Under the pieces are notes generated by a model. That model was not told the origin of the DNA, searched no databases, and was given only the letters and a program-made list of their open reading frames with translations. A stretch of 60,594 nt of DNA from Clostridia bacterium. GTDB taxonomy: Bacteria > Bacillota > Clostridia > Christensenellales > Borkfalkiaceae. The translations under genes were made by a program, and so were the position numbers. Positions 1 to 60,594 of this stretch are shown here, piece by piece (the stretch's first letter is position 1; every line of letters begins with the position of its first letter). The stretch spans positions 1-60,594 of the forward strand of contig JAFTHU010000002.1 in the NCBI GenBank assembly GCA_017457215.1. The letters are read 5' to 3'.

Positions 1-40
1 AAAAAATTAAAAGAACTTGTAATTTATTTACCGAATACTC

Positions 41-69
41 TTGAAAAATTCTAGAAAAAGTGCTATAAT
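41..69 (+). promoter_or_regulatory. Sigma-A promoter of the defence run
   Basis: TTGAAA at 41-46 and TATAAT at 64-69 with a 17-nt spacer. It lies 40 bases before the Xre start and is the only strong promoter seen before 14152, so it may drive the whole run. Confidence 0.65.
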
Positions 70-108
70 GATAAATGTATAAAAATAATTATTTTTATGA
101 GGTGGAAC

Positions 109-327
109 ATGGCTGCAAGCTATAAGAAACTTTTTAAACTTTTAATCGATAGGGAAATGAAGAGTAAAGACCTTGCCGCGAAGGCAGGCATAAGCACAGC
201 AACGCTTGCGAAGATGAAAAAAGACGGTGCAACAGTGTCAAGCGATGTGCTTGTCAAGATTTGCACTGCCTTAAACTGCACAATGGACGAAATTGTGGAA
301 ATTATACCTGAAAAGGAGAATGATTAA
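109..327 (+). CDS. Xre/Cro-like HTH regulator
   Basis: A 72-residue DNA-binding protein consisting of one Cro/CI-type HTH: a DLAAKAGIS recognition segment followed by a helix ending in VKICTALNCTMDEIVEI, the standard end of the fold. I chose the ATG at 109 because AGGTGG lies 7 bases upstream; the in-frame ATG at 97 would bury that Shine-Dalgarno. The next gene starts one base after its stop, so the two are translationally linked. By position it is the likely autoregulator of the downstream defence genes, comparable in role to controller proteins of restriction systems. That role is inferred; no operator palindrome was noted at 41-108. Confidence 0.8.
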   Translation: MAASYKKLFKLLIDREMKSKDLAAKAGISTATLAKMKKDGATVSSDVLVKICTALNCTMDEIVEIIPEKEND

Positions 328-328
328 T

Positions 329-1231
329 ATGGCAGATATTAAATTATTTGATATTAAAGGGATAGTTCAAGAATTACCTTCTAAACAAGTGGCGGTTGAA
401 AAGGATTTGCAAAAATTATTAGAAGAGAATATGCAAACATTTTTCGGTGTAACGTTTTTAAAGCCAGAGTACAGAATTACAAACGGCCGTATGGACAGCA
501 TTGGCATTGATGAAAATAACTGTCCTGTTATTTTTGAGTACAAAAGAAGCGTAAATGAAAATGTGATTAATCAAGGATTGTTTTACCTTGATTGGTTGCT
601 TGACCATAAGGCGGATTTTACATTACTTGTTATGCAGGAGTTGGGGAAAGAAAAGGCCGACAATATAGATTGGAGCATGCCGTGCGTTATCTGCGTCGCA
701 AATGATTTTACCAAATTTGACGAACATGCAGTAAATCAAATGCAAAGAAATATCAAACTTGTTCGTTATCGCAAATTTGGGGATGATTTAATAGCACTTG
801 AGCATTTGAATGCTCCACAGGTTCAACCTATTACATATGACGAGCAACAAAGCAAGTCTGTAAAGAAGAATAGCGGAAAGGATAAGATTTTCAAGGAAAG
901 TTTTGCGGACGCCGGCGAAAAGAACCAAAATATTTTTTACACCATTCGTGATTATGTTATGTCGCTTGGTGATGATATAGCTGAAAATCAGTTAAAGTAT
1001 TATGTGGCATTTAAAAAGGCAAAAAATTTTGTATGCGTAGAAGTTTATCAAAGCCATATTATTTGTCATTTGAAAGTAAATCCCGATACGGTTGAACTTG
1101 TGCCAGGATTAATAGAAGACGTAAGAAAGAAAGGACATTGGGGAACTGGTGATTTGCGGTTAATTATTAAGAGTATAGAAGATTTTGAGAAATTACAGCA
1201 TTTGATTGCCAAGGCGTATAGCGAGAATTAA
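329..1231 (+). CDS. PD-(D/E)XK nuclease-like protein with C-terminal DUF5655 domain
   Basis: A 300-residue protein starting at an ATG behind AAAGGAG, one base after the Xre stop. D56, E70 and K72 (in FEYKRS) fit the D-Xn-E-X-K core of restriction-like nucleases. The C-terminal ~100 residues resemble the DUF5655 domain that often accompanies this fold. Proteins of this type occur beside restriction systems and are thought to act on DNA, but their substrate is unknown. Here it sits between the regulator and hsdR, so it may be an accessory nuclease or a modulator of the type I complex. The nuclease motif is seen directly; the activity is inferred. Confidence 0.7.
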   Translation: MADIKLFDIKGIVQELPSKQVAVEKDLQKLLEENMQTFFGVTFLKPEYRITNGRMDSIGIDENNCPVIFEYKRSVNENVINQGLFYLDWLLDHKADFTLLVMQELGKEKADNIDWSMPCVICVANDFTKFDEHAVNQMQRNIKLVRYRKFGDDLIALEHLNAPQVQPITYDEQQSKSVKKNSGKDKIFKESFADAGEKNQNIFYTIRDYVMSLGDDIAENQLKYYVAFKKAKNFVCVEVYQSHIICHLKVNPDTVELVPGLIEDVRKKGHWGTGDLRLIIKSIEDFEKLQHLIAKAYSEN

Positions 1232-1271
1232 AAATAAAAAAACAGTATAGTATTTTATGTTAGGAGACGTT

Positions 1272-4200
1272 ATGTCGAATTTTGATTTCTTACAAAAAGA
1301 ATGGCCGTTGTTAGCTAAGTTGGCGCAAACGGCAGAAAATTACATATACGACGATCCGAATTCGTGTTTAATAAAACTTGGGATGTTGGCAGAACACATT
1401 GTAAGTTATATTGTTGATGTCAACGGTATTGTTATGCCCGAAGAGGCAAACACGCAGGCAGATAAAATCCGTCAATTGAAAGCAAAAGCGCTTTTGCCAA
1501 GGGATATTGACGATATTTTATATGGATTGAGAAAGGCAAGAAATGAAGCTGTTCACGCAAATTTAGATTCGTTTGAACGTGCTTGTTTAATGCTTGAACT
1601 TGCTTATAAATTATGCATTTGGTTCAATGCGACTTATGGTACGACTACAGTAAAATGTAGCGAGTATGTTTTGCCTGAAAAAGCTCCGAATTATGCTGAA
1701 ATTATCGAGCAACAAGAAGCGGAGATATCCAAATTAAAGAGCCTTGCAACAATTGCACCGATTAAGCATAAATCGACAGTTCAGCAAAACCGTAGAAAGT
1801 CCGAACAAAATGCAAAATTGATGACGCTTTCGGAAAAAGAAGTCCGCTTTTTCATTGATGAGCAATTAAGAAAAGCTGGTTGGGAAGCTGATACCCAAGC
1901 GATAAGATATAGCAAGGGGACAAGACCGATAAAAGGTCGTAACATGGCAATAGCGGAATGGCCGACCAATTCTTCGGCGATGAAGAAGGGCTATGCAGAT
2001 TATGCTTTGTTTGTTGGTGAACAGCTTATCGGTTTGATTGATGCGAAGAAACCAGCGGAAGATGTGGCATCAACAATTGACGTGCAAATTAAAGACTACG
2101 CAAAAAATATCAAGCCAGAACACGCTGCGTATGTTATAGATAACTGGTTTGGATATAGCGTACCATTCTTGTTTGCAACCAACGGCAGACCGTATTTAGA
2201 ACAACTCAAAACAAAATCGGGCATATGGTTTTTGGATGCAAGAAAGCCGTCTAATATTTCTTATCCGATCCGCAACTGGTTTAGCCCTGACGATTTGATG
2301 GCAAAATTAAAGCATAATATAGAAGAAGCGGACGAAGCGTTGACCGTTTCCGACGATTCTTACATGACCGACCCTAACGGTCTTAATTTGCGTGATTATC
2401 AAATCAAAGCCATCAATAAAGTAACACAAGCCATTGTTGACGGTCAGCAAAGTGTATTGATTGCAATGGCAACAGGTACGGGGAAGACGAGAACTGTCCT
2501 TGGGCTTATCTATAAAATGCTTGAAACCAAGCGTTTTAAGCGTATTTTATTCCTTGTAGACAGAACCGCACTCGGCGGACAAGCTATAGATACCTTTAAG
2601 GATGTAAAACTTAAAGAGCTCAAAACACTTTGCCAGATTTACGACGTAAAAGACATCGAAGATAGAACGGTAGACCTTGAAACAAAAGTAAGCGTTTCAA
2701 CCGTTCAAGGCTTATTAAAACGTACGATTTTAGCCGAAAAACCCGAACTCACTTCGGGCGCCTTTGACTTGATTATCGTAGATGAAGCGCACCGCGGTTA
2801 TATTCTTGATAAAGAAATGACCGAGGATGAATTGCTTTACGATACGCAAGATGACTATTTGAGTAAATATAAACAGGTTATCGAATATTTTGACGCGGTA
2901 AAAGTTGGTTTGACGGCAACGCCTGCGCTTCATACCACGCAAATTTTTGGCTCGCCTGTGTTTACGTATAGTTATCGTGAAGCGGTAATCGATGGCTGGC
3001 TGGTTGATCACGATCCGCCGTATATAATCAATACTGATTTTAATACAAGTCCTGTAACATTCAAAAAAGGTGAACAGCTGGGAATGTTCGACCCGAACAC
3101 GGGCGAGCTTATCAACGGCGAAACACTGCAAGACGAATTAGATTTTGATGTGGCAGATTTTAATAGAACAATTGTTCTTCCCGATCATACAAGAAAAGTT
3201 TTACAAGAAATTTCTAAATATCTTAATCCAGAAAGCCGTGAAAAGACGTTGATTTTCGCTGTAAATGACAATCACGCAGATAACATTGTAACCACACTTC
3301 GCGAGATATATAAAGAGTGGGGCGTGTCAAATGATGCAATCGTGAAGATTACAGGAAAAACGGCAAGCGGCAACAAAAAGAAGATTGAACAGGTTATAAA
3401 GCAGTATAAGAATAACCAATATCCCAATATTGCAGTAACAGTAGATTTGTTGACAACGGGTATTGACGTTCCGTCTATTTGTAATCTTGTGTTCATGCGC
3501 AAAATCAACAGCCGTATTTTATACGAGCAAATGTTGGGGCGTGCTACCCGTCTTTGCAAAGAAATCCATAAAACCCATTTCAATATTTTCGACCCCGCCC
3601 ACGTTTATGATGATTTGGGCTCGGTAAATTCGATGAAATCCGTTTCTGTAAATAAAACAATGACGGAACTCCTCGATGAATTATCTCGTCCGTCTGAAAA
3701 TAGTAAACAGCAAACGATTGATAGAATTTTAGCAAAGTTGCAGCGTAAAAATAACGCACTTTCCGAAGAACAACGTTACGAAGTGAGCGAAAATATAGGC
3801 AAATCTATACCGCAATACGTAGCAAGTATTAAAGTTTTATCCGTTCAGCAGGCGGTAGATAAACTTATCAGCGATGCTGAAACTTTGGTGTATATTGAAA
3901 GTATCAAACCTCCCAAGAAAGGTCAATATTTTTCTGAGAGAAAAGACACTTTGCAGGAAACTACTCGTGGTTATGGTAAGACGGATAGACCCGAGGATTA
4001 TCTGGAAGCGTTTACAAAATATGTGAACGAAAATAAAGACAAGATAGAGGCGATTAAAATCGTTTGCACAAAACCTTCCGACTTAACAAGAGCGCAGCTT
4101 CGTGAACTCAAACTTGCACTTGATAAAGAAGGTTATAACGAAACTTCGCTTAATGAAGCAACCAGTGCTATTAAAAATGCGGATATCGTAGCGGATATAA

Positions 4201-4496
4201 TTGCTTACGTTCGTCAAGCGGTTTTGAATATCCCTGTTTACAATAGGGAAGATAAAATCAAAATTGCCTTTGAAAAACTTATTAAGGCGCATAGCTTTAA
4301 CAAGATTCAGTTAGACCTTCTTGAAAAGATTAAAACGTATATGCTTCACGAAAGTCTGTTAAACGTAGAAACTTTTGAAGCACCTGCTTTCAAGATGGAT
4401 GGCGGATTTAATCGCTTCAATATCAAGTTTGAAGGAAAACTTTTAGAAATTATCAGAGAAATCAACACTTATATATATGAACAAGGAGTAGCATAA
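1272..4496 (+). CDS. hsdR: Type I restriction enzyme, R subunit
   Basis: A motor and cleavage subunit of about 1074 residues, normal for the family. An N-terminal DUF4145-like helical domain (about 1-130) precedes a PD-(D/E)XK region with Asp in GYADYALF and IDAKK near residue 255. The SF2 translocase has Walker A ATGTGKT near 399 and a DEAH box near 503, and an EcoEI-type C-terminal helical region follows. It would translocate and cut DNA lacking the HsdM/HsdS methyl mark. The start is ATG 1272 behind TAGGAGA rather than the upstream in-frame ATG at 1257. The stop TAA overlaps the hsdM ATG in a TAATG junction, indicating coupled translation. It is intact, with all key motifs present. Confidence 0.93.
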   Translation: MSNFDFLQKEWPLLAKLAQTAENYIYDDPNSCLIKLGMLAEHIVSYIVDVNGIVMPEEANTQADKIRQLKAKALLPRDIDDILYGLRKARNEAVHANLDSFERACLMLELAYKLCIWFNATYGTTTVKCSEYVLPEKAPNYAEIIEQQEAEISKLKSLATIAPIKHKSTVQQNRRKSEQNAKLMTLSEKEVRFFIDEQLRKAGWEADTQAIRYSKGTRPIKGRNMAIAEWPTNSSAMKKGYADYALFVGEQLIGLIDAKKPAEDVASTIDVQIKDYAKNIKPEHAAYVIDNWFGYSVPFLFATNGRPYLEQLKTKSGIWFLDARKPSNISYPIRNWFSPDDLMAKLKHNIEEADEALTVSDDSYMTDPNGLNLRDYQIKAINKVTQAIVDGQQSVLIAMATGTGKTRTVLGLIYKMLETKRFKRILFLVDRTALGGQAIDTFKDVKLKELKTLCQIYDVKDIEDRTVDLETKVSVSTVQGLLKRTILAEKPELTSGAFDLIIVDEAHRGYILDKEMTEDELLYDTQDDYLSKYKQVIEYFDAVKVGLTATPALHTTQIFGSPVFTYSYREAVIDGWLVDHDPPYIINTDFNTSPVTFKKGEQLGMFDPNTGELINGETLQDELDFDVADFNRTIVLPDHTRKVLQEISKYLNPESREKTLIFAVNDNHADNIVTTLREIYKEWGVSNDAIVKITGKTASGNKKKIEQVIKQYKNNQYPNIAVTVDLLTTGIDVPSICNLVFMRKINSRILYEQMLGRATRLCKEIHKTHFNIFDPAHVYDDLGSVNSMKSVSVNKTMTELLDELSRPSENSKQQTIDRILAKLQRKNNALSEEQRYEVSENIGKSIPQYVASIKVLSVQQAVDKLISDAETLVYIESIKPPKKGQYFSERKDTLQETTRGYGKTDRPEDYLEAFTKYVNENKDKIEAIKIVCTKPSDLTRAQLRELKLALDKEGYNETSLNEATSAIKNADIVADIIAYVRQAVLNIPVYNREDKIKIAFEKLIKAHSFNKIQLDLLEKIKTYMLHESLLNVETFEAPAFKMDGGFNRFNIKFEGKLLEIIREINTYIYEQGVA

Positions 4497-5905
4497 TGAG
4501 CACGCAAGACATTGTACAAAAACTTTGGAATCTTTGTAACGTACTAAGAGACGACGGTATTACGTATCACCAATATGTTACCGAGCTTACCTATATTCTT
4601 TTCTTAAAAATGGCAAAAGAAACGGGTGCGGAAAGCGAAATTCCTGAAGAATATCGTTGGGATTCCTTGACGAACAAGTCAGGCTTGGAACTCAAAAAGC
4701 ATTATTATACGTTGCTTACCAAACTTGGCGAAGAATCTGTCGGCAGAGTCGCTCAAATTTATGCAAACGCATCTTCTAGCATAGAAGAGCCGAAAAACCT
4801 TGAAAAAATTATCAAGGAAATTGATAGGCTTGACTGGTATGAAGCAAAAGAAGAAGGGCTTGGCGATTTGTATGAAGGATTGCTTGAAAAGAATGCAAGT
4901 GAAAAGAAGTCGGGCGCAGGTCAATATTTCACGCCCAGAGTTTTGATTGACGTGATGACCAAACTTATCGCACCTGGGCTCGGCGAAAAATGCTTTGACC
5001 CTGCTTGTGGCACGTTTGGTTTTATGATTGCTGCAAACGCTTTCGTAAATAAAAACGTAGATTTTTACACGCTTACTGATAGACAGGCAGACTTCCAAAG
5101 AAATAAGGCGTTTAACGGTGTGGAACTTGTCCACGAAACCCACCGTCTTGCGTTAATGAACGCATACCTGCATAATGTTAATGCGAATATTGTGCTTGGC
5201 GATTCGCTTTCTCAAAGCGCAAAAGGATTAAACGGTTTTGACGTTATTTTAACGAATCCACCTTTTGGAACAAAGAAGGGCGGTGAACGTGCTACCCGTG
5301 AGGATATCTCTTTCCAAACATCGAATAAACAACTCAACTTCTTGCAGGTTATCTACCGTAGTTTAAAGGCGGACGGTAAAGCTCGTTGTGCGGTTGTATT
5401 GCCCGACAATGTGCTTTTTGCTGGCGGTGACGGTGTAAGCGTTAGAAGAGAATTGATGAACTTCTGTAATTTGCATACCATTTTAAGGCTTCCTACGGGT
5501 ATCTTCTATGCACAGGGCGTAAAAACCAATGTACTGTTCTTTACCCGTGGCGTTAGCGAAAATGGGAACACCAAAGAAGTTGCCTTCTACGATATGCGTA
5601 CCAATATGGATAGTTTCGGTAAAACCAGAACGCTTCGTCCTGATGATTTTGATGAATTTGTTTTGGGTTATAACGATAAATCCAAGCGCACAGGCGAGCG
5701 TTGGTCGTCTTTCACTCGTGAACAAATTGAAACGGAATATAACGACAGTTTGGATTTGGGCTTGATTCGTGACGAAAGCGTTAAAGATTATGAGGATTTG
5801 GCTGACCCTGTAGAAAGCGGAGAAGAAGTAGTTGCCAATTTGGAAGAAGCAATCGACTTGATTAAGAGCGTGATTAAAGAACTCAAAGCGTTGGAGAATA
5901 AGTAA
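4496..5905 (+). CDS. hsdM: Type I DNA N6-adenine methyltransferase, M subunit
   Basis: A 469-residue subunit with an HsdM N-terminal helical domain (about 1-130). The SAM-dependent MTase core has motif I as DPACGTFGF near residue 170 and the catalytic NPPF near 254. With HsdS it methylates adenine in the bipartite target; with HsdR it forms the restriction complex. It overlaps hsdR and hsdS by one base at TAATG junctions, the usual tight hsd operon. An acidic C-terminal tail is predicted to contact HsdS. Motif I has F where many relatives have G (GTFGF against GTGGF). The protein is full length and probably active. Confidence 0.93.
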   Translation: MSTQDIVQKLWNLCNVLRDDGITYHQYVTELTYILFLKMAKETGAESEIPEEYRWDSLTNKSGLELKKHYYTLLTKLGEESVGRVAQIYANASSSIEEPKNLEKIIKEIDRLDWYEAKEEGLGDLYEGLLEKNASEKKSGAGQYFTPRVLIDVMTKLIAPGLGEKCFDPACGTFGFMIAANAFVNKNVDFYTLTDRQADFQRNKAFNGVELVHETHRLALMNAYLHNVNANIVLGDSLSQSAKGLNGFDVILTNPPFGTKKGGERATREDISFQTSNKQLNFLQVIYRSLKADGKARCAVVLPDNVLFAGGDGVSVRRELMNFCNLHTILRLPTGIFYAQGVKTNVLFFTRGVSENGNTKEVAFYDMRTNMDSFGKTRTLRPDDFDEFVLGYNDKSKRTGERWSSFTREQIETEYNDSLDLGLIRDESVKDYEDLADPVESGEEVVANLEEAIDLIKSVIKELKALENK

Positions 5906-7464
5906 TGGCAAAAGCAAAAAAACAAGAAAAACCCATTGAACAGCGTTTAGAAGAAGCCCTTGTTCTCTACGAAAAAACGCCTTATGAATTGCCATCAAAC
6001 TGGTGTTGGACGAGGTTGCCGTATATAACGCAAATAAAGACGGGAAAAAGAGATGCAAATCACGCTAAAGAGGATGGACAATATCGTTTCTATACTTGTT
6101 CGGCTGAGTATTCAATGGCGGACACATATGCTTTTGAGGGAGAGTCTATCATTGTTCCAGGAAATGGCGATATAGGTTTGGTTTTTTATTACGACGGTAA
6201 ATTTGAAGCGTATCAAAGAACATATGTAATAAATGGGTTTAAAGGGCAAACGAAATATCTCTATTATTACTTTTATTATAAATGGAGAGAAAAAAACACC
6301 TATAAGCAATTTGGTACGGCTATTCCTTATGTGCGAATGGCGAATTTTGAAGAATTTGAAATTCCGCTTGCGCCGTTAGAAGAACAAAAACGTATTGTAG
6401 AAATTATTGAAAAACAATTTGCAAAATTAGATGAAGCGCGTGATTTAATCCAAAAATCTTTGGATTCTTTTGCCGATCGCAAATCAGCCATTCTCCACAA
6501 AGCCTTTACAGGCGAATTAACTAAACAGTGGAGAGAAAATAATTCCGTGATACAACAGAAAAATACTGTGAATTTTCTAGATTGTATTGAAGATATGCAA
6601 AATGGGATTTCGAAAAGAAATGGTAAAGAAGGAAAAGACTTTGTTGTTTTGCGTTTAGCAGATTTGAAAGAGAATAGAATTTCCACAGATGATAATAGGA
6701 CGATAAAATTAACTGAAACGGAAATCAGAAAATATCAGTTAAAAGAAAACGATGTTATTATGATTCGTGTTAATGGTTCAAAAGATTATGTCGGCAGGCA
6801 GATACTCTTTAATAAAGAATGTAATTGTGCTTATTGTGATCATATTATTAGAATTCGATATCGCAAAGATATAAATGCTAAATTTATGCTTTATTTTTCT
6901 CAAACTAGGGAGTATAAAGATTATATTTTACAAAATCTCGTTTCTAGTGCAGGACAAAATACGATTAGTAGAAAAGGGCTGTCTAGATTAAAATTAAACT
7001 TACCATTATTTGAAGAACAAGAAGAAATAGTACGGATTTTGGATTCGATTTTTGAAAAGAAAGATAAGTCAAAAGAGCTTATTGATATGCTTGACAAAAT
7101 CGACGAGATGAAAAAATCCATTCTCGCCCGCGCCTTCCGCGGCCAACTCGGCACATTCAATCCCACCGACGAACCCGCCACCGACCTTTTAAGAAAAATC
7201 TTGAAGAATCAAGAGAATATAATTATTGAAAAAAAAGAGAACAAATCAACCTCGAAAAAGGTTCTTCCGTTTAATCGAAATTTAAATAGTCGCCTTAAAA
7301 AGATTTGTGAATTACTGCTTGCTAATGATGGTTTATCTATTGATGAATTAGCACAAGGCGTTGGGAAAGATGTGAGATATTTATTTGACGATATAAGAGA
7401 ACTTTTAGAAAAACAATTGATAAAATTAGTAGACAATAGGTATTGGTTAAATGCAAATAATTAG
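5905..7464 (+). CDS. hsdS: Type I restriction specificity subunit with winged-helix tail
   Basis: A 519-residue protein, longer than the usual 400-450. TRD1 (about 15-150) is followed by a conserved helical spacer beginning PLEEQKRIVEIIEKQF. TRD2 (about 210-370) is followed by the second spacer FEEQEEIVRILDSIFEKK and the conserved ILARAFRGQLG box near residue 407. Beyond it lies an extra segment of about 90 residues ending in an LSIDELAQGV...IRELLEKQLI winged-helix-like unit, not part of the normal subunit. TRD2 is clearly more AT-rich than the conserved box at about 7080-7190, suggesting mosaic assembly. The 3' end overlaps the next ATPase gene by 14 bases. Confidence 0.9.
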   Translation: MAKAKKQEKPIEQRLEEALVLYEKTPYELPSNWCWTRLPYITQIKTGKRDANHAKEDGQYRFYTCSAEYSMADTYAFEGESIIVPGNGDIGLVFYYDGKFEAYQRTYVINGFKGQTKYLYYYFYYKWREKNTYKQFGTAIPYVRMANFEEFEIPLAPLEEQKRIVEIIEKQFAKLDEARDLIQKSLDSFADRKSAILHKAFTGELTKQWRENNSVIQQKNTVNFLDCIEDMQNGISKRNGKEGKDFVVLRLADLKENRISTDDNRTIKLTETEIRKYQLKENDVIMIRVNGSKDYVGRQILFNKECNCAYCDHIIRIRYRKDINAKFMLYFSQTREYKDYILQNLVSSAGQNTISRKGLSRLKLNLPLFEEQEEIVRILDSIFEKKDKSKELIDMLDKIDEMKKSILARAFRGQLGTFNPTDEPATDLLRKILKNQENIIIEKKENKSTSKKVLPFNRNLNSRLKKICELLLANDGLSIDELAQGVGKDVRYLFDDIRELLEKQLIKLVDNRYWLNANN

Positions 7465-9052
7465 ATTAGAAGTCAGCAATTATAAATGCTTAAAAGATTT
7501 CAGTATCGATTTTACAACCGATTATGAAAAAGGGTATTCAAATACCGTTTTAATAGGCGAAAATGGGGCAGGTAAATCTTCCATTATAGAAGTAATAACT
7601 ATGATATTGATGTCCTATGATTCGTTAGCTGTTGCACGACAAATCGATTTTTCATATATTCTTGATTATGTGTATGCTGGTCGAAGAATTGCATTAATTT
7701 ATAATTATGAAGCGAATAATTATAGGGTAGTCGTTCAAGAAGATAAAGACATTATCATTGATTCTACATTTAGAACTACGACAAGGATAAAATATTATTT
7801 ACGCTCGAAAAATATTGATTTATTCCCGTTAAATATTATTACATATTATTCAGGTACGGATCAAAGATTAAACAGATTGAATCGTGATCGTGATAGGGCC
7901 TATACCAGAAGGATACATGATTTTTTAGAATACCGTACTTCGTTTCATACGAGATTTCAAGAGCCGACAGAGTTTCCTGAAAAGAAATATTGGTATTATT
8001 GTAGAGATATTGCTATTCCTATTATGTTGGCTTTATTGCTTTCAAAAGACGAAGAGGCAATTCGTATTAAGCGTAAATTAAATATACGCAAGATTGATTC
8101 ATTCCAAATTGAAATTGATTTAAGAAGTTTAGTTCGTTATACTGGTACGATGATTCCTAGAAGAGAATCTTCTCAAATGGAAGAGTTTTGGAATGTATTA
8201 GATGCGTTAGATATTCATATTTGTCGTAACTTAGAAAGAAGTGAAGTATTAGTGACGGAAAGTTTTTTGGTCATTCGTGTAAACGATTTTAGAGATTGGC
8301 ATAATAATAGTTATTCAATTTTGGACTTTTTTGATAAATTAAGTTTGATTTTTGATGTTGTTTACGATTTAAAGGTGAATGTTGCAGGGCAGCCTGTTGA
8401 TTTCTTTGACTTAAGTGAAGGACAACGACAATTAGTTAATGCATTAGGTATATTAACAATTTGCAAACAACAAGATTCCTTGGTTTTGATGGATGAGCCT
8501 GATGTGTACTTAAATCCTAGATGGAAATATGAATATTTGGAATACTTAAGAGATTCGATTCAAGGGGCGATCAACACGCAAATTTTGATTTCCACTCACG
8601 ATCCGTTGATGATTAATGGTCTTGAAAAAGAATATATCCGAAAGTTAGAATTAAAACGGGCTCGCCAAGGATATAAAACATCTGTTTATTATCCGATGGA
8701 AGATACTAGCGGTTTGGGTATAGACGGTTTATTGCAAAGCGAGTATTATGGATTGAAAACATCTTATGATAGTAATACGAGTCAAAAATATCAAAGACGT
8801 GCAGAATTATTCTCAAAATTAATTCACGAAGAATTGACAAATGACGAAGAAGTAGAGTTGACAAACCTTACGAAAGAACTGAACGGATTACCAGTAATGA
8901 ACACTTCTATCGATTATTTGTACGACGATTTTATGCGTGAATATCGAAAATCTAAGTATTATTTGGAAGAATATTTGACGGCGGAACAAGTAGAAGAAAA
9001 AAACAAACATATTGCTGAATTAATAGAAAAATTATTTAAGAACAAAGGATAA
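7451..9052 (+). CDS. Restriction-associated RecF/PtuA-like AAA ATPase
   Basis: A 533-residue ABC/SMC-type ATPase. Walker A is GENGAGKS at 36-43, the signature is LSEGQRQLVNALG near 320, Walker B is LVLMDEPDVYLNP near 345, and the switch histidine is in STHDP near 380. An N-terminal VSNYKCLKDF strand is typical of RecF/OLD/PtuA-type proteins, and there is no long coiled coil. It is followed after one base by an HNH nuclease gene, the PtuA-PtuB arrangement of Septu defence; AAA proteins of this sort are also annotated as restriction-system-associated. The ATPase would sense or gate and the HNH partner would cut. The start overlaps hsdS by 14 bases, so it is translated with the type I genes. Confidence 0.75.
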   Translation: MQIIRLEVSNYKCLKDFSIDFTTDYEKGYSNTVLIGENGAGKSSIIEVITMILMSYDSLAVARQIDFSYILDYVYAGRRIALIYNYEANNYRVVVQEDKDIIIDSTFRTTTRIKYYLRSKNIDLFPLNIITYYSGTDQRLNRLNRDRDRAYTRRIHDFLEYRTSFHTRFQEPTEFPEKKYWYYCRDIAIPIMLALLLSKDEEAIRIKRKLNIRKIDSFQIEIDLRSLVRYTGTMIPRRESSQMEEFWNVLDALDIHICRNLERSEVLVTESFLVIRVNDFRDWHNNSYSILDFFDKLSLIFDVVYDLKVNVAGQPVDFFDLSEGQRQLVNALGILTICKQQDSLVLMDEPDVYLNPRWKYEYLEYLRDSIQGAINTQILISTHDPLMINGLEKEYIRKLELKRARQGYKTSVYYPMEDTSGLGIDGLLQSEYYGLKTSYDSNTSQKYQRRAELFSKLIHEELTNDEEVELTNLTKELNGLPVMNTSIDYLYDDFMREYRKSKYYLEEYLTAEQVEEKNKHIAELIEKLFKNKG

Positions 9053-9053
9053 A

Positions 9054-9791
9054 ATGAGATATATAGATACGACACAGTTATATTCAAAAGCCAGTGCTTG
9101 GAGTGGTGTTAATTTATGGGAGAATAAAACTCTAAAGCAGGATTTTAGAGAATTCTTTTTCAATAAATGTTGGTATACTGAATGTCCGTTGAGTGGGCAG
9201 GATGTACATATAGATCACTTTAGGCCAAAGGCAAAAATAGTTAGATTTAAAGCATATCCATACAACACAACCATCGCGACAGCAGGATATGATTGGCTGG
9301 CAAATGATTATAAAAATTACCGAGCTTGTTGTATATATGCTAATAGAAAAACAGGCAACGGAGGAAAGAGTAATTACTTTCCTTTACAACACGGGAGTCC
9401 ACATGCACAGAATGGAAACATAAATGGGGAAATAGGGATGCTTATAGATCCTCTTGTGCAAAGCGATGTAAAGTTATGGGCATTTTTAAACAATAAGATA
9501 GAGTGTTCATCGAATAATCCGTACGATAAATCTAGGGTGGAAGTATCAGCAACAATATATAATTTAGTCGATCCAGGGCTGACAGCTGACCGCTTAAAAA
9601 AATGGGATGAAGTGACACATTGTATTGAGAGATTTTTAGGTGGTAAGATTGATAAAGATGTTTTAAAGGAAGATCTTTTGGAGATGAGTTGTAGGGCGGC
9701 ACCTTATTCTGCGGTGGCAATATGTTGCATTAAAAGCAGAAAAAGCGATATTCCAAGTGATGTTTATGATCAATTGGATTTAAATTTATAA
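9054..9791 (+). CDS. HNH endonuclease, PtuB/TIGR02646-like
   Basis: A 245-residue protein. A CPLSG...HIDHFRPKAK segment (residues 44-61, catalytic H55) and a YDWLANDYKNYRACC segment (79-93) give the H-N-H pattern seen in Septu PtuB and in HNH proteins next to retrons and AAA ATPases. It starts one base after the AAA ATPase stop, indicating a two-protein effector with the ATPase controlling nuclease action. The target is probably nucleic acid. No Shine-Dalgarno beyond AAAGGA in the end of the upstream gene is needed. It is full length for the family. Assignment to Septu proper rather than a relative is uncertain. Confidence 0.72.
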   Translation: MRYIDTTQLYSKASAWSGVNLWENKTLKQDFREFFFNKCWYTECPLSGQDVHIDHFRPKAKIVRFKAYPYNTTIATAGYDWLANDYKNYRACCIYANRKTGNGGKSNYFPLQHGSPHAQNGNINGEIGMLIDPLVQSDVKLWAFLNNKIECSSNNPYDKSRVEVSATIYNLVDPGLTADRLKKWDEVTHCIERFLGGKIDKDVLKEDLLEMSCRAAPYSAVAICCIKSRKSDIPSDVYDQLDLNL

Positions 9792-9807
9792 AAAAGGTTG
9801 TAAGAAT

Positions 9808-11037
9808 ATGCGAATAATAGATTTGTTCTCTGGTGCAGGTGGACTTACATTTGGTTTTTATTATAAATTAGTAAACGAGAAATTCATTAGAACGGATAAT
9901 GAGTTTATTTTTGCTAACGAAAAAGATTTGAATGCGGCTAAAGCATTCAAGAAAAATTTTGAAGATATTCACATGATTCAAGGCGATATCAAAGATATTA
10001 AAGATGAACAAATCGAAGAAATGATAGGTGCTAATGATGTTGACATTGTTATTGGTGGACCACCTTGCCAATCATTCAGTACGGTAGGACAACGTCGTTA
10101 TGATGATAGAGCAAAATTGGTGTTTGAATATTTAAGAATTTTGAAAGTTGCTCGCCCAAAAATGTTTTTATTTGAAAATGTTAAAGGAATGCTATCTATG
10201 CGCGAAGTTTTTTATAAACTAGACGCAGAAGGCAATGTTGTTACTGAAGATAAGCAAATTGGACACGAAGGCGGGAAGAAACGAACTATTAAAGTCCCTG
10301 TTGTTGACTATTATGGGGAAAAGATATTGGATGTTATAAAAAGGGAATTTGGCGAAATAGAAGAAGGTTTTGGCTATACAATTAAAGAACAAGTTGTTAA
10401 TGCCGTGGATTTTGGCGTGCCACAAAATAGAGAAAGGGTTGTAGTTGTAGGAATTAGAAAAGATTTGAACATAGAACACCCCGTTTTTGAAGTTGAAAAA
10501 AAAGACGTATTGACCATTAAAGATGCAATTTCAGATCTTCCCCCAATTGGTGAAAATCAAGAGAAAAAAGAATATACTAGTAAACCTATAACAGACTATC
10601 AACAACTAATGCGTGGGGAATGTAAAGAATTAAAAGATCATTATTGTTTGAGTTATGGTGAAAAAATAAGGAAAGTAATAGAAACTGTTGGCCAAGGTCA
10701 AGGTAGAAATGATTTTAACAAGCTGGTAGATGAAGGCAAAATTGAAAAAAAATATTATTTGACTTCTGGCTATGCTAATACATACGGACGCCTTGAAGAG
10801 GATAAACCTTCTACTACAATTACAAATAATTTGGCAACACCTTCGGGGTTAAGATGTATTCATTATTCGCAAAATAGAGCTTTAACGCCACGAGAGGGGG
10901 CGCGCATACAATCTTTCCCTGATAGTTTTGAGTTTGTTGGAAGTAGAACTGATATAACAAGGCAAATAGGAAATGCTGTACCGCCATTATTGGCAATAGC
11001 TATTGCACGAAAGCTGGAGAGCCTTTTAGGAGATTAA
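9808..11037 (+). CDS. DNA C5-cytosine methyltransferase
   Basis: A 409-residue Dcm-family enzyme with the ordered motifs: I as DLFSGAGGLTFGF at 4-16, IV as GGPPCQSFS with the catalytic Cys near 85, VI as FENV near 120, VIII as QNRERV near 209, and X as RQIGNAVPPLLA near the end. The target recognition domain lies at about 230-340. It transfers methyl from SAM to cytosine C5, normally protecting self DNA. No conventional cognate restriction endonuclease lies next to it. The two genes after it are a MORC/kinase-like ATPase (3 bases away) and a receiver protein, so it may mark DNA for that pair. It follows the HNH gene by 16 bases. Confidence 0.92.
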   Translation: MRIIDLFSGAGGLTFGFYYKLVNEKFIRTDNEFIFANEKDLNAAKAFKKNFEDIHMIQGDIKDIKDEQIEEMIGANDVDIVIGGPPCQSFSTVGQRRYDDRAKLVFEYLRILKVARPKMFLFENVKGMLSMREVFYKLDAEGNVVTEDKQIGHEGGKKRTIKVPVVDYYGEKILDVIKREFGEIEEGFGYTIKEQVVNAVDFGVPQNRERVVVVGIRKDLNIEHPVFEVEKKDVLTIKDAISDLPPIGENQEKKEYTSKPITDYQQLMRGECKELKDHYCLSYGEKIRKVIETVGQGQGRNDFNKLVDEGKIEKKYYLTSGYANTYGRLEEDKPSTTITNNLATPSGLRCIHYSQNRALTPREGARIQSFPDSFEFVGSRTDITRQIGNAVPPLLAIAIARKLESLLGD

Positions 11038-11040
11038 ATT

Positions 11041-13158
11041 ATGTCTGAAAATATTGATATTCGAGAAATAACGACGGAAGAAAAAATACCTTTTAATTTT
11101 ACGTATTACGCAATGAAATTGCTTGGGCGTAATTTGTATTCTAATCCTTGGACTGCTATTTCTGAAATTGTTGCAAACGGGATTGATGCTAAGGCACCAG
11201 AGATATGTGTTTTAGTGGATATGAGGAATAAGGATCAATCTATTATTGAAATATTCGATAATGGCTATGGTATGTCGTATAAGGATTTATGCGAAAAATA
11301 CACATTAATTGGGCGAAATAAAAGAAATAGTATAGATAATATCAGCGGAAAAACGCTGGGGCGTAAAGGTATTGGGAAGTTAGCTGCATTATATTTGTCG
11401 CCCAAATATTATTTATTTACAAAAACGAAAGACGAAATTTCTTCTTGGGTCGTTAATACTGTAGGAATAAATGAGTCGGAGATTCCCACTTTAAATAGAA
11501 TAGCTAATGCTGAAGAAATTTTAGTTGCAAAGCAACAATGGGAGAGTTGTGAAACAGGAACCTTAATACATTTAACCAATGTTGATCTGACGAATATTGG
11601 GAAGGAAAGAATAAAAAGTTTGTATGCCATTTTAACTGATTATTATCTTCCTTCTTTAATTGATAGTAAAATTAAAGTTTGTGTATTGTCTTCCGAAAAT
11701 GAAAAAATAGATTTTCAAGAAATAGAGAAAAAAATTTCTTTCAAGTCATTGTCTGCTATTTTTGATAATTCAGGTAAGAATTATTCTGAAAAATTGCCAG
11801 AATACACTTATCTGCTTAATAAATCGGGGATTTCAGAATTGGATAGTATAAAAGAAAAGACAACAGTTCTAGATATTGCTAAATATCCAATATCTGGGGT
11901 GTTACCGATGGTTGATTTAAATGGAGATATTATTGAGGCAGAATATGCATTGACTGGTTGGATAGGAATTCATAGCTCATTGGATAAGGATATTTTAGAG
12001 CGCAATGATTTGAATTATAAAAAGATTCAAAATCATCCTAATGCTTTACGTTTATATGTTAGAGGAAAATTAGCTGTTGGGAATTTAATGAATTATGTGG
12101 GCTCAACTCAAGCACTTTCAAATTATATAGAGGGTGAGATTTCATTTGATATTTTAGATGATGACAGATTTGAAGATGCATCTACTTCGAATCGAGAAGG
12201 ATATAGTTTGTCCGACCCGAGAGTTATCAAGTTGATAGATATAGTAAAAAAGATAGTTACATCTTTAATTTCTGAAAGAGCGTTTATGGGTAAGCATTCT
12301 AATTCGCTCCGCGATGCGTATTTCAAGAAATTAGAAGAAGAAGAAAAAAGGAGAAGGGAAGAGGAAGAAAGAAAACGCCAGCTTGCGGAATCAGAAAGGA
12401 TAAAAGCTGAGCAAATTGCAGAAGAGGAAAAACAAAAACGTATTCAAAGCGAAGAAGAACGTGATGCTACAAAAAAACAATTTTACTTCCTTGAACAGCA
12501 ATTGACGGAAGATGATAAAACAAGAGCATATAATACGCATGTTATTAAAAATAATGCCAACAATATTCACGATAATTTAGTTTTGTTGTTAGAGGAGCAT
12601 CCAGAATGTAAAACATATGATGAAATAAAAGCAATTTCTATTTCTGATCAAAAAATTTTAACGGCAGTAAAATACTACAACAAAGTAAATTATGGCTTAG
12701 AAAACAAGGTGATTACGGGTGATATTTCATCATTTATTCAACAATATGTTAGGGAAGTGATTTTATCAGAATATTTGACAATCCACCCTGTTGTTGATGA
12801 TCCTATAAATTGGGTTTGTGCATTTTCCCCTCAAGATTTGACTGTATCGCTCGAGAATATTTTTTCAAATGCCAATAAAGCAGGGGCGAACAGTGTTAAG
12901 GTGTCTTTTTTAAAAGAGAATGATTATTTAATTATCCAATTTTCAAATAATGGAAAAAAGTTGCCAGAAAACTGTAATAGTGAACAGTTGTTTGAGTTTG
13001 GTTATAGTACATCGACATCAACGGGAATTGCGATTGGTACAGGGATAGGCTTGTTCCAAATTAAGGAGTTGTTTGTTGATGATTTAGGTGGTGCCGTTAG
13101 AATTTTTAATAATGAGAACGAAGGAGTTACATTGGAGATAAAATTATATGAAGCTTAA
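11041..13158 (+). CDS. MORC/Hsp90-like ATPase fused to histidine-kinase-like ATPase
   Basis: A 705-residue protein with two GHKL ATPase domains. The first (about 15-400) has N-box EIVANGIDA at 42-50, G1 DNGYGM at 73-78, G2 GRKGIGK at 107-113, and the ERNDL and TSNREG segments typical of MORC-like proteins. A highly charged coiled coil spans about 428-490. A DHp-like helix follows with candidate phospho-histidines H500 and H510. The second GHKL (about 590-702) has N-box ENIFSNANKAGA, F-box FEFGYSTS and G2 GTGIGLFQIKELF; its G1 reads SNNG where DxG is usual. It overlaps a receiver-domain gene by 11 bases. The inferred job is a DNA-engaging sensor that phosphorylates, or allosterically controls, the receiver partner. 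Confidence 0.75.
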   Translation: MSENIDIREITTEEKIPFNFTYYAMKLLGRNLYSNPWTAISEIVANGIDAKAPEICVLVDMRNKDQSIIEIFDNGYGMSYKDLCEKYTLIGRNKRNSIDNISGKTLGRKGIGKLAALYLSPKYYLFTKTKDEISSWVVNTVGINESEIPTLNRIANAEEILVAKQQWESCETGTLIHLTNVDLTNIGKERIKSLYAILTDYYLPSLIDSKIKVCVLSSENEKIDFQEIEKKISFKSLSAIFDNSGKNYSEKLPEYTYLLNKSGISELDSIKEKTTVLDIAKYPISGVLPMVDLNGDIIEAEYALTGWIGIHSSLDKDILERNDLNYKKIQNHPNALRLYVRGKLAVGNLMNYVGSTQALSNYIEGEISFDILDDDRFEDASTSNREGYSLSDPRVIKLIDIVKKIVTSLISERAFMGKHSNSLRDAYFKKLEEEEKRRREEEERKRQLAESERIKAEQIAEEEKQKRIQSEEERDATKKQFYFLEQQLTEDDKTRAYNTHVIKNNANNIHDNLVLLLEEHPECKTYDEIKAISISDQKILTAVKYYNKVNYGLENKVITGDISSFIQQYVREVILSEYLTIHPVVDDPINWVCAFSPQDLTVSLENIFSNANKAGANSVKVSFLKENDYLIIQFSNNGKKLPENCNSEQLFEFGYSTSTSTGIAIGTGIGLFQIKELFVDDLGGAVRIFNNENEGVTLEIKLYEA

Positions 13159-14152
13159 TTATAAAATTTTATGGGTAGAAGATTATCCTAAAGATATGCA
13201 AGTGCAAATGGGGAAGATAAAACAGTTAATAAAAAATAACTATTTGTTGCCGATAGGATTGGAATCTAGGGATGCTTTTAGAAGTTATGAGGATTTTATT
13301 AAGTATATTGAGCTGAGAGATGAAGATGATTTTTCAGATATAGATTTAATTTTGGTTGATTATAACCTGTCAGATGGTTCTAAACGTACAGGTATAAATA
13401 TTGTCGAACAGCTTCGAAAGAAAAATATTTACACTGATGTGATATTCTATTCTGGTAACATAGATGAAGCAATAAAGCAAGTAAAAGGATATGACGGCGA
13501 ATTGGATAATGTAACATATACCGATAACGCAATGGATAAATTCTTCCCTAAATTTGAAAAGGTATTACATAAACAATTGTCTTTAATTATGCAAATATCT
13601 GATTTGAGAGGATATCTTATGGATTCCACCTCGGACTTTGATTTTGTAGCGCGCGCTTTTGTTGAAAAGTTTTTCCCTTGTTTAACCCCTGACGATAAAG
13701 AATTAATATATAATGAAATCGAGAGATGCATAAAAAAACAAGAAGGAAGGGAAACGAAAAAATTTGAAAAAACATTAAAATTATCCCATGACGATGTTTT
13801 TGTAAATAAAGCTATGGATTCACAGGAATATGTTATGACGGTTAAAGATAAAATTTTTATAATGGCTCTTATTTTCCAAAAATATAATTGTGAAGCTGCG
13901 GAATTCGCAGGGGATTTTGCGGAACAATATGACCAAAAAATTATCAAGTATCGAAATAAGTTGGCGCATACAAAGTTGGATTATGGTAAAAATCAGAGTG
14001 GTCATATCAAAATTGCGAATAATTTAGATGACTTGGAATGCGATTGTTCTAAGTGTATTAGTAAATTAACCAAAGAAGAGTGTGCGGATTTAAGAAAACA
14101 CATTTACGAATACTATTCATTTTTTTATGGTTTATTAGAGAAATTGATTTGA
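13148..14152 (+). CDS. Response-regulator-like protein with HEPN-like C-terminal domain
   Basis: A 334-residue protein. The N-terminal receiver fold has the acidic pair E11-D12 (WVED), phospho-acceptor D71 in LILVDYNLSDG, and S102 in VIFYSGN. The C-terminal ~180 residues are helical and resemble no DNA-binding output domain. They contain KYRNKLAHTK, i.e. R269-X4-H274, the catalytic signature of HEPN ribonucleases, followed by a C-D-C-S-K-C cluster at 298-303. It overlaps the MORC/kinase gene by 11 bases and ends the run before a terminator. The inference is that the kinase-like partner controls this protein and the output is RNA cleavage and growth arrest. The receiver is clear; the HEPN call rests on one short motif and helical content. 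Confidence 0.65.
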   Translation: MKLNYKILWVEDYPKDMQVQMGKIKQLIKNNYLLPIGLESRDAFRSYEDFIKYIELRDEDDFSDIDLILVDYNLSDGSKRTGINIVEQLRKKNIYTDVIFYSGNIDEAIKQVKGYDGELDNVTYTDNAMDKFFPKFEKVLHKQLSLIMQISDLRGYLMDSTSDFDFVARAFVEKFFPCLTPDDKELIYNEIERCIKKQEGRETKKFEKTLKLSHDDVFVNKAMDSQEYVMTVKDKIFIMALIFQKYNCEAAEFAGDFAEQYDQKIIKYRNKLAHTKLDYGKNQSGHIKIANNLDDLECDCSKCISKLTKEECADLRKHIYEYYSFFYGLLEKLI

Positions 14153-14240
14153 TAAATTAAAAAGATATTTTTAAGATATTACTATATAGAAATATTTGTA
14201 TAAGTAAAGGAGTTATGAAGCATTTAGAAAATAAATAAAA

Positions 14241-14288
14241 AGAGGGCAGGGTTTAGTATTCAATTAGGATTAGCCTGCTCTCTTTTTT
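14241..14288 (+). terminator. Terminator of the defence run
   Basis: AGAGGGCAGG at 14241-14250 pairs with CCTGCTCTCT at 14274-14283, followed by a T run. It closes the plus-strand run ending at 14152. Confidence 0.75.
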
Positions 14289-14311
14289 AGTGATTGTCGT
14301 CGCGAGAAACA

Positions 14312-14340
14312 AAGAAAAAGCCTCGACGCTAGGTCGAAGC
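14312..14340 (-). terminator. Terminator of the HEPN-like gene
   Basis: On the minus strand GCTTCGAC and GTCGAGGC pair across a CTAGC loop, then TTTTT. It lies just past the stop of the gene at 14350-14919. Confidence 0.65.
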
Positions 14341-14349
14341 AAAAAAATA

Positions 14350-14919
14350 TTAGGTTTGTTCAGATATATTGAAAAGAATTTCAATCTCTTCAAAAAGATT
14401 TTTGAGATCTAACAATAAAATAGCACCGATAGTGATAATTTTGGACTTTGAAGGTGTTTCTATAATATACGGAATGCCTTTTTCTAAATCAGGAGCTTTT
14501 TCTAATGTGTCAAATGTAATTGGCGATACTGGAATGGATTGTCCATTCTTTTTATAAGGATATCTATAGCGATCTGAGCCAAAATCCTTTTTGTTTAGTT
14601 TTTGGAGAGCTTTTTCGAGCTTTGTGGTATTTTCTTCATTGATTGGATACAATGTCTTAAAATGCTTCCACAATGATAAAAGTGAGTGTGATTGATTAAG
14701 TTTGCATCTTCCGATTGTAATTTTCTGGGCGGATATCTTTTTGATTTTTTGGGTTTCTTTAATAATTAACCCTTTGAGAAGCAGTTCAACTGCATGGCGA
14801 AGATTAAAAGCAGTTGGGTTGTATAAATACGAAGTATTAAATAAGCTATTGTACAATGATAATGCTGCCATATGATATTCGTAAGCCATATCAAAATATT
14901 TTTGAGCGGTTTTATTCAT
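14350..14919 (-). CDS. HEPN-like domain protein
   Basis: A 189-residue, mostly helical protein. The N-terminal 60 residues contain AFNLRHAVELLLKGLI, the conserved second-helix pattern of several HEPN families involved in nucleic-acid binding or toxin function. No standard R-X4-6-H ribonuclease motif is evident in the C-terminal half, so this may be a non-catalytic member. It starts at an ATG behind GGAG and runs convergent to the defence run, with back-to-back terminators between. No antitoxin nucleotidyltransferase partner is next to it. Base composition is AT-rich like the defence genes, suggesting it arrived with them. Its role in defence is inferred from location only. Confidence 0.5.
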   Translation of the reverse strand: MNKTAQKYFDMAYEYHMAALSLYNSLFNTSYLYNPTAFNLRHAVELLLKGLIIKETQKIKKISAQKITIGRCKLNQSHSLLSLWKHFKTLYPINEENTTKLEKALQKLNKKDFGSDRYRYPYKKNGQSIPVSPITFDTLEKAPDLEKGIPYIIETPSKSKIITIGAILLLDLKNLFEEIEILFNISEQT

Positions 14920-15073
14920 AATACTAAATCTCCAAATATCTCGATAAAAATTATATCACAATAATCAAAGAATAGCAATAAAAAAGAAACCTCAAGAAAG
15001 GGATTTTATATGTCCTTGTTACATCTATTTTAAATAGGTTCATTGGAATTAAAAAATACAGAAGGTTAATTTG

Positions 15074-15174
15074 ATGGCTATAGATTTGAGCTTAATCAAA
15101 CATATATCGTTGAATTGGGGGGATATAAAATGATTTATGAAATTGATAAGATTAATATTTTATTGGGAAGCTAA
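15074..15174 (+). pseudogene. Possible remnant of an AAA ATPase N-terminus
   Basis: Two tiny frames (15074-15133 and 15130-15174) overlap. The second reads YEIDKINILLG, like the strand just before a Walker A loop in OLD/AAA15 ATPases, then stops. GGGGGG lies just upstream of its ATG. This could equally be chance; the stretch is short. Confidence 0.2.
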
Positions 15175-15282
15175 AATTAATGATTTTTTTGCGAGGCCAA
15201 CTAATAGATTATTTTTTTCGTAGGGGATGTTTTTTACATTAGAAAATGTCAGTAAATTGGCATAAAATTGGCAGGGGTTTGT

Positions 15283-15313
15283 ACTTGACTTGGCGAGTCA
15301 AGTGTGTTATAAT
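15283..15313 (+). promoter_or_regulatory. Promoter with operator palindrome over the -35 box
   Basis: TTGACT at 15285-15290 and TATAAT at 15308-15313 with a 17-nt spacer. A perfect 8-base inverted repeat, ACTTGACT-N5-AGTCAAGT, spans 15283-15303 and covers the -35 box, so a repressor site is likely. Confidence 0.65.
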
Positions 15314-15319
15314 GGTATT

Positions 15320-15380
15320 ATGGAAAAGGTATAATCAATGGTAAGTAAAACGCTTTCGAGGAAAAATCGGAGGCGTTTTT
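15320..15380 (+). ncRNA. Candidate small RNA 1 ending in a terminator
   Basis: Transcription from the 15285 promoter would start near 15320. An 11-bp hairpin (AACGCTTTCGA at 15349-15359 with TCGGAGGCGTT at 15367-15377) and a T run end it after about 60 nt. There is no open frame with a ribosome site, so it is either a short regulatory RNA or an attenuated leader for downstream genes. Confidence 0.4.
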
Positions 15381-15512
15381 GTTTGCAAAAAATCAGAAAA
15401 GGGGAGGGGGCAAATGTATGAAAAGCACTGTCCGATTATGCACACACGCTCCGTAGAGAGAAAACTTTATATATTTTTTTTCAAAAAACTTCAAAATTGC
15501 TACTAATTCTTA

Positions 15513-15544
15513 TTGACAACAAATTTTCTTTTTGATATTATAAT
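15513..15544 (+). promoter_or_regulatory. Promoter of candidate small RNA 2
   Basis: TTGACA at 15513-15518. A TATTAT at 15536-15541 gives a 17-nt spacer, and an overlapping TATAAT ends at 15544. Confidence 0.55.
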
Positions 15545-15547
15545 GAT

Positions 15548-15658
15548 GCAAGGCAACAAAGCTAGCCTTGAAACAGTATCAGAGGGTTCCTAGCAAGAAT
15601 CAAAGTTTATCCGAGTTACACAGTGTCAATTACCCTAGGGGGATAATTGGCTTTTTTT
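15548..15658 (+). ncRNA. Candidate structured small RNA 2
   Basis: A roughly 110-nt transcript between the 15513 promoter and a terminator at 15627-15658 (CAATTA-CCC pairing with GGG and TAATTG, then seven T). A 6-bp stem CAAGGC/GCCTTG (15549-15570) competes with a GCTAG/CTAGC pairing (15561-15594), so it could switch or form a pseudoknot. No protein frame. I do not recognise the family; a copy-control or antisense-type RNA of the element is one possibility. Confidence 0.45.
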
Positions 15659-15783
15659 GTTTTTAAGGCGACTGTTTATTGGTCGAAAAAGGGGAATTAT
15701 CAGCGTTTGCGATATAAAATAACGGCAGAAAGAATGCTTTAAGCATTAAAAATAATTACATAATAGGGGCATAGTATGCTCAA

Positions 15784-15820
15784 AACGACTTTTCATTGAA
15801 TTTTGGAAGGTCGTTTTTTA
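15784..15820 (+). terminator. Third terminator-like hairpin before the mobile backbone
   Basis: AACGACTTTTC at 15784-15794 pairs over 11 positions with GGAAGGTCGTT at 15805-15815, then a T run. Its layout resembles the hairpin at 15349. It lies about 190 bases before the first backbone gene, where it may attenuate transcription. Confidence 0.55.
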
Positions 15821-16007
15821 TTTTCAATCAATGCTTGCAAAAAGCAAAATATCGGTTTTAGGGTGTTTCCGATTGTAGTTAAAACTCTATCCGCTCAACA
15901 AGGGGGGTATTTGTTGAAAAAAATTAAAAATTTTTTTTGCGAAATAGTTAGTTTTTGCAGTTTTAATGTCTTTTTAACTATAGAAGGACTTTTAAGGAGG
16001 AGTAACA

Positions 16008-16697
16008 ATGAAAAACAAAAAAGACTATTTTTTAACCAAGTTAGACGGCGTGGAAAGACGGGCGAAAAGCATTATTGCCGACGTCCAAACGGCAAGGCAG
16101 GCGTACGATTCGTATGAAACGGATATTGCAAACGAATACGCTATGCGGATAGAAGACACGGCGGAGAGACTGACTTTGACGGCGAGAGAACTGCCCGTTT
16201 GTACGTGGAAGGTGGGTGCAAAAGAAGAGATGGAAAATCAGTATAACGAAATTATAAATATCAAAATCGGTTTTACCCAGACGGGTCTTTTGGCAGTCAT
16301 TATGCCACTACTGTTGCCTAAAAAAGAAAGGGGCTCCGCTGAATACATAAGGCAAAATTTGAACACCGCTTTATCCAAATTTTTCACAGACAAGCCCTAC
16401 TTGAAAATGCGCGACGTGTTTATTGTGTATAGGCACGTGTACGACGAACGGTTTCCTGAGCGCAAAAAACGCGACCACGATAACATCGAAATCAATATGG
16501 TAAACGATTGCATTGCGACTTTCGTTTTGGAAGACGACGCGCCCGAGCTTTGCAATCATTGCTATATGTCGGCGGTGGGAAACGAAGAAAGAACGGAAGT
16601 TTATATCGTTCCAAAAGCAGAAATTCGGGAGTGGTTTGATTTTGAGAAAACGATACCGAAAGAGGGGGTAAAGCTATATGAAAACGAATACGGATAG
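16008..16697 (+). CDS. Mobile-element protein with RusA-like segment (possibly DUF6100)
   Basis: A 229-residue protein behind AAGGAGGAG. The N-terminal ~75 residues are helical and charged. The C-terminal part contains KKRDHDNIEINMVND followed by acidic residues and a VYIVPK strand. This resembles the D-X-DN and later Asp pattern of RusA-type Holliday-junction resolvases, and the overall style fits the DUF6100 proteins of Clostridia elements. If RusA-like, it would process recombination or replication intermediates of the element. The exact family is uncertain. Base composition is GC-richer than the defence run, and it is the first gene of the backbone operon. Confidence 0.45.
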   Translation: MKNKKDYFLTKLDGVERRAKSIIADVQTARQAYDSYETDIANEYAMRIEDTAERLTLTARELPVCTWKVGAKEEMENQYNEIINIKIGFTQTGLLAVIMPLLLPKKERGSAEYIRQNLNTALSKFFTDKPYLKMRDVFIVYRHVYDERFPERKKRDHDNIEINMVNDCIATFVLEDDAPELCNHCYMSAVGNEERTEVYIVPKAEIREWFDFEKTIPKEGVKLYENEYG

Positions 16698-16794
16698 CCA
16701 TATTTTCGATGGTACAAAACAGGGCGAAAAACGGGATAAAAACCGTACCACGGGGAAATACCGTTTTCCCCAGAAAAATCAAGGGATTTCATAA
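16678..16794 (+). CDS. Small 38-residue protein overlapping the upstream gene
   Basis: Starts at an ATG behind GAGGGGG and overlaps the end of the 16008-16697 gene by 20 bases. It encodes a polar, Lys/Arg-rich 38-residue peptide with no recognisable domain. Support is the ribosome site and coupling only. The DNA in its second half can fold into a GGGGAAA/TTTCCCC-type hairpin. Confidence 0.3.
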   Translation: MKTNTDSHIFDGTKQGEKRDKNRTTGKYRFPQKNQGIS

Positions 16795-16854
16795 ACGGAA
16801 AGCGCAGGAAAGAAGAGTTATCACTGCGCTAAGCAAAGGAGGTGAGAAGAAAAT

Positions 16855-17991
16855 ATGATACAAATCCCAAACAATAAGAAACTCGTCAATATGCTCACAG
16901 TCTTGACAGTGGCTGGCGAGATGCCACTTGTGGCAGCGAGCCAGGCGGGCAGTCATGAAGGCTATCGAAAGCTGTTCTACGAGTTATCAAAGAAACAAGT
17001 GTTTGTAAACACAAAGACGAACGAGCAAATGCGTGTGAAACTCATTCATATGTCAGACAGGGGCGATAAGCGAAGGGCAAGGCTGTACAAAAACGCTATA
17101 CCGATATTGGATTGGATAGGTACGCGCGCGTATTACGAAGAAATGTTCCCAGATAATAAAATGTCGGGCGGAGAACAAAATCGGTTTAGGAACGCTATGG
17201 TTGCCGAAGCGGTTTTGATGATGTTGGAAAGCGGTGTAGAAGTACTTCCAACAATGCTACCTGTATTAAGGATCAACAATCGGTACAACTCATTTGACGG
17301 GCGAAGTTGTTTTTACTCTGCAAGGCAATTAAAACAAACGCTAAACAAAGGTATAAACAAGATTGTTTCGTCGAGAATAGTCGGAGCACTGTTTGCCGGG
17401 AACAACGTGTATGCGGTCTATAATACCCGTTCCAGCGCGATAAAATGGAAGGGGATGAACGAGATGAAGACTAAGCATATTTTAACCGATTTAGCCCGTG
17501 TAAACGGCGACGTATCCGTATGCGACAGTGCGGTTATTTTCGGTAAGGACGATTGGACGGTTCTTAAATCCTTTTTCAATGCGACGGCGTATGGCGACAA
17601 GGATTTTCGGTTTGACAAAATCTATCCTAACGTTTACGCAATACCGCAAAGCCCGATTGGAATCGAGCTGTTGAAGCTGTTCAAAATACCGAACTTCCAA
17701 CAAAAAATTTTGGCGTATATGTTTGAAGAAAAGGATATATGCAAAAATTCGGGTTACGGTTGGCACGCGGTTGTGGACGGTACGTACGTATTCTCGTATT
17801 TAGACGCAAACATTGCGGCACTTTCACGCTTTTACGAAACGGCGAAGCGTGGAAAGGGCAAGCATAAATTTACGGTAATTTGCTATGACTTTCAAGAAAA
17901 ATTTATAAGGCAACATTTTGAAGGGATAGCAAGCATTGCCACAATGCCGTTTCAAACAATTGTACATGAGTTAGGAGGTAAAAAATCATGA
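16855..17991 (+). CDS. Unrecognised mobile-element protein upstream of traG
   Basis: A 378-residue protein starting behind a perfect AAGGAGG. The N-terminal ~60 residues have a winged-helix look (LVNMLTVLTVAGEMPL...YRKLFYELSKKQV), and the rest is mixed alpha/beta without a motif I can name. It overlaps the coupling-protein gene by four bases (ATGA), so the two are co-translated and probably work together in transfer or replication. Winged-helix proteins of the replication-relaxation type are found in this position in some Clostridia elements. I see no HUH or relaxase tyrosine motif, so I do not call it a relaxase. Confidence 0.5.
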   Translation: MIQIPNNKKLVNMLTVLTVAGEMPLVAASQAGSHEGYRKLFYELSKKQVFVNTKTNEQMRVKLIHMSDRGDKRRARLYKNAIPILDWIGTRAYYEEMFPDNKMSGGEQNRFRNAMVAEAVLMMLESGVEVLPTMLPVLRINNRYNSFDGRSCFYSARQLKQTLNKGINKIVSSRIVGALFAGNNVYAVYNTRSSAIKWKGMNEMKTKHILTDLARVNGDVSVCDSAVIFGKDDWTVLKSFFNATAYGDKDFRFDKIYPNVYAIPQSPIGIELLKLFKIPNFQQKILAYMFEEKDICKNSGYGWHAVVDGTYVFSYLDANIAALSRFYETAKRGKGKHKFTVICYDFQEKFIRQHFEGIASIATMPFQTIVHELGGKKS

Positions 17992-19892
17992 AACAAACAA
18001 TAAAAAATATTATCTATAAAATCAAAAAAAGTTTAATGAAACAAGATTGGAAACTGATTGGCGTTATCGTCGGTTGTATGGCAGGAACGATAGGATTGTT
18101 CTACGTATTCGGGCTTTTTGCACAGTTTATAGACTACGCGTGGGTGATGCGGTACGCCGTTATGAGCCCAGAGAAATACGATATACCCAAAGTATCTTTC
18201 GCCTTTTTGGATTGTATTGCGGCAACCTTTTCGAGCGCGGGGCTAAAGGGCATTATCGCCATCCTTGTAATCGTGATTATCGTTGCTGTACTGAATATCA
18301 ACAGGATAGAAAAATGGAGCAGAAGCAGAAAGAACGGGCGTGGATTTGAAAGAAGTGAAAGCAATTCCCACGGCTCGGCAAACGAATTATCCTTTAACGA
18401 TATAAAAGAACGTTTTGAGGTGTCCACCGTTGACGAGTCGAGAGGTATCATTTTGGGCGAAATCCGTGATAAACTCGTTTGTCTTCCGCATGACAAAAAA
18501 GGCAACAGGAATATTGCCGTAGTAGGTTCGTCAGGGACGGGTAAATCGAGAGTGGTTATTCGCAATGCACTGTTCCAAATGATGATAAACGGCGAATCGG
18601 TGGTGTTGACTGACCCCAAGGGCGAGCTGTATGCCGATACGGCGTATTTGTTTGCTTTGTACGGGTATGAAATCAAAGTACTCAATCTTGTGGATATCGA
18701 AAGAAGCGACGGTTGGAATCCTATGGAAGACATTGTAAAACAGCCTGAAAAGGCAACTGTTCTTGCGAAATCGTTGATTATCAATACCAACACGTCAAAC
18801 GGCGGAGATAAGTTTTGGGACGATGTTGCGGAAAATCTGTTAAAGGGTTTGATTTTGTACGTTGCTTTGGACGAAAATTTGACAAGAGAAGAAAAGAACT
18901 TGGCGGAAGTGTATAGGCTGATAACGATGGAAAACGAAAACGAGTTTTGTCTGCTACTGGGACGGCTTTCCGATAAACATCCTGCCAAGCAAGCGTTTAA
19001 TACGTATTTGATGAGTACGGAATCGGTGCGGATGAGTACCCGCGCAGGGCTTGCAACCCGTCTTGGGATTTTGCAGGAAAAACGGGTAAAGGATTTCTTC
19101 TCGTCTGCGGATATGAACCTTTTCTTACCAGCCGAACGCAAGTGTGTATATTACGTCATTACCAGCGATAACGATATGTCTAAAAATATGATTACGGCGT
19201 TGTTCTTTACGTGCTTAATGCAAAGCGTACTTGCGTATGCGGACAAACAGCCCGATAAAAAATGTGCCGTACCCGTAAACTTCGTGTTGGATGAGTTCAA
19301 CAACGTGGGCAAACTGGGTATCAGCGTGGACGGTAGCGATTTTGCACGGTTTATCAGTACCTGTCGTTCGAGAGATATTAACGTGACGTTTGCCGTTCAA
19401 GGTATCGGGCAGTTGCAAAACAGATACGGAAATTGGTTGTGGTCGGATATTCTCAACAATTGCGATACGCAAATCCTTTTGGGTTGCAACGATATGATAA
19501 CGGCAGAGTATTTTTCCGCACGGAGTGGCGAAATCACAGTAGAATACGACACATATTCCAGAAGCGAACGGACGGGCAGTAGGGAGAATGCCTATACCTA
19601 CAGCAAGCAAAAAACCAAACGCAGATTGTTTACGCCCGACGAAATCTTGCGAGGTGATCCGTCCAAGCTGAAATGCTTTTGCGACGGGCTTGGGGTAATG
19701 ACGCTGGATAAATTCGATTATTCCCGTCATTCTCTCTATAAGTATATCGTAAAAGAAGACGTCAACGAATATGTTCCCGAACGGGAAAACAAACCCGTAG
19801 AAAGGGCTGAAAAGGACGAAAAACAGCCCGAAAGTAAGACGGAAAAGGGTTTCTATAAAATCCGTACAATCGACGCTAAAACGGATGTGTAA
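17988..19892 (+). CDS. VirD4/TraG-type conjugative coupling ATPase
   Basis: A 634-residue T4SS coupling protein. Two N-terminal membrane segments (about 22-45 and 85-105) anchor a cytoplasmic FtsK/TraG ATPase with Walker A VVGSSGTGKS near 178, DPKGELYAD near 208, Walker B FVLDEFNNVGKLG near 430, and the late QGIGQLQNRYG segment. It would deliver relaxase-bound DNA to a transfer channel. A Glu/Lys-rich C-terminal tail follows. The start is behind GGAGG. No other T4SS genes (VirB4, VirB6) are in the window, so transfer machinery must come from elsewhere in the element or another element. Confidence 0.9.
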   Translation: MKQTIKNIIYKIKKSLMKQDWKLIGVIVGCMAGTIGLFYVFGLFAQFIDYAWVMRYAVMSPEKYDIPKVSFAFLDCIAATFSSAGLKGIIAILVIVIIVAVLNINRIEKWSRSRKNGRGFERSESNSHGSANELSFNDIKERFEVSTVDESRGIILGEIRDKLVCLPHDKKGNRNIAVVGSSGTGKSRVVIRNALFQMMINGESVVLTDPKGELYADTAYLFALYGYEIKVLNLVDIERSDGWNPMEDIVKQPEKATVLAKSLIINTNTSNGGDKFWDDVAENLLKGLILYVALDENLTREEKNLAEVYRLITMENENEFCLLLGRLSDKHPAKQAFNTYLMSTESVRMSTRAGLATRLGILQEKRVKDFFSSADMNLFLPAERKCVYYVITSDNDMSKNMITALFFTCLMQSVLAYADKQPDKKCAVPVNFVLDEFNNVGKLGISVDGSDFARFISTCRSRDINVTFAVQGIGQLQNRYGNWLWSDILNNCDTQILLGCNDMITAEYFSARSGEITVEYDTYSRSERTGSRENAYTYSKQKTKRRLFTPDEILRGDPSKLKCFCDGLGVMTLDKFDYSRHSLYKYIVKEDVNEYVPERENKPVERAEKDEKQPESKTEKGFYKIRTIDAKTDV

Positions 19893-19900
19893 AACAAATA

Positions 19901-19934
19901 AAGCAGTCGCCGAGCAACAGCGAGGCGACTGCTT
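19901..19934 (+). terminator. Hairpin after traG (terminator-like, weak T tail)
   Basis: AAGCAGTCGCC at 19901-19911 pairs perfectly with GGCGACTGCTT at 19924-19934. It lacks a T run, so termination is uncertain. Confidence 0.4.
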
Positions 19935-19973
19935 GAAAAATCAAAAGAAAATAAACGAAACGGAGATAAAAAT

Positions 19974-20162
19974 ATGAATACAATCTATGTAAACAATACA
20001 AAAAAATTGACAAAAACAGGCTTTTTAGGGTATAATATAACTATCCCGAAACGTAGTGCGGACAAGTCCGACAACGAAGCAAGAAACGTTAAAAAAGCCA
20101 CTTGCGGACGGGGAGGGAGTACGGGGCGAACGCACAGTCCGCCTTACCAGCGAAGGAGGTGA
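19974..20162 (+). CDS. Small 62-residue ORF before the integrase
   Basis: ATG behind GGAG; the product is basic, polar and has no known domain. A strong promoter lies inside it and the frame runs into the integrase leader, so it may be a leader peptide or spurious. An excisionase would be expected here, but no HTH pattern is visible. Confidence 0.25.
   Translation: MNTIYVNNTKKLTKTGFLGYNITIPKRSADKSDNEARNVKKATCGRGGSTGRTHSPPYQRRR
20007..20036 (+). promoter_or_regulatory. Promoter of the integrase
   Basis: TTGACA at 20007-20012 and TATAAT at 20031-20036 with an 18-nt spacer. The leader to the recombinase has pairable GCGGAC/GTCCGC segments. Confidence 0.6.
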
Positions 20163-21397
20163 CGGATAAAGAGTTAAAGAAGGTTTTGAAATGCTTGGAG
20201 TTAATTCCCAGCGAGCAGGGACGGGACGAAGCGATTCAAATCGTGCTAAAAGCCGCGGCGGAAAGTATCACTTTGGAGCATATCAAAAAAATTTCTTCTT
20301 ATCGGGAGGAAAAGAAGAAACAGGAAAAAGAGCGTGGTTATGTCAAATTTACGAAAAAGGAGATAGAAACTATGCCAGACAATTTAAAAAGATTATTTGT
20401 AGTCGATGAAAAAATCGTTTCCTACCGTTGCATCAACGGAATGTATCAAGCGCGGTTCCGCCGTGAGGGATATAATATTGAGGTCGCGTCCAAGGATTTT
20501 CAAATGATGAAAACGAAGTTTTTGGAAAAGCTGAGAAGGGTGGAGATTGAGAAAGCGAATATAAAAATATACCCGAAGTTCGGGGAATTTTTACAGGAGT
20601 GGCTGAAAATCAAAAAACAAACGGTAAAGCCGTCCACCTACAAGGCGTATTGCGATTTAACGAACTTTAATTTAGTACCCCGTTTCGGGGAAACGCCCGT
20701 CAATGAAATCACAAGAAAGGTTATCCAAGACTTTTTATTTGAGATTGCAGAGGCAGGGAAAAACCGAACGGCGCATAAGTTAAAGCAGTTGTTAGGCTCT
20801 ATGTTTGACGTTATCGTGGACGATTATCCAGAACTTACCAACCCGATGCGGAAGGTCGTTTTGTCCCACTACGAAGTGAAGAAGGGCAAAGCGTTCACCA
20901 AAGCGGAAGAAAAGAAGGTGATTGATTTTTGCAAAGAGTATCCGCACTTTCAAGGCAATTCGGCTATGCTCGTGCTGATGTTCACGGGTATGCGTGTCGG
21001 GGAGCTGACGAGCGTGCAATACGACGGAACGTTTATCACCTGCGTTTCTGCCAAAACCAGAAAAGGCTACGCTGACGTGATACGGAAAATACCCGTTTCA
21101 CCAATGATGAAAAGGGTACTTCCTATGATTGATTGGGAAAAAGTGGTTGCTTCAAACAACAACACCGTTCGGGATGCTGTGAAAAGAATCTTTCCCGACA
21201 GGCACACGCACGAGTTTCGATACACCTTTATTACGCGTGCAAAAGAGTGCGGCGTAAACCCCGAAGTGGTTATGCTTTGGGTAGGACACGAATCGGACGG
21301 CGACGTAAAGACTAGCAGGGTGGATAGGGGGTATACCACCTATTCTGACGAGTACTTATTGGCTGAAATTAACAAAATTGATTACGAATACGAGTAA
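20159..21397 (+). CDS. Tyrosine recombinase/integrase of the element
   Basis: A phage-type integrase. The N-terminal arm-binding region with YVKFTKKEIE is followed by a core-binding SAM-like domain (FGEFLQEWLKIKKQ) and a catalytic domain with Arg in FTGMRVGEL, Lys in AKTRKGY, HEFRYTF, VGHES and the nucleophile Tyr in the last ~20 residues. All catalytic positions are present, so it is probably active. The start is uncertain. GTG 20159 overlaps the only upstream Shine-Dalgarno, TTG 20102 has none, and an in-frame ATG at 20372 has a good AAGGAG but would drop conserved N-terminal sequence. The C-terminus points to tRNA-Leu 150 bases away, the expected attachment target. Confidence 0.88.
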   Translation: MTDKELKKVLKCLELIPSEQGRDEAIQIVLKAAAESITLEHIKKISSYREEKKKQEKERGYVKFTKKEIETMPDNLKRLFVVDEKIVSYRCINGMYQARFRREGYNIEVASKDFQMMKTKFLEKLRRVEIEKANIKIYPKFGEFLQEWLKIKKQTVKPSTYKAYCDLTNFNLVPRFGETPVNEITRKVIQDFLFEIAEAGKNRTAHKLKQLLGSMFDVIVDDYPELTNPMRKVVLSHYEVKKGKAFTKAEEKKVIDFCKEYPHFQGNSAMLVLMFTGMRVGELTSVQYDGTFITCVSAKTRKGYADVIRKIPVSPMMKRVLPMIDWEKVVASNNNTVRDAVKRIFPDRHTHEFRYTFITRAKECGVNPEVVMLWVGHESDGDVKTSRVDRGYTTYSDEYLLAEINKIDYEYE

Positions 21398-21508
21398 AAA
21401 TGTTAAAAACGAACAAAAATACGGTGAAAACGACGGATTTTACTTAAAAAGGGCGGAAAAGCCCTAAAAAATGTTAATTTTTGGTTCCCAAAAAGTTCCC
21501 AAAGATAA

Positions 21509-21539
21509 CAAAAAAGGGTAAAATCCGAAGATTTTACCC
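21509..21539 (-). terminator. Terminator after tRNA-Leu
   Basis: A perfect 10-bp stem GGGTAAAATC/GATTTTACCC (21516-21539) with a four-base loop, followed on the minus strand by six T. It ends minus-strand tRNA transcription before the integrase 3' end. Confidence 0.7.
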
Positions 21540-21547
21540 CAAAAATG

Positions 21548-21634
21548 TGGTGCCCGCGATCGGACTTGAACCGATACGTCTGTTAGGACTCAGGATTTTA
21601 AGTCCTGTGCGTCTGCCTATTCCGCCACGCGGGC
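21548..21634 (-). tRNA. tRNA-Leu (UAA)
   Basis: An 87-nt class II tRNA with encoded CCA. Acceptor GCCCGCG/CGCGGGC, D-arm GGCGGAATAGGCAGACGC, anticodon arm CAGGA-CTTAAAA-TCCTG with TAA, a long variable arm and a GGTTCAAGTCC T-arm. It sits between the integrase and the stranded half copy; it may be brought in by the element or be the resident gene. Confidence 0.93.
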
Positions 21635-21706
21635 ATAAAAATGTTCAGTTTTTTGTGAATTTTTGTTAACTTTTTGCCGAAGTATGAATTTTTAACAATA
21701 CAAAAA

Positions 21707-21746
21707 ATTTTAAGTCCCTTGCGTCTGCCTATTCCACCACAGCGGC
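21707..21746 (-). pseudogene. 5' half of a second tRNA-Leu (attachment-site remnant)
   Basis: The minus strand begins GCCGCTGTGGTGGAATAGGC and continues to the anticodon loop (ACTTAAAAT), then homology stops. It differs from the intact tRNA-Leu in the acceptor arm, so it derives from another Leu(UAA) gene broken at the anticodon, consistent with integrase cleavage. Confidence 0.75.
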
Positions 21747-21800
21747 GTATGTTTAGTTGAATATTTCAATGCATGACTTGGTTGAATATATACAAGGACA

Positions 21801-21840
21801 AAAAGAAAAGAAAGCTCTGCACTTTGTCGGTGCAGAGCTT
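21801..21840 (-). terminator. Terminator after tRNA-Cys
   Basis: AAGCTCTGCAC/GTGCAGAGCTT, an 11-bp stem (21812-21840). On the minus strand it is followed by a T-rich stretch. Confidence 0.7.
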
Positions 21841-21842
21841 TT

Positions 21843-21917
21843 TGGAGGCGCCACCCGGATTTGAACCGGGGGATAAAGGTTTTGCAGACCTTGGCCTTAC
21901 CACTTGGCTATAGCGCC
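21843..21917 (-). tRNA. tRNA-Cys (GCA)
   Basis: A 75-nt tRNA with encoded CCA, acceptor GGCGCTA, anticodon arm AAGGT-CTGCAAA-ACCTT giving GCA. Part of a minus-strand Val-Gly-Cys cluster. Confidence 0.95.
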
Positions 21918-21965
21918 GTTCCTGCCGTCCATCGGCGAATAAAAGAAAAAACAGTACGGATAATT

Positions 21966-22040
21966 TGGAGCGGGAAACGAGATTCGAACCCGCGACATTC
22001 ACCTTGGCAAGGTGACGCTCTACCACTGAGCTATTCCCGC
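21966..22040 (-). tRNA. tRNA-Gly (GCC)
   Basis: A 75-nt tRNA with encoded CCA, acceptor GCGGGAA, anticodon arm TCACC-TTGCCAA-GGTGA giving GCC. Confidence 0.95.
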
Positions 22041-22064
22041 ATACTTTATCCGCACTGTTTTTAT

Positions 22065-22140
22065 TGGTGGAAGTTATAGGGTTCGAACCTATGACCCTCT
22101 GCTTGTAAGGCAGATGCTCTCCCAGCTGAGCTAAACTTCC
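22065..22140 (-). tRNA. tRNA-Val (UAC)
   Basis: A 76-nt tRNA with encoded CCA, acceptor GGAAGTT, anticodon arm CTGCC-TTACAAG-CAGAG giving TAC. First gene of the minus-strand cluster. Confidence 0.95.
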
Positions 22141-22405
22141 GTCGAAAGCCTATTTACTATACCACATCCAAAAAAGAAAGGCAAGCATTTTTAATCAATT
22201 TTTCAAAAAAAATTAAAAAAAATAAAAAAAATTTTTTAAGGCGGATTTTTACGGGGATTGATAGGGAAATAACGGACTACTATAATATTTTACGGAAGTT
22301 TTTTAAAAAAAGTGAAACAAGCAAAAAACCTTTAAAAATTTTGTATTTTTTGTTTACAATCGGGAAAAAGGGTTTATATATAATCAATAACGGGTGAACA
22401 GGCGG
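22141..22405. other. AT-rich spacer between tRNA cluster and secB-like gene
   Basis: Contains long A and T runs (22199-22240) and no gene. It should hold the minus-strand tRNA promoter, which I could not pin down. The plus-strand promoter of the next gene begins at 22406. Confidence 0.6.
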
Positions 22406-22434
22406 TTGACACCGAGGGGGAAATCTGTTATAAT
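22406..22434 (+). promoter_or_regulatory. Promoter of the SecB-like gene
   Basis: TTGACA at 22406-22411, a 17-nt spacer, TATAAT at 22429-22434. Confidence 0.75.
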
Positions 22435-22463
22435 AAAAGAAAAACGTTAAACGAGGTAAAATT

Positions 22464-22904
22464 ATGAAATACGCACTCAGAGGCATTACCGCCGAAGAAC
22501 TCACCTACACGATGAACCACATCAAAGCGGATAAAGATACGAAGTTTGAAATCAAACCTCAATTCTCCCGCACCATTAGAAGAGTGAAAGAAAACGATAA
22601 AATTTGGCTTGTTGCTTTGGAAGTTAAGGTAGAATCCACGGAAGAATCTCCCAAGCCTTTCAATATGAAAGTCCGTCTTGTGGGCTTGTTCGAAGCAGAG
22701 GACGTGAACACGGACGAAGATAAGCAAGTTTTGGCAATCAGTACGACGGAAATCGTATATCCTTACCTTCGCGCAGCGGTATCTGCGTTGACCTCTAACG
22801 CATTTATTCAGCCTATGATGTTGCCCGTAATTCCCGCAGGTATGATGTTCCCCGAAGATCAAGCGGGTACGACGTTCGACGCTCCCGGCGCATTGAAAAA
22901 CTAA
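22464..22904 (+). CDS. SecB-like export/antitoxin chaperone
   Basis: A 146-residue beta-rich protein behind GAGG. The C-terminal half contains EIVYPYLRAAVSALTSNAF followed by a PVIP segment, close to the conserved FPYxRxxVSxLTxxxGF...PxNF signature of SecB. SecB is classically proteobacterial and keeps preproteins unfolded; relatives in Gram-positives occur alone or serve toxin-antitoxin modules. No toxin gene sits beside it, and it has its own promoter and terminator, so it is a stand-alone unit. SecB fold is fairly likely; the client is unknown. Confidence 0.6.
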   Translation: MKYALRGITAEELTYTMNHIKADKDTKFEIKPQFSRTIRRVKENDKIWLVALEVKVESTEESPKPFNMKVRLVGLFEAEDVNTDEDKQVLAISTTEIVYPYLRAAVSALTSNAFIQPMMLPVIPAGMMFPEDQAGTTFDAPGALKN

Positions 22905-22922
22905 AATAATATATACGAAATT

Positions 22923-22954
22923 AAAAGCACGGTTACAGTGGTAACCGTGCTTTT
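22923..22954. terminator. Bidirectional terminator between secB-like and xre genes
   Basis: A perfect 14-bp stem AAAAGCACGGTTAC/GTAACCGTGCTTTT with an AGTG loop. It serves both converging genes. Confidence 0.8.
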
Positions 22955-23165
22955 AATTTTGCGTTAATCCTAGAATATAATTTGCATCCAAATCTAGCTC
23001 TTTACACAGTTTTGCAAACGTGTCCAGTTTAGGAAATTTCTTTGTTGTGCGGTATTGTGTAACCATTTCAGGAGAAACGCCGATACGCCGCGCGATTTCC
23101 ACCGTCGTTAAACCGCAATTTTTCAGTTCTTCGCTCAATCTTTCTTTAATAACTGTATTTTCCAT
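22953..23165 (-). CDS. Xre-family HTH regulator
   Basis: A 70-residue single HTH protein: TTVEIARRIGVSPEMVTQYR is the recognition unit, and DTFAKLCKELDLDANYILGL completes the fold. I start it at ATG 23165 (MENTVIK). A TATAAT on the minus strand ends 7 bases before this ATG, so the message may be leaderless; no Shine-Dalgarno is visible. It is divergent from a small membrane protein gene. Two related inverted repeats of the CTAACC/GGTTAG type lie in the shared spacer, indicating that it represses both directions. It is not a phage-type cluster, since no other such genes lie nearby. Confidence 0.8.
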   Translation of the reverse strand: MENTVIKERLSEELKNCGLTTVEIARRIGVSPEMVTQYRTTKKFPKLDTFAKLCKELDLDANYILGLTQN

Positions 23166-23177
23166 AAAAATATTATA

Positions 23178-23228
23178 TAACCAATAGTTAGAAAATGCTT
23201 GACAGCTAACCATAGGTTAGTATATAAT
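23178..23228 (+). promoter_or_regulatory. Promoter and two Xre operators
   Basis: Plus-strand TTGACA at 23199-23204 and TATAAT at 23223-23228 (18-nt spacer). The perfect repeat CTAACC-ATA-GGTTAG (23206-23220) fills the spacer. A related site, TAACC-AATA-GTTAG (23178-23191), lies next to the minus-strand -10. Confidence 0.7.
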
Positions 23229-23261
23229 AAAATCACAAAATCTATTTACGGAGGTGTTTTT

Positions 23262-23498
23262 ATGGAAAACAATAGGCTTGCGCGCTTTTTGTTAACGTTT
23301 TTCTTGGGGTGGATAGGTAGTTTTATTATTAACCACACTTCTTTAAAGCCGAAATGTCATAAATCGCGCACGTGGGCGTATTTTTGGTTTACGTTGCTTA
23401 CATTAGGGATTTATCCTTTGGTGGCGTCCATTTGTAATTTAACCTTTAACCCCGACAGCTCGTCGAATATCGGTTATTTTATAGATAGAATGGCGTAA
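23262..23498 (+). CDS. Small membrane protein
   Basis: A 78-residue protein behind CGGAGG. Two hydrophobic segments (about 8-24 and 39-60) with short basic loops; it resembles small TM2-like membrane proteins in layout, without the exact motif. It is divergently paired with an Xre repressor and so probably repressed under normal growth. The function is unknown; a stress-induced or toxin-like membrane peptide is possible but not shown. Confidence 0.65.
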   Translation: MENNRLARFLLTFFLGWIGSFIINHTSLKPKCHKSRTWAYFWFTLLTLGIYPLVASICNLTFNPDSSSNIGYFIDRMA

Positions 23499-23504
23499 AA
23501 AAAG

Positions 23505-23532
23505 AAAAGAGCGGTAATAACCGCTCTTTTTT
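23505..23532 (+). terminator. Terminator of the small membrane protein gene
   Basis: An 11-bp stem AAAAGAGCGGT/ACCGCTCTTTT with an AATA loop and a T run. Confidence 0.85.
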
Positions 23533-23775
23533 ATGCCCCAAAGCGCATACGGCAAAATTCGCTTATCGAACGCCGTCGTTTTCCGTCGTTTGGGGGGAGA
23601 GGCATAGGGAGGCAGCCGCATACGACGCCAAACGGCAAGGTTTGACCTCAAAAGACAAAATCCGCGCGAGGGGCGGCGGTAGGGGAGCAAATAACGACGG
23701 AAACCGAGAGATAAATGCGGGCAACGACATATGCGGTTTACCCCAAACGGGCAAGGCGTATCAAGACAAACAAAA
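23533..23775. other. GC-rich intergenic stretch, nothing recognised
   Basis: About 240 bases, more GC-rich than the flanks, with repeated CGTCGTTT-type words. A 113-codon minus frame covers it but has no ribosome site and a low-complexity Arg/Pro-rich product. No gene or RNA family was recognised. Confidence 0.5.
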
Positions 23776-23805
23776 AACACTTGCGCGATTACGCAAGTGT
23801 TTTTA
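23776..23805. terminator. Terminator of trpB2
   Basis: A perfect 10-bp stem AACACTTGCG/CGCAAGTGTT with A and T runs on either side, just past the minus-strand trpB2 stop. Confidence 0.8.
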
Positions 23806-23820
23806 AATTGTTCGATTTTA

Positions 23821-25188
23821 TCAGAGTTTCGGCAAACCTGCCAAGCCCTTGTTGATTTCTTCGTCTGTGGGAATATAATCGGTCATTTTGCCGTCGTGGA
23901 ATTTTTCGTAAGACATCATATCGAAATACCCCGTACCCGTCAAACCGAAGACGATAACCTTTTTCTCGCCCGTTTCTTTGCATTTAAGCGCTTCGTCCAT
24001 GGCAACGCGAATAGCGTGGCTGGATTCGGGCGCGGGTAAGATGCCCTCGATACGTGCGAAATACTCCGCCGCCTCAAATACTTCCGTTTGTTTTACCGAA
24101 CGAGCTTCCATTAAGCCCTGCTCGTAGAGTTCGGAAAGGGTAGAGGTCATGCCGTGGTAACGAAGTCCGCCCGCATGGCTTGCCGCGGGGATAAAGCCCG
24201 ACCCCAGCGTGTACATTTTGGAAAGGGGGCAAACTTTGCCCGTATCGCAATAATCGTACGCATATTTGCCGCGTGTGAGCGTAGGGCAGGACGCGGGTTC
24301 TACTGCGATAAATTGATAATCGGCTTTGCCTTGCAATTTTTCGCCCATAAACGGAGCAATCAAGCCGCCAAGATTACTTCCGCCACCTGCGCAACCGATA
24401 ATAATATCCGCTTTTACGCCGTATTTATCAAGCGCCGTTTTTGTTTCTACGCCGATTACCGATTGATGGAGTAAAACTTGGTTTAATACGCTGCCGAGTG
24501 CATAACGGTAGCCCTCGCGGCTTGCCGCCGCTTCCACTGCCTCGGAAATAGCGCAACCGAGCGAACCCGTCGTGCCGGGGAATTCTGCATTGATTTTTTT
24601 ACCCACTTCCGTCGTCATAGAGGGAGAGGGCGTTACGTCTGCGCCGTACGTGCGCATCACTTCTCTGCGGAAAGGCTTTTGTTCGTACGAACATTTTACC
24701 ATAAACACTTTGCAATCGAGCCCAAAATAGGAACAAGCCATACTTAACGCCGTGCCCCATTGTCCAGCACCCGTTTCGGTGGTAACGCCTTTCAACCCTT
24801 GCTCTTTTGCGTAGTACGCCTGCGCGATAGCCGAATTCAATTTATGCGACCCGCTGGTGTTGTTGCCCTCAAATTTATAATAGATATGGGCGGGAGTGCC
24901 CAACTTTTTTTCCAAGCAATACGCGCGGATAAGGGGAGCGGGGCGGTACATCTTATAAAAATCTCGTACTTCCGTGGGGATTTCGATATAAGGGGTAGAA
25001 TCGTCCAACTCTTGTTTCGCCAGCTCTTCGCAGAACACGTTGGAAAGCTCGGCAACCGTCATGGGCTGCATAGTTTCGGGGTTCAGCAACGGAGCGGGTT
25101 TTTTCTGCATAAACGCGCGCAAGTTGTACCAATACTTCGGGAGCTCGCTTTCGCTTAAATAAATTTTATAAGGGATTTCTTTTTTCAT
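23821..25188 (-). CDS. trpB: TrpB2-type tryptophan synthase beta chain
   Basis: A 455-residue PLP enzyme of the long TrpB2 class; TrpB1 is about 400. The Schiff-base lysine is K116 in SGSHKLNSA. CAGGGSNLGG is the phosphate-binding loop, and the TGAGQWGTALS segment lies near 140. It condenses indole with serine (or phosphoserine). There is no trpA or other trp gene nearby, as is usual for TrpB2, so it probably salvages free indole. The start ATG lies behind AAAGGAGTG and the gene has its own promoter at 25224-25252. It is full length with all active-site segments. Confidence 0.93.
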   Translation of the reverse strand: MKKEIPYKIYLSESELPKYWYNLRAFMQKKPAPLLNPETMQPMTVAELSNVFCEELAKQELDDSTPYIEIPTEVRDFYKMYRPAPLIRAYCLEKKLGTPAHIYYKFEGNNTSGSHKLNSAIAQAYYAKEQGLKGVTTETGAGQWGTALSMACSYFGLDCKVFMVKCSYEQKPFRREVMRTYGADVTPSPSMTTEVGKKINAEFPGTTGSLGCAISEAVEAAASREGYRYALGSVLNQVLLHQSVIGVETKTALDKYGVKADIIIGCAGGGSNLGGLIAPFMGEKLQGKADYQFIAVEPASCPTLTRGKYAYDYCDTGKVCPLSKMYTLGSGFIPAASHAGGLRYHGMTSTLSELYEQGLMEARSVKQTEVFEAAEYFARIEGILPAPESSHAIRVAMDEALKCKETGEKKVIVFGLTGTGYFDMMSYEKFHDGKMTDYIPTDEEINKGLAGLPKL

Positions 25189-25223
25189 ATTCTCTCACTC
25201 CTTTTTAGAATTGGTTATCGACT

Positions 25224-25252
25224 ATATTATCATAAAATTCGATTGCCGTCAA
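25224..25252 (-). promoter_or_regulatory. Promoter of trpB2
   Basis: On the minus strand TTGACG (25252-25247), a 17-nt spacer, TAATAT (25229-25224). Confidence 0.65.
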
Positions 25253-25319
25253 GCAAAAGAACGGCGGAATCGATAACAAAGCGAAATAAAGTGTACTAAT
25301 CTTGAACGAATATAAAAGA

Positions 25320-25868
25320 TTATAAGGATAAACAATCGAAAATGCCACCCGTTTCCAAATCTTTCCAATACAGCGTGTTTTCGTCCAAGAGAATGTACGA
25401 ATGGGGGGTGTCGGGTTTGGGTAAAGAAACTGAACCGCAGTTTGCGTAAAAAGCGCCGTTTGCTAATTCTTGATTGCAAGGAATGTGGAAATGTCCGTTG
25501 AAAAGCACGTCGCCCTTTTGTAAAAGAGGGGGATTTTCCTTATTGAAAAGATGGCCGTGGGTCAAAAACAGCGTGTGTTCGTTGCAGGAAAGCAACGCGT
25601 AATCTGCCATGATAGGGAATTCCAACACCATTTGATCCACTTCGCTGTCGCAATTTCCGCGAACGCAAACGATTTTTTCTTTTATGGCGTTGAGCATAGC
25701 GAATACAGTCTTGGGGGAGTATTCGTCGGGGAAATCGTTGCGAGGGCCGTGATAGAGGATATCACCCAACAAAACAAGTTTGTCTGCACCCTCACTTTCG
25801 AAAGCAGAAAGTAATTGGCGGCACCAAGCCGCCGAACCGTGTATATCCGATGCGATGATATATTTCAT
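25320..25868 (-). CDS. yfcE: YfcE-type metallophosphodiesterase
   Basis: A 182-residue calcineurin-like phosphoesterase. Metal ligands are seen in SDIHG (D8, H10), LLGD, RGNCD, THGH and NGHFH, the full set for two-metal catalysis. Family members hydrolyse phosphodiester model substrates in vitro; the cellular substrate is unknown. It follows the MDR gene by 47 bases on the same strand with an AAGGAG site, so the two are likely one operon. Confidence 0.9.
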   Translation of the reverse strand: MKYIIASDIHGSAAWCRQLLSAFESEGADKLVLLGDILYHGPRNDFPDEYSPKTVFAMLNAIKEKIVCVRGNCDSEVDQMVLEFPIMADYALLSCNEHTLFLTHGHLFNKENPPLLQKGDVLFNGHFHIPCNQELANGAFYANCGSVSLPKPDTPHSYILLDENTLYWKDLETGGIFDCLSL

Positions 25869-25915
25869 ACGAATCTCCTTAAATAGACGGCTCCCGTTTG
25901 GGGAGCCGAAATCGG

Positions 25916-26914
25916 TTAGAAAATGAATTTAACAATGTCGAACTGTTCGGGTAAAGCCGCGCCGCTGCTGAAAATTCCCGAATGTTTTTCCAAGAGCGCA
26001 GGTAATTCTTCTTCGCGGGTGCTGTGGAAAGAAAATTCGGAGAAATTGACCGCTTTATTTGCAAGCAAGTTAATGGCGGTGGAAACGAATTCTCTGCTTT
26101 CCGTGATACCTTTGATGGTTACGTTGTTTTTCATTGCGTATTCTAAATTGACGTGTAAATTTTTTCCTGTCAGCGAACAGAAAGAAACGTAGGCTTCCCG
26201 CTTTACCAAGGGGAAGAGTACGGAGGGTTCGCAACGGTTATTGAACGCAAGATATACCGCGCCGTCTGCAAGTTTTCCGCCCGTTACGTTCAATACGTTT
26301 TGATGAAGATTTTCGTCGTTGGGGAAAGTATAATAAATCCCGCTCCGTTTTGCGCGCGCCAAGCGTTCGGGGTTATTGTCCGCCAAAATGGGTACGGCAC
26401 GGTGATAAATGAGTATTTGGCACAAAATATTGCCGTATAAACCGCCGCCAAGTACCAAGATATGTTGCCCGACGTCAATGTGCATTTCGTCTACTACGTG
26501 TTCGGCAAGGGCGATGGCGTCAATCAAGAAAGCCGCTTCGTCGGTAACGGAGGAGGGCAAGGGGTAAACGTCGTCTACGCCTGCCAATACGAAATCGCGG
26601 TAAAATCCGTCTGCCGTTTCCCCCGCAACGCGCAAGCCGTCAGGAGCGCACTCGTCCTCGGTAACGCCCGCAAGATATACCCGTTCGCCTTTGCGGATAA
26701 AGGAATCGTTTTCCGCTTCCGTAACTTGACCGATGGCAAATCTGCCGGGAATAAAGGGCGCTTTTACTTTAATAGCGCCAGAATAAATAGCAACGTCCGT
26801 TTCGGTAACGAGCGCTTTGGTTACTTTTACCTTTACTTTATCGCTGGTAAGTTTAAGATCGGGCGCAATTACGTGTTGTAAATTGTGCGGATAGGCCAAT
26901 TGCCAGACTTTCAT
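25916..26914 (-). CDS. MDR-family dehydrogenase lacking catalytic zinc ligands
   Basis: A 332-residue medium-chain dehydrogenase/reductase. A GroES-like domain (1-130) is followed by a Rossmann fold with VLGGGLYGNILCQ near 155. The usual C-G/T-D and GHE ligand motifs read TETD and PGRFAIG, and the structural-zinc Cys lobe is absent, so zinc-dependent alcohol oxidation is unlikely. It may be a reductase or a divergent sugar-alcohol-like enzyme. I start at ATG 26914 behind AAGGAAC. It is the first gene of a small operon with yfcE, and the closest functional family is uncertain. Confidence 0.75.
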   Translation of the reverse strand: MKVWQLAYPHNLQHVIAPDLKLTSDKVKVKVTKALVTETDVAIYSGAIKVKAPFIPGRFAIGQVTEAENDSFIRKGERVYLAGVTEDECAPDGLRVAGETADGFYRDFVLAGVDDVYPLPSSVTDEAAFLIDAIALAEHVVDEMHIDVGQHILVLGGGLYGNILCQILIYHRAVPILADNNPERLARAKRSGIYYTFPNDENLHQNVLNVTGGKLADGAVYLAFNNRCEPSVLFPLVKREAYVSFCSLTGKNLHVNLEYAMKNNVTIKGITESREFVSTAINLLANKAVNFSEFSFHSTREEELPALLEKHSGIFSSGAALPEQFDIVKFIF

Positions 26915-26987
26915 GAGAGTTCCTTTTTTGCCCTCGCGCGGTGTAATTAGGCACGAAAAAACTGCCGCGCCTTGCACGAGTAAATTA

Positions 26988-27016
26988 AGTATAAACTATT
27001 TTTCGTGAATTTGCAA
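26988..27016 (-). promoter_or_regulatory. Promoter of the MDR gene
   Basis: Minus-strand TTGCAA (27016-27011), a 17-nt spacer, TATACT (26993-26988). Confidence 0.6.
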
Positions 27017-27046
27017 GTATTTTTTATAAATTCCCGTCAAAAACAG

Positions 27047-27075
27047 TTGACGAGGGCAAAAAAAAGCGTTATAAT
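27047..27075 (+). promoter_or_regulatory. Promoter of rpmE
   Basis: TTGACG at 27047-27052, a 17-nt spacer, TATAAT at 27070-27075. Confidence 0.75.
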
Positions 27076-27114
27076 TGGGAAGCATACGAAAAAAGAAACA
27101 GCGAGGTGAAAATA

Positions 27115-27318
27115 ATGAAAGCTGATATCCATCCTAAATATCACGAAGTAACCGTTACTTGCGCTTGTGGAGCTACTTTCAAAACCGGCACGACGAAAGA
27201 TTGCGAAGTGTTGAAAGTAGATATTTGCAGCAATTGCCATCCTTTCTTCACGGGCAAGCAGAAGTTAGTTGATACCGGTGGACGTGTCGATAAGTTCAAA
27301 AAGAGATATGGTCTTTAA
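27115..27318 (+). CDS. rpmE: Ribosomal protein L31 (zinc-binding form)
   Basis: A 67-residue L31. It carries CxC at TCAC and CxxC at CSNC, the four Cys of the C+ zinc form, followed by HPFFTGKQ, a hallmark of the family. I start at ATG 27115 behind GAGG; the upstream GTG at 27106 overlaps the ribosome site. It is a single-gene transcript with its own promoter and terminator, as is common. The zinc form normally serves when zinc is plentiful. Confidence 0.96.
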
Positions 27319-27331
27319 TTGGTAACGATTG

Positions 27332-27370
27332 GGCTTTAGGACATTTGTCTTAAAGCCTTCTTCATTTTTT
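27332..27370 (+). terminator. Terminator of rpmE
   Basis: An 11-bp stem GGCTTTAGGAC/GTCTTAAAGCC with an ATTT loop, followed by a T-rich tail. Confidence 0.75.
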
Positions 27371-27410
27371 GGAAATAGCGAAGCTGCTTCATAATACTTT
27401 GTCGGCGCGC

Positions 27411-27475
27411 GGTTACGTACTGTTTTGTACGCGCCCTTGCGCCTTGGCGTATTCTTTGCAGCTACGCCGTTTAAC
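27411..27475. repeat. 65-bp direct repeat, copy 1
   Basis: Begins GGTTACGTACTGTTTTGTAC and ends GCTACGCCGTTTAAC. It differs from copy 2 at only two or three positions. Internal TACGTAC and GCGCCTTGGCG words are partly palindromic. Confidence 0.85.
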
Positions 27476-27505
27476 TCGACCAAGCGTGCGAAAAGAGAGC
27501 GTTGA

Positions 27506-27570
27506 GGTTACGTACTATTTTGTACGCACCCTTGCGCCTTGGCGTATTCTTTGCAGCTACGCCGTTTAAC
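27506..27570. repeat. 65-bp direct repeat, copy 2
   Basis: Same sequence as copy 1, offset by 95 bases. It could be one unit of a genome-wide interspersed repeat; only two copies are in this window. Confidence 0.85.
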
Positions 27571-27688
27571 GCAATCGAGAAACCGTAAAAATAATGCTTA
27601 CGGTTGAGGATTCTCGTGCGTGCGCAGGCGGAATATAATATAGTAAAAGAAATAACGGACGTTAACAAAATTTTTCCGAGGGGAAATT

Positions 27689-29521
27689 ATGGGTTGTAAA
27701 AAGAAAAATCGCACCTATATAGGGGGGCAAGCGTTAATGGAAGGGGTCATGATGCGTGGCAAATGCGCGATGGCTTCCGCCGTTCGCGATCCTGAAGGTA
27801 TGATACAAATTGAATCGGAGTATGTAACGCCTCCCGAAAAGAGAAAAAAAGCCTCCCGTTTGCCTTTTTTGCGCGGTGTGGTCAGTTTTTTGCAGTCGCT
27901 CGTAGACGGAAACCGTGTTTTAATGCGCAGCGCGGATGTTGCGATTGAGGATGAAGAGGAGCAGACCAAGGCGGAAAAATGGCTGAAAGAAAAGCATAAG
28001 ATAGACGTTTCCGGCGTAATGAATGTAATTGCAACGGTTTTGGGCATAGTGCTTGCATTGGCGATTTTTATTTTCTTGCCGCAATTCATTACGAACTTTT
28101 TGCCATTTGAAAGCAATTCGCCCGGTATGGAAAGCGTATGGTTTAACCTGATTGAAGGGGGCGTGCGCTTGGCGATATTTATCTTGTATATCCTGATAAT
28201 TTCGTTGATTCCTGCGTTAAAGCGGGTATATATGTGTCACGGTGCGGAACATAAGACCATCACTTGCTATGAAGAGGGAAAAGAGCTGACGGTGGAAAAC
28301 GTACGCGGCTGTTCGCGCGTGCATGACCGTTGCGGTACGACGTTCCTGTTTTTGGTGATGATTGTCAGTATTTTGGTTTTTTCGCTTGTGAACGTTGCCG
28401 CTGTTAAATGGTTGCATATCGGGGACAATAAGGGATTGTATAACGTGCTCCGTTTGCTGTTAAAAATAGCTATGTTGCCCTTGATTGCGGGCATTTCTTA
28501 TGAAATTTTACGGCTTTTGGCAAAAACGGATAATAAGTTTTTCTTTATTTTTAAGTTGCCCGGTTTATTATTACAGCGTTTGACCACGCGCGAGCCGGAA
28601 GACGGTATGATTGAATGTGCCATTACGGCGTTTAAAACGGTGTTGGCGATGGATGTAGACCAAACGATTCCCGAACGCGTCTTTGCGACGGTGGGCAAGA
28701 TGTCCGTGCTTTTGAAAAACACCAAAAAACGCTTTGCGCGTAGCGGGATTGACGAGGACGAAGCGGAATGGATTTTTGCTTTGACTTTAAATATTCCTAA
28801 AAGTTCTGTGGAGTCGGAAGAGAAAATTTTGCGTGTTTCCGAGGCGAAAGAAATTATCCGTATCGCCGACGAGCGTTTGACGGGTAGACCGCTTTGGTAT
28901 ATTATCGGGGATACCGATTTTTGCGGATATACGCTGAAAGTGGACGAACGGGTATTGATTCCCCGTCCCGAAACGGAAGAAATGGTAATGATGGTCGTGG
29001 GCGCAGCGGAAGAAGGAAACAGCATTCTCGATTTGTGCACGGGCAGCGGCGCGATTGCTATTGCGGCGTTTAAAGAGTTGGAAAAATATAACCGTCCCGT
29101 CAAGATGACGGCGGTGGATATCAGCGGGGAAGCCTTGGAGCTTGCCAAAGAAAACGCAAAAGAAAACGACGCGAAGGATATTAAATTCGTGCAGTCGGAT
29201 ATGTTCGAAAAAGTGCGCGGGAAATTTGATATTATCGTATCCAACCCCCCGTACATTCCTACGGCAGACATTGAAACTCTGCAACGGGAAGTAAAGGACC
29301 ACGAACCGCGTTTGGCGTTGGATGGTGGCGAGGACGGTTTGGATTTTTACCGCCGTATCGCAGAGGCTGTGCCCAAGCGTTTGGCGCGCGGCGGCATGCT
29401 GATTTTAGAGGTCGGTATTGGCGAGGCGCAAAAAGTTGTGAAACTGTTTAAAAATTGCAGTTATTCGATGGTTGTAAAAGATTTTAACGGGATAGACCGT
29501 TACGTAAAAATCGTTCTGTAA
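27689..29521 (+). CDS. prmC: DUF1385 membrane domain fused to PrmC release-factor methyltransferase
   Basis: A 610-residue fusion. Residues 1-320 are DUF1385: a GGQALMEGVMMRG start, membrane segments near 110-130, 150-175, 215-245 and 255-275, and HGAEHKTI...CYE in between. Residues 330-610 are PrmC: an N-terminal helical domain, SAM motif DLCTGSGAIAIA near 447 and catalytic NPPYIP near 522. PrmC methylates the GGQ glutamine of release factors RF1/RF2, and prfA follows 45 bases later. The DUF1385 role is unknown. The two halves are separate genes in many Firmicutes, so here the methyltransferase is tied to the membrane. No frameshift or internal stop was seen. Confidence 0.92.
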   Translation: MGCKKKNRTYIGGQALMEGVMMRGKCAMASAVRDPEGMIQIESEYVTPPEKRKKASRLPFLRGVVSFLQSLVDGNRVLMRSADVAIEDEEEQTKAEKWLKEKHKIDVSGVMNVIATVLGIVLALAIFIFLPQFITNFLPFESNSPGMESVWFNLIEGGVRLAIFILYILIISLIPALKRVYMCHGAEHKTITCYEEGKELTVENVRGCSRVHDRCGTTFLFLVMIVSILVFSLVNVAAVKWLHIGDNKGLYNVLRLLLKIAMLPLIAGISYEILRLLAKTDNKFFFIFKLPGLLLQRLTTREPEDGMIECAITAFKTVLAMDVDQTIPERVFATVGKMSVLLKNTKKRFARSGIDEDEAEWIFALTLNIPKSSVESEEKILRVSEAKEIIRIADERLTGRPLWYIIGDTDFCGYTLKVDERVLIPRPETEEMVMMVVGAAEEGNSILDLCTGSGAIAIAAFKELEKYNRPVKMTAVDISGEALELAKENAKENDAKDIKFVQSDMFEKVRGKFDIIVSNPPYIPTADIETLQREVKDHEPRLALDGGEDGLDFYRRIAEAVPKRLARGGMLILEVGIGEAQKVVKLFKNCSYSMVVKDFNGIDRYVKIVL

Positions 29522-29525
29522 AAAT

Positions 29526-29547
29526 ACGCCCGATTTTTCGGGCGTAC
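29526..29547 (+). terminator. Hairpin between prmC and prfA
   Basis: A 9-bp stem TACGCCCGA/TCGGGCGTA with a short T stretch. Probably a partial attenuator, since prfA follows at once without a clear promoter. Confidence 0.45.
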
Positions 29548-29566
29548 TTTTGAAAAAAGAGGCAAA

Positions 29567-30637
29567 ATGTTTAAAAAATTAGAAGATATCAAAAAACGTT
29601 ACGAGTTTTTGTCCGAAAAATTATCCGATTCCGATATTATTGCGGATATGCCTACTTGGCAAAAATATTCCAAAGAACAAGCGGATTTGACGGAAACGGT
29701 GGAAAAATACGCCGAATATGCCGAATGTGAACGGCAAATGAACGACGCATTTGAACTTGCGGAAACGGAAACCGACGCGGAAATGAAAAAAATGCTTTTA
29801 GAAGAGGCGTACGATTGCAAAGAACGTTTGCCCAAGCTGAAAGACGAGTTGAAAATTCTGCTGTTGCCAAAGGACAAAAACGACGAAAGAAGCTGTATTT
29901 TAGAAGTGCGCGCGGGTACGGGCGGAGAAGAGGCTGCGCTGTTTGCCGCGGAACTTTGCCGTATGTATCTCAATTATTGCGCGGCGCACCGTTTGCGAGT
30001 GGAAGAAATGGACATTAACGCCACCGAACTCGGCGGTATGAAAGAAGCCGTTTACAACGTAACGGGAACGGGTGCGTACAAGCTTTTGAAATACGAAAGC
30101 GGTGTGCACCGCGTACAGCGTGTGCCTGCAACCGAAACACAGGGGAGAATCCACACGTCGGCGGCAACCGTAGCCGTGCTTCCCGAAGCGGAAGAAGTGG
30201 AGGTGGAAATCAACGACAAAGATATCCGTATCGATATTTTCCATTCTGGCGGGGCAGGCGGTCAAAACGTCAATAAAGTGGCGTCTGCTGTCCGTATCAC
30301 GCACTTTCCCACGGGGATTGTGGTTACTTGTCAGGACGAACGTTCGCAGCTCAAGAACAAAGAACGTGCGTTTAAGGTATTGCGTTCGCGCGTGTATGAT
30401 TTTTATAACGGGCAGAACGCAAAAGCGCGCGAAGACAGCCGCCGCAGTATGGTCGGGACGGGGGATCGCAGCGAGCGTATCCGCACCTATAATTTCCCGC
30501 AGAGCCGCGTTACCGATCATCGTATCGGGTTGAGTCAATACAATTTGGACGCGTTTATGACGGGGGATATCGACAGTATGGTGGAAGCGCTTGCAATCGC
30601 CGACAGAGAAGCGTTGCTTGCTTCGTCGGAAGAATAA
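29567..30637 (+). CDS. prfA: Peptide chain release factor 1
   Basis: A 356-residue RF1, normal length. It carries the GGQ loop (SGGAGGQNVNK) near residue 231 and the PAT-type tripeptide region in HRVQRVPATE that reads UAA/UAG. It catalyses peptidyl-tRNA hydrolysis at stop codons. The GGQ glutamine is the PrmC substrate, and prmC lies just upstream, so modifier and target are co-expressed. The ribosome site is GAGG. Intact. Confidence 0.97.
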   Translation: MFKKLEDIKKRYEFLSEKLSDSDIIADMPTWQKYSKEQADLTETVEKYAEYAECERQMNDAFELAETETDAEMKKMLLEEAYDCKERLPKLKDELKILLLPKDKNDERSCILEVRAGTGGEEAALFAAELCRMYLNYCAAHRLRVEEMDINATELGGMKEAVYNVTGTGAYKLLKYESGVHRVQRVPATETQGRIHTSAATVAVLPEAEEVEVEINDKDIRIDIFHSGGAGGQNVNKVASAVRITHFPTGIVVTCQDERSQLKNKERAFKVLRSRVYDFYNGQNAKAREDSRRSMVGTGDRSERIRTYNFPQSRVTDHRIGLSQYNLDAFMTGDIDSMVEALAIADREALLASSEE

Positions 30638-30662
30638 AGGTAAAAAGGAATAAATTAAAAAG

Positions 30663-30700
30663 AAAATGCACTCCGAACGGAAAATTCGGGGTGCATTTTT
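30663..30700 (+). terminator. Terminator of prfA
   Basis: A 15-position stem AAAATGCACTCCGAA with TTCGGGGTGCATTTT, then T. Confidence 0.85.
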
Positions 30701-30736
30701 AAACGTGCGACGTAGATCTACGTGGAGGTATAGATC

Positions 30737-31021
30737 TTAAAGGCCGAATGTCGCCGCAGCGTTTTCGCGGTGTTTGTTAATAAAATATAGAACAAGATCC
30801 ACGCTGACGAAAGCGAGGTTGAGAAGATAAAGAACAAGAACGTAATTAAAATTTTTGCCGACGATTTTACCCGTGATTCCCGCTAAATACCCGATAATAA
30901 TCGCAAACGTGAATACGACGGATTTCCCTTTCGTCGATTTTGAAGTGAGGCTCTTATATACCGAAATCGGCCAAGAAATCCCGAAACAAATCAACATAAT
31001 GCTTTCAAAAACGGTTACCAT
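30737..31021 (-). CDS. PQ-loop/SemiSWEET-like small membrane protein
   Basis: A 94-residue protein with three hydrophobic segments (about 7-22, 36-54, 60-82). GISWPISVYKSLTSKSTKGKS matches the PQ-loop pattern (a Pro followed by a polar residue, then SKSxxGxS) of SemiSWEET-type half transporters, which work as dimers. The substrate is unknown; sugar or small metabolites are possible. The promoter overlaps that of the divergent lysR gene, so LysR may control it. Start behind an AAGGAG-like site. Confidence 0.65.
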   Translation of the reverse strand: MVTVFESIMLICFGISWPISVYKSLTSKSTKGKSVVFTFAIIIGYLAGITGKIVGKNFNYVLVLYLLNLAFVSVDLVLYFINKHRENAAATFGL

Positions 31022-31068
31022 AATGCATACAAGCTCCTTTCGTTTTGCTCTTTGTTATCATTATACAC

Positions 31069-31097
31069 TTGACAAAGCATAATGTAAAATATATAAT
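31069..31097 (+). promoter_or_regulatory. Divergent promoters of lysR and PQ-loop genes
   Basis: Plus: TTGACA at 31069-31074, a 17-nt spacer, TATAAT at 31092-31097. On the minus strand a TTTACA-N17-TATAAT overlaps the same bases, so a regulator bound here would affect both genes. Confidence 0.7.
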
Positions 31098-31160
31098 TAT
31101 TATGAAACTCATAACAAACGGTTATGAAATAACAGTTTTCAGCGAGGGAGAGGAAAGAGT

Positions 31161-32048
31161 ATGGAGCTTGCAAAACTTCGTTATTTTTATGCGGTTGCAA
31201 AGCTTGGGCACGTAACGCGGGCGGCAGAAGAGATACATATTGCGCAACCTGCGCTGACCAAAGCGATTAAACAATTAGAAGAGGAACTGGGCGTGCCTTT
31301 GTTTTATAAAAAAGGCAGAAATATACGTCTTACGCAATATGGGGAATACCTGAAAAATAAATTAGAGGGGGTATTTACGCAGCTGGACGGGATAAGCGGA
31401 GATTTAGCAAAGCTAAAAGAGGAACGCTCTCGTACGGTAAAATTGAACGTATTGGCGGCGTCGGCGGCGATATCGGACGCAGTAGTTGCGTATAAAAAGA
31501 AATATCCTGAAACGGTATTTCAGTTGATTCAGAGCGTGGCGGAAACCGATTGCGACATTTCGGTTGTGGATAATTCTGCGGAGTATTCTGCGTTGCCTGA
31601 TTTTGAAAAAAGGACGGTGATGGAGGAGGAAATTTTTCTTGCCATTCCGAAAACGTCGGCATATGCTTCGCGGGAAGAAATTTCTTTAAAAGACGTAAAA
31701 GACGAGGGGTTTGTGCATTTGGCAGGCTCGCGTTATTTTCGCACCGTATGCGACGGATTTTTTGCGCGGGCAGGGATAAAACCCCGCATCTCGTTTGAAT
31801 CGGATTCTCTGGTGGCGGTGCGAAATATTATCGGCGTAAGCGCGGGCGTAGGATTTTGGCCTGCATATTCTTGGGGGGAAGTTTCTGCGAACGTAAAACT
31901 TTTACGCGTTTCCGACCCCGTATGTAAAAGAGATTTGGTGATTGGATTGCACAAGAGCGTTGCGCCCTCGGCAGAAGCGCCCCGTTTTTACGAGTATTTA
32001 TTGCAATTTTTACAAAAACGCCGTAAAAAGACACTTTTAAAAAAATAG
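31161..32048 (+). CDS. LysR-family transcriptional regulator
   Basis: A 295-residue protein. The N-terminal winged HTH (residues 1-60: ELAKLRYFYAVAKLGHVTRA and AQPALTKAIKQLEEELG) is followed by a linker helix and a two-lobed effector-binding domain. The ATG lies behind GGAAAGAG. It is divergent from the PQ-loop gene with overlapping promoters, the standard LysR layout, so that gene is the likely target and the ligand may be what it transports. The effector cannot be told from sequence. Confidence 0.9.
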   Translation: MELAKLRYFYAVAKLGHVTRAAEEIHIAQPALTKAIKQLEEELGVPLFYKKGRNIRLTQYGEYLKNKLEGVFTQLDGISGDLAKLKEERSRTVKLNVLAASAAISDAVVAYKKKYPETVFQLIQSVAETDCDISVVDNSAEYSALPDFEKRTVMEEEIFLAIPKTSAYASREEISLKDVKDEGFVHLAGSRYFRTVCDGFFARAGIKPRISFESDSLVAVRNIIGVSAGVGFWPAYSWGEVSANVKLLRVSDPVCKRDLVIGLHKSVAPSAEAPRFYEYLLQFLQKRRKKTLLKK

Positions 32049-32054
32049 AAGATG

Positions 32055-32090
32055 AAAAAGAGTGAGGACAAATCCGTTCTCACTCTTTTT
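32055..32090 (+). terminator. Terminator of lysR
   Basis: A 12-bp stem AAAAAGAGTGAG/CTCACTCTTTTT. Confidence 0.85.
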
Positions 32091-32245
32091 GATAAATATG
32101 AAACGAAATAAAACCGACAAGTATCATTTGACACAATAAATTGCGTTTGCTGATAAGAGCAATCGAAAAAATAGATTAAAAATACAAAAAAGAATAATTT
32201 TTTCGATTATTTTGCAAGAATTTACGAAAATCGGCGTGTTTGCGG

Positions 32246-32274
32246 TTGCTTTCTTTTCTAAAAAAGGGTAAAAT
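32246..32274 (+). promoter_or_regulatory. Probable promoter of the aminotransferase gene
   Basis: TTGCTT at 32246-32251, a 17-nt spacer, TAAAAT at 32269-32274. Confidence 0.5.
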
Positions 32275-32315
32275 AAGAGAGTTAACAATACAAAGTATCA
32301 CGGAGAAAAGAACAG

Positions 32316-33515
32316 ATGAAAAACAGAGTTGCTAAAAGAATGTCCGCAATTTCCCCCTCGCTTACGCTTGCGATTTCCGCAAAGGCAAAGGCGATGAAAG
32401 CCGCGGGCGAATCGGTGGTTTCTTTCGGCGTGGGCGAGCCCGATTTTAACACTCCCGAACACATTATTGCGGCGGCGAAAGCGGCTTTGGACGCAGGGCA
32501 GACGAAATATACCCCCTCGTCGGGGCTTTTGCCTTTGCGCAAAGCCATTTGCGCAAAGTTTAAAAAGGACAACGGGCTCGATTACGAGCCCTCGCAAATT
32601 ATCGTTTCCAACGGCGCAAAACACTCCATTTTTAACGCGTGCTACGCGCTCTTGGACGAGGGGGACGAAGTAATCATTCCCGAGCCCTATTGGCTGACCT
32701 ATCCCGAAGTGGTAAAGGTTTGCGGCGGCGTAGTAAAAACGCTTTCTTGCAAGAAAGAAAACAAATATAAATTTACGGCGGCGGAATTGAAAGCGGCAAT
32801 CACGCCCAAGACGAAAATGCTTATATTCAACTCTCCGTCCAACCCCACGGGCGCTGTGTATAACGAAGAGGAAGTACGTGCGATTGCGGCGGTCTGCGAA
32901 GAGGCGGGCATCTTCGTTTTGGCAGATGAAATTTATGAAAAACTCTGCTATAACGGAGTAAAAGCATTCTCGATTGCAGCGGCAAGCGAAAAGATGAAAG
33001 ATTTGACAATAACAGTCAACGGCGTATCGAAAACGTATGCCATGACGGGTTGGCGCATTGGCTATTTGGCTGCGCCCAAAGACGTAGCGAAAGCTATCGA
33101 TTCTTTCCAAAGCCACGCTACTTCGAACGCAAGTTCCATTTCGCAATACGCTACGATAGAGGCGTTGAACGCTCCCGAAGAAGAGATTGCGGCAATGGTG
33201 AACGTGTTTGATAAACGCAGAGCGAAACTCCTTGCTTTGATTGACGGTATCGACGGCGTCAGCGCGGTAGAGCCCGACGGCGCGTTCTACGTAATGCTCG
33301 TTGTAGGAGGTTTGTTTGGTAAGAGTTATAAAGGCAAGACGATTGCAAACTCGATTGATTTTGCCGACGCGTTGTTAGAAGGCGAAAAAGTGGCAACCGT
33401 ACCCGGGGTATCGTTTGGGGCAGACGATTGTGTGCGTCTTTCGTATGCGTTGTCCGAGGCGGATATCGACGAGGGCTTGGCGCGTATTAAAAAGTTTGTT
33501 TCCGAATTAGCGTAA
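32316..33515 (+). CDS. Class I aspartate-type aminotransferase
   Basis: A 399-residue fold-type I PLP enzyme. It has FGVGEPDFNTPEHI at the substrate side, NSPSNPTGA near 172, DEIYEKL near 205, the Schiff-base K239 in NGVSKTYAMTGWRIG, and a late Arg in RLSYA for the substrate carboxylate. It most likely transfers the amino group between aspartate (or another amino acid) and 2-oxoglutarate. It stands alone between its own promoter and terminator. The precise amino acid preference is not certain. Confidence 0.9.
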   Translation: MKNRVAKRMSAISPSLTLAISAKAKAMKAAGESVVSFGVGEPDFNTPEHIIAAAKAALDAGQTKYTPSSGLLPLRKAICAKFKKDNGLDYEPSQIIVSNGAKHSIFNACYALLDEGDEVIIPEPYWLTYPEVVKVCGGVVKTLSCKKENKYKFTAAELKAAITPKTKMLIFNSPSNPTGAVYNEEEVRAIAAVCEEAGIFVLADEIYEKLCYNGVKAFSIAAASEKMKDLTITVNGVSKTYAMTGWRIGYLAAPKDVAKAIDSFQSHATSNASSISQYATIEALNAPEEEIAAMVNVFDKRRAKLLALIDGIDGVSAVEPDGAFYVMLVVGGLFGKSYKGKTIANSIDFADALLEGEKVATVPGVSFGADDCVRLSYALSEADIDEGLARIKKFVSELA

Positions 33516-33530
33516 GAGAATATGTGTATA

Positions 33531-33568
33531 AAACGGATGGGGTGCATAGCAAAAACCGTCCGTTTTTT
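33531..33568 (+). terminator. Terminator of the aminotransferase gene
   Basis: Stem AAACGGA/TCCGTTT with a 21-base loop, then TTTT. Confidence 0.6.
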
Positions 33569-33595
33569 CTTTTGTGGAAAAATAATCGGAAAATG

Positions 33596-33624
33596 TTGAC
33601 GAAAGGAAAGGAAAGTGGTAAAAT
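33596..33624 (+). promoter_or_regulatory. Promoter of LRR lipoprotein 1
   Basis: TTGACG at 33596-33601, a 17-nt spacer, TAAAAT at 33619-33624. Confidence 0.65.
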
Positions 33625-33655
33625 ATATTTATCAATTTTATTGTTGAGGTTTATT

Positions 33656-34573
33656 ATGAAAGCGAAATTATTAAAAGTGTTGTCGTTGCTGGCTTGTTTG
33701 GCGTTATCGGCGAGTGTAGCTGCCTGCGGTATAGGCGACGATAGCAGTTCTTCTGCAGGTTCTTCTTTGGAACAGAGTTCTAGCGAGGAATCGAGCATAG
33801 TTGTGCCTGAATCGAGCGAAGAAGTAAGCAGTGAGGAAGTTTCGTCCAAGGAAGAGTCCTCGGAAAAAGAGGAATATCCCGAAGATTATTACACGGAAGG
33901 GTTGAAGTTTGCCCCTTTAGTGAATGATACGTATGCGGGCTATACGTATGTGGTAGTGGGCTATACGGGTACGGCAACGAAGGTGGTGATTCCTTCCATT
34001 TATGAAAATAAATCCGTAACGAGTATTGGTGATTATGTGTTCGAGTTTTGCACTAATTTAACGGAAATAGTAATCCCTGACAGCGTAACGAGCATTGGTT
34101 GGCGTGCGTTCTATGAATGTCCTATAAAGAACGCTACAATGCCGACGTGGGCAATTTCGGCGATTCCCACAAACAATTTACAATCTGTAACCATAACTTC
34201 AGGGGATAGTATTGATTATAGTGCGTTCTATAATTGCAATAGTTTAACGGAGATTGTTGTCCCCGATAGCGTAACGAGTATTGGTTATTATGCGTTCTCT
34301 AATTGCAGTAGTTTAACGGAGATTATTATCCCCGATGGAGTAAAACGTATTGGTTATTATGCGTTCTCTAATTGCAGTAGCTTAACGGAAATTATCATTC
34401 CCGAAAGCGTAACGAGTATTGGAAATCGTGCGTTCTATTATTGCAGTAATTTAACGGAAATTATCTTTGAAGGTACGGTAGAAGAATGGCATGCAGTAGA
34501 GAAAGGATATGATTGGAATTCCAACGTACCTGCGACGGAAATCGTTTGCAACGACGGCACGGTGACGTTATAA
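33656..34573 (+). CDS. BspA-like LRR lipoprotein 1
   Basis: A 305-residue secreted lipoprotein. The signal peptide ends in lipobox VAAC (lipidated Cys about residue 23). A Ser/Glu-rich linker runs to about 70 and leads to EYPEDYYTEGL. BspA/LRR_5 repeats follow, with the unit LTEIVIPDSVTSIGYYAFSNCSS recurring four to five times, and a closing EGTVEEWHAVEK unit. Such proteins display a solenoid at the cell surface and are linked to adhesion or binding. I start at ATG 33656 behind TTGAGG, not at the upstream in-frame start. It shares its design with the protein at 50328-51920. Confidence 0.9.
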   Translation: MKAKLLKVLSLLACLALSASVAACGIGDDSSSSAGSSLEQSSSEESSIVVPESSEEVSSEEVSSKEESSEKEEYPEDYYTEGLKFAPLVNDTYAGYTYVVVGYTGTATKVVIPSIYENKSVTSIGDYVFEFCTNLTEIVIPDSVTSIGWRAFYECPIKNATMPTWAISAIPTNNLQSVTITSGDSIDYSAFYNCNSLTEIVVPDSVTSIGYYAFSNCSSLTEIIIPDGVKRIGYYAFSNCSSLTEIIIPESVTSIGNRAFYYCSNLTEIIFEGTVEEWHAVEKGYDWNSNVPATEIVCNDGTVTL

Positions 34574-34596
34574 AATAAAATCAACAGGAAAGGGGC

Positions 34597-34618
34597 GGAG
34601 TAAAATCCGCTCTTTTTT
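34597..34618 (+). terminator. Terminator of LRR lipoprotein 1
   Basis: Short stem GCGGA/TCCGC followed by TTTTTT. Confidence 0.6.
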
Positions 34619-34680
34619 ATGTTTTTTATATATCTTAAAAAAATTTTTCTGAAAACGGACAAAAATTTTGCAAAAAGGTC

Positions 34681-34709
34681 TTGAAATTATGCGCGAAATC
34701 TGTTAAACT
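34681..34709 (+). promoter_or_regulatory. Probable promoter of the P-loop gene
   Basis: TTGAAA at 34681-34686, a 17-nt spacer, TAAACT at 34704-34709. Confidence 0.5.
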
Positions 34710-34774
34710 ATAGGAAACCGAGAAGAAAACCCATTTTCATCGGGTAGTATGACGAAATCTGGGAGGATTTTATT

Positions 34775-35182
34775 ATGATTAAAGTTATTTATGGCGCAAA
34801 GGGTACAGGCAAGACCAAGATGATGATCGACGCCGCAAACGCAACCGTACCCGCAGCCAAGGGGCACATGATTTTTATGACCGACAGTAAGCGCGGTATG
34901 TACGATTTGGAACGTGAAATCCGTTTCATCGATACCAGCGAATATGATATTGCAGGCGAAGCAGCTCTTTGCGGATTTGTAAAAGGCGTTATCGCAGGCA
35001 ACCACGACAACGAATATGTGTACATCGACGGCGTAGTTCGCATTGCGGGCAAACCCGTTTCCGAACTTGCGGCATTCTTCTATATGCTTGACAAAGTTTC
35101 CAAAACCAACAACTTGGTTATCACCGTTTCTGTTTCGGCAGAAAAAGACGAACTTCCCGATTTTGTCGCGAAGTACATTTAA
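34775..35182 (+). CDS. Small P-loop ATP-binding protein
   Basis: A 135-residue protein with Walker A GAKGTGKTK at 7-15 and a hydrophobic strand ending YVYIDG near 89 as a possible Walker B. A second LVITVSVS strand follows near 115. The length is about that of a minimal RecA-like or kinase core. It is conserved-looking and strongly expressed (GGGAGG ribosome site, own promoter and terminator), but I do not recognise a named family. The function is unknown. Confidence 0.7.
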   Translation: MIKVIYGAKGTGKTKMMIDAANATVPAAKGHMIFMTDSKRGMYDLEREIRFIDTSEYDIAGEAALCGFVKGVIAGNHDNEYVYIDGVVRIAGKPVSELAAFFYMLDKVSKTNNLVITVSVSAEKDELPDFVAKYI

Positions 35183-35225
35183 CAAGCTGCGCGCATAATG
35201 CGCGCCAACGGAATAATGGGAGGAT

Positions 35226-35255
35226 AGCCGAGCGGTCTTTCCGTTCGGCTTTTTC
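35226..35255 (+). terminator. Terminator of the P-loop gene
   Basis: A 10-bp stem AGCCGAGCGG/CCGTTCGGCT and a T run. Confidence 0.8.
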
Positions 35256-35405
35256 TAAAAAAGGCGAAAGCCCACAGTATTGTAACGGAATTTTAATAAA
35301 ACAGTGATAAGGCGGAAAAGTGAAAACGCGCGTTTAAAAAAGGGAGGTGGCTGAACGGCTGCCTGCTTTGCGCGTTAAAAAATCCGAAAAAGGCAGGAAG
35401 AGAAA

Positions 35406-36944
35406 ATGTATTTTATTAGCACGAGAGGCGGAGAAAAAGTAACGGGGGCGCAAGCGATTGTACAAGGCTTGGCAAAGAACGGCGGTTTGTTCGTACCCGA
35501 AACGTTCCCCAAAATCACCGACGAAGAAATGTCGACAATGGCAGAGATGTCCTATCCCGAACGCGCGGCGTTCGTACTTGGTAAATATCTGGGCGAAGAA
35601 CTCGGTTATGATTATTTGAAAGAGTCTTGCGAAAAGGCATATTCTTCGTTTGAGGGCAACGACCCCGTACCCCTTGTCAAAATCGACGGTGAAACGGGTT
35701 TGTACGTGATGGAGTTGTATCACGGGCCTACGTGTGCGTTTAAGGATATGGCGCTCACCGTGCTTCCGTACCTTTTGAAAAAGAGCTGCGAAGTTACGGG
35801 AATCGACGACGAAATTTTGATTTTGGCGGCGACGAGCGGCGACACGGGCAAAGCGGCGTTGGAAGGATTCCGCGACGTGAAAGGAACGAAAGTGGCGGTG
35901 TTCTATCCCGACGAGGGCGTTGCAAAAATGCAGCGTTTGCAAATGACGGTGCAGGACGGCAACAACGTGTTCGTGGCGGCGGTTGAGGGGAACTTCGACG
36001 ATTGTCAGCGTGCCGTAAAACGCCTGTTTGCTTCCGAGGAATTTAACGCAGAGCTTGCGAAAAAGAAGACCCGTTTATCGAGCGCGAACTCCATTAACTT
36101 CGGGCGTCTTGCGCCGCAAATCGCATATTATTTTTCGGCGTATTTGGATTTGTTGACTGCTGGTCAAATCGAGATGGGGGATAAGATTGATTTCGTTGTA
36201 CCCACGGGGAATTTCGGGGATATTTTAGCCGGTTGGTACGCAAAACAAATGGGGTTGCCCGTGCGGAAACTTGTTTGCGCTTCCAACCGCAACAAAGTGC
36301 TTGCCGATTTCTTCAAAAAGGGCGTGTACGACGTAAAACGGGATTTCCACCGCACGATGTCTCCGTCTATGGATATTTTGGTTTCGTCGAATTTGGAACG
36401 CTTGCTCTTTGAAATCAGCGGCAGAGACGCGAAATGCACGGCACAGCGTATGCAAGACCTTGCGGAGAAGAAAGAATATTCTATTACGGAAAAGGAAAAG
36501 GCAATTTTGGACGAAGAATTCTTCGGCGGATTTGCACGCGAGGACGATACCGTAGAGGCTATGTACGAAATTTTTGACGAGTACGGCTATGCGATGGATA
36601 CGCACACGGGCGTTGCGCTTGCGGTGTATATGAAATGGGAAGAGGCACGTAAAAAGATTGACGAAAAGGACGCTACGCCCGTTATCGTACTTTCCACGGC
36701 GAACCCGTATAAATTCCCGCAGGACGTATTGTACGCATTGTCGGGCAACGACGTAAAGGACAGCTTTAAGGGAATCAAACGCCTGCATCTTTTGACGGCA
36801 ATGAAACCGCCCAAGAGTTTGTTGGATTTGCGTTACCGCACGCCGAGATTTAAAACGAAAGTAAAGAACGATTTGAATGCAATGGCGGCGTTGATTTTGG
36901 AATTTGCAGATGGTAAAATTGTGCCGACTCCCGAAGAAAAATAA
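35406..36944 (+). CDS. thrC: Threonine synthase
   Basis: A 512-residue enzyme of the longer ThrC class. The N-terminal YFISTRGGE segment is followed by the Schiff-base K113 in GPTCAFKDMAL, AATSGDTGKAAL for phosphate binding, and NFGDILAGWYAKQMG. It converts O-phosphohomoserine to threonine with PLP. No other threonine pathway gene is adjacent. The ribosome site is poorly defined (GGCAGGAAGAG). The 220-base leader upstream contains pairable CGCG and CTGCC words but no riboswitch or T-box that I recognise. Intact. Confidence 0.95.
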   Translation: MYFISTRGGEKVTGAQAIVQGLAKNGGLFVPETFPKITDEEMSTMAEMSYPERAAFVLGKYLGEELGYDYLKESCEKAYSSFEGNDPVPLVKIDGETGLYVMELYHGPTCAFKDMALTVLPYLLKKSCEVTGIDDEILILAATSGDTGKAALEGFRDVKGTKVAVFYPDEGVAKMQRLQMTVQDGNNVFVAAVEGNFDDCQRAVKRLFASEEFNAELAKKKTRLSSANSINFGRLAPQIAYYFSAYLDLLTAGQIEMGDKIDFVVPTGNFGDILAGWYAKQMGLPVRKLVCASNRNKVLADFFKKGVYDVKRDFHRTMSPSMDILVSSNLERLLFEISGRDAKCTAQRMQDLAEKKEYSITEKEKAILDEEFFGGFAREDDTVEAMYEIFDEYGYAMDTHTGVALAVYMKWEEARKKIDEKDATPVIVLSTANPYKFPQDVLYALSGNDVKDSFKGIKRLHLLTAMKPPKSLLDLRYRTPRFKTKVKNDLNAMAALILEFADGKIVPTPEEK

Positions 36945-37036
36945 AAAAGCCGGCGTATAAAAGGTACGAAATTTGTTAAGTATGTGAAAACCCCCGTCTT
37001 TTCTTGTGAAGACGGCGGAACGTATCGTTTTTTTAA

Positions 37037-37065
37037 TTGCAATTTATATAAAAAAGCGGTATACT
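37037..37065 (+). promoter_or_regulatory. Promoter of the DUF5685 operon
   Basis: TTGCAA at 37037-37042, a 17-nt spacer, TATACT at 37060-37065. Confidence 0.65.
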
Positions 37066-37093
37066 GAAAAGGTAGTAAGCAAAGAGGATTATT

Positions 37094-38005
37094 ATGTTTG
37101 GATACGTTCGCGCGGATACGCCGTACTTATATATCAAAGACGACGCTTTGTATCGTGCGATGTACTGCGGCGTGTGTAAGGGCATCGGACAGGTATGCGG
37201 TCATACGGCGCGTATGGGGCTTTCCTATGACGTTACGTTTTTATCCGTCATTTTGCATAATATCCTCGGCGAGGACGTAAAGATAGAAAAACAGCATTGC
37301 CTTACCCATTGTATCCGTTCGCGGAATATGGCGGAAGTGGACGAGCTGACAAGAAAACTCGGTGCGCTGAATACGGTACTGGTGTATTATAAATACACGG
37401 ACGATATTGCGGATGGGGACCGTGGTCGGGGCAAGCGGCTGTGGTTCAAAAAAGGCTTTAAACGGGTTAAAAAAGCGTATCCCGAAATTGAAAGAATCGT
37501 CCGTGAAAACCTTGCCAAGCAAGAAGAGATTGAACGGGCAAAAACGGACAGCGTGGACAGAGCGGCAGATTCTACCGCCGTAATGTTGGCGGAATTTTCC
37601 GATTATGCGCTGGGGGAAAAGGCGACGCCGTATACCTACAATCTGTTTTATGCCGTTGGAAAATGGATATACCTAATCGACGCGTTGGACGATTACGACA
37701 AAGATATGAAAAAGCGTGCGTACAATCCCTTTGCGTTGGCATATAAAGCGGCTTGTAAAAAGGAGTTGTGCGAAGGGGAGTACGGGAAAGAGGTGGAATT
37801 TATATTCCATGCAATTTTCTTCGATATCCGCGAGAATTTGGGACAGATATCCTTTCGATTTAACCGAGATTTATCGGATAATATACTTTTGCGCGGACTG
37901 CCGATGATGACGAAACGGATTATGTCGGGTTGCAACTGTATGGGCAGAAAAAATAAGGAACAGCGAAAAGCGGATAAAAGCGCGCAAAGGAAAAATACTA
38001 AATAG
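37094..38005 (+). CDS. DUF5685 family protein
   Basis: A 303-residue protein starting MFGYVRADTPYLYIKDD, with YRAMYCGVCKGIG and CGHTARMG near the N-terminus, a Cys pattern that could bind metal, and YCGV/DDYDKDMKKRAYNP later. The set fits DUF5685, common in Clostridia and often next to a DnaJ-like gene, as here (35 bases downstream). The function is unknown. The C-terminal tail is Lys/Arg-rich after CNCMGRKNK. The ribosome site is AGAGGA. Confidence 0.85.
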   Translation: MFGYVRADTPYLYIKDDALYRAMYCGVCKGIGQVCGHTARMGLSYDVTFLSVILHNILGEDVKIEKQHCLTHCIRSRNMAEVDELTRKLGALNTVLVYYKYTDDIADGDRGRGKRLWFKKGFKRVKKAYPEIERIVRENLAKQEEIERAKTDSVDRAADSTAVMLAEFSDYALGEKATPYTYNLFYAVGKWIYLIDALDDYDKDMKKRAYNPFALAYKAACKKELCEGEYGKEVEFIFHAIFFDIRENLGQISFRFNRDLSDNILLRGLPMMTKRIMSGCNCMGRKNKEQRKADKSAQRKNTK

Positions 38006-38040
38006 GAAAAAAAAGCGGCGAAAGCCGACGGGAGATAAAA

Positions 38041-38676
38041 ATGAAACAATATTATGAACTTCTCGGTTTGACCGAAAATGCGACGGACGAGGAAATTAAA
38101 GCTCGTTACGAAGAACTTCGTAAAAAATACAGCGAAGACAGATGGTTGGATGGAGAAGCTGGCAACGAAGCAGCGAAAATGCTGACGAAATTGGACGTGG
38201 CTTACGAAGAAATCAAAGAGTCGCGCAAGGAACAGAATAAAAATACCGAAGGGAAAAATTCCTACGAGGAAATTTCCGAACTTCTTAAGCAAAACAAGCT
38301 TTCCGAAGCGCAGACGCTGTTGGATAACTTCAACGAGCGTTCGGCAGAGTGGCATTATCTGCAAGCAGTGGTGTATTATAAGAAAAATTGGACGAACGAC
38401 AGTAAAAAGCAGTTGGAGATTGCGATTGAGATGGATCCGTCCAACACCAAATACCGCGCGGCATACGGAAAGATGAACGCGAAGAACGAATATGCAAATC
38501 AATCGGCATACGGCGCGCCCAACGGGGGCTATAACAACCCGTATTCCAATAATCGCGGACCGATAGACAACGGCGAACAGATGGGCGGCGGTAACGCTTG
38601 TTCTAACTGTATTTCTTGCTGTTATACCTACCTTTGTATCGATTGTTTATTCTCGATGTGTTGCGGTTGCAGATAA
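38041..38676 (+). CDS. J-like domain protein lacking HPD, with helical repeat
   Basis: A 211-residue protein. Residues 1-65 match a J domain (YYELLGLTENATDEEIKARY) but the HPD that activates DnaK reads SED, so it is probably a J-like scaffold. Residues 80-145 form a TPR-like helical pair (LLKQNKLSEAQTLLDNFNER). A Gly/Asn/Tyr-rich linker follows, and the C-terminus is Cys-rich (CSNCISCC and CCGC). The ribosome site is GGGAG. It is co-transcribed with DUF5685, which suggests a shared membrane or metal-related task. Confidence 0.8.
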   Translation: MKQYYELLGLTENATDEEIKARYEELRKKYSEDRWLDGEAGNEAAKMLTKLDVAYEEIKESRKEQNKNTEGKNSYEEISELLKQNKLSEAQTLLDNFNERSAEWHYLQAVVYYKKNWTNDSKKQLEIAIEMDPSNTKYRAAYGKMNAKNEYANQSAYGAPNGGYNNPYSNNRGPIDNGEQMGGGNACSNCISCCYTYLCIDCLFSMCCGCR

Positions 38677-38701
38677 AAAAAGCGCATCATGCGCTTTTTT
38701 T
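38677..38701 (+). terminator. Terminator of the DUF5685/J-like operon
   Basis: A 10-bp stem AAAAGCGCAT/ATGCGCTTTT with a T run. Confidence 0.85.
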
Positions 38702-38729
38702 CGAATAAGAAATCGGTAAGTAGGTGTAT

Positions 38730-39251
38730 ATGAAAAAGATAACGGCGTATGAAATCGCGTTGTCCGGGCTTGCTTGCGCCTTTTCCACCATTATTTTGGT
38801 GTTGGGCGTATACGTAGACGCGTTTCTTTTTACGGGGTATTTATTGGCGAGTATCGCCTTGATGTTGCCGCTTGCGAAAAGGAGTTGGTGGGGATATATT
38901 TTGGCATATATCGCGACCAGTGTATTATCCCTTGTTTTTGCGGCGGGCTTATTTTGGAATATCATTCCTTTTATTATTTTTTACGGTCTGCATCCGCTCG
39001 TGAACGAATTGCAATTACGTACTCGCGTCAACCGTTGGGTGGCGTGCGGAATCAAAGCGGCTTGGTTTGACATAACGCTTTGGATTATTTGGAAATTTGT
39101 CGTAATGATGACGGGGGTTTCTTATTTCGATAAGTATATCATCCCCATTATTTTGGTGGTAGGAACGGCGTTTTTCGTCGCATACGATTATGCAATGTAT
39201 AAATGCCGCTATAAGATAAACTGTTTGGTGGATAGAATCACCAGAAAATGA
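38730..39251 (+). CDS. Multi-pass membrane protein
   Basis: A 173-residue protein with about five membrane segments (8-32, 36-52, 56-82, 105-128, 135-155), ending in a basic tail. The N-terminal TAYEIALSGLACAFSTI resembles the first helix of substrate-binding (S) subunits of ECF transporters, but no ECF motif is certain. I use ATG 38730; a GTG two codons earlier is possible. It lies 50 bases before an RNA methyltransferase gene. The function is unknown. Confidence 0.65.
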   Translation: MKKITAYEIALSGLACAFSTIILVLGVYVDAFLFTGYLLASIALMLPLAKRSWWGYILAYIATSVLSLVFAAGLFWNIIPFIIFYGLHPLVNELQLRTRVNRWVACGIKAAWFDITLWIIWKFVVMMTGVSYFDKYIIPIILVVGTAFFVAYDYAMYKCRYKINCLVDRITRK

Positions 39252-39300
39252 AAGGGCTTTGCGTTGAAAACTTCTAATCTTAAAAGGAGTACGGGGTTTT

Positions 39301-40725
39301 ATGATAGAGAAAAACGACGTGATTTGCGCAATAACCGAAGGACTCGGTTCAAACGGCGAGGGGATTCTCCGTTATGAGGGGATTACCTTTTTCGTGCCTG
39401 CATGCTTGCCCGGAGAGAAAGTGCGGTTTCGGGTTTTAAAAGTAAAAGGAAACGTGGGCTACGGGAAAGTGGAAGAAATTTTAACGCCCGCGGAAGAGCG
39501 GGTGCGCGTAAAATGTCCCGTATTTTCCAAATGCGGGGGCTGTTCCTTGCAGCATTTGGAATACGGCGCGCAACTCGTTCATAAAGCAACCGTTGTCAAA
39601 GACGCATTGCGGAAGATTGCCGGCATTTCGATTTCCGTGCCGACGGCGGTAAAGAGTGATTTTCCGTTTGGATATAGAAACAAATTGCAAATTCCCGTTG
39701 GGGTAAATCGGGACGGAGAAACGGTGATAGGCTTTTATGCGGAGCACAGTCACCGCATCGTGCCGATTACCGCTTGCGCCATTCAGCCGGAATGGGCGGA
39801 AAAGCTGATAGCCGTTGTCAAAAGGTATATGTTGGAATGTGCCGTAAGGGGTTACGACGAAGAAAGAAAAACGGGCGCGGTACGGCATATTGTTGCGCGT
39901 GAAATCGGCGGGAAGTATATCGTTACGTTGGTTACGGCAACGAAAAAATTGCCCAATCTTGGATATTTGGTAGAGCTGCTCTCTAAAATATTGAAAGAAT
40001 TTACGTTGTATATCAATTTCAACGATGAGGAAACCAACGTAGTGTTTGGCAAAGAATTCCATTTGATTCACGGTGCGGGAACTTTCAGCGCGGAAGAACA
40101 AGGGATTTCTTACGAAGCAGGTCCCGTTACTTTTTTACAGGTGAATGAAAACGTACGGACGAAGCTGTATAAGGAAGCGTTAAAAACGGTGTGTTCGGAC
40201 GGCGACGAGGTGGTGATAGACGCCTATTCGGGCGGCGGGCTTTTGACGGCGATGATTGCAAAAAAAGCCAAGCGTGTTTACGGGATAGAGTTGGAAGAAG
40301 AAGCCTCGCGTTGCGCGGATTTGTTAAAGGCGAAAAACGGCTTGGAAAATATGACGAATATTTGCGGGTACGTAGAAAAAGAATTGCCCGCCGTTTTGAA
40401 AAAAGAACAGGGCGAAAAAATTCGGTTGATTTTAGATCCGCCGCGCGCGGGAATTGCCCGTAGCGTTTTACTTTCGTTGTTGAAAAGTAAAATTCCGCAG
40501 CTGACGCTGATAAGTTGCAACCCCGCTACTTTGGCGCGGGATTTGGGGATTTTAAGCGGCAGATTGATTGAAAAAGAGGGCGAATTGGTGAAAAATCCCG
40601 CGTATGCAGAGGTTGCAGACGGAGAAACGCTAGAAGGATATTACGGGATAGAATGGATACAACCCTACGACATGTTCCCCCAAACCAAACACGTCGAGAC
40701 TCTTGTATGTCTGACGCGAAAATAA
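39301..40725 (+). CDS. TrmA/RlmD-family RNA 5-methyluridine methyltransferase
   Basis: A 474-residue enzyme. A TRAM domain (1-65) is followed by the [4Fe-4S] ligands C72, C78 and C81 (KCPVFSKCGGC) plus a later Cys in TACAIQPEW. The SAM fold has DAYSGGGLLTAMIAKK near 306 and the catalytic SCNPATLARDL near 405, with a base Glu near the C-terminus. It methylates a specific uridine at C5 in 23S rRNA or a tRNA; which one cannot be fixed from sequence. The ribosome site is AAGGAG. Intact. Confidence 0.92.
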   Translation: MIEKNDVICAITEGLGSNGEGILRYEGITFFVPACLPGEKVRFRVLKVKGNVGYGKVEEILTPAEERVRVKCPVFSKCGGCSLQHLEYGAQLVHKATVVKDALRKIAGISISVPTAVKSDFPFGYRNKLQIPVGVNRDGETVIGFYAEHSHRIVPITACAIQPEWAEKLIAVVKRYMLECAVRGYDEERKTGAVRHIVAREIGGKYIVTLVTATKKLPNLGYLVELLSKILKEFTLYINFNDEETNVVFGKEFHLIHGAGTFSAEEQGISYEAGPVTFLQVNENVRTKLYKEALKTVCSDGDEVVIDAYSGGGLLTAMIAKKAKRVYGIELEEEASRCADLLKAKNGLENMTNICGYVEKELPAVLKKEQGEKIRLILDPPRAGIARSVLLSLLKSKIPQLTLISCNPATLARDLGILSGRLIEKEGELVKNPAYAEVADGETLEGYYGIEWIQPYDMFPQTKHVETLVCLTRK

Positions 40726-40746
40726 AAATATTTTGGAGAAATTATA

Positions 40747-41466
40747 ATGAAAATTTTATCGATTGGAAACAGTTTTTCTCAAGATGCGCAAAGATATTTG
40801 CACGGTCTTGCAAAGCATAACGGCGAGGAAATGAAAACGGTGAACCTTTACGTTCCTGGTTGTCCTTTGCGTAGTCATTATATCAACGTACTTGAAAACA
40901 ACGCCGCTTACGATTTTGAATTTAACGGCGTTGCAACGGGGTTGAAAGTTTCTATTAGCCAAGCGCTTGCAAGCGACGATTGGGATGTTATCACTTTGCA
41001 ACAGGCAAGTTTTTACAGCGGGAGATACGAAACGTATTCGCCGTACATAGAAGAGGTGGCAAAATTTGTAAGAAAATATTGCCCGCACGCAAAAATATGG
41101 ATACATCAAACGTGGGCGTATGAAAACGAAAGTCAGTTGTTGAAAAATTTGCAAATTTTTGAAAGGTCGGAAGATATGCTTGCGGCGATTTGCGATTCTT
41201 ACGCAAAAGCAGCGAAAGCGATTGACGCATACGGCACGATCCCTTGCGGAAAAGCGATGATGAAAGCTACGGAATTGGGTATTGAAAAGATACACAGAGA
41301 TACATTCCACGCTTCTTTGGGCGCAGGCAGATATTTGTTGGCGCTTTGTTGGTACAAAGCTTTTACGGGAAAGGATATTTCCAACGATACGTTTAACGAA
41401 TTCGACGTTCCCGTAACCGAAGAGGAAAGACAAATCGTAATCAAAGCGGTAAATTCCGTTGTGTAA
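40747..41466 (+). CDS. DUF4886/SGNH-like hydrolase
   Basis: A 239-residue cytoplasmic protein. ILSIGNSFSQDAQRYL at 3-18 is the GNSFS nucleophile block, DVITLQQASF near 82 and IHQTWAYE near 117 follow, and a late HRDTFHASLGAG supplies the Asp-X-X-His part. The pattern matches DUF4886, an SGNH-hydrolase relative found in gut bacteria. It may remove an ester from a carbohydrate or similar; the substrate is unknown. It follows the methyltransferase by 21 bases, sharing a transcript, with GGAG as ribosome site. Confidence 0.85.
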   Translation: MKILSIGNSFSQDAQRYLHGLAKHNGEEMKTVNLYVPGCPLRSHYINVLENNAAYDFEFNGVATGLKVSISQALASDDWDVITLQQASFYSGRYETYSPYIEEVAKFVRKYCPHAKIWIHQTWAYENESQLLKNLQIFERSEDMLAAICDSYAKAAKAIDAYGTIPCGKAMMKATELGIEKIHRDTFHASLGAGRYLLALCWYKAFTGKDISNDTFNEFDVPVTEEERQIVIKAVNSVV

Positions 41467-41510
41467 CGTTTGCCTTTTTTTAAAAATCTATTTTAAAAAC
41501 ATAAAAAATA

Positions 41511-41539
41511 AAAAAGCAACCGTAGAGGTTGCTTTTTTT
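41511..41539. terminator. Bidirectional terminator
   Basis: An 11-bp stem AAAAAGCAACC/GGTTGCTTTTT lying between converging genes. Confidence 0.85.
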
Positions 41540-41592
41540 ATGACTTTTGCGTAACGCTTAGTGGGGTTCTGTCTACAAAACCCAGAGCGTTT

Positions 41593-43512
41593 TTATTTCA
41601 GCAGATTGATAAACACGCCGCCGACAACGCTTCGCGCGCGGAACATGCGGTGATCCGCCGTTTTGGAATAATGCCAATCGGTGAAAGGTACGCGGTCAAA
41701 CGTTTCGTTTATCATATTCACAATGCTTTGGCATATCGCGTCGAAATATGCTTTATCGTCGCAGATACGGGTCGAGAACATCATCCATTCCGTTTTGGTA
41801 TAATCGGAGCGGCAATCGAGAGGCACGCCGTAACGGTTGAGCTTAGAGAGATAGGTTTTTATTTCTTGCCGTTTTATTTTCTCGGAAAAAAGATTATATC
41901 CAAGCACGCTGTCCCATGCGAGGTTGTATTTTATGCTCCAACTGTCGGGAAGGTCAAAGGAAAGGCGTGTGCTGCCGTGGCTTGCTTTTGCGTCAATTTC
42001 CCATTGCGCGGCGTATTTTTTAGCGATTTGCAGATACGAGTCGTCGCCCGAAAGCTCCGCATATGCCGCAATGCCGAGGATAGCTTTCACGCTGAGGTTG
42101 CAGTTGCGGGCAAGATGTCCTGCAAAATCGTCCGTGCAAAGTTGATTTGCGGGGTCGTATCCAAACTCGACGAGGTAATCTGCCCAACTCTTTAAAAGTG
42201 TTTTGTATTCTTCAAACAAAGACTGCTTGCCCGAGTATTTTTTTACTGCCGCCAAGCAAATGAGCATATTACCCGCTTCTTCGATGGGCATTTGATCTTG
42301 TGCGGTCTGGGCGCCGATGCTTTTGTGTTCGCCGTTGAAATATAAAACGTCCGCGCTGTAAAATTGTCCGTTTGCGATGGGGTATTGTCCAAGGTCGTGC
42401 GGGGTAAAATCAAAATTCCAATACGCCGAGCTTGCATATTTCAAGATGGGACGGAGCATTCCGTTTACGAGTTCCGGATTAAATTTTAAATACAGCGGCA
42501 CGCTGGGGTGGGTAACGTCCAACGTTGCGATACAGCCGTTAGAATCGTTTTCTTTGGAGAGGAATAAAAGATTTCCGTCCGTATCCGATACCAACTTGTG
42601 CGCGGAAATCGATTGACGGTACGCCAGCGCCGTAATGTTTTTATAATTTTCGCCAAGCGCCGCCGTTTCTTTCGTCAGCGACTCGTCAAATTTATCGCAA
42701 AGTTTTTTAATTTCGGGATATTCGCGTATCGCCGCCGCAACCATATCTTCGAAAGATTTAAAATATTTGGTATAATATTCGTCGAGCTGTTTTCCCAGAT
42801 ATTCAACGGCTTTGATTTCGTCGTAAGCGAGGGTAATAACGCCTTCCGTTTCATTTTTTACCGTGAAGAGAAACGCTGCGTCGAAATAGGGATTGTAAAT
42901 ATTGTTGATAGGCAAGGATTCCACTTTGTAGGTGTCGTCGTTGATTTTGCCAACTTTCGCGTCTTTATCGCACAGATGAAGATATCCCCAATCTATCATA
43001 ACGTTGTCCCCCGATTGTGCTAAAGGCGATTGGTAAGCGTTTCCGCAGCAAAGGGAAAACGGGGTCTTTTTAACGACGACGTTTTGGTTGCGGTTGTTAA
43101 CGCATCCGCGCGTGCTGATGCCGAATAAAAATCGCACGGTTTCGTCGCATTTTTTCTCGATTTTATAGGAAACGTAACTGACGGGACGGGACAGAATATC
43201 GATACGGTCAAGAAGCAAAGGGCTTGTAAAAGTCAGCTGCAATTTTACAAGCTCATTTTCAAATTCGTATATCGTACTCGTCGGAGTGATTTTAACGTCC
43301 CTTTGATAAATGCGGGAACGAATAAGTGAGCCGTTGGGGTTGAATCCCGCGACGGTATAATAGTTATTGCCTACGTACACGCCGGCTTCGATGGGGCAAA
43401 GTTTGCCCGACCAATGTTCCGTGGGACGGGAATAAAGCGCGTCGCTGCACGACCAAACGGAAAAAAAAGGGTCGACGGTAATCAGAGGAATGGCAGCTGG
43501 TCTAAATTTCAT
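41593..43512 (-). CDS. Glutaminase-A-like protein (DUF5127/DUF4965/DUF1793)
   Basis: A 639-residue protein without a signal peptide. The N-terminal beta domain begins PAAIPLITVDPFFSVWS, typical of this family. An alpha/alpha-toroid C-terminal part has DFTPHDLGQYPIANG, EEAGNMLI and DSVLGYNLF. The family includes fungal GtaA glutaminase and many uncharacterised gut proteins with a glycosidase-like fold. It is divergent from an AraC regulator whose family often senses sugars, so carbohydrate processing is at least as likely as glutamine hydrolysis. Start behind AGGAGA. Confidence 0.85.
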   Translation of the reverse strand: MKFRPAAIPLITVDPFFSVWSCSDALYSRPTEHWSGKLCPIEAGVYVGNNYYTVAGFNPNGSLIRSRIYQRDVKITPTSTIYEFENELVKLQLTFTSPLLLDRIDILSRPVSYVSYKIEKKCDETVRFLFGISTRGCVNNRNQNVVVKKTPFSLCCGNAYQSPLAQSGDNVMIDWGYLHLCDKDAKVGKINDDTYKVESLPINNIYNPYFDAAFLFTVKNETEGVITLAYDEIKAVEYLGKQLDEYYTKYFKSFEDMVAAAIREYPEIKKLCDKFDESLTKETAALGENYKNITALAYRQSISAHKLVSDTDGNLLFLSKENDSNGCIATLDVTHPSVPLYLKFNPELVNGMLRPILKYASSAYWNFDFTPHDLGQYPIANGQFYSADVLYFNGEHKSIGAQTAQDQMPIEEAGNMLICLAAVKKYSGKQSLFEEYKTLLKSWADYLVEFGYDPANQLCTDDFAGHLARNCNLSVKAILGIAAYAELSGDDSYLQIAKKYAAQWEIDAKASHGSTRLSFDLPDSWSIKYNLAWDSVLGYNLFSEKIKRQEIKTYLSKLNRYGVPLDCRSDYTKTEWMMFSTRICDDKAYFDAICQSIVNMINETFDRVPFTDWHYSKTADHRMFRARSVVGGVFINLLK

Positions 43513-43542
43513 AATATTTCTCCTAAATTTTATTTTTTAGTA

Positions 43543-43584
43543 TTGACTTTGCTTTATTATACTGTTATAATAATCTTAAAACAA
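43543..43584. promoter_or_regulatory. Overlapping divergent promoters of the glutaminase-like and araC genes
   Basis: Plus: TTGACT at 43543-43548 and TATAAT at 43566-43571. Minus: TTGTTT (43584-43579) and TATAAT (43561-43556). Both spacers are 17 nt, so the two promoters occlude each other. Confidence 0.65.
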
Positions 43585-43604
43585 TAGAAAAAATAATTAA
43601 AAAA

Positions 43605-44459
43605 ATGTGGAAAACAAGCATGCAGGAAGAAATTTATCACATATATCAAAAGGGAAAAATTAAAGAACTTATTCAATTTACCATTTGCGGAACCACTTTT
43701 CCCGATAAGAAATACGAAATCAGCCGCCCGAATTCGGAGACGGCTTGTATTGAATATATCGAGGAGGGAAGCGGAACGGTATATTTGGATGAGAAACGCT
43801 TTTTTCCCGTTGCGGGAGATAGTTATTTTTTGGCGGAGGGTAAAGACCAATATTATTTTTCCGATAGGGAACAGCCTTGGAAAAAGCATTTTGTGAATGT
43901 TTCGGGAAAACTGCTTAAATTCCTTGTGGAGGGGTACGGCTTGCAGGGCATTTCGCACTTCAAAGGTTTATCCATCGGGGAAGAGATAAAGCGAGTAATA
44001 GAAATTGTGAAGAATAGCGAAGAAGATTGCAGTTTGCAACTAATAGCTATTTTAAACGAAATATTTTTAAAAATGTACTGCCATATAAAAGAGGAGAAAG
44101 AGGGACGGCAGGATGTCGCGGCGGAAATGCGGGATTTTTTGGATACACAAATCACTTCTAAATTTTGTATGGCGGAGCTATGTAAATATGTGGCGAAATC
44201 GGAATCGCAAGCGATACGGATTTTTAAAAACGCCTACGGGATTACACCGTACGCTTATCTCTTGAATAAGAAAATGGAATTTGCAAAAAATTTGTTGAGT
44301 AGCACAGACCTTTCTATAAAAGAAATATCTGAAAAACTCTGTTTTTCGGACGAATATTATTTTTCCAACCTTTTCAAAGTGAAGACCTCTTCGTCGCCGT
44401 CGGCATACCGAAAAAAAGTGCGCGAAAGTGCGAACAAATCAGCTTTTGTATATAATTGA
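43605..44459 (+). CDS. AraC-family transcriptional regulator
   Basis: A 284-residue protein. The N-terminal cupin-like sensor (about 20-130) is followed by two C-terminal HTHs (about 185-275), with the CFSDEYYFSNLFKVKTSSSPSAYRK signature split over two helices. It probably activates the divergent glutaminase-like gene in response to a sugar or related ligand. No ribosome site is obvious at ATG 43605; ATG 43620, with GGAAA before it, is an alternative start. Its 3' end carries the -10 of the downstream RNA candidate. Confidence 0.9.
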   Translation: MWKTSMQEEIYHIYQKGKIKELIQFTICGTTFPDKKYEISRPNSETACIEYIEEGSGTVYLDEKRFFPVAGDSYFLAEGKDQYYFSDREQPWKKHFVNVSGKLLKFLVEGYGLQGISHFKGLSIGEEIKRVIEIVKNSEEDCSLQLIAILNEIFLKMYCHIKEEKEGRQDVAAEMRDFLDTQITSKFCMAELCKYVAKSESQAIRIFKNAYGITPYAYLLNKKMEFAKNLLSSTDLSIKEISEKLCFSDEYYFSNLFKVKTSSSPSAYRKKVRESANKSAFVYN

Positions 44460-44460
44460 C

Positions 44461-44735
44461 GGCGATAGGAAACGCCAAGCGGACAGACCGTATCCGTCTA
44501 TGTATAGGAACGGGGAAACGGGACGAATGCGCGCCCGCGGACAATGAAAGGGATTTCTGCTTTGAACGAAGACGGCGGGGGATAGGGCAACGCCTTGCGT
44601 AGGTAACGTCTTCAACGTCAGCTATTGGGGTGAAATCTCCGTGGTTTGAACTTTTGTAGCGTTGATGCGCTTATCAAAGATGAAATCATAAGCGAAAACC
44701 GCTTGCGGGAAAGAAAATGTGCAAGCGGTTTTTCT
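44461..44735 (+). ncRNA. Candidate large structured non-coding RNA
   Basis: About 275 nt with no protein frame, from a TATAAT (44451-44456, weak -35) to a strong terminator. Helices seen: GGCG/CGCC (44461-44476), GCGGA/TCTGC with an inner AAT/ATT near 44538-44560, GAAGAC/GTCTTC (44568-44613) enclosing GGCG/CGCC, TCAACG/CGTTGA (44612-44665) enclosing GGGG/CTCC, and CGCTTAT/ATAAGCG (44668-44694). The terminator is a 12-bp AAAACCGCTTGC/GCAAGCGGTTTT (44695-44732). Unpaired A-rich purine loops resemble conserved Clostridia RNAs such as raiA, but I cannot confirm any family. A promoter for the next gene starts just after, so this is a separate transcript. Confidence 0.6.
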
Positions 44736-44745
44736 TTGTTACGAC

Positions 44746-44774
44746 TTGACAACAGCGTACGGCAGTGGTATAAT
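44746..44774 (+). promoter_or_regulatory. Promoter of the pseudouridine synthase gene
   Basis: TTGACA at 44746-44751, a 17-nt spacer, TATAAT at 44769-44774. Confidence 0.8.
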
Positions 44775-44804
44775 GATTGCAAAAGAAGAAAGGCGAAAAA
44801 GATA

Positions 44805-45851
44805 ATGAGAATCAAGGCAAAAACAGGCGAAAAACCGAGAAATGAAAAACTGTCCGTTGCAGGCGCGAATCGCTTGAAAAAGGGGCAAAAAACGCCCGAA
44901 AGGATAGAACGGGTAAACGGCGCGCCCGTATATACGGCGATATACAAAGTAAATCACAGCGAAGAATTGTTAGAGTTTTTGCTTCGTAAATGCAATACGT
45001 CGAGAAATAACGTTAAATCGTTACTTGTACGGAAGCAAGTGCTGGTGAATGGACGAGTGGTAACGCAGTATAATTTTATGCTTGCCAAGGACGACGAGGT
45101 GAAGCTTTCCCGCAGACCGGTAAAAGATGGGGTAACGGCAATGCAACCCGTGAAAACGGCGCGCGGCGCAAAAGCGCCCGTAAAGCCGAATTTTTCTTTA
45201 CGGGATATAAAAATTATATACGAGGACGAAGATTTTGTGGCGATTGACAAACCTGCGGGCTTGCTTTCGGTGGAGAGTGATAAAGAACGGGAATGCGCCT
45301 ACGGGTATGTAACCGATTATTTGCAAATGCGGGATAAAAACGCGCGGGCGTTCGTGTTGCACCGTATCGACAAAGAAACTTCGGGCGTGTTGATTTTTGC
45401 CAAAGATATAAAAGTGCATTCTATGTTGAAAATGCATTGGAACGAGCAAGTGCAAACGCGGGAATATTATGCGGTTGCCGAGGGGATATTCGAAAAGAAA
45501 GCGGATACGCTGACGGCGTATTTGAAAGAAAACGTAAACAATTTGGTTTACGTAACGAACGATCCGACGGGACAAAAAGCGATTACCCATTACGAAGTAT
45601 TGAAAGAAAACGCGCAATATTCACTGTTACGGGTGAAAATTGATACGGGCAGAAAGAACCAAATCCGCGCGCAGATGAAAGCTCTGGGACATTCTGTCGT
45701 CGGTGATGACAAATACGGCAGCGGCAACAAAAATCCTTTGGACAGATTGGGGTTGCATGCGTCGAAGTTGGAATTTATTCATCCTGCGACAAAGGAACTG
45801 ATATCCATTACAGCGGGTGTGCCTGCGGCGTTTCGCACGTTGTTTTGTTGA
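44805..45851 (+). CDS. RluA-family pseudouridine synthase
   Basis: A 348-residue enzyme. The N-terminal ~45 residues are basic, an S4 RNA-binding domain spans about 47-105 (LLRKCNTSRNNVKSLL), and the catalytic domain has LHRIDKETSGVLIFAKD with the catalytic Asp near 190 and GRKNQIRAQMKALGHSVVGD near 285. It isomerises uridine in rRNA or tRNA; the site is unclear. I start at ATG 44805 because the strong promoter at 44746-44774 would begin the message just before it, excluding the upstream in-frame start. luxS follows closely. Confidence 0.92.
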   Translation: MRIKAKTGEKPRNEKLSVAGANRLKKGQKTPERIERVNGAPVYTAIYKVNHSEELLEFLLRKCNTSRNNVKSLLVRKQVLVNGRVVTQYNFMLAKDDEVKLSRRPVKDGVTAMQPVKTARGAKAPVKPNFSLRDIKIIYEDEDFVAIDKPAGLLSVESDKERECAYGYVTDYLQMRDKNARAFVLHRIDKETSGVLIFAKDIKVHSMLKMHWNEQVQTREYYAVAEGIFEKKADTLTAYLKENVNNLVYVTNDPTGQKAITHYEVLKENAQYSLLRVKIDTGRKNQIRAQMKALGHSVVGDDKYGSGNKNPLDRLGLHASKLEFIHPATKELISITAGVPAAFRTLFC

Positions 45852-45866
45852 AAATAGGAGAGATAG

Positions 45867-46325
45867 ATGAAAAAGATAGCAAGCTTTACCGTCAACCACG
45901 ATACTTTGGAAAAGGGTATGTATATATCCCGAATCGACGGGGATGTAGTTACCTACGATATCCGCATGAAAAAGCCGAACGGCGGCGATTATTTTCAAAT
46001 GAGCGCGGCGCACACGTTAGAGCATTTGTTTGCGACGTACGCGCGTAACAGCGTTTGGGGAAAGGACGTCGTATACGTAGGGCCTATGGGGTGCAGAACG
46101 GGCTTTTATCTGCTTGTCCGCGATAACGTATCGCACAGCCAAGCGATTGCTTTGGTACAAGAGAGTATGGCGTTCGCGCGGGATTTTACGGGGGATATTC
46201 CCGGAAATAAAAAGGAAGAATGCGGCAATTATCTCGACCATGATTTGGCGGGAGCAAAAGCACTCGGCGAAGATATGTGCGAAGTATTAAAAAATTGGAC
46301 GGTTGCCGATTTAAAATATAAATAA
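45867..46325 (+). CDS. luxS: S-ribosylhomocysteine lyase
   Basis: A 152-residue enzyme. The zinc motif is H49-T-L-E-H53 with C119 (EECGNYLDHDL) as third ligand; C76 in GPMGCRTGF is the catalytic Cys. It cleaves S-ribosylhomocysteine to homocysteine and DPD, the precursor of autoinducer-2, in the activated methyl cycle. It starts 15 bases after the pseudouridine synthase gene behind AGGAGAG. No pfs gene is nearby. All catalytic residues are present. Confidence 0.97.
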   Translation: MKKIASFTVNHDTLEKGMYISRIDGDVVTYDIRMKKPNGGDYFQMSAAHTLEHLFATYARNSVWGKDVVYVGPMGCRTGFYLLVRDNVSHSQAIALVQESMAFARDFTGDIPGNKKEECGNYLDHDLAGAKALGEDMCEVLKNWTVADLKYK

Positions 46326-46354
46326 TTTATAATATAAAGAAAGGAGAAAAAATT

Positions 46355-46873
46355 ATGGACGCAATACAAAATATGCTCACGCGCAAAAGCGTAAAAAAAT
46401 ATAAAGCGGACACAGTGCCGAAAGAATTGTTGGATAAAATCATCGAGGCGGGGTTGAAAGCGCCTTCGGGATTGAATAAACAAGCGCCTATTATTTTGGC
46501 GGTAACGGATAAAAAAGTGCGCGACGAACTTTCTGCGGATAATATGGTAAGGGACCCTTTCCACCGCGCCGACCCTTTCTACGGTGCGCCCGCCGTTTTG
46601 GTAGTGCTTGCGGATAAGAGCGCGTCGACCTACCTTTACGACGGTTCGCTCGTTATGGAAAACATGTTACTTGCCGCACATGCGTTGGGGCTTGGTGCAT
46701 GTTGGATTCACCGCGCAAAGGAAACGTTTGAACTGCCGAAGTGGAAAGCATTTTTAAAAGAGCTTGGTATCGAGGGCGAATACGAGGGGATTGGAAACTG
46801 TATCGTTGGATATGCAGACGCAGAACCGCAAGAAAAACCCCGCCGCGAAAACCGCGTTTATTACGTGGAATAA
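46355..46873 (+). CDS. Nitroreductase-family flavoprotein
   Basis: A 172-residue FMN protein. RKSVKKYKADTVP near the N-terminus, EAGLKAPSGLNKQAP for FMN binding, MENMLLAAHALGLGACWI near 110, and GNCIVGYADAEPQEKPRR near the end are standard. It probably reduces quinones, nitro compounds or disulfides with NAD(P)H. It is followed by a BFD-type ferredoxin gene and stands at the head of a redox-protein stretch. The ribosome site is AAAGGAG. Confidence 0.9.
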   Translation: MDAIQNMLTRKSVKKYKADTVPKELLDKIIEAGLKAPSGLNKQAPIILAVTDKKVRDELSADNMVRDPFHRADPFYGAPAVLVVLADKSASTYLYDGSLVMENMLLAAHALGLGACWIHRAKETFELPKWKAFLKELGIEGEYEGIGNCIVGYADAEPQEKPRRENRVYYVE

Positions 46874-46911
46874 TCAATAAAGATAAAAAACTGTTTTGAA
46901 AGGAGAAAAAT

Positions 46912-47103
46912 ATGGAAAACAAAATCATTTGTAATTGTAAACAAGTATCTGTAGCGGATATTGAAAAGGCTTTGCACGAACACAGCCATTTTGCGGACGT
47001 GGAAAAAGCGTTTAAAGAAGTGCAGGCGGCTACCCATTGTTCGACGGGATGTGGAGGCTGCTACGAAAAAGTGTTGGATACTATTTCCGATTTGATGAAT
47101 TAA
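46912..47103 (+). CDS. BFD-like [2Fe-2S] protein
   Basis: A 63-residue protein with CNCKQVS at the N-terminus (C7, C9) and HCSTGCGGCYEKV near 43. The four-Cys layout matches bacterioferritin-associated ferredoxin and the BFD domains of nitrite reductases. It likely passes electrons in a redox or iron-release step. It sits 38 bases after the nitroreductase behind AAAGGAG, so the two may be partners. Confidence 0.85.
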   Translation: MENKIICNCKQVSVADIEKALHEHSHFADVEKAFKEVQAATHCSTGCGGCYEKVLDTISDLMN

Positions 47104-47127
47104 GATAAGAAAAAACGAAAGTCAGTT

Positions 47128-47937
47128 ATGCAAGCGGGAATTTCTACGGCGTCACTGTTTATGCGAAAATACAATGAAGAGGCGTTGCCTCTCTTAAACG
47201 AACTCGGCGTGAAAACGGCGGAAGTGTTTTTGACGTCCTTTTCCGAATACGGCAAAGAGTTTGGGGAGATCCTCGCGCAAAAAAAGGGGGATTTGCATAT
47301 CAATTCCGTCCATGATTTAAACACGGAATTTGAACCCCAGCTTTTTTCTCTGCATCCTCGCGTCAAGGCAGACGCGTATGGATGGTTGGATAAGGTATTA
47401 GAGGGCGCAAACGCTTTAGGCGCTCCCTATTATACTTTTCACGGTACTTCGCGGGTAAAGCGGGCGTCGCGTTCGGGAAAGAACGACGATTTTCCGTCCA
47501 TGATAAAAGGCTTTGCCCAGCTGACGGCGCATTGTCAAGCCCACGGCGTTACGCTGTGCTTGGAAAACGTGGAATGGTCCACGTACAACCGAGTGGGCGT
47601 ATTTTCAAAAATTGCACAAGCCGTACCGCATCTTCGCGGAGTTTTGGATATCAAACAAGCCCGCATTTCCGAATATCCCTATGAAGAATATTTACAAGAA
47701 ATGGGGGAACGGTTGGCTTACGTTCATATTTCCGACGTGGACGGGCAGGGACGGATATGTTTGCCGGGAAAAGGGATTTTCGATTTTGAAACCTTGGTAA
47801 AACGTTTAAAGGACATAGGTTTTAACGGCGCGCTGCTTACCGAAGTTTATAAAAATGACTATGCGGAAATACAAGAATTGAAAACTGCCTGTGATTATGT
47901 GAACGAAATTTTATATAAATTTGATTGCGATAAATAA
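47128..47937 (+). CDS. Sugar phosphate isomerase/epimerase family (AP endonuclease 2-like TIM barrel)
   Basis: A 269-residue TIM barrel. Strands carry HINSVHDLN, YYTFHGTS, LCLENVEW, GVLDIKQAR, YVHISDVDG and LLTEVY, whose His/Glu/Asp residues give the metal site of xylose-isomerase-like enzymes. The sugar substrate is unknown. The ribosome site is weak. It lies 24 bases after the BFD gene and may simply be co-transcribed. Confidence 0.85.
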   Translation: MQAGISTASLFMRKYNEEALPLLNELGVKTAEVFLTSFSEYGKEFGEILAQKKGDLHINSVHDLNTEFEPQLFSLHPRVKADAYGWLDKVLEGANALGAPYYTFHGTSRVKRASRSGKNDDFPSMIKGFAQLTAHCQAHGVTLCLENVEWSTYNRVGVFSKIAQAVPHLRGVLDIKQARISEYPYEEYLQEMGERLAYVHISDVDGQGRICLPGKGIFDFETLVKRLKDIGFNGALLTEVYKNDYAEIQELKTACDYVNEILYKFDCDK

Positions 47938-47964
47938 TTTTTTTTATTTTTTTGCATAAAACTA

Positions 47965-48013
47965 TTGACAAGGGAAAAAAACTGTGCTATTCTATAAATA
48001 GGATTTAATCCTA
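47965..48013 (+). promoter_or_regulatory. Promoter and palindromic operator of the desulfoferrodoxin gene
   Basis: TTGACA at 47965-47970, a 17-nt spacer, TATTCT at 47988-47993. A perfect 15-base palindrome TAGGATT-T-AATCCTA at 47999-48013 covers the likely start site, fitting a repressor that responds to oxidative stress. It does not match PerR or Fur boxes closely. Confidence 0.65.
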
Positions 48014-48036
48014 ATAAATGAAATGAGGTAATAACA

Positions 48037-48390
48037 ATGTTAAGAGTGTATCAATGTGAAAAATGCAAAAAGACAATCGTATCGAAAGAAGAATTGAAAT
48101 TAGAGGGCTGGGTAGAGCTTGTAGCGGGCAGTACGGACGCGGCGCAAGAAAAGCACGTGCCCGTTGTAACAAAGAAGTGTAAGACGGTGCAGGTAGACGT
48201 TGGCAGCGTATCCCATCCTATGACGGCGGAACATTTGATTGAATGGGTGGCTTTGGAAACGGAGCAAGGCTATCAAATTAAATATTTGGCGGCAGAAGCT
48301 GCGCCCAAGTGTACGTTCACATTGGCGGACGGAGACAAGGCGGTGGCGGTATACGCATATTGCAACCTGCACGGTTTGTGGACAAATTAA
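48037..48390 (+). CDS. Desulfoferrodoxin-type superoxide reductase
   Basis: A 117-residue protein. The catalytic iron ligands are all visible: H40 (EKHVP), H60 (SHPM), H66 (EHLIEW), C109 and H112 (CNLHGLW). It reduces superoxide to peroxide without making oxygen, a hallmark of anaerobes. At the N-terminus only one Cys pair is present (C7, C10); the second Cys pair of the structural rubredoxin-like iron site is missing, so center I is incomplete. It has its own promoter and palindromic operator. A flavin reductase-rubredoxin gene, a plausible electron donor, follows. Confidence 0.93.
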   Translation: MLRVYQCEKCKKTIVSKEELKLEGWVELVAGSTDAAQEKHVPVVTKKCKTVQVDVGSVSHPMTAEHLIEWVALETEQGYQIKYLAAEAAPKCTFTLADGDKAVAVYAYCNLHGLWTN

Positions 48391-48507
48391 TCTCGCGGCG
48401 AGTTTTACCATCTAGCCGTGCGTATTTATAATATGCTTTTGGGGTTGAGGAACGCTGCGGAATTTTATTAAAGAAACAAAAAATAAACTCTGTTTAGGAG
48501 AACAATT

Positions 48508-49137
48508 ATGATAGAAAAAGAGGCAATGTATTCCATTTCATACGGCTTATATATGCTGACGACAACGGATGGAGAAAGACAAAACGGGTGTATCGTAAAT
48601 ACGGTGTCTATGATTACCGATAACCCCAAGCGTATCGTTGTGTTTGTTAACAAGGCGAACTATTCGGAAGAGCTTTTGAAAAAGACGGGCGTTTTCAACG
48701 TGTCCGTGCTTTCCGAGAGCGTGCCGTTTGAAATTTTCAAACAGTTTGGCTTTGTTTCGGGACGGGATACCGATAAATTTGCGGGCGCGCAATACCCCAA
48801 GAGTGAAAACGGACTCTATTATTTGCCTCAATATGCCAATGCGGTAATCAGCGCGAAAGTGGTGGACAGTTACGATTACGGTACGCATACTCTTTTCGTT
48901 GCGGAAGTAACGGAAGCGAAGAAACTTTCGGAAGAAAATTCGGTAACGTACGCGTATTATCAAAGCCATATCAAACCCAAGCCCGACGCGCCCAAAGCGG
49001 AAGAAAAATCCGCTAACGGCAAGCATAAATGGGTATGTAAGATTTGCGGTTACGTACACGAGGGAGAAGAACTTCCCGACGATTTTATTTGTCCTTGGTG
49101 TAAGCATCCCGCAAGCGACTTTGAACAAGTATCTTAA
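48508..49137 (+). CDS. Flavin reductase domain fused to rubredoxin (high-molecular-weight rubredoxin)
   Basis: A 209-residue fusion. Residues 1-155 are an FMN-binding flavin reductase-like domain (NGCIVNTVSMITDNPKRIVV). Residues 172-209 are a rubredoxin with CKICGY and CPWCKHPAS, the four iron ligands. In anaerobes this protein carries electrons from NADH to flavodiiron proteins or superoxide reductase. It follows desulfoferrodoxin by about 117 bases, so the two form an oxygen-defence pair. The ribosome site is AGGAG. Confidence 0.93.
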   Translation: MIEKEAMYSISYGLYMLTTTDGERQNGCIVNTVSMITDNPKRIVVFVNKANYSEELLKKTGVFNVSVLSESVPFEIFKQFGFVSGRDTDKFAGAQYPKSENGLYYLPQYANAVISAKVVDSYDYGTHTLFVAEVTEAKKLSEENSVTYAYYQSHIKPKPDAPKAEEKSANGKHKWVCKICGYVHEGEELPDDFICPWCKHPASDFEQVS

Positions 49138-49235
49138 TTTCGGCAAATAGAACGTCCGTTCGACAAATATTTTCTTGGGAAAGAATAAAAAACGGAAAAA
49201 AGCGGAAAAAGGTTGCAAAAACGGCAAAAAAAGAC

Positions 49236-49264
49236 TTGACACTTTTCCTTTGAGTTGCTATAAT
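49236..49264 (+). promoter_or_regulatory. Promoter of rpsU
   Basis: TTGACA at 49236-49241, a 17-nt spacer, TATAAT at 49259-49264. Confidence 0.8.
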
Positions 49265-49308
49265 TACGAGGTAATCGAAAAATGCAGCGGCAAAGGTAGG
49301 TGAAAAGA

Positions 49309-49485
49309 ATGTCCACGGTTAAAGTTGGTGAAAACGAAAACGTTGAAAGCGCATTGCGCCGTTTCAAGAGAAAGTGTTCCCGCGACGGTATCCTCGGCGA
49401 TTTGAGAAAGAAGGAATTTTATGAGAAACCTTCCGTAAGAAGAAAGAAGAAGTCCGAAGCTGCCAGAAAGAGAAGCAGAAACTAA
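49309..49485 (+). CDS. rpsU: Ribosomal protein S21
   Basis: A 58-residue basic protein. [20 protein letters not shown] and [18 protein letters not shown] are typical of S21. It binds the 16S rRNA 3' end region and aids mRNA recognition. I use ATG 49309; a GTG three codons earlier coincides with the ribosome site. It is a single gene with a strong promoter and a terminator directly after the stop. Confidence 0.97.
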
Positions 49486-49490
49486 AACAC

Positions 49491-49520
49491 AAAAGAGCTC
49501 ACGATACCGTGGGCTCTTTT
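49491..49520 (+). terminator. Terminator of rpsU
   Basis: A 13-position stem AAAAGAGCTCACG/CGTGGGCTCTTTT with an ATAC loop. Confidence 0.8.
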
Positions 49521-49553
49521 CATTTGTCGAAATGGATAGGAGGGTGTATAATT

Positions 49554-49964
49554 ATGTCGAAAGAAGCATCGGGAAACAAGCATACGTTGCGGGAAGAAGC
49601 GCGCAAGGCGAAACTTCGTATCAAGAGCGGGTTTTGGGCAGATTGTCAAAACGATATGCAAGATAAGTTGGAGCGGGCGCGGGCGCAAGGGCTGAACGAG
49701 AGCAAGGCGGGGCGGTATTTCGCCGCGCAGGTAACGGCGAAGGTAGAGGGTAAAAAAGAGGACGAATTTTACCTGCGCGTAAAAGAAATGCTCTTATCCG
49801 AGGGGGAAGTAAGCGACGCAATCGGGCGGCTGACAGACAAGGAATATTACGCCACGTTATCCTATGAAGAAAAGCAACGCTACACGCTGACAATCAGTGA
49901 AAAATATTTACGGGCATTAGAACGTTTCCGTGCCGAATGCGAATTTGAAACGCTGGTGAAATAG
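49554..49964 (+). CDS. Hypothetical helical protein
   Basis: A 136-residue, highly charged protein predicted mostly helical (TLREEARKAKLRIKSGFW; LERARAQGLNESKAGRYF). No signal, membrane segment or known motif. It starts at ATG 49554 behind AGGAGGG; the in-frame upstream ATG would fall in the rpsU terminator. Its position after rpsU may give low read-through expression. I do not recognise the family. Confidence 0.7.
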   Translation: MSKEASGNKHTLREEARKAKLRIKSGFWADCQNDMQDKLERARAQGLNESKAGRYFAAQVTAKVEGKKEDEFYLRVKEMLLSEGEVSDAIGRLTDKEYYATLSYEEKQRYTLTISEKYLRALERFRAECEFETLVK

Positions 49965-49989
49965 GCGATACGGCGGCGCAATACGCAAA

Positions 49990-50021
49990 AAATAATCCCC
50001 CTGCCTATCAGCGGGGGGATT
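49990..50021 (-). terminator. Terminator of the minus-strand xre gene
   Basis: Stem AATCCCCC/GGGGGATT (49994-50021), with a T-rich run on the minus strand after it. Confidence 0.7.
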
Positions 50022-50022
50022 G

Positions 50023-50238
50023 TCATAGTTCTTCTTTTTCATATTCAACCAAATCGTCCAAAGTAAGATCAAAAATATCCGCAAGTTTACAAAGTGTGTA
50101 AATATCGGGGGTGCTATATCCGTTTTCATAATTGGAAATTAAGCTCTTTTTTCCGTGTAATTTCTCCGCAAGCTGTCCTTGCGTTAGACCGAGTTGCTTT
50201 CTGTAAAATTTTATATTTTCCGCTATTTTCGTTTTCAT
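50023..50238 (-). CDS. Xre-family HTH regulator controlling LRR lipoprotein 2
   Basis: A 71-residue single HTH: LTQGQLAEKLHGKKSLISNYENG is the DNA-binding unit, followed by YTLCKLADIFDLTLDDLVEYE. I start it at ATG 50238; a TTG four codons earlier is possible. It is divergent from the lipoprotein at 50328. The 90-base spacer holds two TACAA-N5-TTGTA repeats, one inside the lipoprotein promoter, so it should repress that gene and probably itself. No ribosome site is visible at the start, which suggests a short or absent leader. Confidence 0.8.
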   Translation of the reverse strand: MKTKIAENIKFYRKQLGLTQGQLAEKLHGKKSLISNYENGYSTPDIYTLCKLADIFDLTLDDLVEYEKEEL

Positions 50239-50243
50239 ATCTA

Positions 50244-50298
50244 TTGACAAAAGTACAACTTTCTTGTATAATTATGTGTAAATTACAAGATAATTGTA
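50244..50298 (+). promoter_or_regulatory. Promoter of LRR lipoprotein 2 with two Xre operators
   Basis: TTGACA at 50244-50249, a 17-nt spacer, TATAAT at 50267-50272. TACAA-CTTTC-TTGTA at 50254-50268 fills the spacer, and TACAA-GATAA-TTGTA at 50284-50298 lies downstream. The centres are 30 bases apart, about three helical turns, allowing cooperative binding. Confidence 0.8.
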
Positions 50299-50327
50299 CT
50301 ATATAGTGATAGAAATAAGGAGACATT

Positions 50328-51920
50328 ATGAAAAGAAAGTGGTTAAGAGTGTTGATGGCTTTGTCGTGTTTTGTATTGACGGTGGGGGTTGTCGCTTGCG
50401 GAAGCAAGGATGAGGGCGAGATTAGCTCTTCTGGGATTTCGGTGTCATCTTTGGAGCAAACTTCTTCGTCAGAAACGGTGAGCGGGGAAGAAAGTTCGTT
50501 GGCGGGCGTAGAATCTTCGTCAGAAACGGTAAGCGGGGAAGAAAGTTCGTCGGAAAGCGCAGAAACTTCGTCGGAAGAGGTGAGCAGTGAGGAAAGTTCG
50601 TCGGAAAGCGCAGAAACTTCGTCGGAAGAGGTGAGCAGTGAGGAAAGTTCTTCCGACGAGGGAAAGTACCCCGAAGATTATTATACGGATGGGTTGGTAT
50701 TTACTTTGGATAACGGCGTCTATTTGGTAACGGATTACACAGGGAAGGAAAAGGAAGTGGTTGTTCCGTCCGTATACAACGGCAAGCCGGTAACGAGTAT
50801 TTTTCAGGCGTTTCAGGGTTGTAGCACTTTAACAAGCGTAACAATAGGAAAGGGCGTAACGCGTATTGCTGAAAGAGCCTTTGCTTCATGTTATAGTTTG
50901 ACGGAAGTAGTAATACCCGACAGTGTAACGAGCATTGGTGAGTATGCGTTCTATGCCTGTAGTAACTTAACGGAGATTGTAATTCCCGATAGCGTAACGA
51001 ATATTCACTATAAAGCATTTCTAAATTCTAATAACCTGCAATACACTGTAGACGGAAATTTAAAATATTTAGGTAACAGCAATAATCCGTATTTGTATTT
51101 AGCGGGCGTAACGGCAACGGATATTACGACGGCCATTATTCATGAAAATTGCAAATTGATTCCTAAAAAAGCGTTCGCTTCATGTTATAGTTTGACGGAA
51201 GTAGTAATACCCGACAGTGTAACGAGCATTGGTGAGTATGCGTTCTATGATTGTGAAAATTTAAAGTACAATGAAGACGGGAATTTAAAATATTTAGGTA
51301 ACAGCAATAATCCCTATTTATATTTAGCTGGTGTAAAAACAACGGATATTACAGCCGCTACCATTAATAAATTCTGTAAATTGATTGGGGATTCTGTGTT
51401 CCTTGAATGCGGTAGTTTAACGGAAGTGGTAATCCCTGAAAGCGTAAAGAGTATTGGAGCGCTTGCGTTCTATAATTGCAGCAGCTTAACGGGCGTATAC
51501 ATAACGGACGTAGCGGCTTGGTGTAATATATCGTTTGGTGATAGTTCTGCAAATCCCCTGCGTTATGGAAAAATGTATGTAAAAGGTGAATTGATAAGTA
51601 AGCTTATCATTCCTGACGGCGTAACGGGGATTGGTGATGATGCGTTCGCGTATTGCAAAAGTTTAACGGAGGTAGTGATACCCAACAGCGTAACGAGTAT
51701 CGGCAATGAAGCATTCTATGGTTGCAGCAATTTAACGAGTGTAACGATAGGAAATGGGGTAACGAATATTGGCGATAAGGCGTTCTCTTCTTGCAGTAGT
51801 TTAACGGCAATTACCTTTGAGGGCACGGTAAAAGAATGGACGGCAATGAACGTCAATACGGATTGGAATAACTGCCCTGCGACGGAAATTATATGCAAAG
51901 ACGAAACGGTAACATTATAA
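50328..51920 (+). CDS. BspA-like LRR lipoprotein 2
   Basis: A 530-residue surface lipoprotein. The signal ends VVAC (Cys near 24). A Ser/Glu-rich linker to about 115 includes a perfect 51-bp tandem repeat, and KYPEDYYTDGL leads into LRR_5/BspA repeats such as LTEVVIPDSVTSIGEYAF. A block of about 98 residues is duplicated in tandem, with DNA near-identical from 50881 and 51175. A GTVKEWTAM unit closes the protein as in the lipoprotein at 33656. The ribosome site is AAGGAG. It is controlled by the divergent Xre. The role is probably surface binding, with the ligand unknown. Confidence 0.9.
   Translation: MKRKWLRVLMALSCFVLTVGVVACGSKDEGEISSSGISVSSLEQTSSSETVSGEESSLAGVESSSETVSGEESSSESAETSSEEVSSEESSSESAETSSEEVSSEESSSDEGKYPEDYYTDGLVFTLDNGVYLVTDYTGKEKEVVVPSVYNGKPVTSIFQAFQGCSTLTSVTIGKGVTRIAERAFASCYSLTEVVIPDSVTSIGEYAFYACSNLTEIVIPDSVTNIHYKAFLNSNNLQYTVDGNLKYLGNSNNPYLYLAGVTATDITTAIIHENCKLIPKKAFASCYSLTEVVIPDSVTSIGEYAFYDCENLKYNEDGNLKYLGNSNNPYLYLAGVKTTDITAATINKFCKLIGDSVFLECGSLTEVVIPESVKSIGALAFYNCSSLTGVYITDVAAWCNISFGDSSANPLRYGKMYVKGELISKLIIPDGVTGIGDDAFAYCKSLTEVVIPNSVTSIGNEAFYGCSNLTSVTIGNGVTNIGDKAFSSCSSLTAITFEGTVKEWTAMNVNTDWNNCPATEIICKDETVTL
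50544..50645 (+). repeat. Two perfect 51-bp tandem units in the lipoprotein linker
   Basis: Units start at 50544 and 50595, each encoding 17 linker residues (SSSESAETSSEEVSSEE), and a third begins at 50646 but diverges. The length is a multiple of three, so copy change keeps the frame. Confidence 0.9.
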
Positions 51921-51940
51921 TTTCAATTCAATAAAATCAA

Positions 51941-51972
51941 AAAATCCGCGTGGAGAATTCTGCGCGGTTTTC
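51941..51972 (+). terminator. Terminator of LRR lipoprotein 2
   Basis: Stem CCGCG/CGCGG with a 12-base loop, A-run before and TTTT after. Confidence 0.65.
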
Positions 51973-52006
51973 CTTTTAAAAGGCGAAAATTCGACCCAAA
52001 ATGGGC

Positions 52007-52035
52007 TTGCAAAAATTCCCCTTGTATGTTATAAT
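52007..52035 (+). promoter_or_regulatory. Promoter of pcrA-ligA
   Basis: TTGCAA at 52007-52012, a 17-nt spacer, TATAAT at 52030-52035. The expected start site is only a few bases before the pcrA ATG. Confidence 0.7.
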
Positions 52036-52044
52036 AATACCGTT

Positions 52045-56416
<4,372 letters not shown>

Positions 56417-56420
56417 TGAG

Positions 56421-56454
56421 AAAAAATGCGGGGGTAAAAAGTCCCGCATTTTTT
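56421..56454 (+). terminator. Terminator of pcrA-ligA
   Basis: An 11-position stem AAAAATGCGGG/CCCGCATTTTT with a T run. Confidence 0.85.
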
Positions 56455-56475
56455 GAATAAAAAACAGTAAAACCG

Positions 56476-56504
56476 TTGACAAAATATAGAAAGAGATATA
56501 TAAT
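56476..56504 (+). promoter_or_regulatory. Promoter of repeat lipoprotein A
   Basis: TTGACA at 56476-56481, a 17-nt spacer, TATAAT at 56499-56504. Confidence 0.8.
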
Positions 56505-56537
56505 GAAAGAAGAAAAAAGTCAAAAAAGGAGGCTTTT

Positions 56538-59500
56538 ATGAAAAATTGGAAAAAGACAGCGGCGCTTATCATGGCTTTGGGTATGACGACGTTGGGTTTG
56601 GCTGCCTGTGAATTGGGCGGAAACGACAGCTCTAGTTCGGGAAGAAACAGTATTCCTGAATATAGTTTCCCTGAAAGCATTGACCCCGAGTGGAGCATGC
56701 CCGAATGGAGCACACCCGAAGATAGCGACAACGTAGAATCGAGCGCGAACGGCGGCGAAGAGAGCGTAGGTGGCGGAGAAATCGGCGGTGGCGATAAGGA
56801 AGAATCGTCTGGCAGTGAAAAACCGTCCACGAGCAGCAGCGAAGAAATCGGCGGCGACGATAAAGAAGAATCATCTGGCAGCGAAAAACCGTCCACGAGC
56901 AGCAGCGAAGAAATCGGCGGTGGCGATAAGGAAGAATCGTCGAGCAGCGAAAAACCGTCCACGAGCAGTAGCGAAGAAATCGGCGGTGGCGATAAGGAAG
57001 AATCGTCTAGCAGTGAAAGACCGTCCACGAGCGAAGAAAAGCCCTCGGATAGCAGCAGCGAAGAAATCGGCGACGACGAGGGGCTTGAAGAATGGAATGC
57101 GCTTTGGGAAGATCTTTGCGCGGCGGATAATCTTATCGTATACACGACGATGAAAGAAGACTCCGAAACGGGTGAAGCTACGGTAACGATTGCCGACGGT
57201 AAATATTACGAAGTAGTAACCGAAGACGGCGAAACGTACTACGGATACAAAGGCGAAGTAGACGGAAAATCTTACGAATGGATTTCGTATGACGGTGAAA
57301 CTTGGGAATGCGAACAAATTTATAAAAACCCCAGCGATTACGCAACGGGTGCTATTTTGTTTAACAGCTTGGGGAAAATGCTGGATTATTCCAAGGCGAC
57401 CTATGATGAAAAAACGGGCGAATACATTGTTTCCTTGATGGAAACGATGGAAATTCATGTTTTGGTGAAAAACGGCAAAGTCAGCTATATTGAAATGATC
57501 GATCCTACCAGCGACAGCCTTGCGATTACGTACGAAATTACATACGGTAACGCAGTGGTTGGCGAATTGCCCGAACTGCCCGCAGAAGAAATTGTTATCG
57601 GCGAACAGGTTAACGCCGCAGGTTGGGAACAGGCGATTGAAAATACCTATGCGCAAACGAATTTCACCGTAGCGATATCGGCGTATATGGAAGCGGACGG
57701 CGTTACAATGACGGCGGAATTGTTACAATGCGTAGAAAATAATAAATATTACGAGTATGATAAGCAGGCGCGCTATCAAGGTAATATGGGGCAGGTAAGC
57801 GAATCCCACTATTACTACGGCGAAGTAGACGGCAAATATTACGAATGGTTTGGTTACGGCGGTGATTATTGGGAATGCCAACAAACCGAAGAACAGGAAT
57901 ATACGTTTGAAACTGTTGTAGGGGATTTTTCTTACTTTGAGTTTGAAGCAGCCAAATTTGACGCGAAACTCGGCGCGTATATATTCGCGGAAGACGGTGT
58001 TACTACCGAATTCAAAATTGTAGGCGGCTTGGTGTATTCGATAACGATGTCGGACGGCACCGCGGAAGAATCGGTTACGTTCACCTTTGGTGAAACGGTG
58101 GTAAATCTGCCCCCCGTAACCGAGAACGGAGAATACCCCGGCAACGATGATAATGAGAAGCCTGTAGAGCCGATGGGTGAAATTACCGAAGACGAATGGT
58201 ATGAAATTTTGGAAAATACTTATGCGCAAACGCATTTTACGGTAGAAGCAGAACAAACCCTTGTTGCTGAAGGTATGAAAGGCGAAGTTAGGGCGAATGT
58301 TTGTATTTCAGAGGGCAAAGCGTATTATAGCGCTATACAATCGGCAAACGGCGAAAAGATGAAAATAGAATCTTACCTCGGCAGGGGCGAAGACGGCGTT
58401 ATGTATCTTTGGTATGACGAAGATGGCACAGGTTTTGAGGTGGAAGAGGCGCATTTAACGGAAGAATACACAACGGGTTATGGTATTTTCGGGTATTACT
58501 TGGATGTGTTGAATTTTGCGTCCGTGGTGGAAAACAACAATGGCGTATTGGTGTTTGAAACAGACGAATGGATGATGACGATTACGGTTGAAAATTGGCT
58601 GATTACCGTTATTTCCGTGGATAATTACGACCCGTATAACGAATACGATTCGAATCTTGAAAGTTTCTATATTTGTTACAACAATGTTTGGGATATCGTT
58701 TTACCTGGTTTAAATGGCGATTATGACCCCGATACGCCCGTTTTTCCTGATACTCCCACCTATCCCATAACGCCCGACGTTGATTTTTCCGGTGTCGACG
58801 AAAAACTTGGCGTATATATCGTTGGGGAAGTGGTAAGTGAAGCGGAATTTAAAAAGGCAATTGAAAACACCTATGCATCTACGAATTTCACGGTAACGGA
58901 ATACGCGGATTACGGCGATATGGTAGTTAAGGCGATTGGTGATTATGCGGACGCTAAGTCGTTTATGATTGCGCAAATGAACGGGGTTGAGGAAGACGGC
59001 GCGCTGATTTGTTACGGTTACCAATATAATTATATGGGCAGAGTTGACGGCATAGATTATATGTGGAGTTCGGTAGACAATACCAATTTCGAATGTCAGG
59101 TAAAACCCGACTATATACCCGATTATACCAGCGGCAAATACTTTGCGCAGTTTTTCGACATATTAGATTACACACAATGCGTTTACAATAAGGCTGCCAG
59201 CGCATACGTCATGACGGCGCCAGACGGAGAAATGGTTGCCGTGAAAATTGTGGACGGTTATGTTGCGGCGTATGCATATGGTAATTCTTATGAAGAAGAA
59301 AACGGTGAATTGGTTTTCAATGAGGAGATTTTCGTGTTTACCTATGGTGACGCAAGCGTTGGCGAATTGCCTAAGGTCAATATCAATCAAAACGACCCGA
59401 TAGGGGAAATCACCGAAGAACAATGGTATGAAATTTTGGAAAATACCTATGCGCAGACGAATTTCACCGTAAACGTTGAACAATACGTTGTGGAAGACGG

Positions 59501-60008
59501 ACAAGAATTATATATTGGCGGCTTTGCGGAAATTGCAGGTGGCAGAGCGGTTTGTAAATCTTGGGGCGACGAAGGCAACTTTATTGCCTTTTTCGGTAGA
59601 AACGAAGAGGGCACAATGTGTCTTTGGGCGAGCGAAAGTGGCGCAGAATATGAAGTGGAAGAAACGTCTTTGACGGAAGAATATGCGACGGGATACGGCA
59701 TTTTCGGGTATTATTTAGAAGCGTTGGATTTTGCGTACATACAAAAAAATAATAACGGTTATTTGCAGTTCTGTACGGATGCGTGGATGATGGAGGTTTC
59801 TATACAAGACGGTTTGATTGTGTCAATCTACGTAAACGGTTACGACCCCGATGGCGCGTACGATGGGCAAAATGAAGAGCATTTTATCATTTTCTATGGA
59901 GAAGCGAGCTCCATTACGTTGCCCTATGAACAAAATAACGTAGGTGGCGAAATTGTTGGCGGTGATGAAGTCATCATAGACAAAAATGAAATGATTACAA
60001 TGTCGTAA
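56538..60008 (+). CDS. Large repeat lipoprotein A
   Basis: A 1156-residue surface lipoprotein. The signal peptide ends LAAC (C24). An acidic Ser/Glu/Gly linker to about 180 contains four units of about 22 residues (EEIGGGDKEESSGSEKPSTS). Five diverged domains of roughly 190 residues follow, starting near 182, 362, 551, 768 and 960, each opening with W/F-x3-IENTYAQTNFTV-like sequence and holding a Y-x-G-x-V/R-D/E-G-x-x-Y/M-x-W core. Domains 3 and 5 are closest. I know no named family for them; a beta-rich LolA/LppX-like binding fold is possible. The ribosome site is AGGAGG. A paralog lies directly downstream. Confidence 0.85.
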   Translation: MKNWKKTAALIMALGMTTLGLAACELGGNDSSSSGRNSIPEYSFPESIDPEWSMPEWSTPEDSDNVESSANGGEESVGGGEIGGGDKEESSGSEKPSTSSSEEIGGDDKEESSGSEKPSTSSSEEIGGGDKEESSSSEKPSTSSSEEIGGGDKEESSSSERPSTSEEKPSDSSSEEIGDDEGLEEWNALWEDLCAADNLIVYTTMKEDSETGEATVTIADGKYYEVVTEDGETYYGYKGEVDGKSYEWISYDGETWECEQIYKNPSDYATGAILFNSLGKMLDYSKATYDEKTGEYIVSLMETMEIHVLVKNGKVSYIEMIDPTSDSLAITYEITYGNAVVGELPELPAEEIVIGEQVNAAGWEQAIENTYAQTNFTVAISAYMEADGVTMTAELLQCVENNKYYEYDKQARYQGNMGQVSESHYYYGEVDGKYYEWFGYGGDYWECQQTEEQEYTFETVVGDFSYFEFEAAKFDAKLGAYIFAEDGVTTEFKIVGGLVYSITMSDGTAEESVTFTFGETVVNLPPVTENGEYPGNDDNEKPVEPMGEITEDEWYEILENTYAQTHFTVEAEQTLVAEGMKGEVRANVCISEGKAYYSAIQSANGEKMKIESYLGRGEDGVMYLWYDEDGTGFEVEEAHLTEEYTTGYGIFGYYLDVLNFASVVENNNGVLVFETDEWMMTITVENWLITVISVDNYDPYNEYDSNLESFYICYNNVWDIVLPGLNGDYDPDTPVFPDTPTYPITPDVDFSGVDEKLGVYIVGEVVSEAEFKKAIENTYASTNFTVTEYADYGDMVVKAIGDYADAKSFMIAQMNGVEEDGALICYGYQYNYMGRVDGIDYMWSSVDNTNFECQVKPDYIPDYTSGKYFAQFFDILDYTQCVYNKAASAYVMTAPDGEMVAVKIVDGYVAAYAYGNSYEEENGELVFNEEIFVFTYGDASVGELPKVNINQNDPIGEITEEQWYEILENTYAQTNFTVNVEQYVVEDGQELYIGGFAEIAGGRAVCKSWGDEGNFIAFFGRNEEGTMCLWASESGAEYEVEETSLTEEYATGYGIFGYYLEALDFAYIQKNNNGYLQFCTDAWMMEVSIQDGLIVSIYVNGYDPDGAYDGQNEEHFIIFYGEASSITLPYEQNNVGGEIVGGDEVIIDKNEMITMS
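56774..57063 (+). repeat. Tandem 66-bp linker repeats in lipoprotein A
   Basis: Four imperfect units encode the acidic Ser-rich linker. The DNA is highly similar between units, so length variation between strains is likely. Confidence 0.8.
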
Positions 60009-60023
60009 TCGCAAATAAAATAA

Positions 60024-60053
60024 AAAACGGGGCGTAGACGCTCCGTTTTTTTA
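60024..60053 (+). terminator. Terminator of lipoprotein A
   Basis: Stem AAAACGG-GGCG/CGCT-CCGTTTT with a TAGA loop and a T run. Confidence 0.75.
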
Positions 60054-60062
60054 TTTTACCCC

Positions 60063-60091
60063 TTGACAAAAGAAAACGGCGGGTGTATAAT
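60063..60091 (+). promoter_or_regulatory. Promoter of lipoprotein B
   Basis: TTGACA at 60063-60068, a 17-nt spacer, TATAAT at 60086-60091. Same style as the promoter at 56476. Confidence 0.8.
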
Positions 60092-60136
60092 GATAGTAAT
60101 ATATCCCTTAACAAAGGGAAAAAAGGAGAAAAAACT

Positions 60137-60594
60137 ATGAAGATGTGGAAAAAGACGATGGCGCTTGTTATGGCGTTTGGTATGACGTTTGCTACGGTGG
60201 CTTGCGGCGGTGGTGACGACGGCGGTAATGGCGGTGTGCCCGGCGAAGACGTAAAGGGTGAAGCGGCGGCAACGCAAGAAGATTGGAATGCGGCTTGGGA
60301 AGCTACCCTTTCGGCAACCAACTTTACGATGGATTTTGTAAAAACGTACAGCGAAGTTGGCGAGGGCTCTCACGATTGGCGCGAATCGGAAGAAGAGGGC
60401 TTTATTAAGGTCGCAGACGGCAAACAATGGTCGAAATATGACTATTCGGATGTTTGGGATTACAGCGAGTACGAAGCCGACGATAAAGGCGAAGAAACGG
60501 GCGTATGGGAAGAATATTACGGCACGATAGACGGCGTTGCGTACCGTTGGTTTTATGAAGAAAACAAGTGGAATAAGGTCGAGTCGGGGGAGGA
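60137..60594 (+). CDS. Repeat lipoprotein B (3' end outside window)
   Basis: Partial: at least 152 codons, open to the window end. The signal peptide MWKKTMALVMAFGMTFATVAC has lipobox TVAC, and a short Gly/Asp linker follows. The first domain, EDWNAAWEATLSATNFT...YYGTIDGVAYRWFYEENKW, matches the repeat domain of the upstream lipoprotein. The ribosome site is AAGGAG. It is a tandem paralog with its own promoter, so expression can differ from its neighbour. Confidence 0.85.
   Translation, partial: MKMWKKTMALVMAFGMTFATVACGGGDDGGNGGVPGEDVKGEAAATQEDWNAAWEATLSATNFTMDFVKTYSEVGEGSHDWRESEEEGFIKVADGKQWSKYDYSDVWDYSEYEADDKGEETGVWEEYYGTIDGVAYRWFYEENKWNKVESGE

Follow-up and report, generated by a model that had tools for sequence, protein, structure and literature searches.

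Three adjoining genes of a Clostridia bacterium (Borkfalkiaceae; GCA_017457215.1, contig JAFTHU010000002.1, positions 1 to 60,594; this whole stretch of 60,594 nucleotides is referred to as the window) encode a DNA methyltransferase (M), a protein that joins a MORC-type ATPase to a histidine-kinase-like half (protein 2) and a receiver with a HEPN-like C-terminal domain (protein 3). Judging from sequence, we give about an even chance to the reading that these genes form a methylation-coupled two-component abortive defence module. The general gene set has been known since 2021; what appears to be new here is an output that probably cuts RNA.

Layout and setting of the locus

ORF 1 and ORF 2 are separated by 3 bases and ORF 2 and ORF 3 overlap by 11 bases (Table 1). 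A preliminary description of this DNA had reported a C5 methylase, a protein with two GHKL domains and a receiver protein with an R-x4-H motif at 9808-14152, and the ORFs and Pfam matches agree with it. M was matched to PF00145 at 3.4e-72 and to TIGR00675 (dcm) at 219.9 bits, above the cut-off of 100.65, and is 60% identical to the methylase of the relative L002; by family it is a C5-cytosine DNA methyltransferase.

Table 1. Coordinates of the three genes, their domains and a neighbouring gene in the window
Feature	Position	Strand	Length or evidence
ORF 1, C5-cytosine DNA methyltransferase (M)	9808..11037	+	409 aa
ORF 2, MORC-type GHKL ATPase fused to histidine-kinase-like half	11041..13158	+	705 aa
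N-terminal MORC/MutL-like GHKL ATPase domain, aa 36-147	11146..11481	+	PF13589 (HATPase_c_3) 3.9e-20
His500 codon, candidate phosphoacceptor	12538..12540	+	invariant in 10-sequence alignment A8
C-terminal HK-type ATPase domain, aa 600-702, G1-box Asp = Asn636	12838..13146	+	PF02518 (HATPase_c) 3.3e-15
ORF 3, receiver and HEPN-like C-terminal domain	13148..14152	+	334 aa
Receiver domain, aa 1-135, candidate phospho-Asp71 at 13358-13360	13148..13552	+	PF00072 weak
HEPN-like C-terminal domain, aa 136-334, R269-N270-x3-H274	13553..14152	+	conserved motif and HEPN Pfam resemblance
Possible accessory HEPN-like protein, 189 aa, convergent	14350..14919	-	PF05168 3.1e-4

Type I restriction-modification (R-M) and Septu genes in the window place the three-gene set in a defence island. 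The mobile-element setting of the module was likewise borne out by a TraG-like type IV secretion gene near the set and by phage genes flanking its relatives (portal in 3 and GPA in 2 of 50 flanking proteins, among the matches listed). An addiction module would also suit such a setting: loss of the element, and with it of host methylation, would activate the RNase, so that the element keeps itself and phage defence is secondary. The TraG-like gene, an integrase-like ORF and the methylase as constant partner speak for addiction; presence in a defence island and on viral contigs fits addiction and defence alike, and we consider addiction an improbable main function.

Two further observations concern the surroundings of the genes. 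The integrase-like ORF in the element setting was recognised by eye. The possible accessory protein was matched to PF05168 at 21.3 bits, slightly under the cut-off of 22, and a homologue (34%, 1e-13) lies immediately 3' of the receiver gene in L002; as a regular fourth part of the module it was rejected, being common to L002 only among the relatives' loci examined.

Conservation of the gene set

Of 82 distinct GHKL matches, 70 were clustered, after removal of 8 shorter than 600 aa and of 4 with no ORF following them. L003 (a partial GHKL ORF) and L026 (GHKL split in two ORFs) were returned to the receiver set, and L042, a clustering singleton, was placed in the HEPN class by profile match and motif, an assignment that is slightly circular.

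Co-occurrence, which the preliminary description had named as a check, was found: a C5 methylase lies within 3 kb of the GHKL gene, in varying position, in 21/22 divergent relatives having GHKL and receiver genes. The control classes C2 and C3 have a C5 methyltransferase in 0/21, and 7 of the 9 upstream genes examined there encode Eco57I/N6-type methyltransferases. Pairwise distances correlate over 20 loci (M-GHKL r=0.72, GHKL-receiver 0.80, M-receiver 0.53; L003, L026 and L044 left out), each value being reached in 0 of 5000 permutations with shared ancestry uncorrected. This association goes beyond chance, and the three genes form a conserved unit. Just 3' of it, 4/22 relatives carry a gene for a Pnkp-type phosphatase, as is expected if RNA is cut.

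Kinases related to protein 2 on viral contigs pair with receivers having other C-termini and are accompanied by C5 or Eco57I-type methylases; MORC-kinases with varying receiver C-termini are a modular family. For 10 representatives of the other receiver classes, Pfam matches above cut-off came to one receiver domain and nothing else, and for 6 of these representatives PADLOC matches were weak throughout. The MORC half of L086 is 62.5% identical to that of the window, its adjacent methylase only about 30%, and its kinase half and receiver are different. Since this MORC half is kept with a different methylase, the specificities of the MORC half and of the methylase may be independent of each other.

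A tblastn search with protein 2 of the window (P0002) hit 19 records of plasmids and 2 of phages, with less than 80% of P0002 covered in every case. In six of these neighbourhoods, which were inspected, the methylase adjoins the ATPase gene in most, and no window-type receiver was seen by eye; the receiver-like ORF of L022 had no Pfam match. Receivers searched by tblastn at 1e-5 gave no match in plasmids (protein 3 of the window, P0003, with L027 and L024) or phages (P0003 and L027), and megablast of the L027 operon found nothing in E. coli genomes. A single receiver protein searched in 299 genomes of the phylum retrieved its own genome only. With a two-row receiver profile, 10 matches were obtained in 391 genomes of the class, from which its own and four long ones (76-92 bits) were kept; five short ones (19-26 bits) were dropped as ordinary response regulators by size and neighbours.

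The MORC-kinase protein

The N-terminal GHKL motifs I-III of paraMORCs (E, N, D-G, G-x-G) are complete in protein 2, with E42, N46, D73, G75, G107, G110 and G112 present in 71/71 aligned family members, and no TPR family was found among the Pfam matches of the protein at E<=1, its N-terminal part being HATPase_c_3. The H-box histidine is kept in 70 of the 71. A profile of the kinase half (A8) was matched to solved sensor kinases at 1.3e-14, across the H-box and ATPase domain, and aligns His500 with the H-box histidine of 4jas and 2c2a, which supports the kinase-like half proposed earlier. H-box His, N-box and G2 are present in the window protein. Its G1 Asp is replaced by Asn, as in L002; Asp stands there in 64/71 family members and in 18/21 members of the window's class, and the window copy is thus atypical.

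BbrUII/HgiDII restriction enzymes have a C5 methyltransferase as partner. The locus could be read as an R-M system proper, with the MORC-like protein as a DNA-cutting or looping restriction subunit of this kind and the receiver as an accessory regulator. The N-terminus of protein 2, whose GHKL domain is related to theirs, does match the BbrUII/HgiDII model NF050001 at 134.8 bits, as well as PADLOC REase_II models, yet this score is far under the cut-off of 550. The partnership with a C5 methyltransferase would suit such a system, and paraMORCs are placed in R-M operons in the available portion of Iyer 2008 (PMC2292703). A PLD/helicase protein lies beside L002, and the 50 flanking proteins include, among the matches listed, one each of the HpaII, MTES_1575 and Vsr types; however, no nuclease family among these matches is represented by two or more of the 50. 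Pfam found no nuclease family in protein 2 itself, the C-terminus is the histidine-kinase half, and the invariant His and Asp fit signalling. We therefore regard a plain R-M system as unlikely.

The receiver protein and its C-terminal domain

The receiver domain was matched to PF00072 at 8.2e-5 (23.2 bits, under the cut-off of 30.2), and the window copy is atypical in missing the basic residue at beta-5. D12, D71, R154, G155, R269, N270 and H274 are invariant in 23/23 receiver proteins; D71, R269 and H274 stand at the positions claimed for them, and R-x4-H holds throughout. Unlike this motif, the rest of the C-terminal domain is poorly conserved. R-N-x3-H occurs in the C-terminal part of 20/20 class receivers versus 1/50 downstream proteins of other classes, and by chance in 145 of 10,000 shuffles. 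The HEPN superfamily motif is R-x4-6-H with a polar residue after the R, and it takes the form RN-x3-H in all 23 proteins.

HEPN Pfam models lead the matches to the C-terminal domain across this set, with PF18735 in 4/23 members (best 1.3e-6), PF18737 in 3/23 and DUF4145, HepT-like, HEPN_Apea and HEPN_Swt1 in 1 each. The match of the window domain is weak (E=0.022, 15.4 versus a cut-off of 26.8 bits), and full-length receivers score under the curated HEPN cut-offs, the best being L027 at 27.2 versus 28.4 bits. In order to compare profiles, HEPN sets were built from genome matches (DUF4145 with 12 sequences, one of them the N-terminus of the window's hsdR; HepT-like with 24), the PF18735 and PF18737 members in the class being too few, weak or broken for profile use. 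HEPN ranked first, at E 0.0048 and 0.031 versus 0.12-0.85 for five control sets, a ranking counted as no more than consistent, since the positive control scored just 2.6% in hhalign, which was underpowered and gave the C-terminal profile (A9) a probability of 7% with HepT. The hhalign alignment sets the receiver RN-LaH onto the HepT RN..vH. When the PDB was searched with the C-terminal profile, no HEPN structure was among the matches listed, of which ABL1 (0.027) was the best.

The C-terminal domain of protein 3 looks like HEPN RNases, with models near and mostly below cut-off. By Pfam models and motif it looks HEPN-like at the sequence level, which does not refute the preliminary description, as a plain non-toxic fold would have. 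As an alternative, the HEPN-like domain may be a binding or dimerisation module, and no RNase, in a regulatory two-component system that tunes neighbouring R-M genes, as in PMC8011034, the discussion of which suggests signalling that controls R-M systems. Receivers with other C-termini in the wider family would fit regulation. The invariance of R-N-x3-H amid a poorly conserved domain fits an active site instead, no DNA-binding family was found above the Pfam cut-off in 12 scanned receivers, and the Pnkp-type gene adjoining in four relatives also argues against regulation, to which we assign a low probability.

Proposed mechanism and meaning

In a methylation-coupled abortive defence module, M would methylate cytosines of its own cell's DNA. 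Because it belongs to the MORC/MutL family and has a methylase as its constant partner, we infer that the MORC half acts as an ATP-gated DNA clamp responding to incoming unmodified or abnormal DNA. On sensing such DNA, the kinase half would autophosphorylate at His500 and pass the phosphoryl group to Asp71 of protein 3, and phosphorylation is predicted to release a HEPN-type metal-independent RNase in the C-terminus of that protein, so that the infected cell would stop growing. The adjoining Pnkp-type 3'-phosphatase of some relatives probably processes the resulting 2',3'-phosphate ends. The module would stand within a broader family that pairs MORC-kinases with varying C-termini on the receivers. 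The methylase mismatch of L086 and Asn636 of the window count against a simple form of this methylation/MORC/kinase model.

Somewhat short of even odds, we would extend the reading to a widespread class of two-component immunity borne by prophages and elements: the modification state of DNA would be inspected by a MORC ATPase, which, through a fused kinase, acts on interchangeable receiver-linked effectors (a HEPN RNase in the window's class), with a lineage-specific methylase (C5 or Eco57I-type) as self mark.

Eukaryotic MORC relatives silence transposons and other methylated DNA. If the defence reading is true, the module joins restriction-type self marking, MORC ATPases and phosphorelay signalling, which are usually studied apart, and offers a simple bacterial setting for studying the response of a MORC ATPase to DNA methylation. 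For a branch that is sister to the predicted two-component systems of PMC8011034, RNA cleavage would be an output open to testing through the residues named here.

Comparison with known systems

The interpretation in the preliminary description stood as to the conserved unit, the HK-type histidine, the HEPN-like R-x4-H domain and the mobile setting. Its claim that no described system has this combination did not stand, and plain novelty of the gene set was rejected, because the arrangement was reported in PMC8011034 (Bellieny-Rabelo et al. 2021): in 644 regions, proteins of the HATPase_c_3/HK-like/HATPase_c type are linked to receiver-like genes, and a C5 methylase often lies upstream. Receiver proteins are reported there without any other known domain, and HEPN has 0 occurrences in its text. 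The corresponding families HEF_HK (PF19191) and Response_reg_2 (PF19192) share with the window HATPase_c_3, H-box and HATPase_c beside a receiver gene and a C5 methyltransferase (frequent in those families), and also solubility and an R-M neighbourhood. In contrast to HEF_HK, the window's branch is without an acidic residue following the H-box His. At E<=1, PF19191 gave no match in 10 GHKL proteins (P0002, P0005, L004, L003 (partial), L024, L027, L029, L016, L014 and L017), and PF19192 none in 12 receivers scanned full-length, P0003 included; PF19192 does detect a member elsewhere (G304, 1.8e-12).

Detocs, which the preliminary description had also named, works by two-component logic, carries exchangeable effectors on its receiver protein and has a TPR sensor kinase. 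Set against this general description, the module has a MORC ATPase as sensor, not TPR, and a constant DNA methylase partner.

The legend of DefensePredictor Fig. 6F (PMC13092281) names HATPase and REC, both in common with the module, among the domains of eight highlighted predicted, unvalidated systems. The available portions of PMC12839542 and PMC7159879 contain nothing on the three-part combination. The paraMORC ATPases of R-M operons, as far as described in the same portion of PMC2292703, likewise have an N-terminal GHKL domain with full motifs beside DNA methylases, and the accessible part of PMC12137116 indicates for VcSduA, a GHKL-Shedu (paraMORC3), that the antiphage activity of a fused nuclease can depend on a GHKL ATPase; by these partial accounts, the module differs from both in that a histidine kinase half and a receiver protein encoded separately take the place of the fused nuclease. 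A paraMORC is also coupled to a HEPN domain in the paraMORC-HEPN (Ymh) fusions near R-M genes, proposed as a PrrC/RloC analogue in the available text of Anantharaman 2013 (PMC3710099); compared with that text, the module carries its HEPN-like domain on the receiver, a protein of its own, and a phosphorelay is predicted to connect the two.

Gene layout and genomic setting

The three-gene layout in the preliminary description was borne out, with the genes found as claimed. By Pfam scan, protein 1 was a C5 cytosine methylase (M) and protein 2 carried an N-terminal HATPase_c_3 domain (MORC/MutL type) and a C-terminal HATPase_c domain (hereafter the GHKL protein or MORC-kinase). The receiver match of protein 3 was weak, with zero domains above the Pfam cut-off. 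From hsdR through hsdM, hsdS, ptuA, and ptuB to M, the MORC-kinase gene, and the receiver gene (1257-14152), all eight genes share one orientation, and neighbors are never separated or overlapped by more than 16 bases; they could thus form a single long defense transcript.

Window G+C was 0.31-0.35 across about 6-16 kb versus 0.40-0.52 from 16 kb onward, and the setting is a defense island on an apparent mobile element. An integrative element probably has its right end at the coupling protein, integrase-like ORF, and tRNA cluster (17988-22140); its left end lies past the contig edge. At L002, the closest relative, a PLD-nuclease/helicase (DUF3427) gene (2456-5611) directly 5′ of the methylase takes the place that Septu has in the window.

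Features in the window and in related loci
Feature	Location	Coordinates	Remarks
hsdRMS-type genes	Window	1257-7464	Upstream of module
Septu pair PtuA/PtuB	Window	7451-9791	Between hsdRMS-type genes and module
Conjugative (T4SS) coupling protein	Window	17988-19892	
Integrase-like ORF	Window	20102-21397	By eye
Four tRNA genes (Leu-Cys-Gly-Val cluster)	Window	21548-22140	
Pnkp-type phosphatase gene	L003	2697-3140	Directly after receiver-HEPN gene
Pnkp-type phosphatase gene	L024	6900-7355	Directly after receiver-HEPN gene
Pnkp-type phosphatase gene	L033	9383-9835	Directly after receiver-HEPN gene
Pnkp-type phosphatase gene	L040	9324-9767	Directly after receiver-HEPN gene

Relatives and methylase linkage

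A pattern scan of genome contigs, which detects close relatives only, returned L002 alone, with the same gene order and identities to the window of 42% (receiver), 48% (GHKL), and 60% (M). Searching the class gave four further full gene sets and viral contigs gave others, for a total of 22 relatives (L003 and L026 included). Within the 23-row alignment, the closest pair was 72% identical and four pairs exceeded 60%.

Relatives were picked by receiver or GHKL similarity; given that the methylase played no part in finding them, its linkage could be tested fairly. Co-occurrence of the three genes, one check proposed in the preliminary description, was upheld: a C5 methylase lay ≤ 3 kb from the GHKL gene in 21 of 22 relatives. 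The sole relative with none in view, L044, reaches its contig edge right after the receiver gene. Of the 23 loci, window included, 12 have the methylase as the next gene upstream in the same orientation, three have it downstream in the same orientation, seven have it on the opposite strand, and in one it is unseen. Pairwise distances were correlated across 20 loci (M-GHKL, r = 0.72; M-receiver, 0.53; GHKL-receiver, 0.80; each 0/5000 permutations), values that common ancestry alone could produce. At L026/L043, the MORC-kinase gene is broken into two ORFs around an opposite-strand transposase-like ORF (by eye).

Fifty flanking proteins (48 from relatives, two from the window) were scanned at E ≤ 1e-5. 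The first 25 of 52 families included DNA_methylase (three proteins), phage portal (three), and phage GPA (two), with one match each for RE_HpaII, MTES_1575, ResIII/PLD (L002), and Vsr. No nuclease family recurred among these 25; therefore, within them, the receiver-HEPN class is not bound to one restriction enzyme. At L015 (12662-16388), a second C5 methylase adjoins the module and is probably paired with an HpaII restriction enzyme, the single RE_HpaII match among the 50 proteins being putatively assigned to this locus.

Signaling residues

D12, D71, G82, Y101, R154, G155, R269, N270, and H274 were invariant in all 23 receiver proteins, and W9, D66, R90, F100, and S102 nearly so. Across the wider family of GHKL proteins, E42, N46, and D73 of the MORC motifs were invariant (71/71) and the H-box His was present in 70/71; in the exception, L108, a Vsr-like ORF (by eye) takes the place of the receiver after the kinase gene. 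When a profile of ten GHKL proteins was compared with solved sensor kinases, e.g., 4jas and 2c2a (HK853 and relatives), it aligned over their H-box and ATPase domains (1.3e-14), and its invariant His landed on their H-box His. A predicted phosphorelay is thus well supported for the family. It is less so for the window copy, given that the G1-box Asp is replaced by Asn (as in L002) and that beta-5 of the receiver is without the basic residue found there in most other members.

Output domain of the receiver protein

Beyond the receiver domain of protein 3, only R154-G155 and R269-N270-x3-H274 were invariant (23 proteins). In PMC3710099, the HEPN motif is R-x4-6-H with a polar residue usually after R, a definition with which R269-N270-x3-H274 agrees; the same paper counts DUF4145 as a HEPN family and has HEPN RNases leaving 2′,3′-cyclic phosphate ends. 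When the 23 C-terminal domains were scanned alone, HEPN_RiboL-PSP was matched by four (best 1.3e-6), HEPN_MAE_28990 by three, and DUF4145 (9.9e-5), HepT-like (0.001), HEPN_Apea, and HEPN_Swt1 by one each; no other family was matched by more than one. The best HEPN score of a full-length receiver, 27.2 bits, fell short of the 28.4-bit cut-off, and an underpowered hhalign comparison placed the motif on RN..vH of HepT. RN-x3-H occurred in the C-terminal part of 20/20 window-type proteins versus 1/50 downstream proteins of other classes and 1.45% of shuffles. The earlier reading of protein 3 as a receiver-HEPN protein with an R-X4-H motif is supported by the motif, invariant in 23/23, and by the HEPN models that lead the C-terminal matches; the window domain itself reached only E = 0.022.

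In four loci (L003, L024, L033, and L040), the gene directly 3′ of the receiver-HEPN gene encodes a protein of 147-151 aa, all four homologous. Two of the four were searched (L003; L024/L030) and matched the C-terminal part of Pnkp1 (7.9e-19; 2.1e-20) and the polynucleotide kinase 1ltq (3.3e-15 and 2.7e-10), the T4 enzyme, in which this part is the 3′-phosphatase. T4 Pnkp repairs 2′,3′-cyclic phosphate ends after PrrC. The Pnkp-type neighbor was taken as independent support for the predicted RNase output.

A wider modular family

Distinct GHKL proteins at least 600 aa long numbered 74, and for 70 of them an ORF lies directly downstream. Sequence clustering of these downstream proteins gave a window-type class of 19, further classes of 14, 12, 9, 5, and 4, and seven singletons; nearly all have a receiver-like N-terminus (by eye; absent in L108). 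On viral contigs (L030-L109), receiver-like proteins of the other classes, C1-C5, span 200-613 aa and end in several unrelated C-termini without Pfam names. A “CD” motif (by eye) is common to C1, C4, some singletons, and a PF19192-type receiver in L165.

C5 methylases accompanied C1 (13/14), C4 (4/5), and C5 (4/4) and were found in 0/21 C2 and C3 loci, where upstream genes encoded Eco57I/N6-type methylases in seven of nine examined (not L070 and L065). The single upstream gene scanned beside singleton L067 gave no match.

At L086, a chimeric MORC-kinase (4256-6331) is 62.5% identical to the window over its MORC half and 31% over its kinase half, with the receiver at 27% and the adjacent methylase at 30% over the main aligned stretch. 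The locus holds three C5-methylase-like ORFs. These identities show a swap, so recombination can separate sensor, kinase/receiver pair, and methylase. The swap weakens the idea that the site recognized by the MORC half is the one methylated by M.

Comparison with described systems

The preliminary description held that no system with this combination was known, which did not survive comparison with PMC8011034. There, receiver-like and GHKL genes were linked at 91.6% in 644 regions, often with C5 methylases upstream, and PF19191 and PF19192 were defined. The gene set exists, is conserved, and falls within a kind already described; what appears new is its HEPN-type output, the Pnkp-type accessory gene, and the breadth of a modular family. 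We infer defense, phosphorelay, and methylation sensing. Searches of a literature set with few subscription papers or preprints turned up no paper on a MORC-kinase that signals to a receiver-HEPN protein, which does not prove that none exists; a figure legend in the DefensePredictor paper (PMC13092281) names HATPase and REC among predicted, unvalidated systems.

Scans of 12 receivers of the window type and of 10 kinases gave no match to PF19191 or PF19192, yet PF19192 does find a member in the taxonomic class, G304, whose kinase fragment has an HHEF H-box and in whose receiver pieces RN-x3-H was not seen by eye. The window branch thus looks like a sister group to the PMC8011034 systems, one whose H-box differs and whose output can be recognized.
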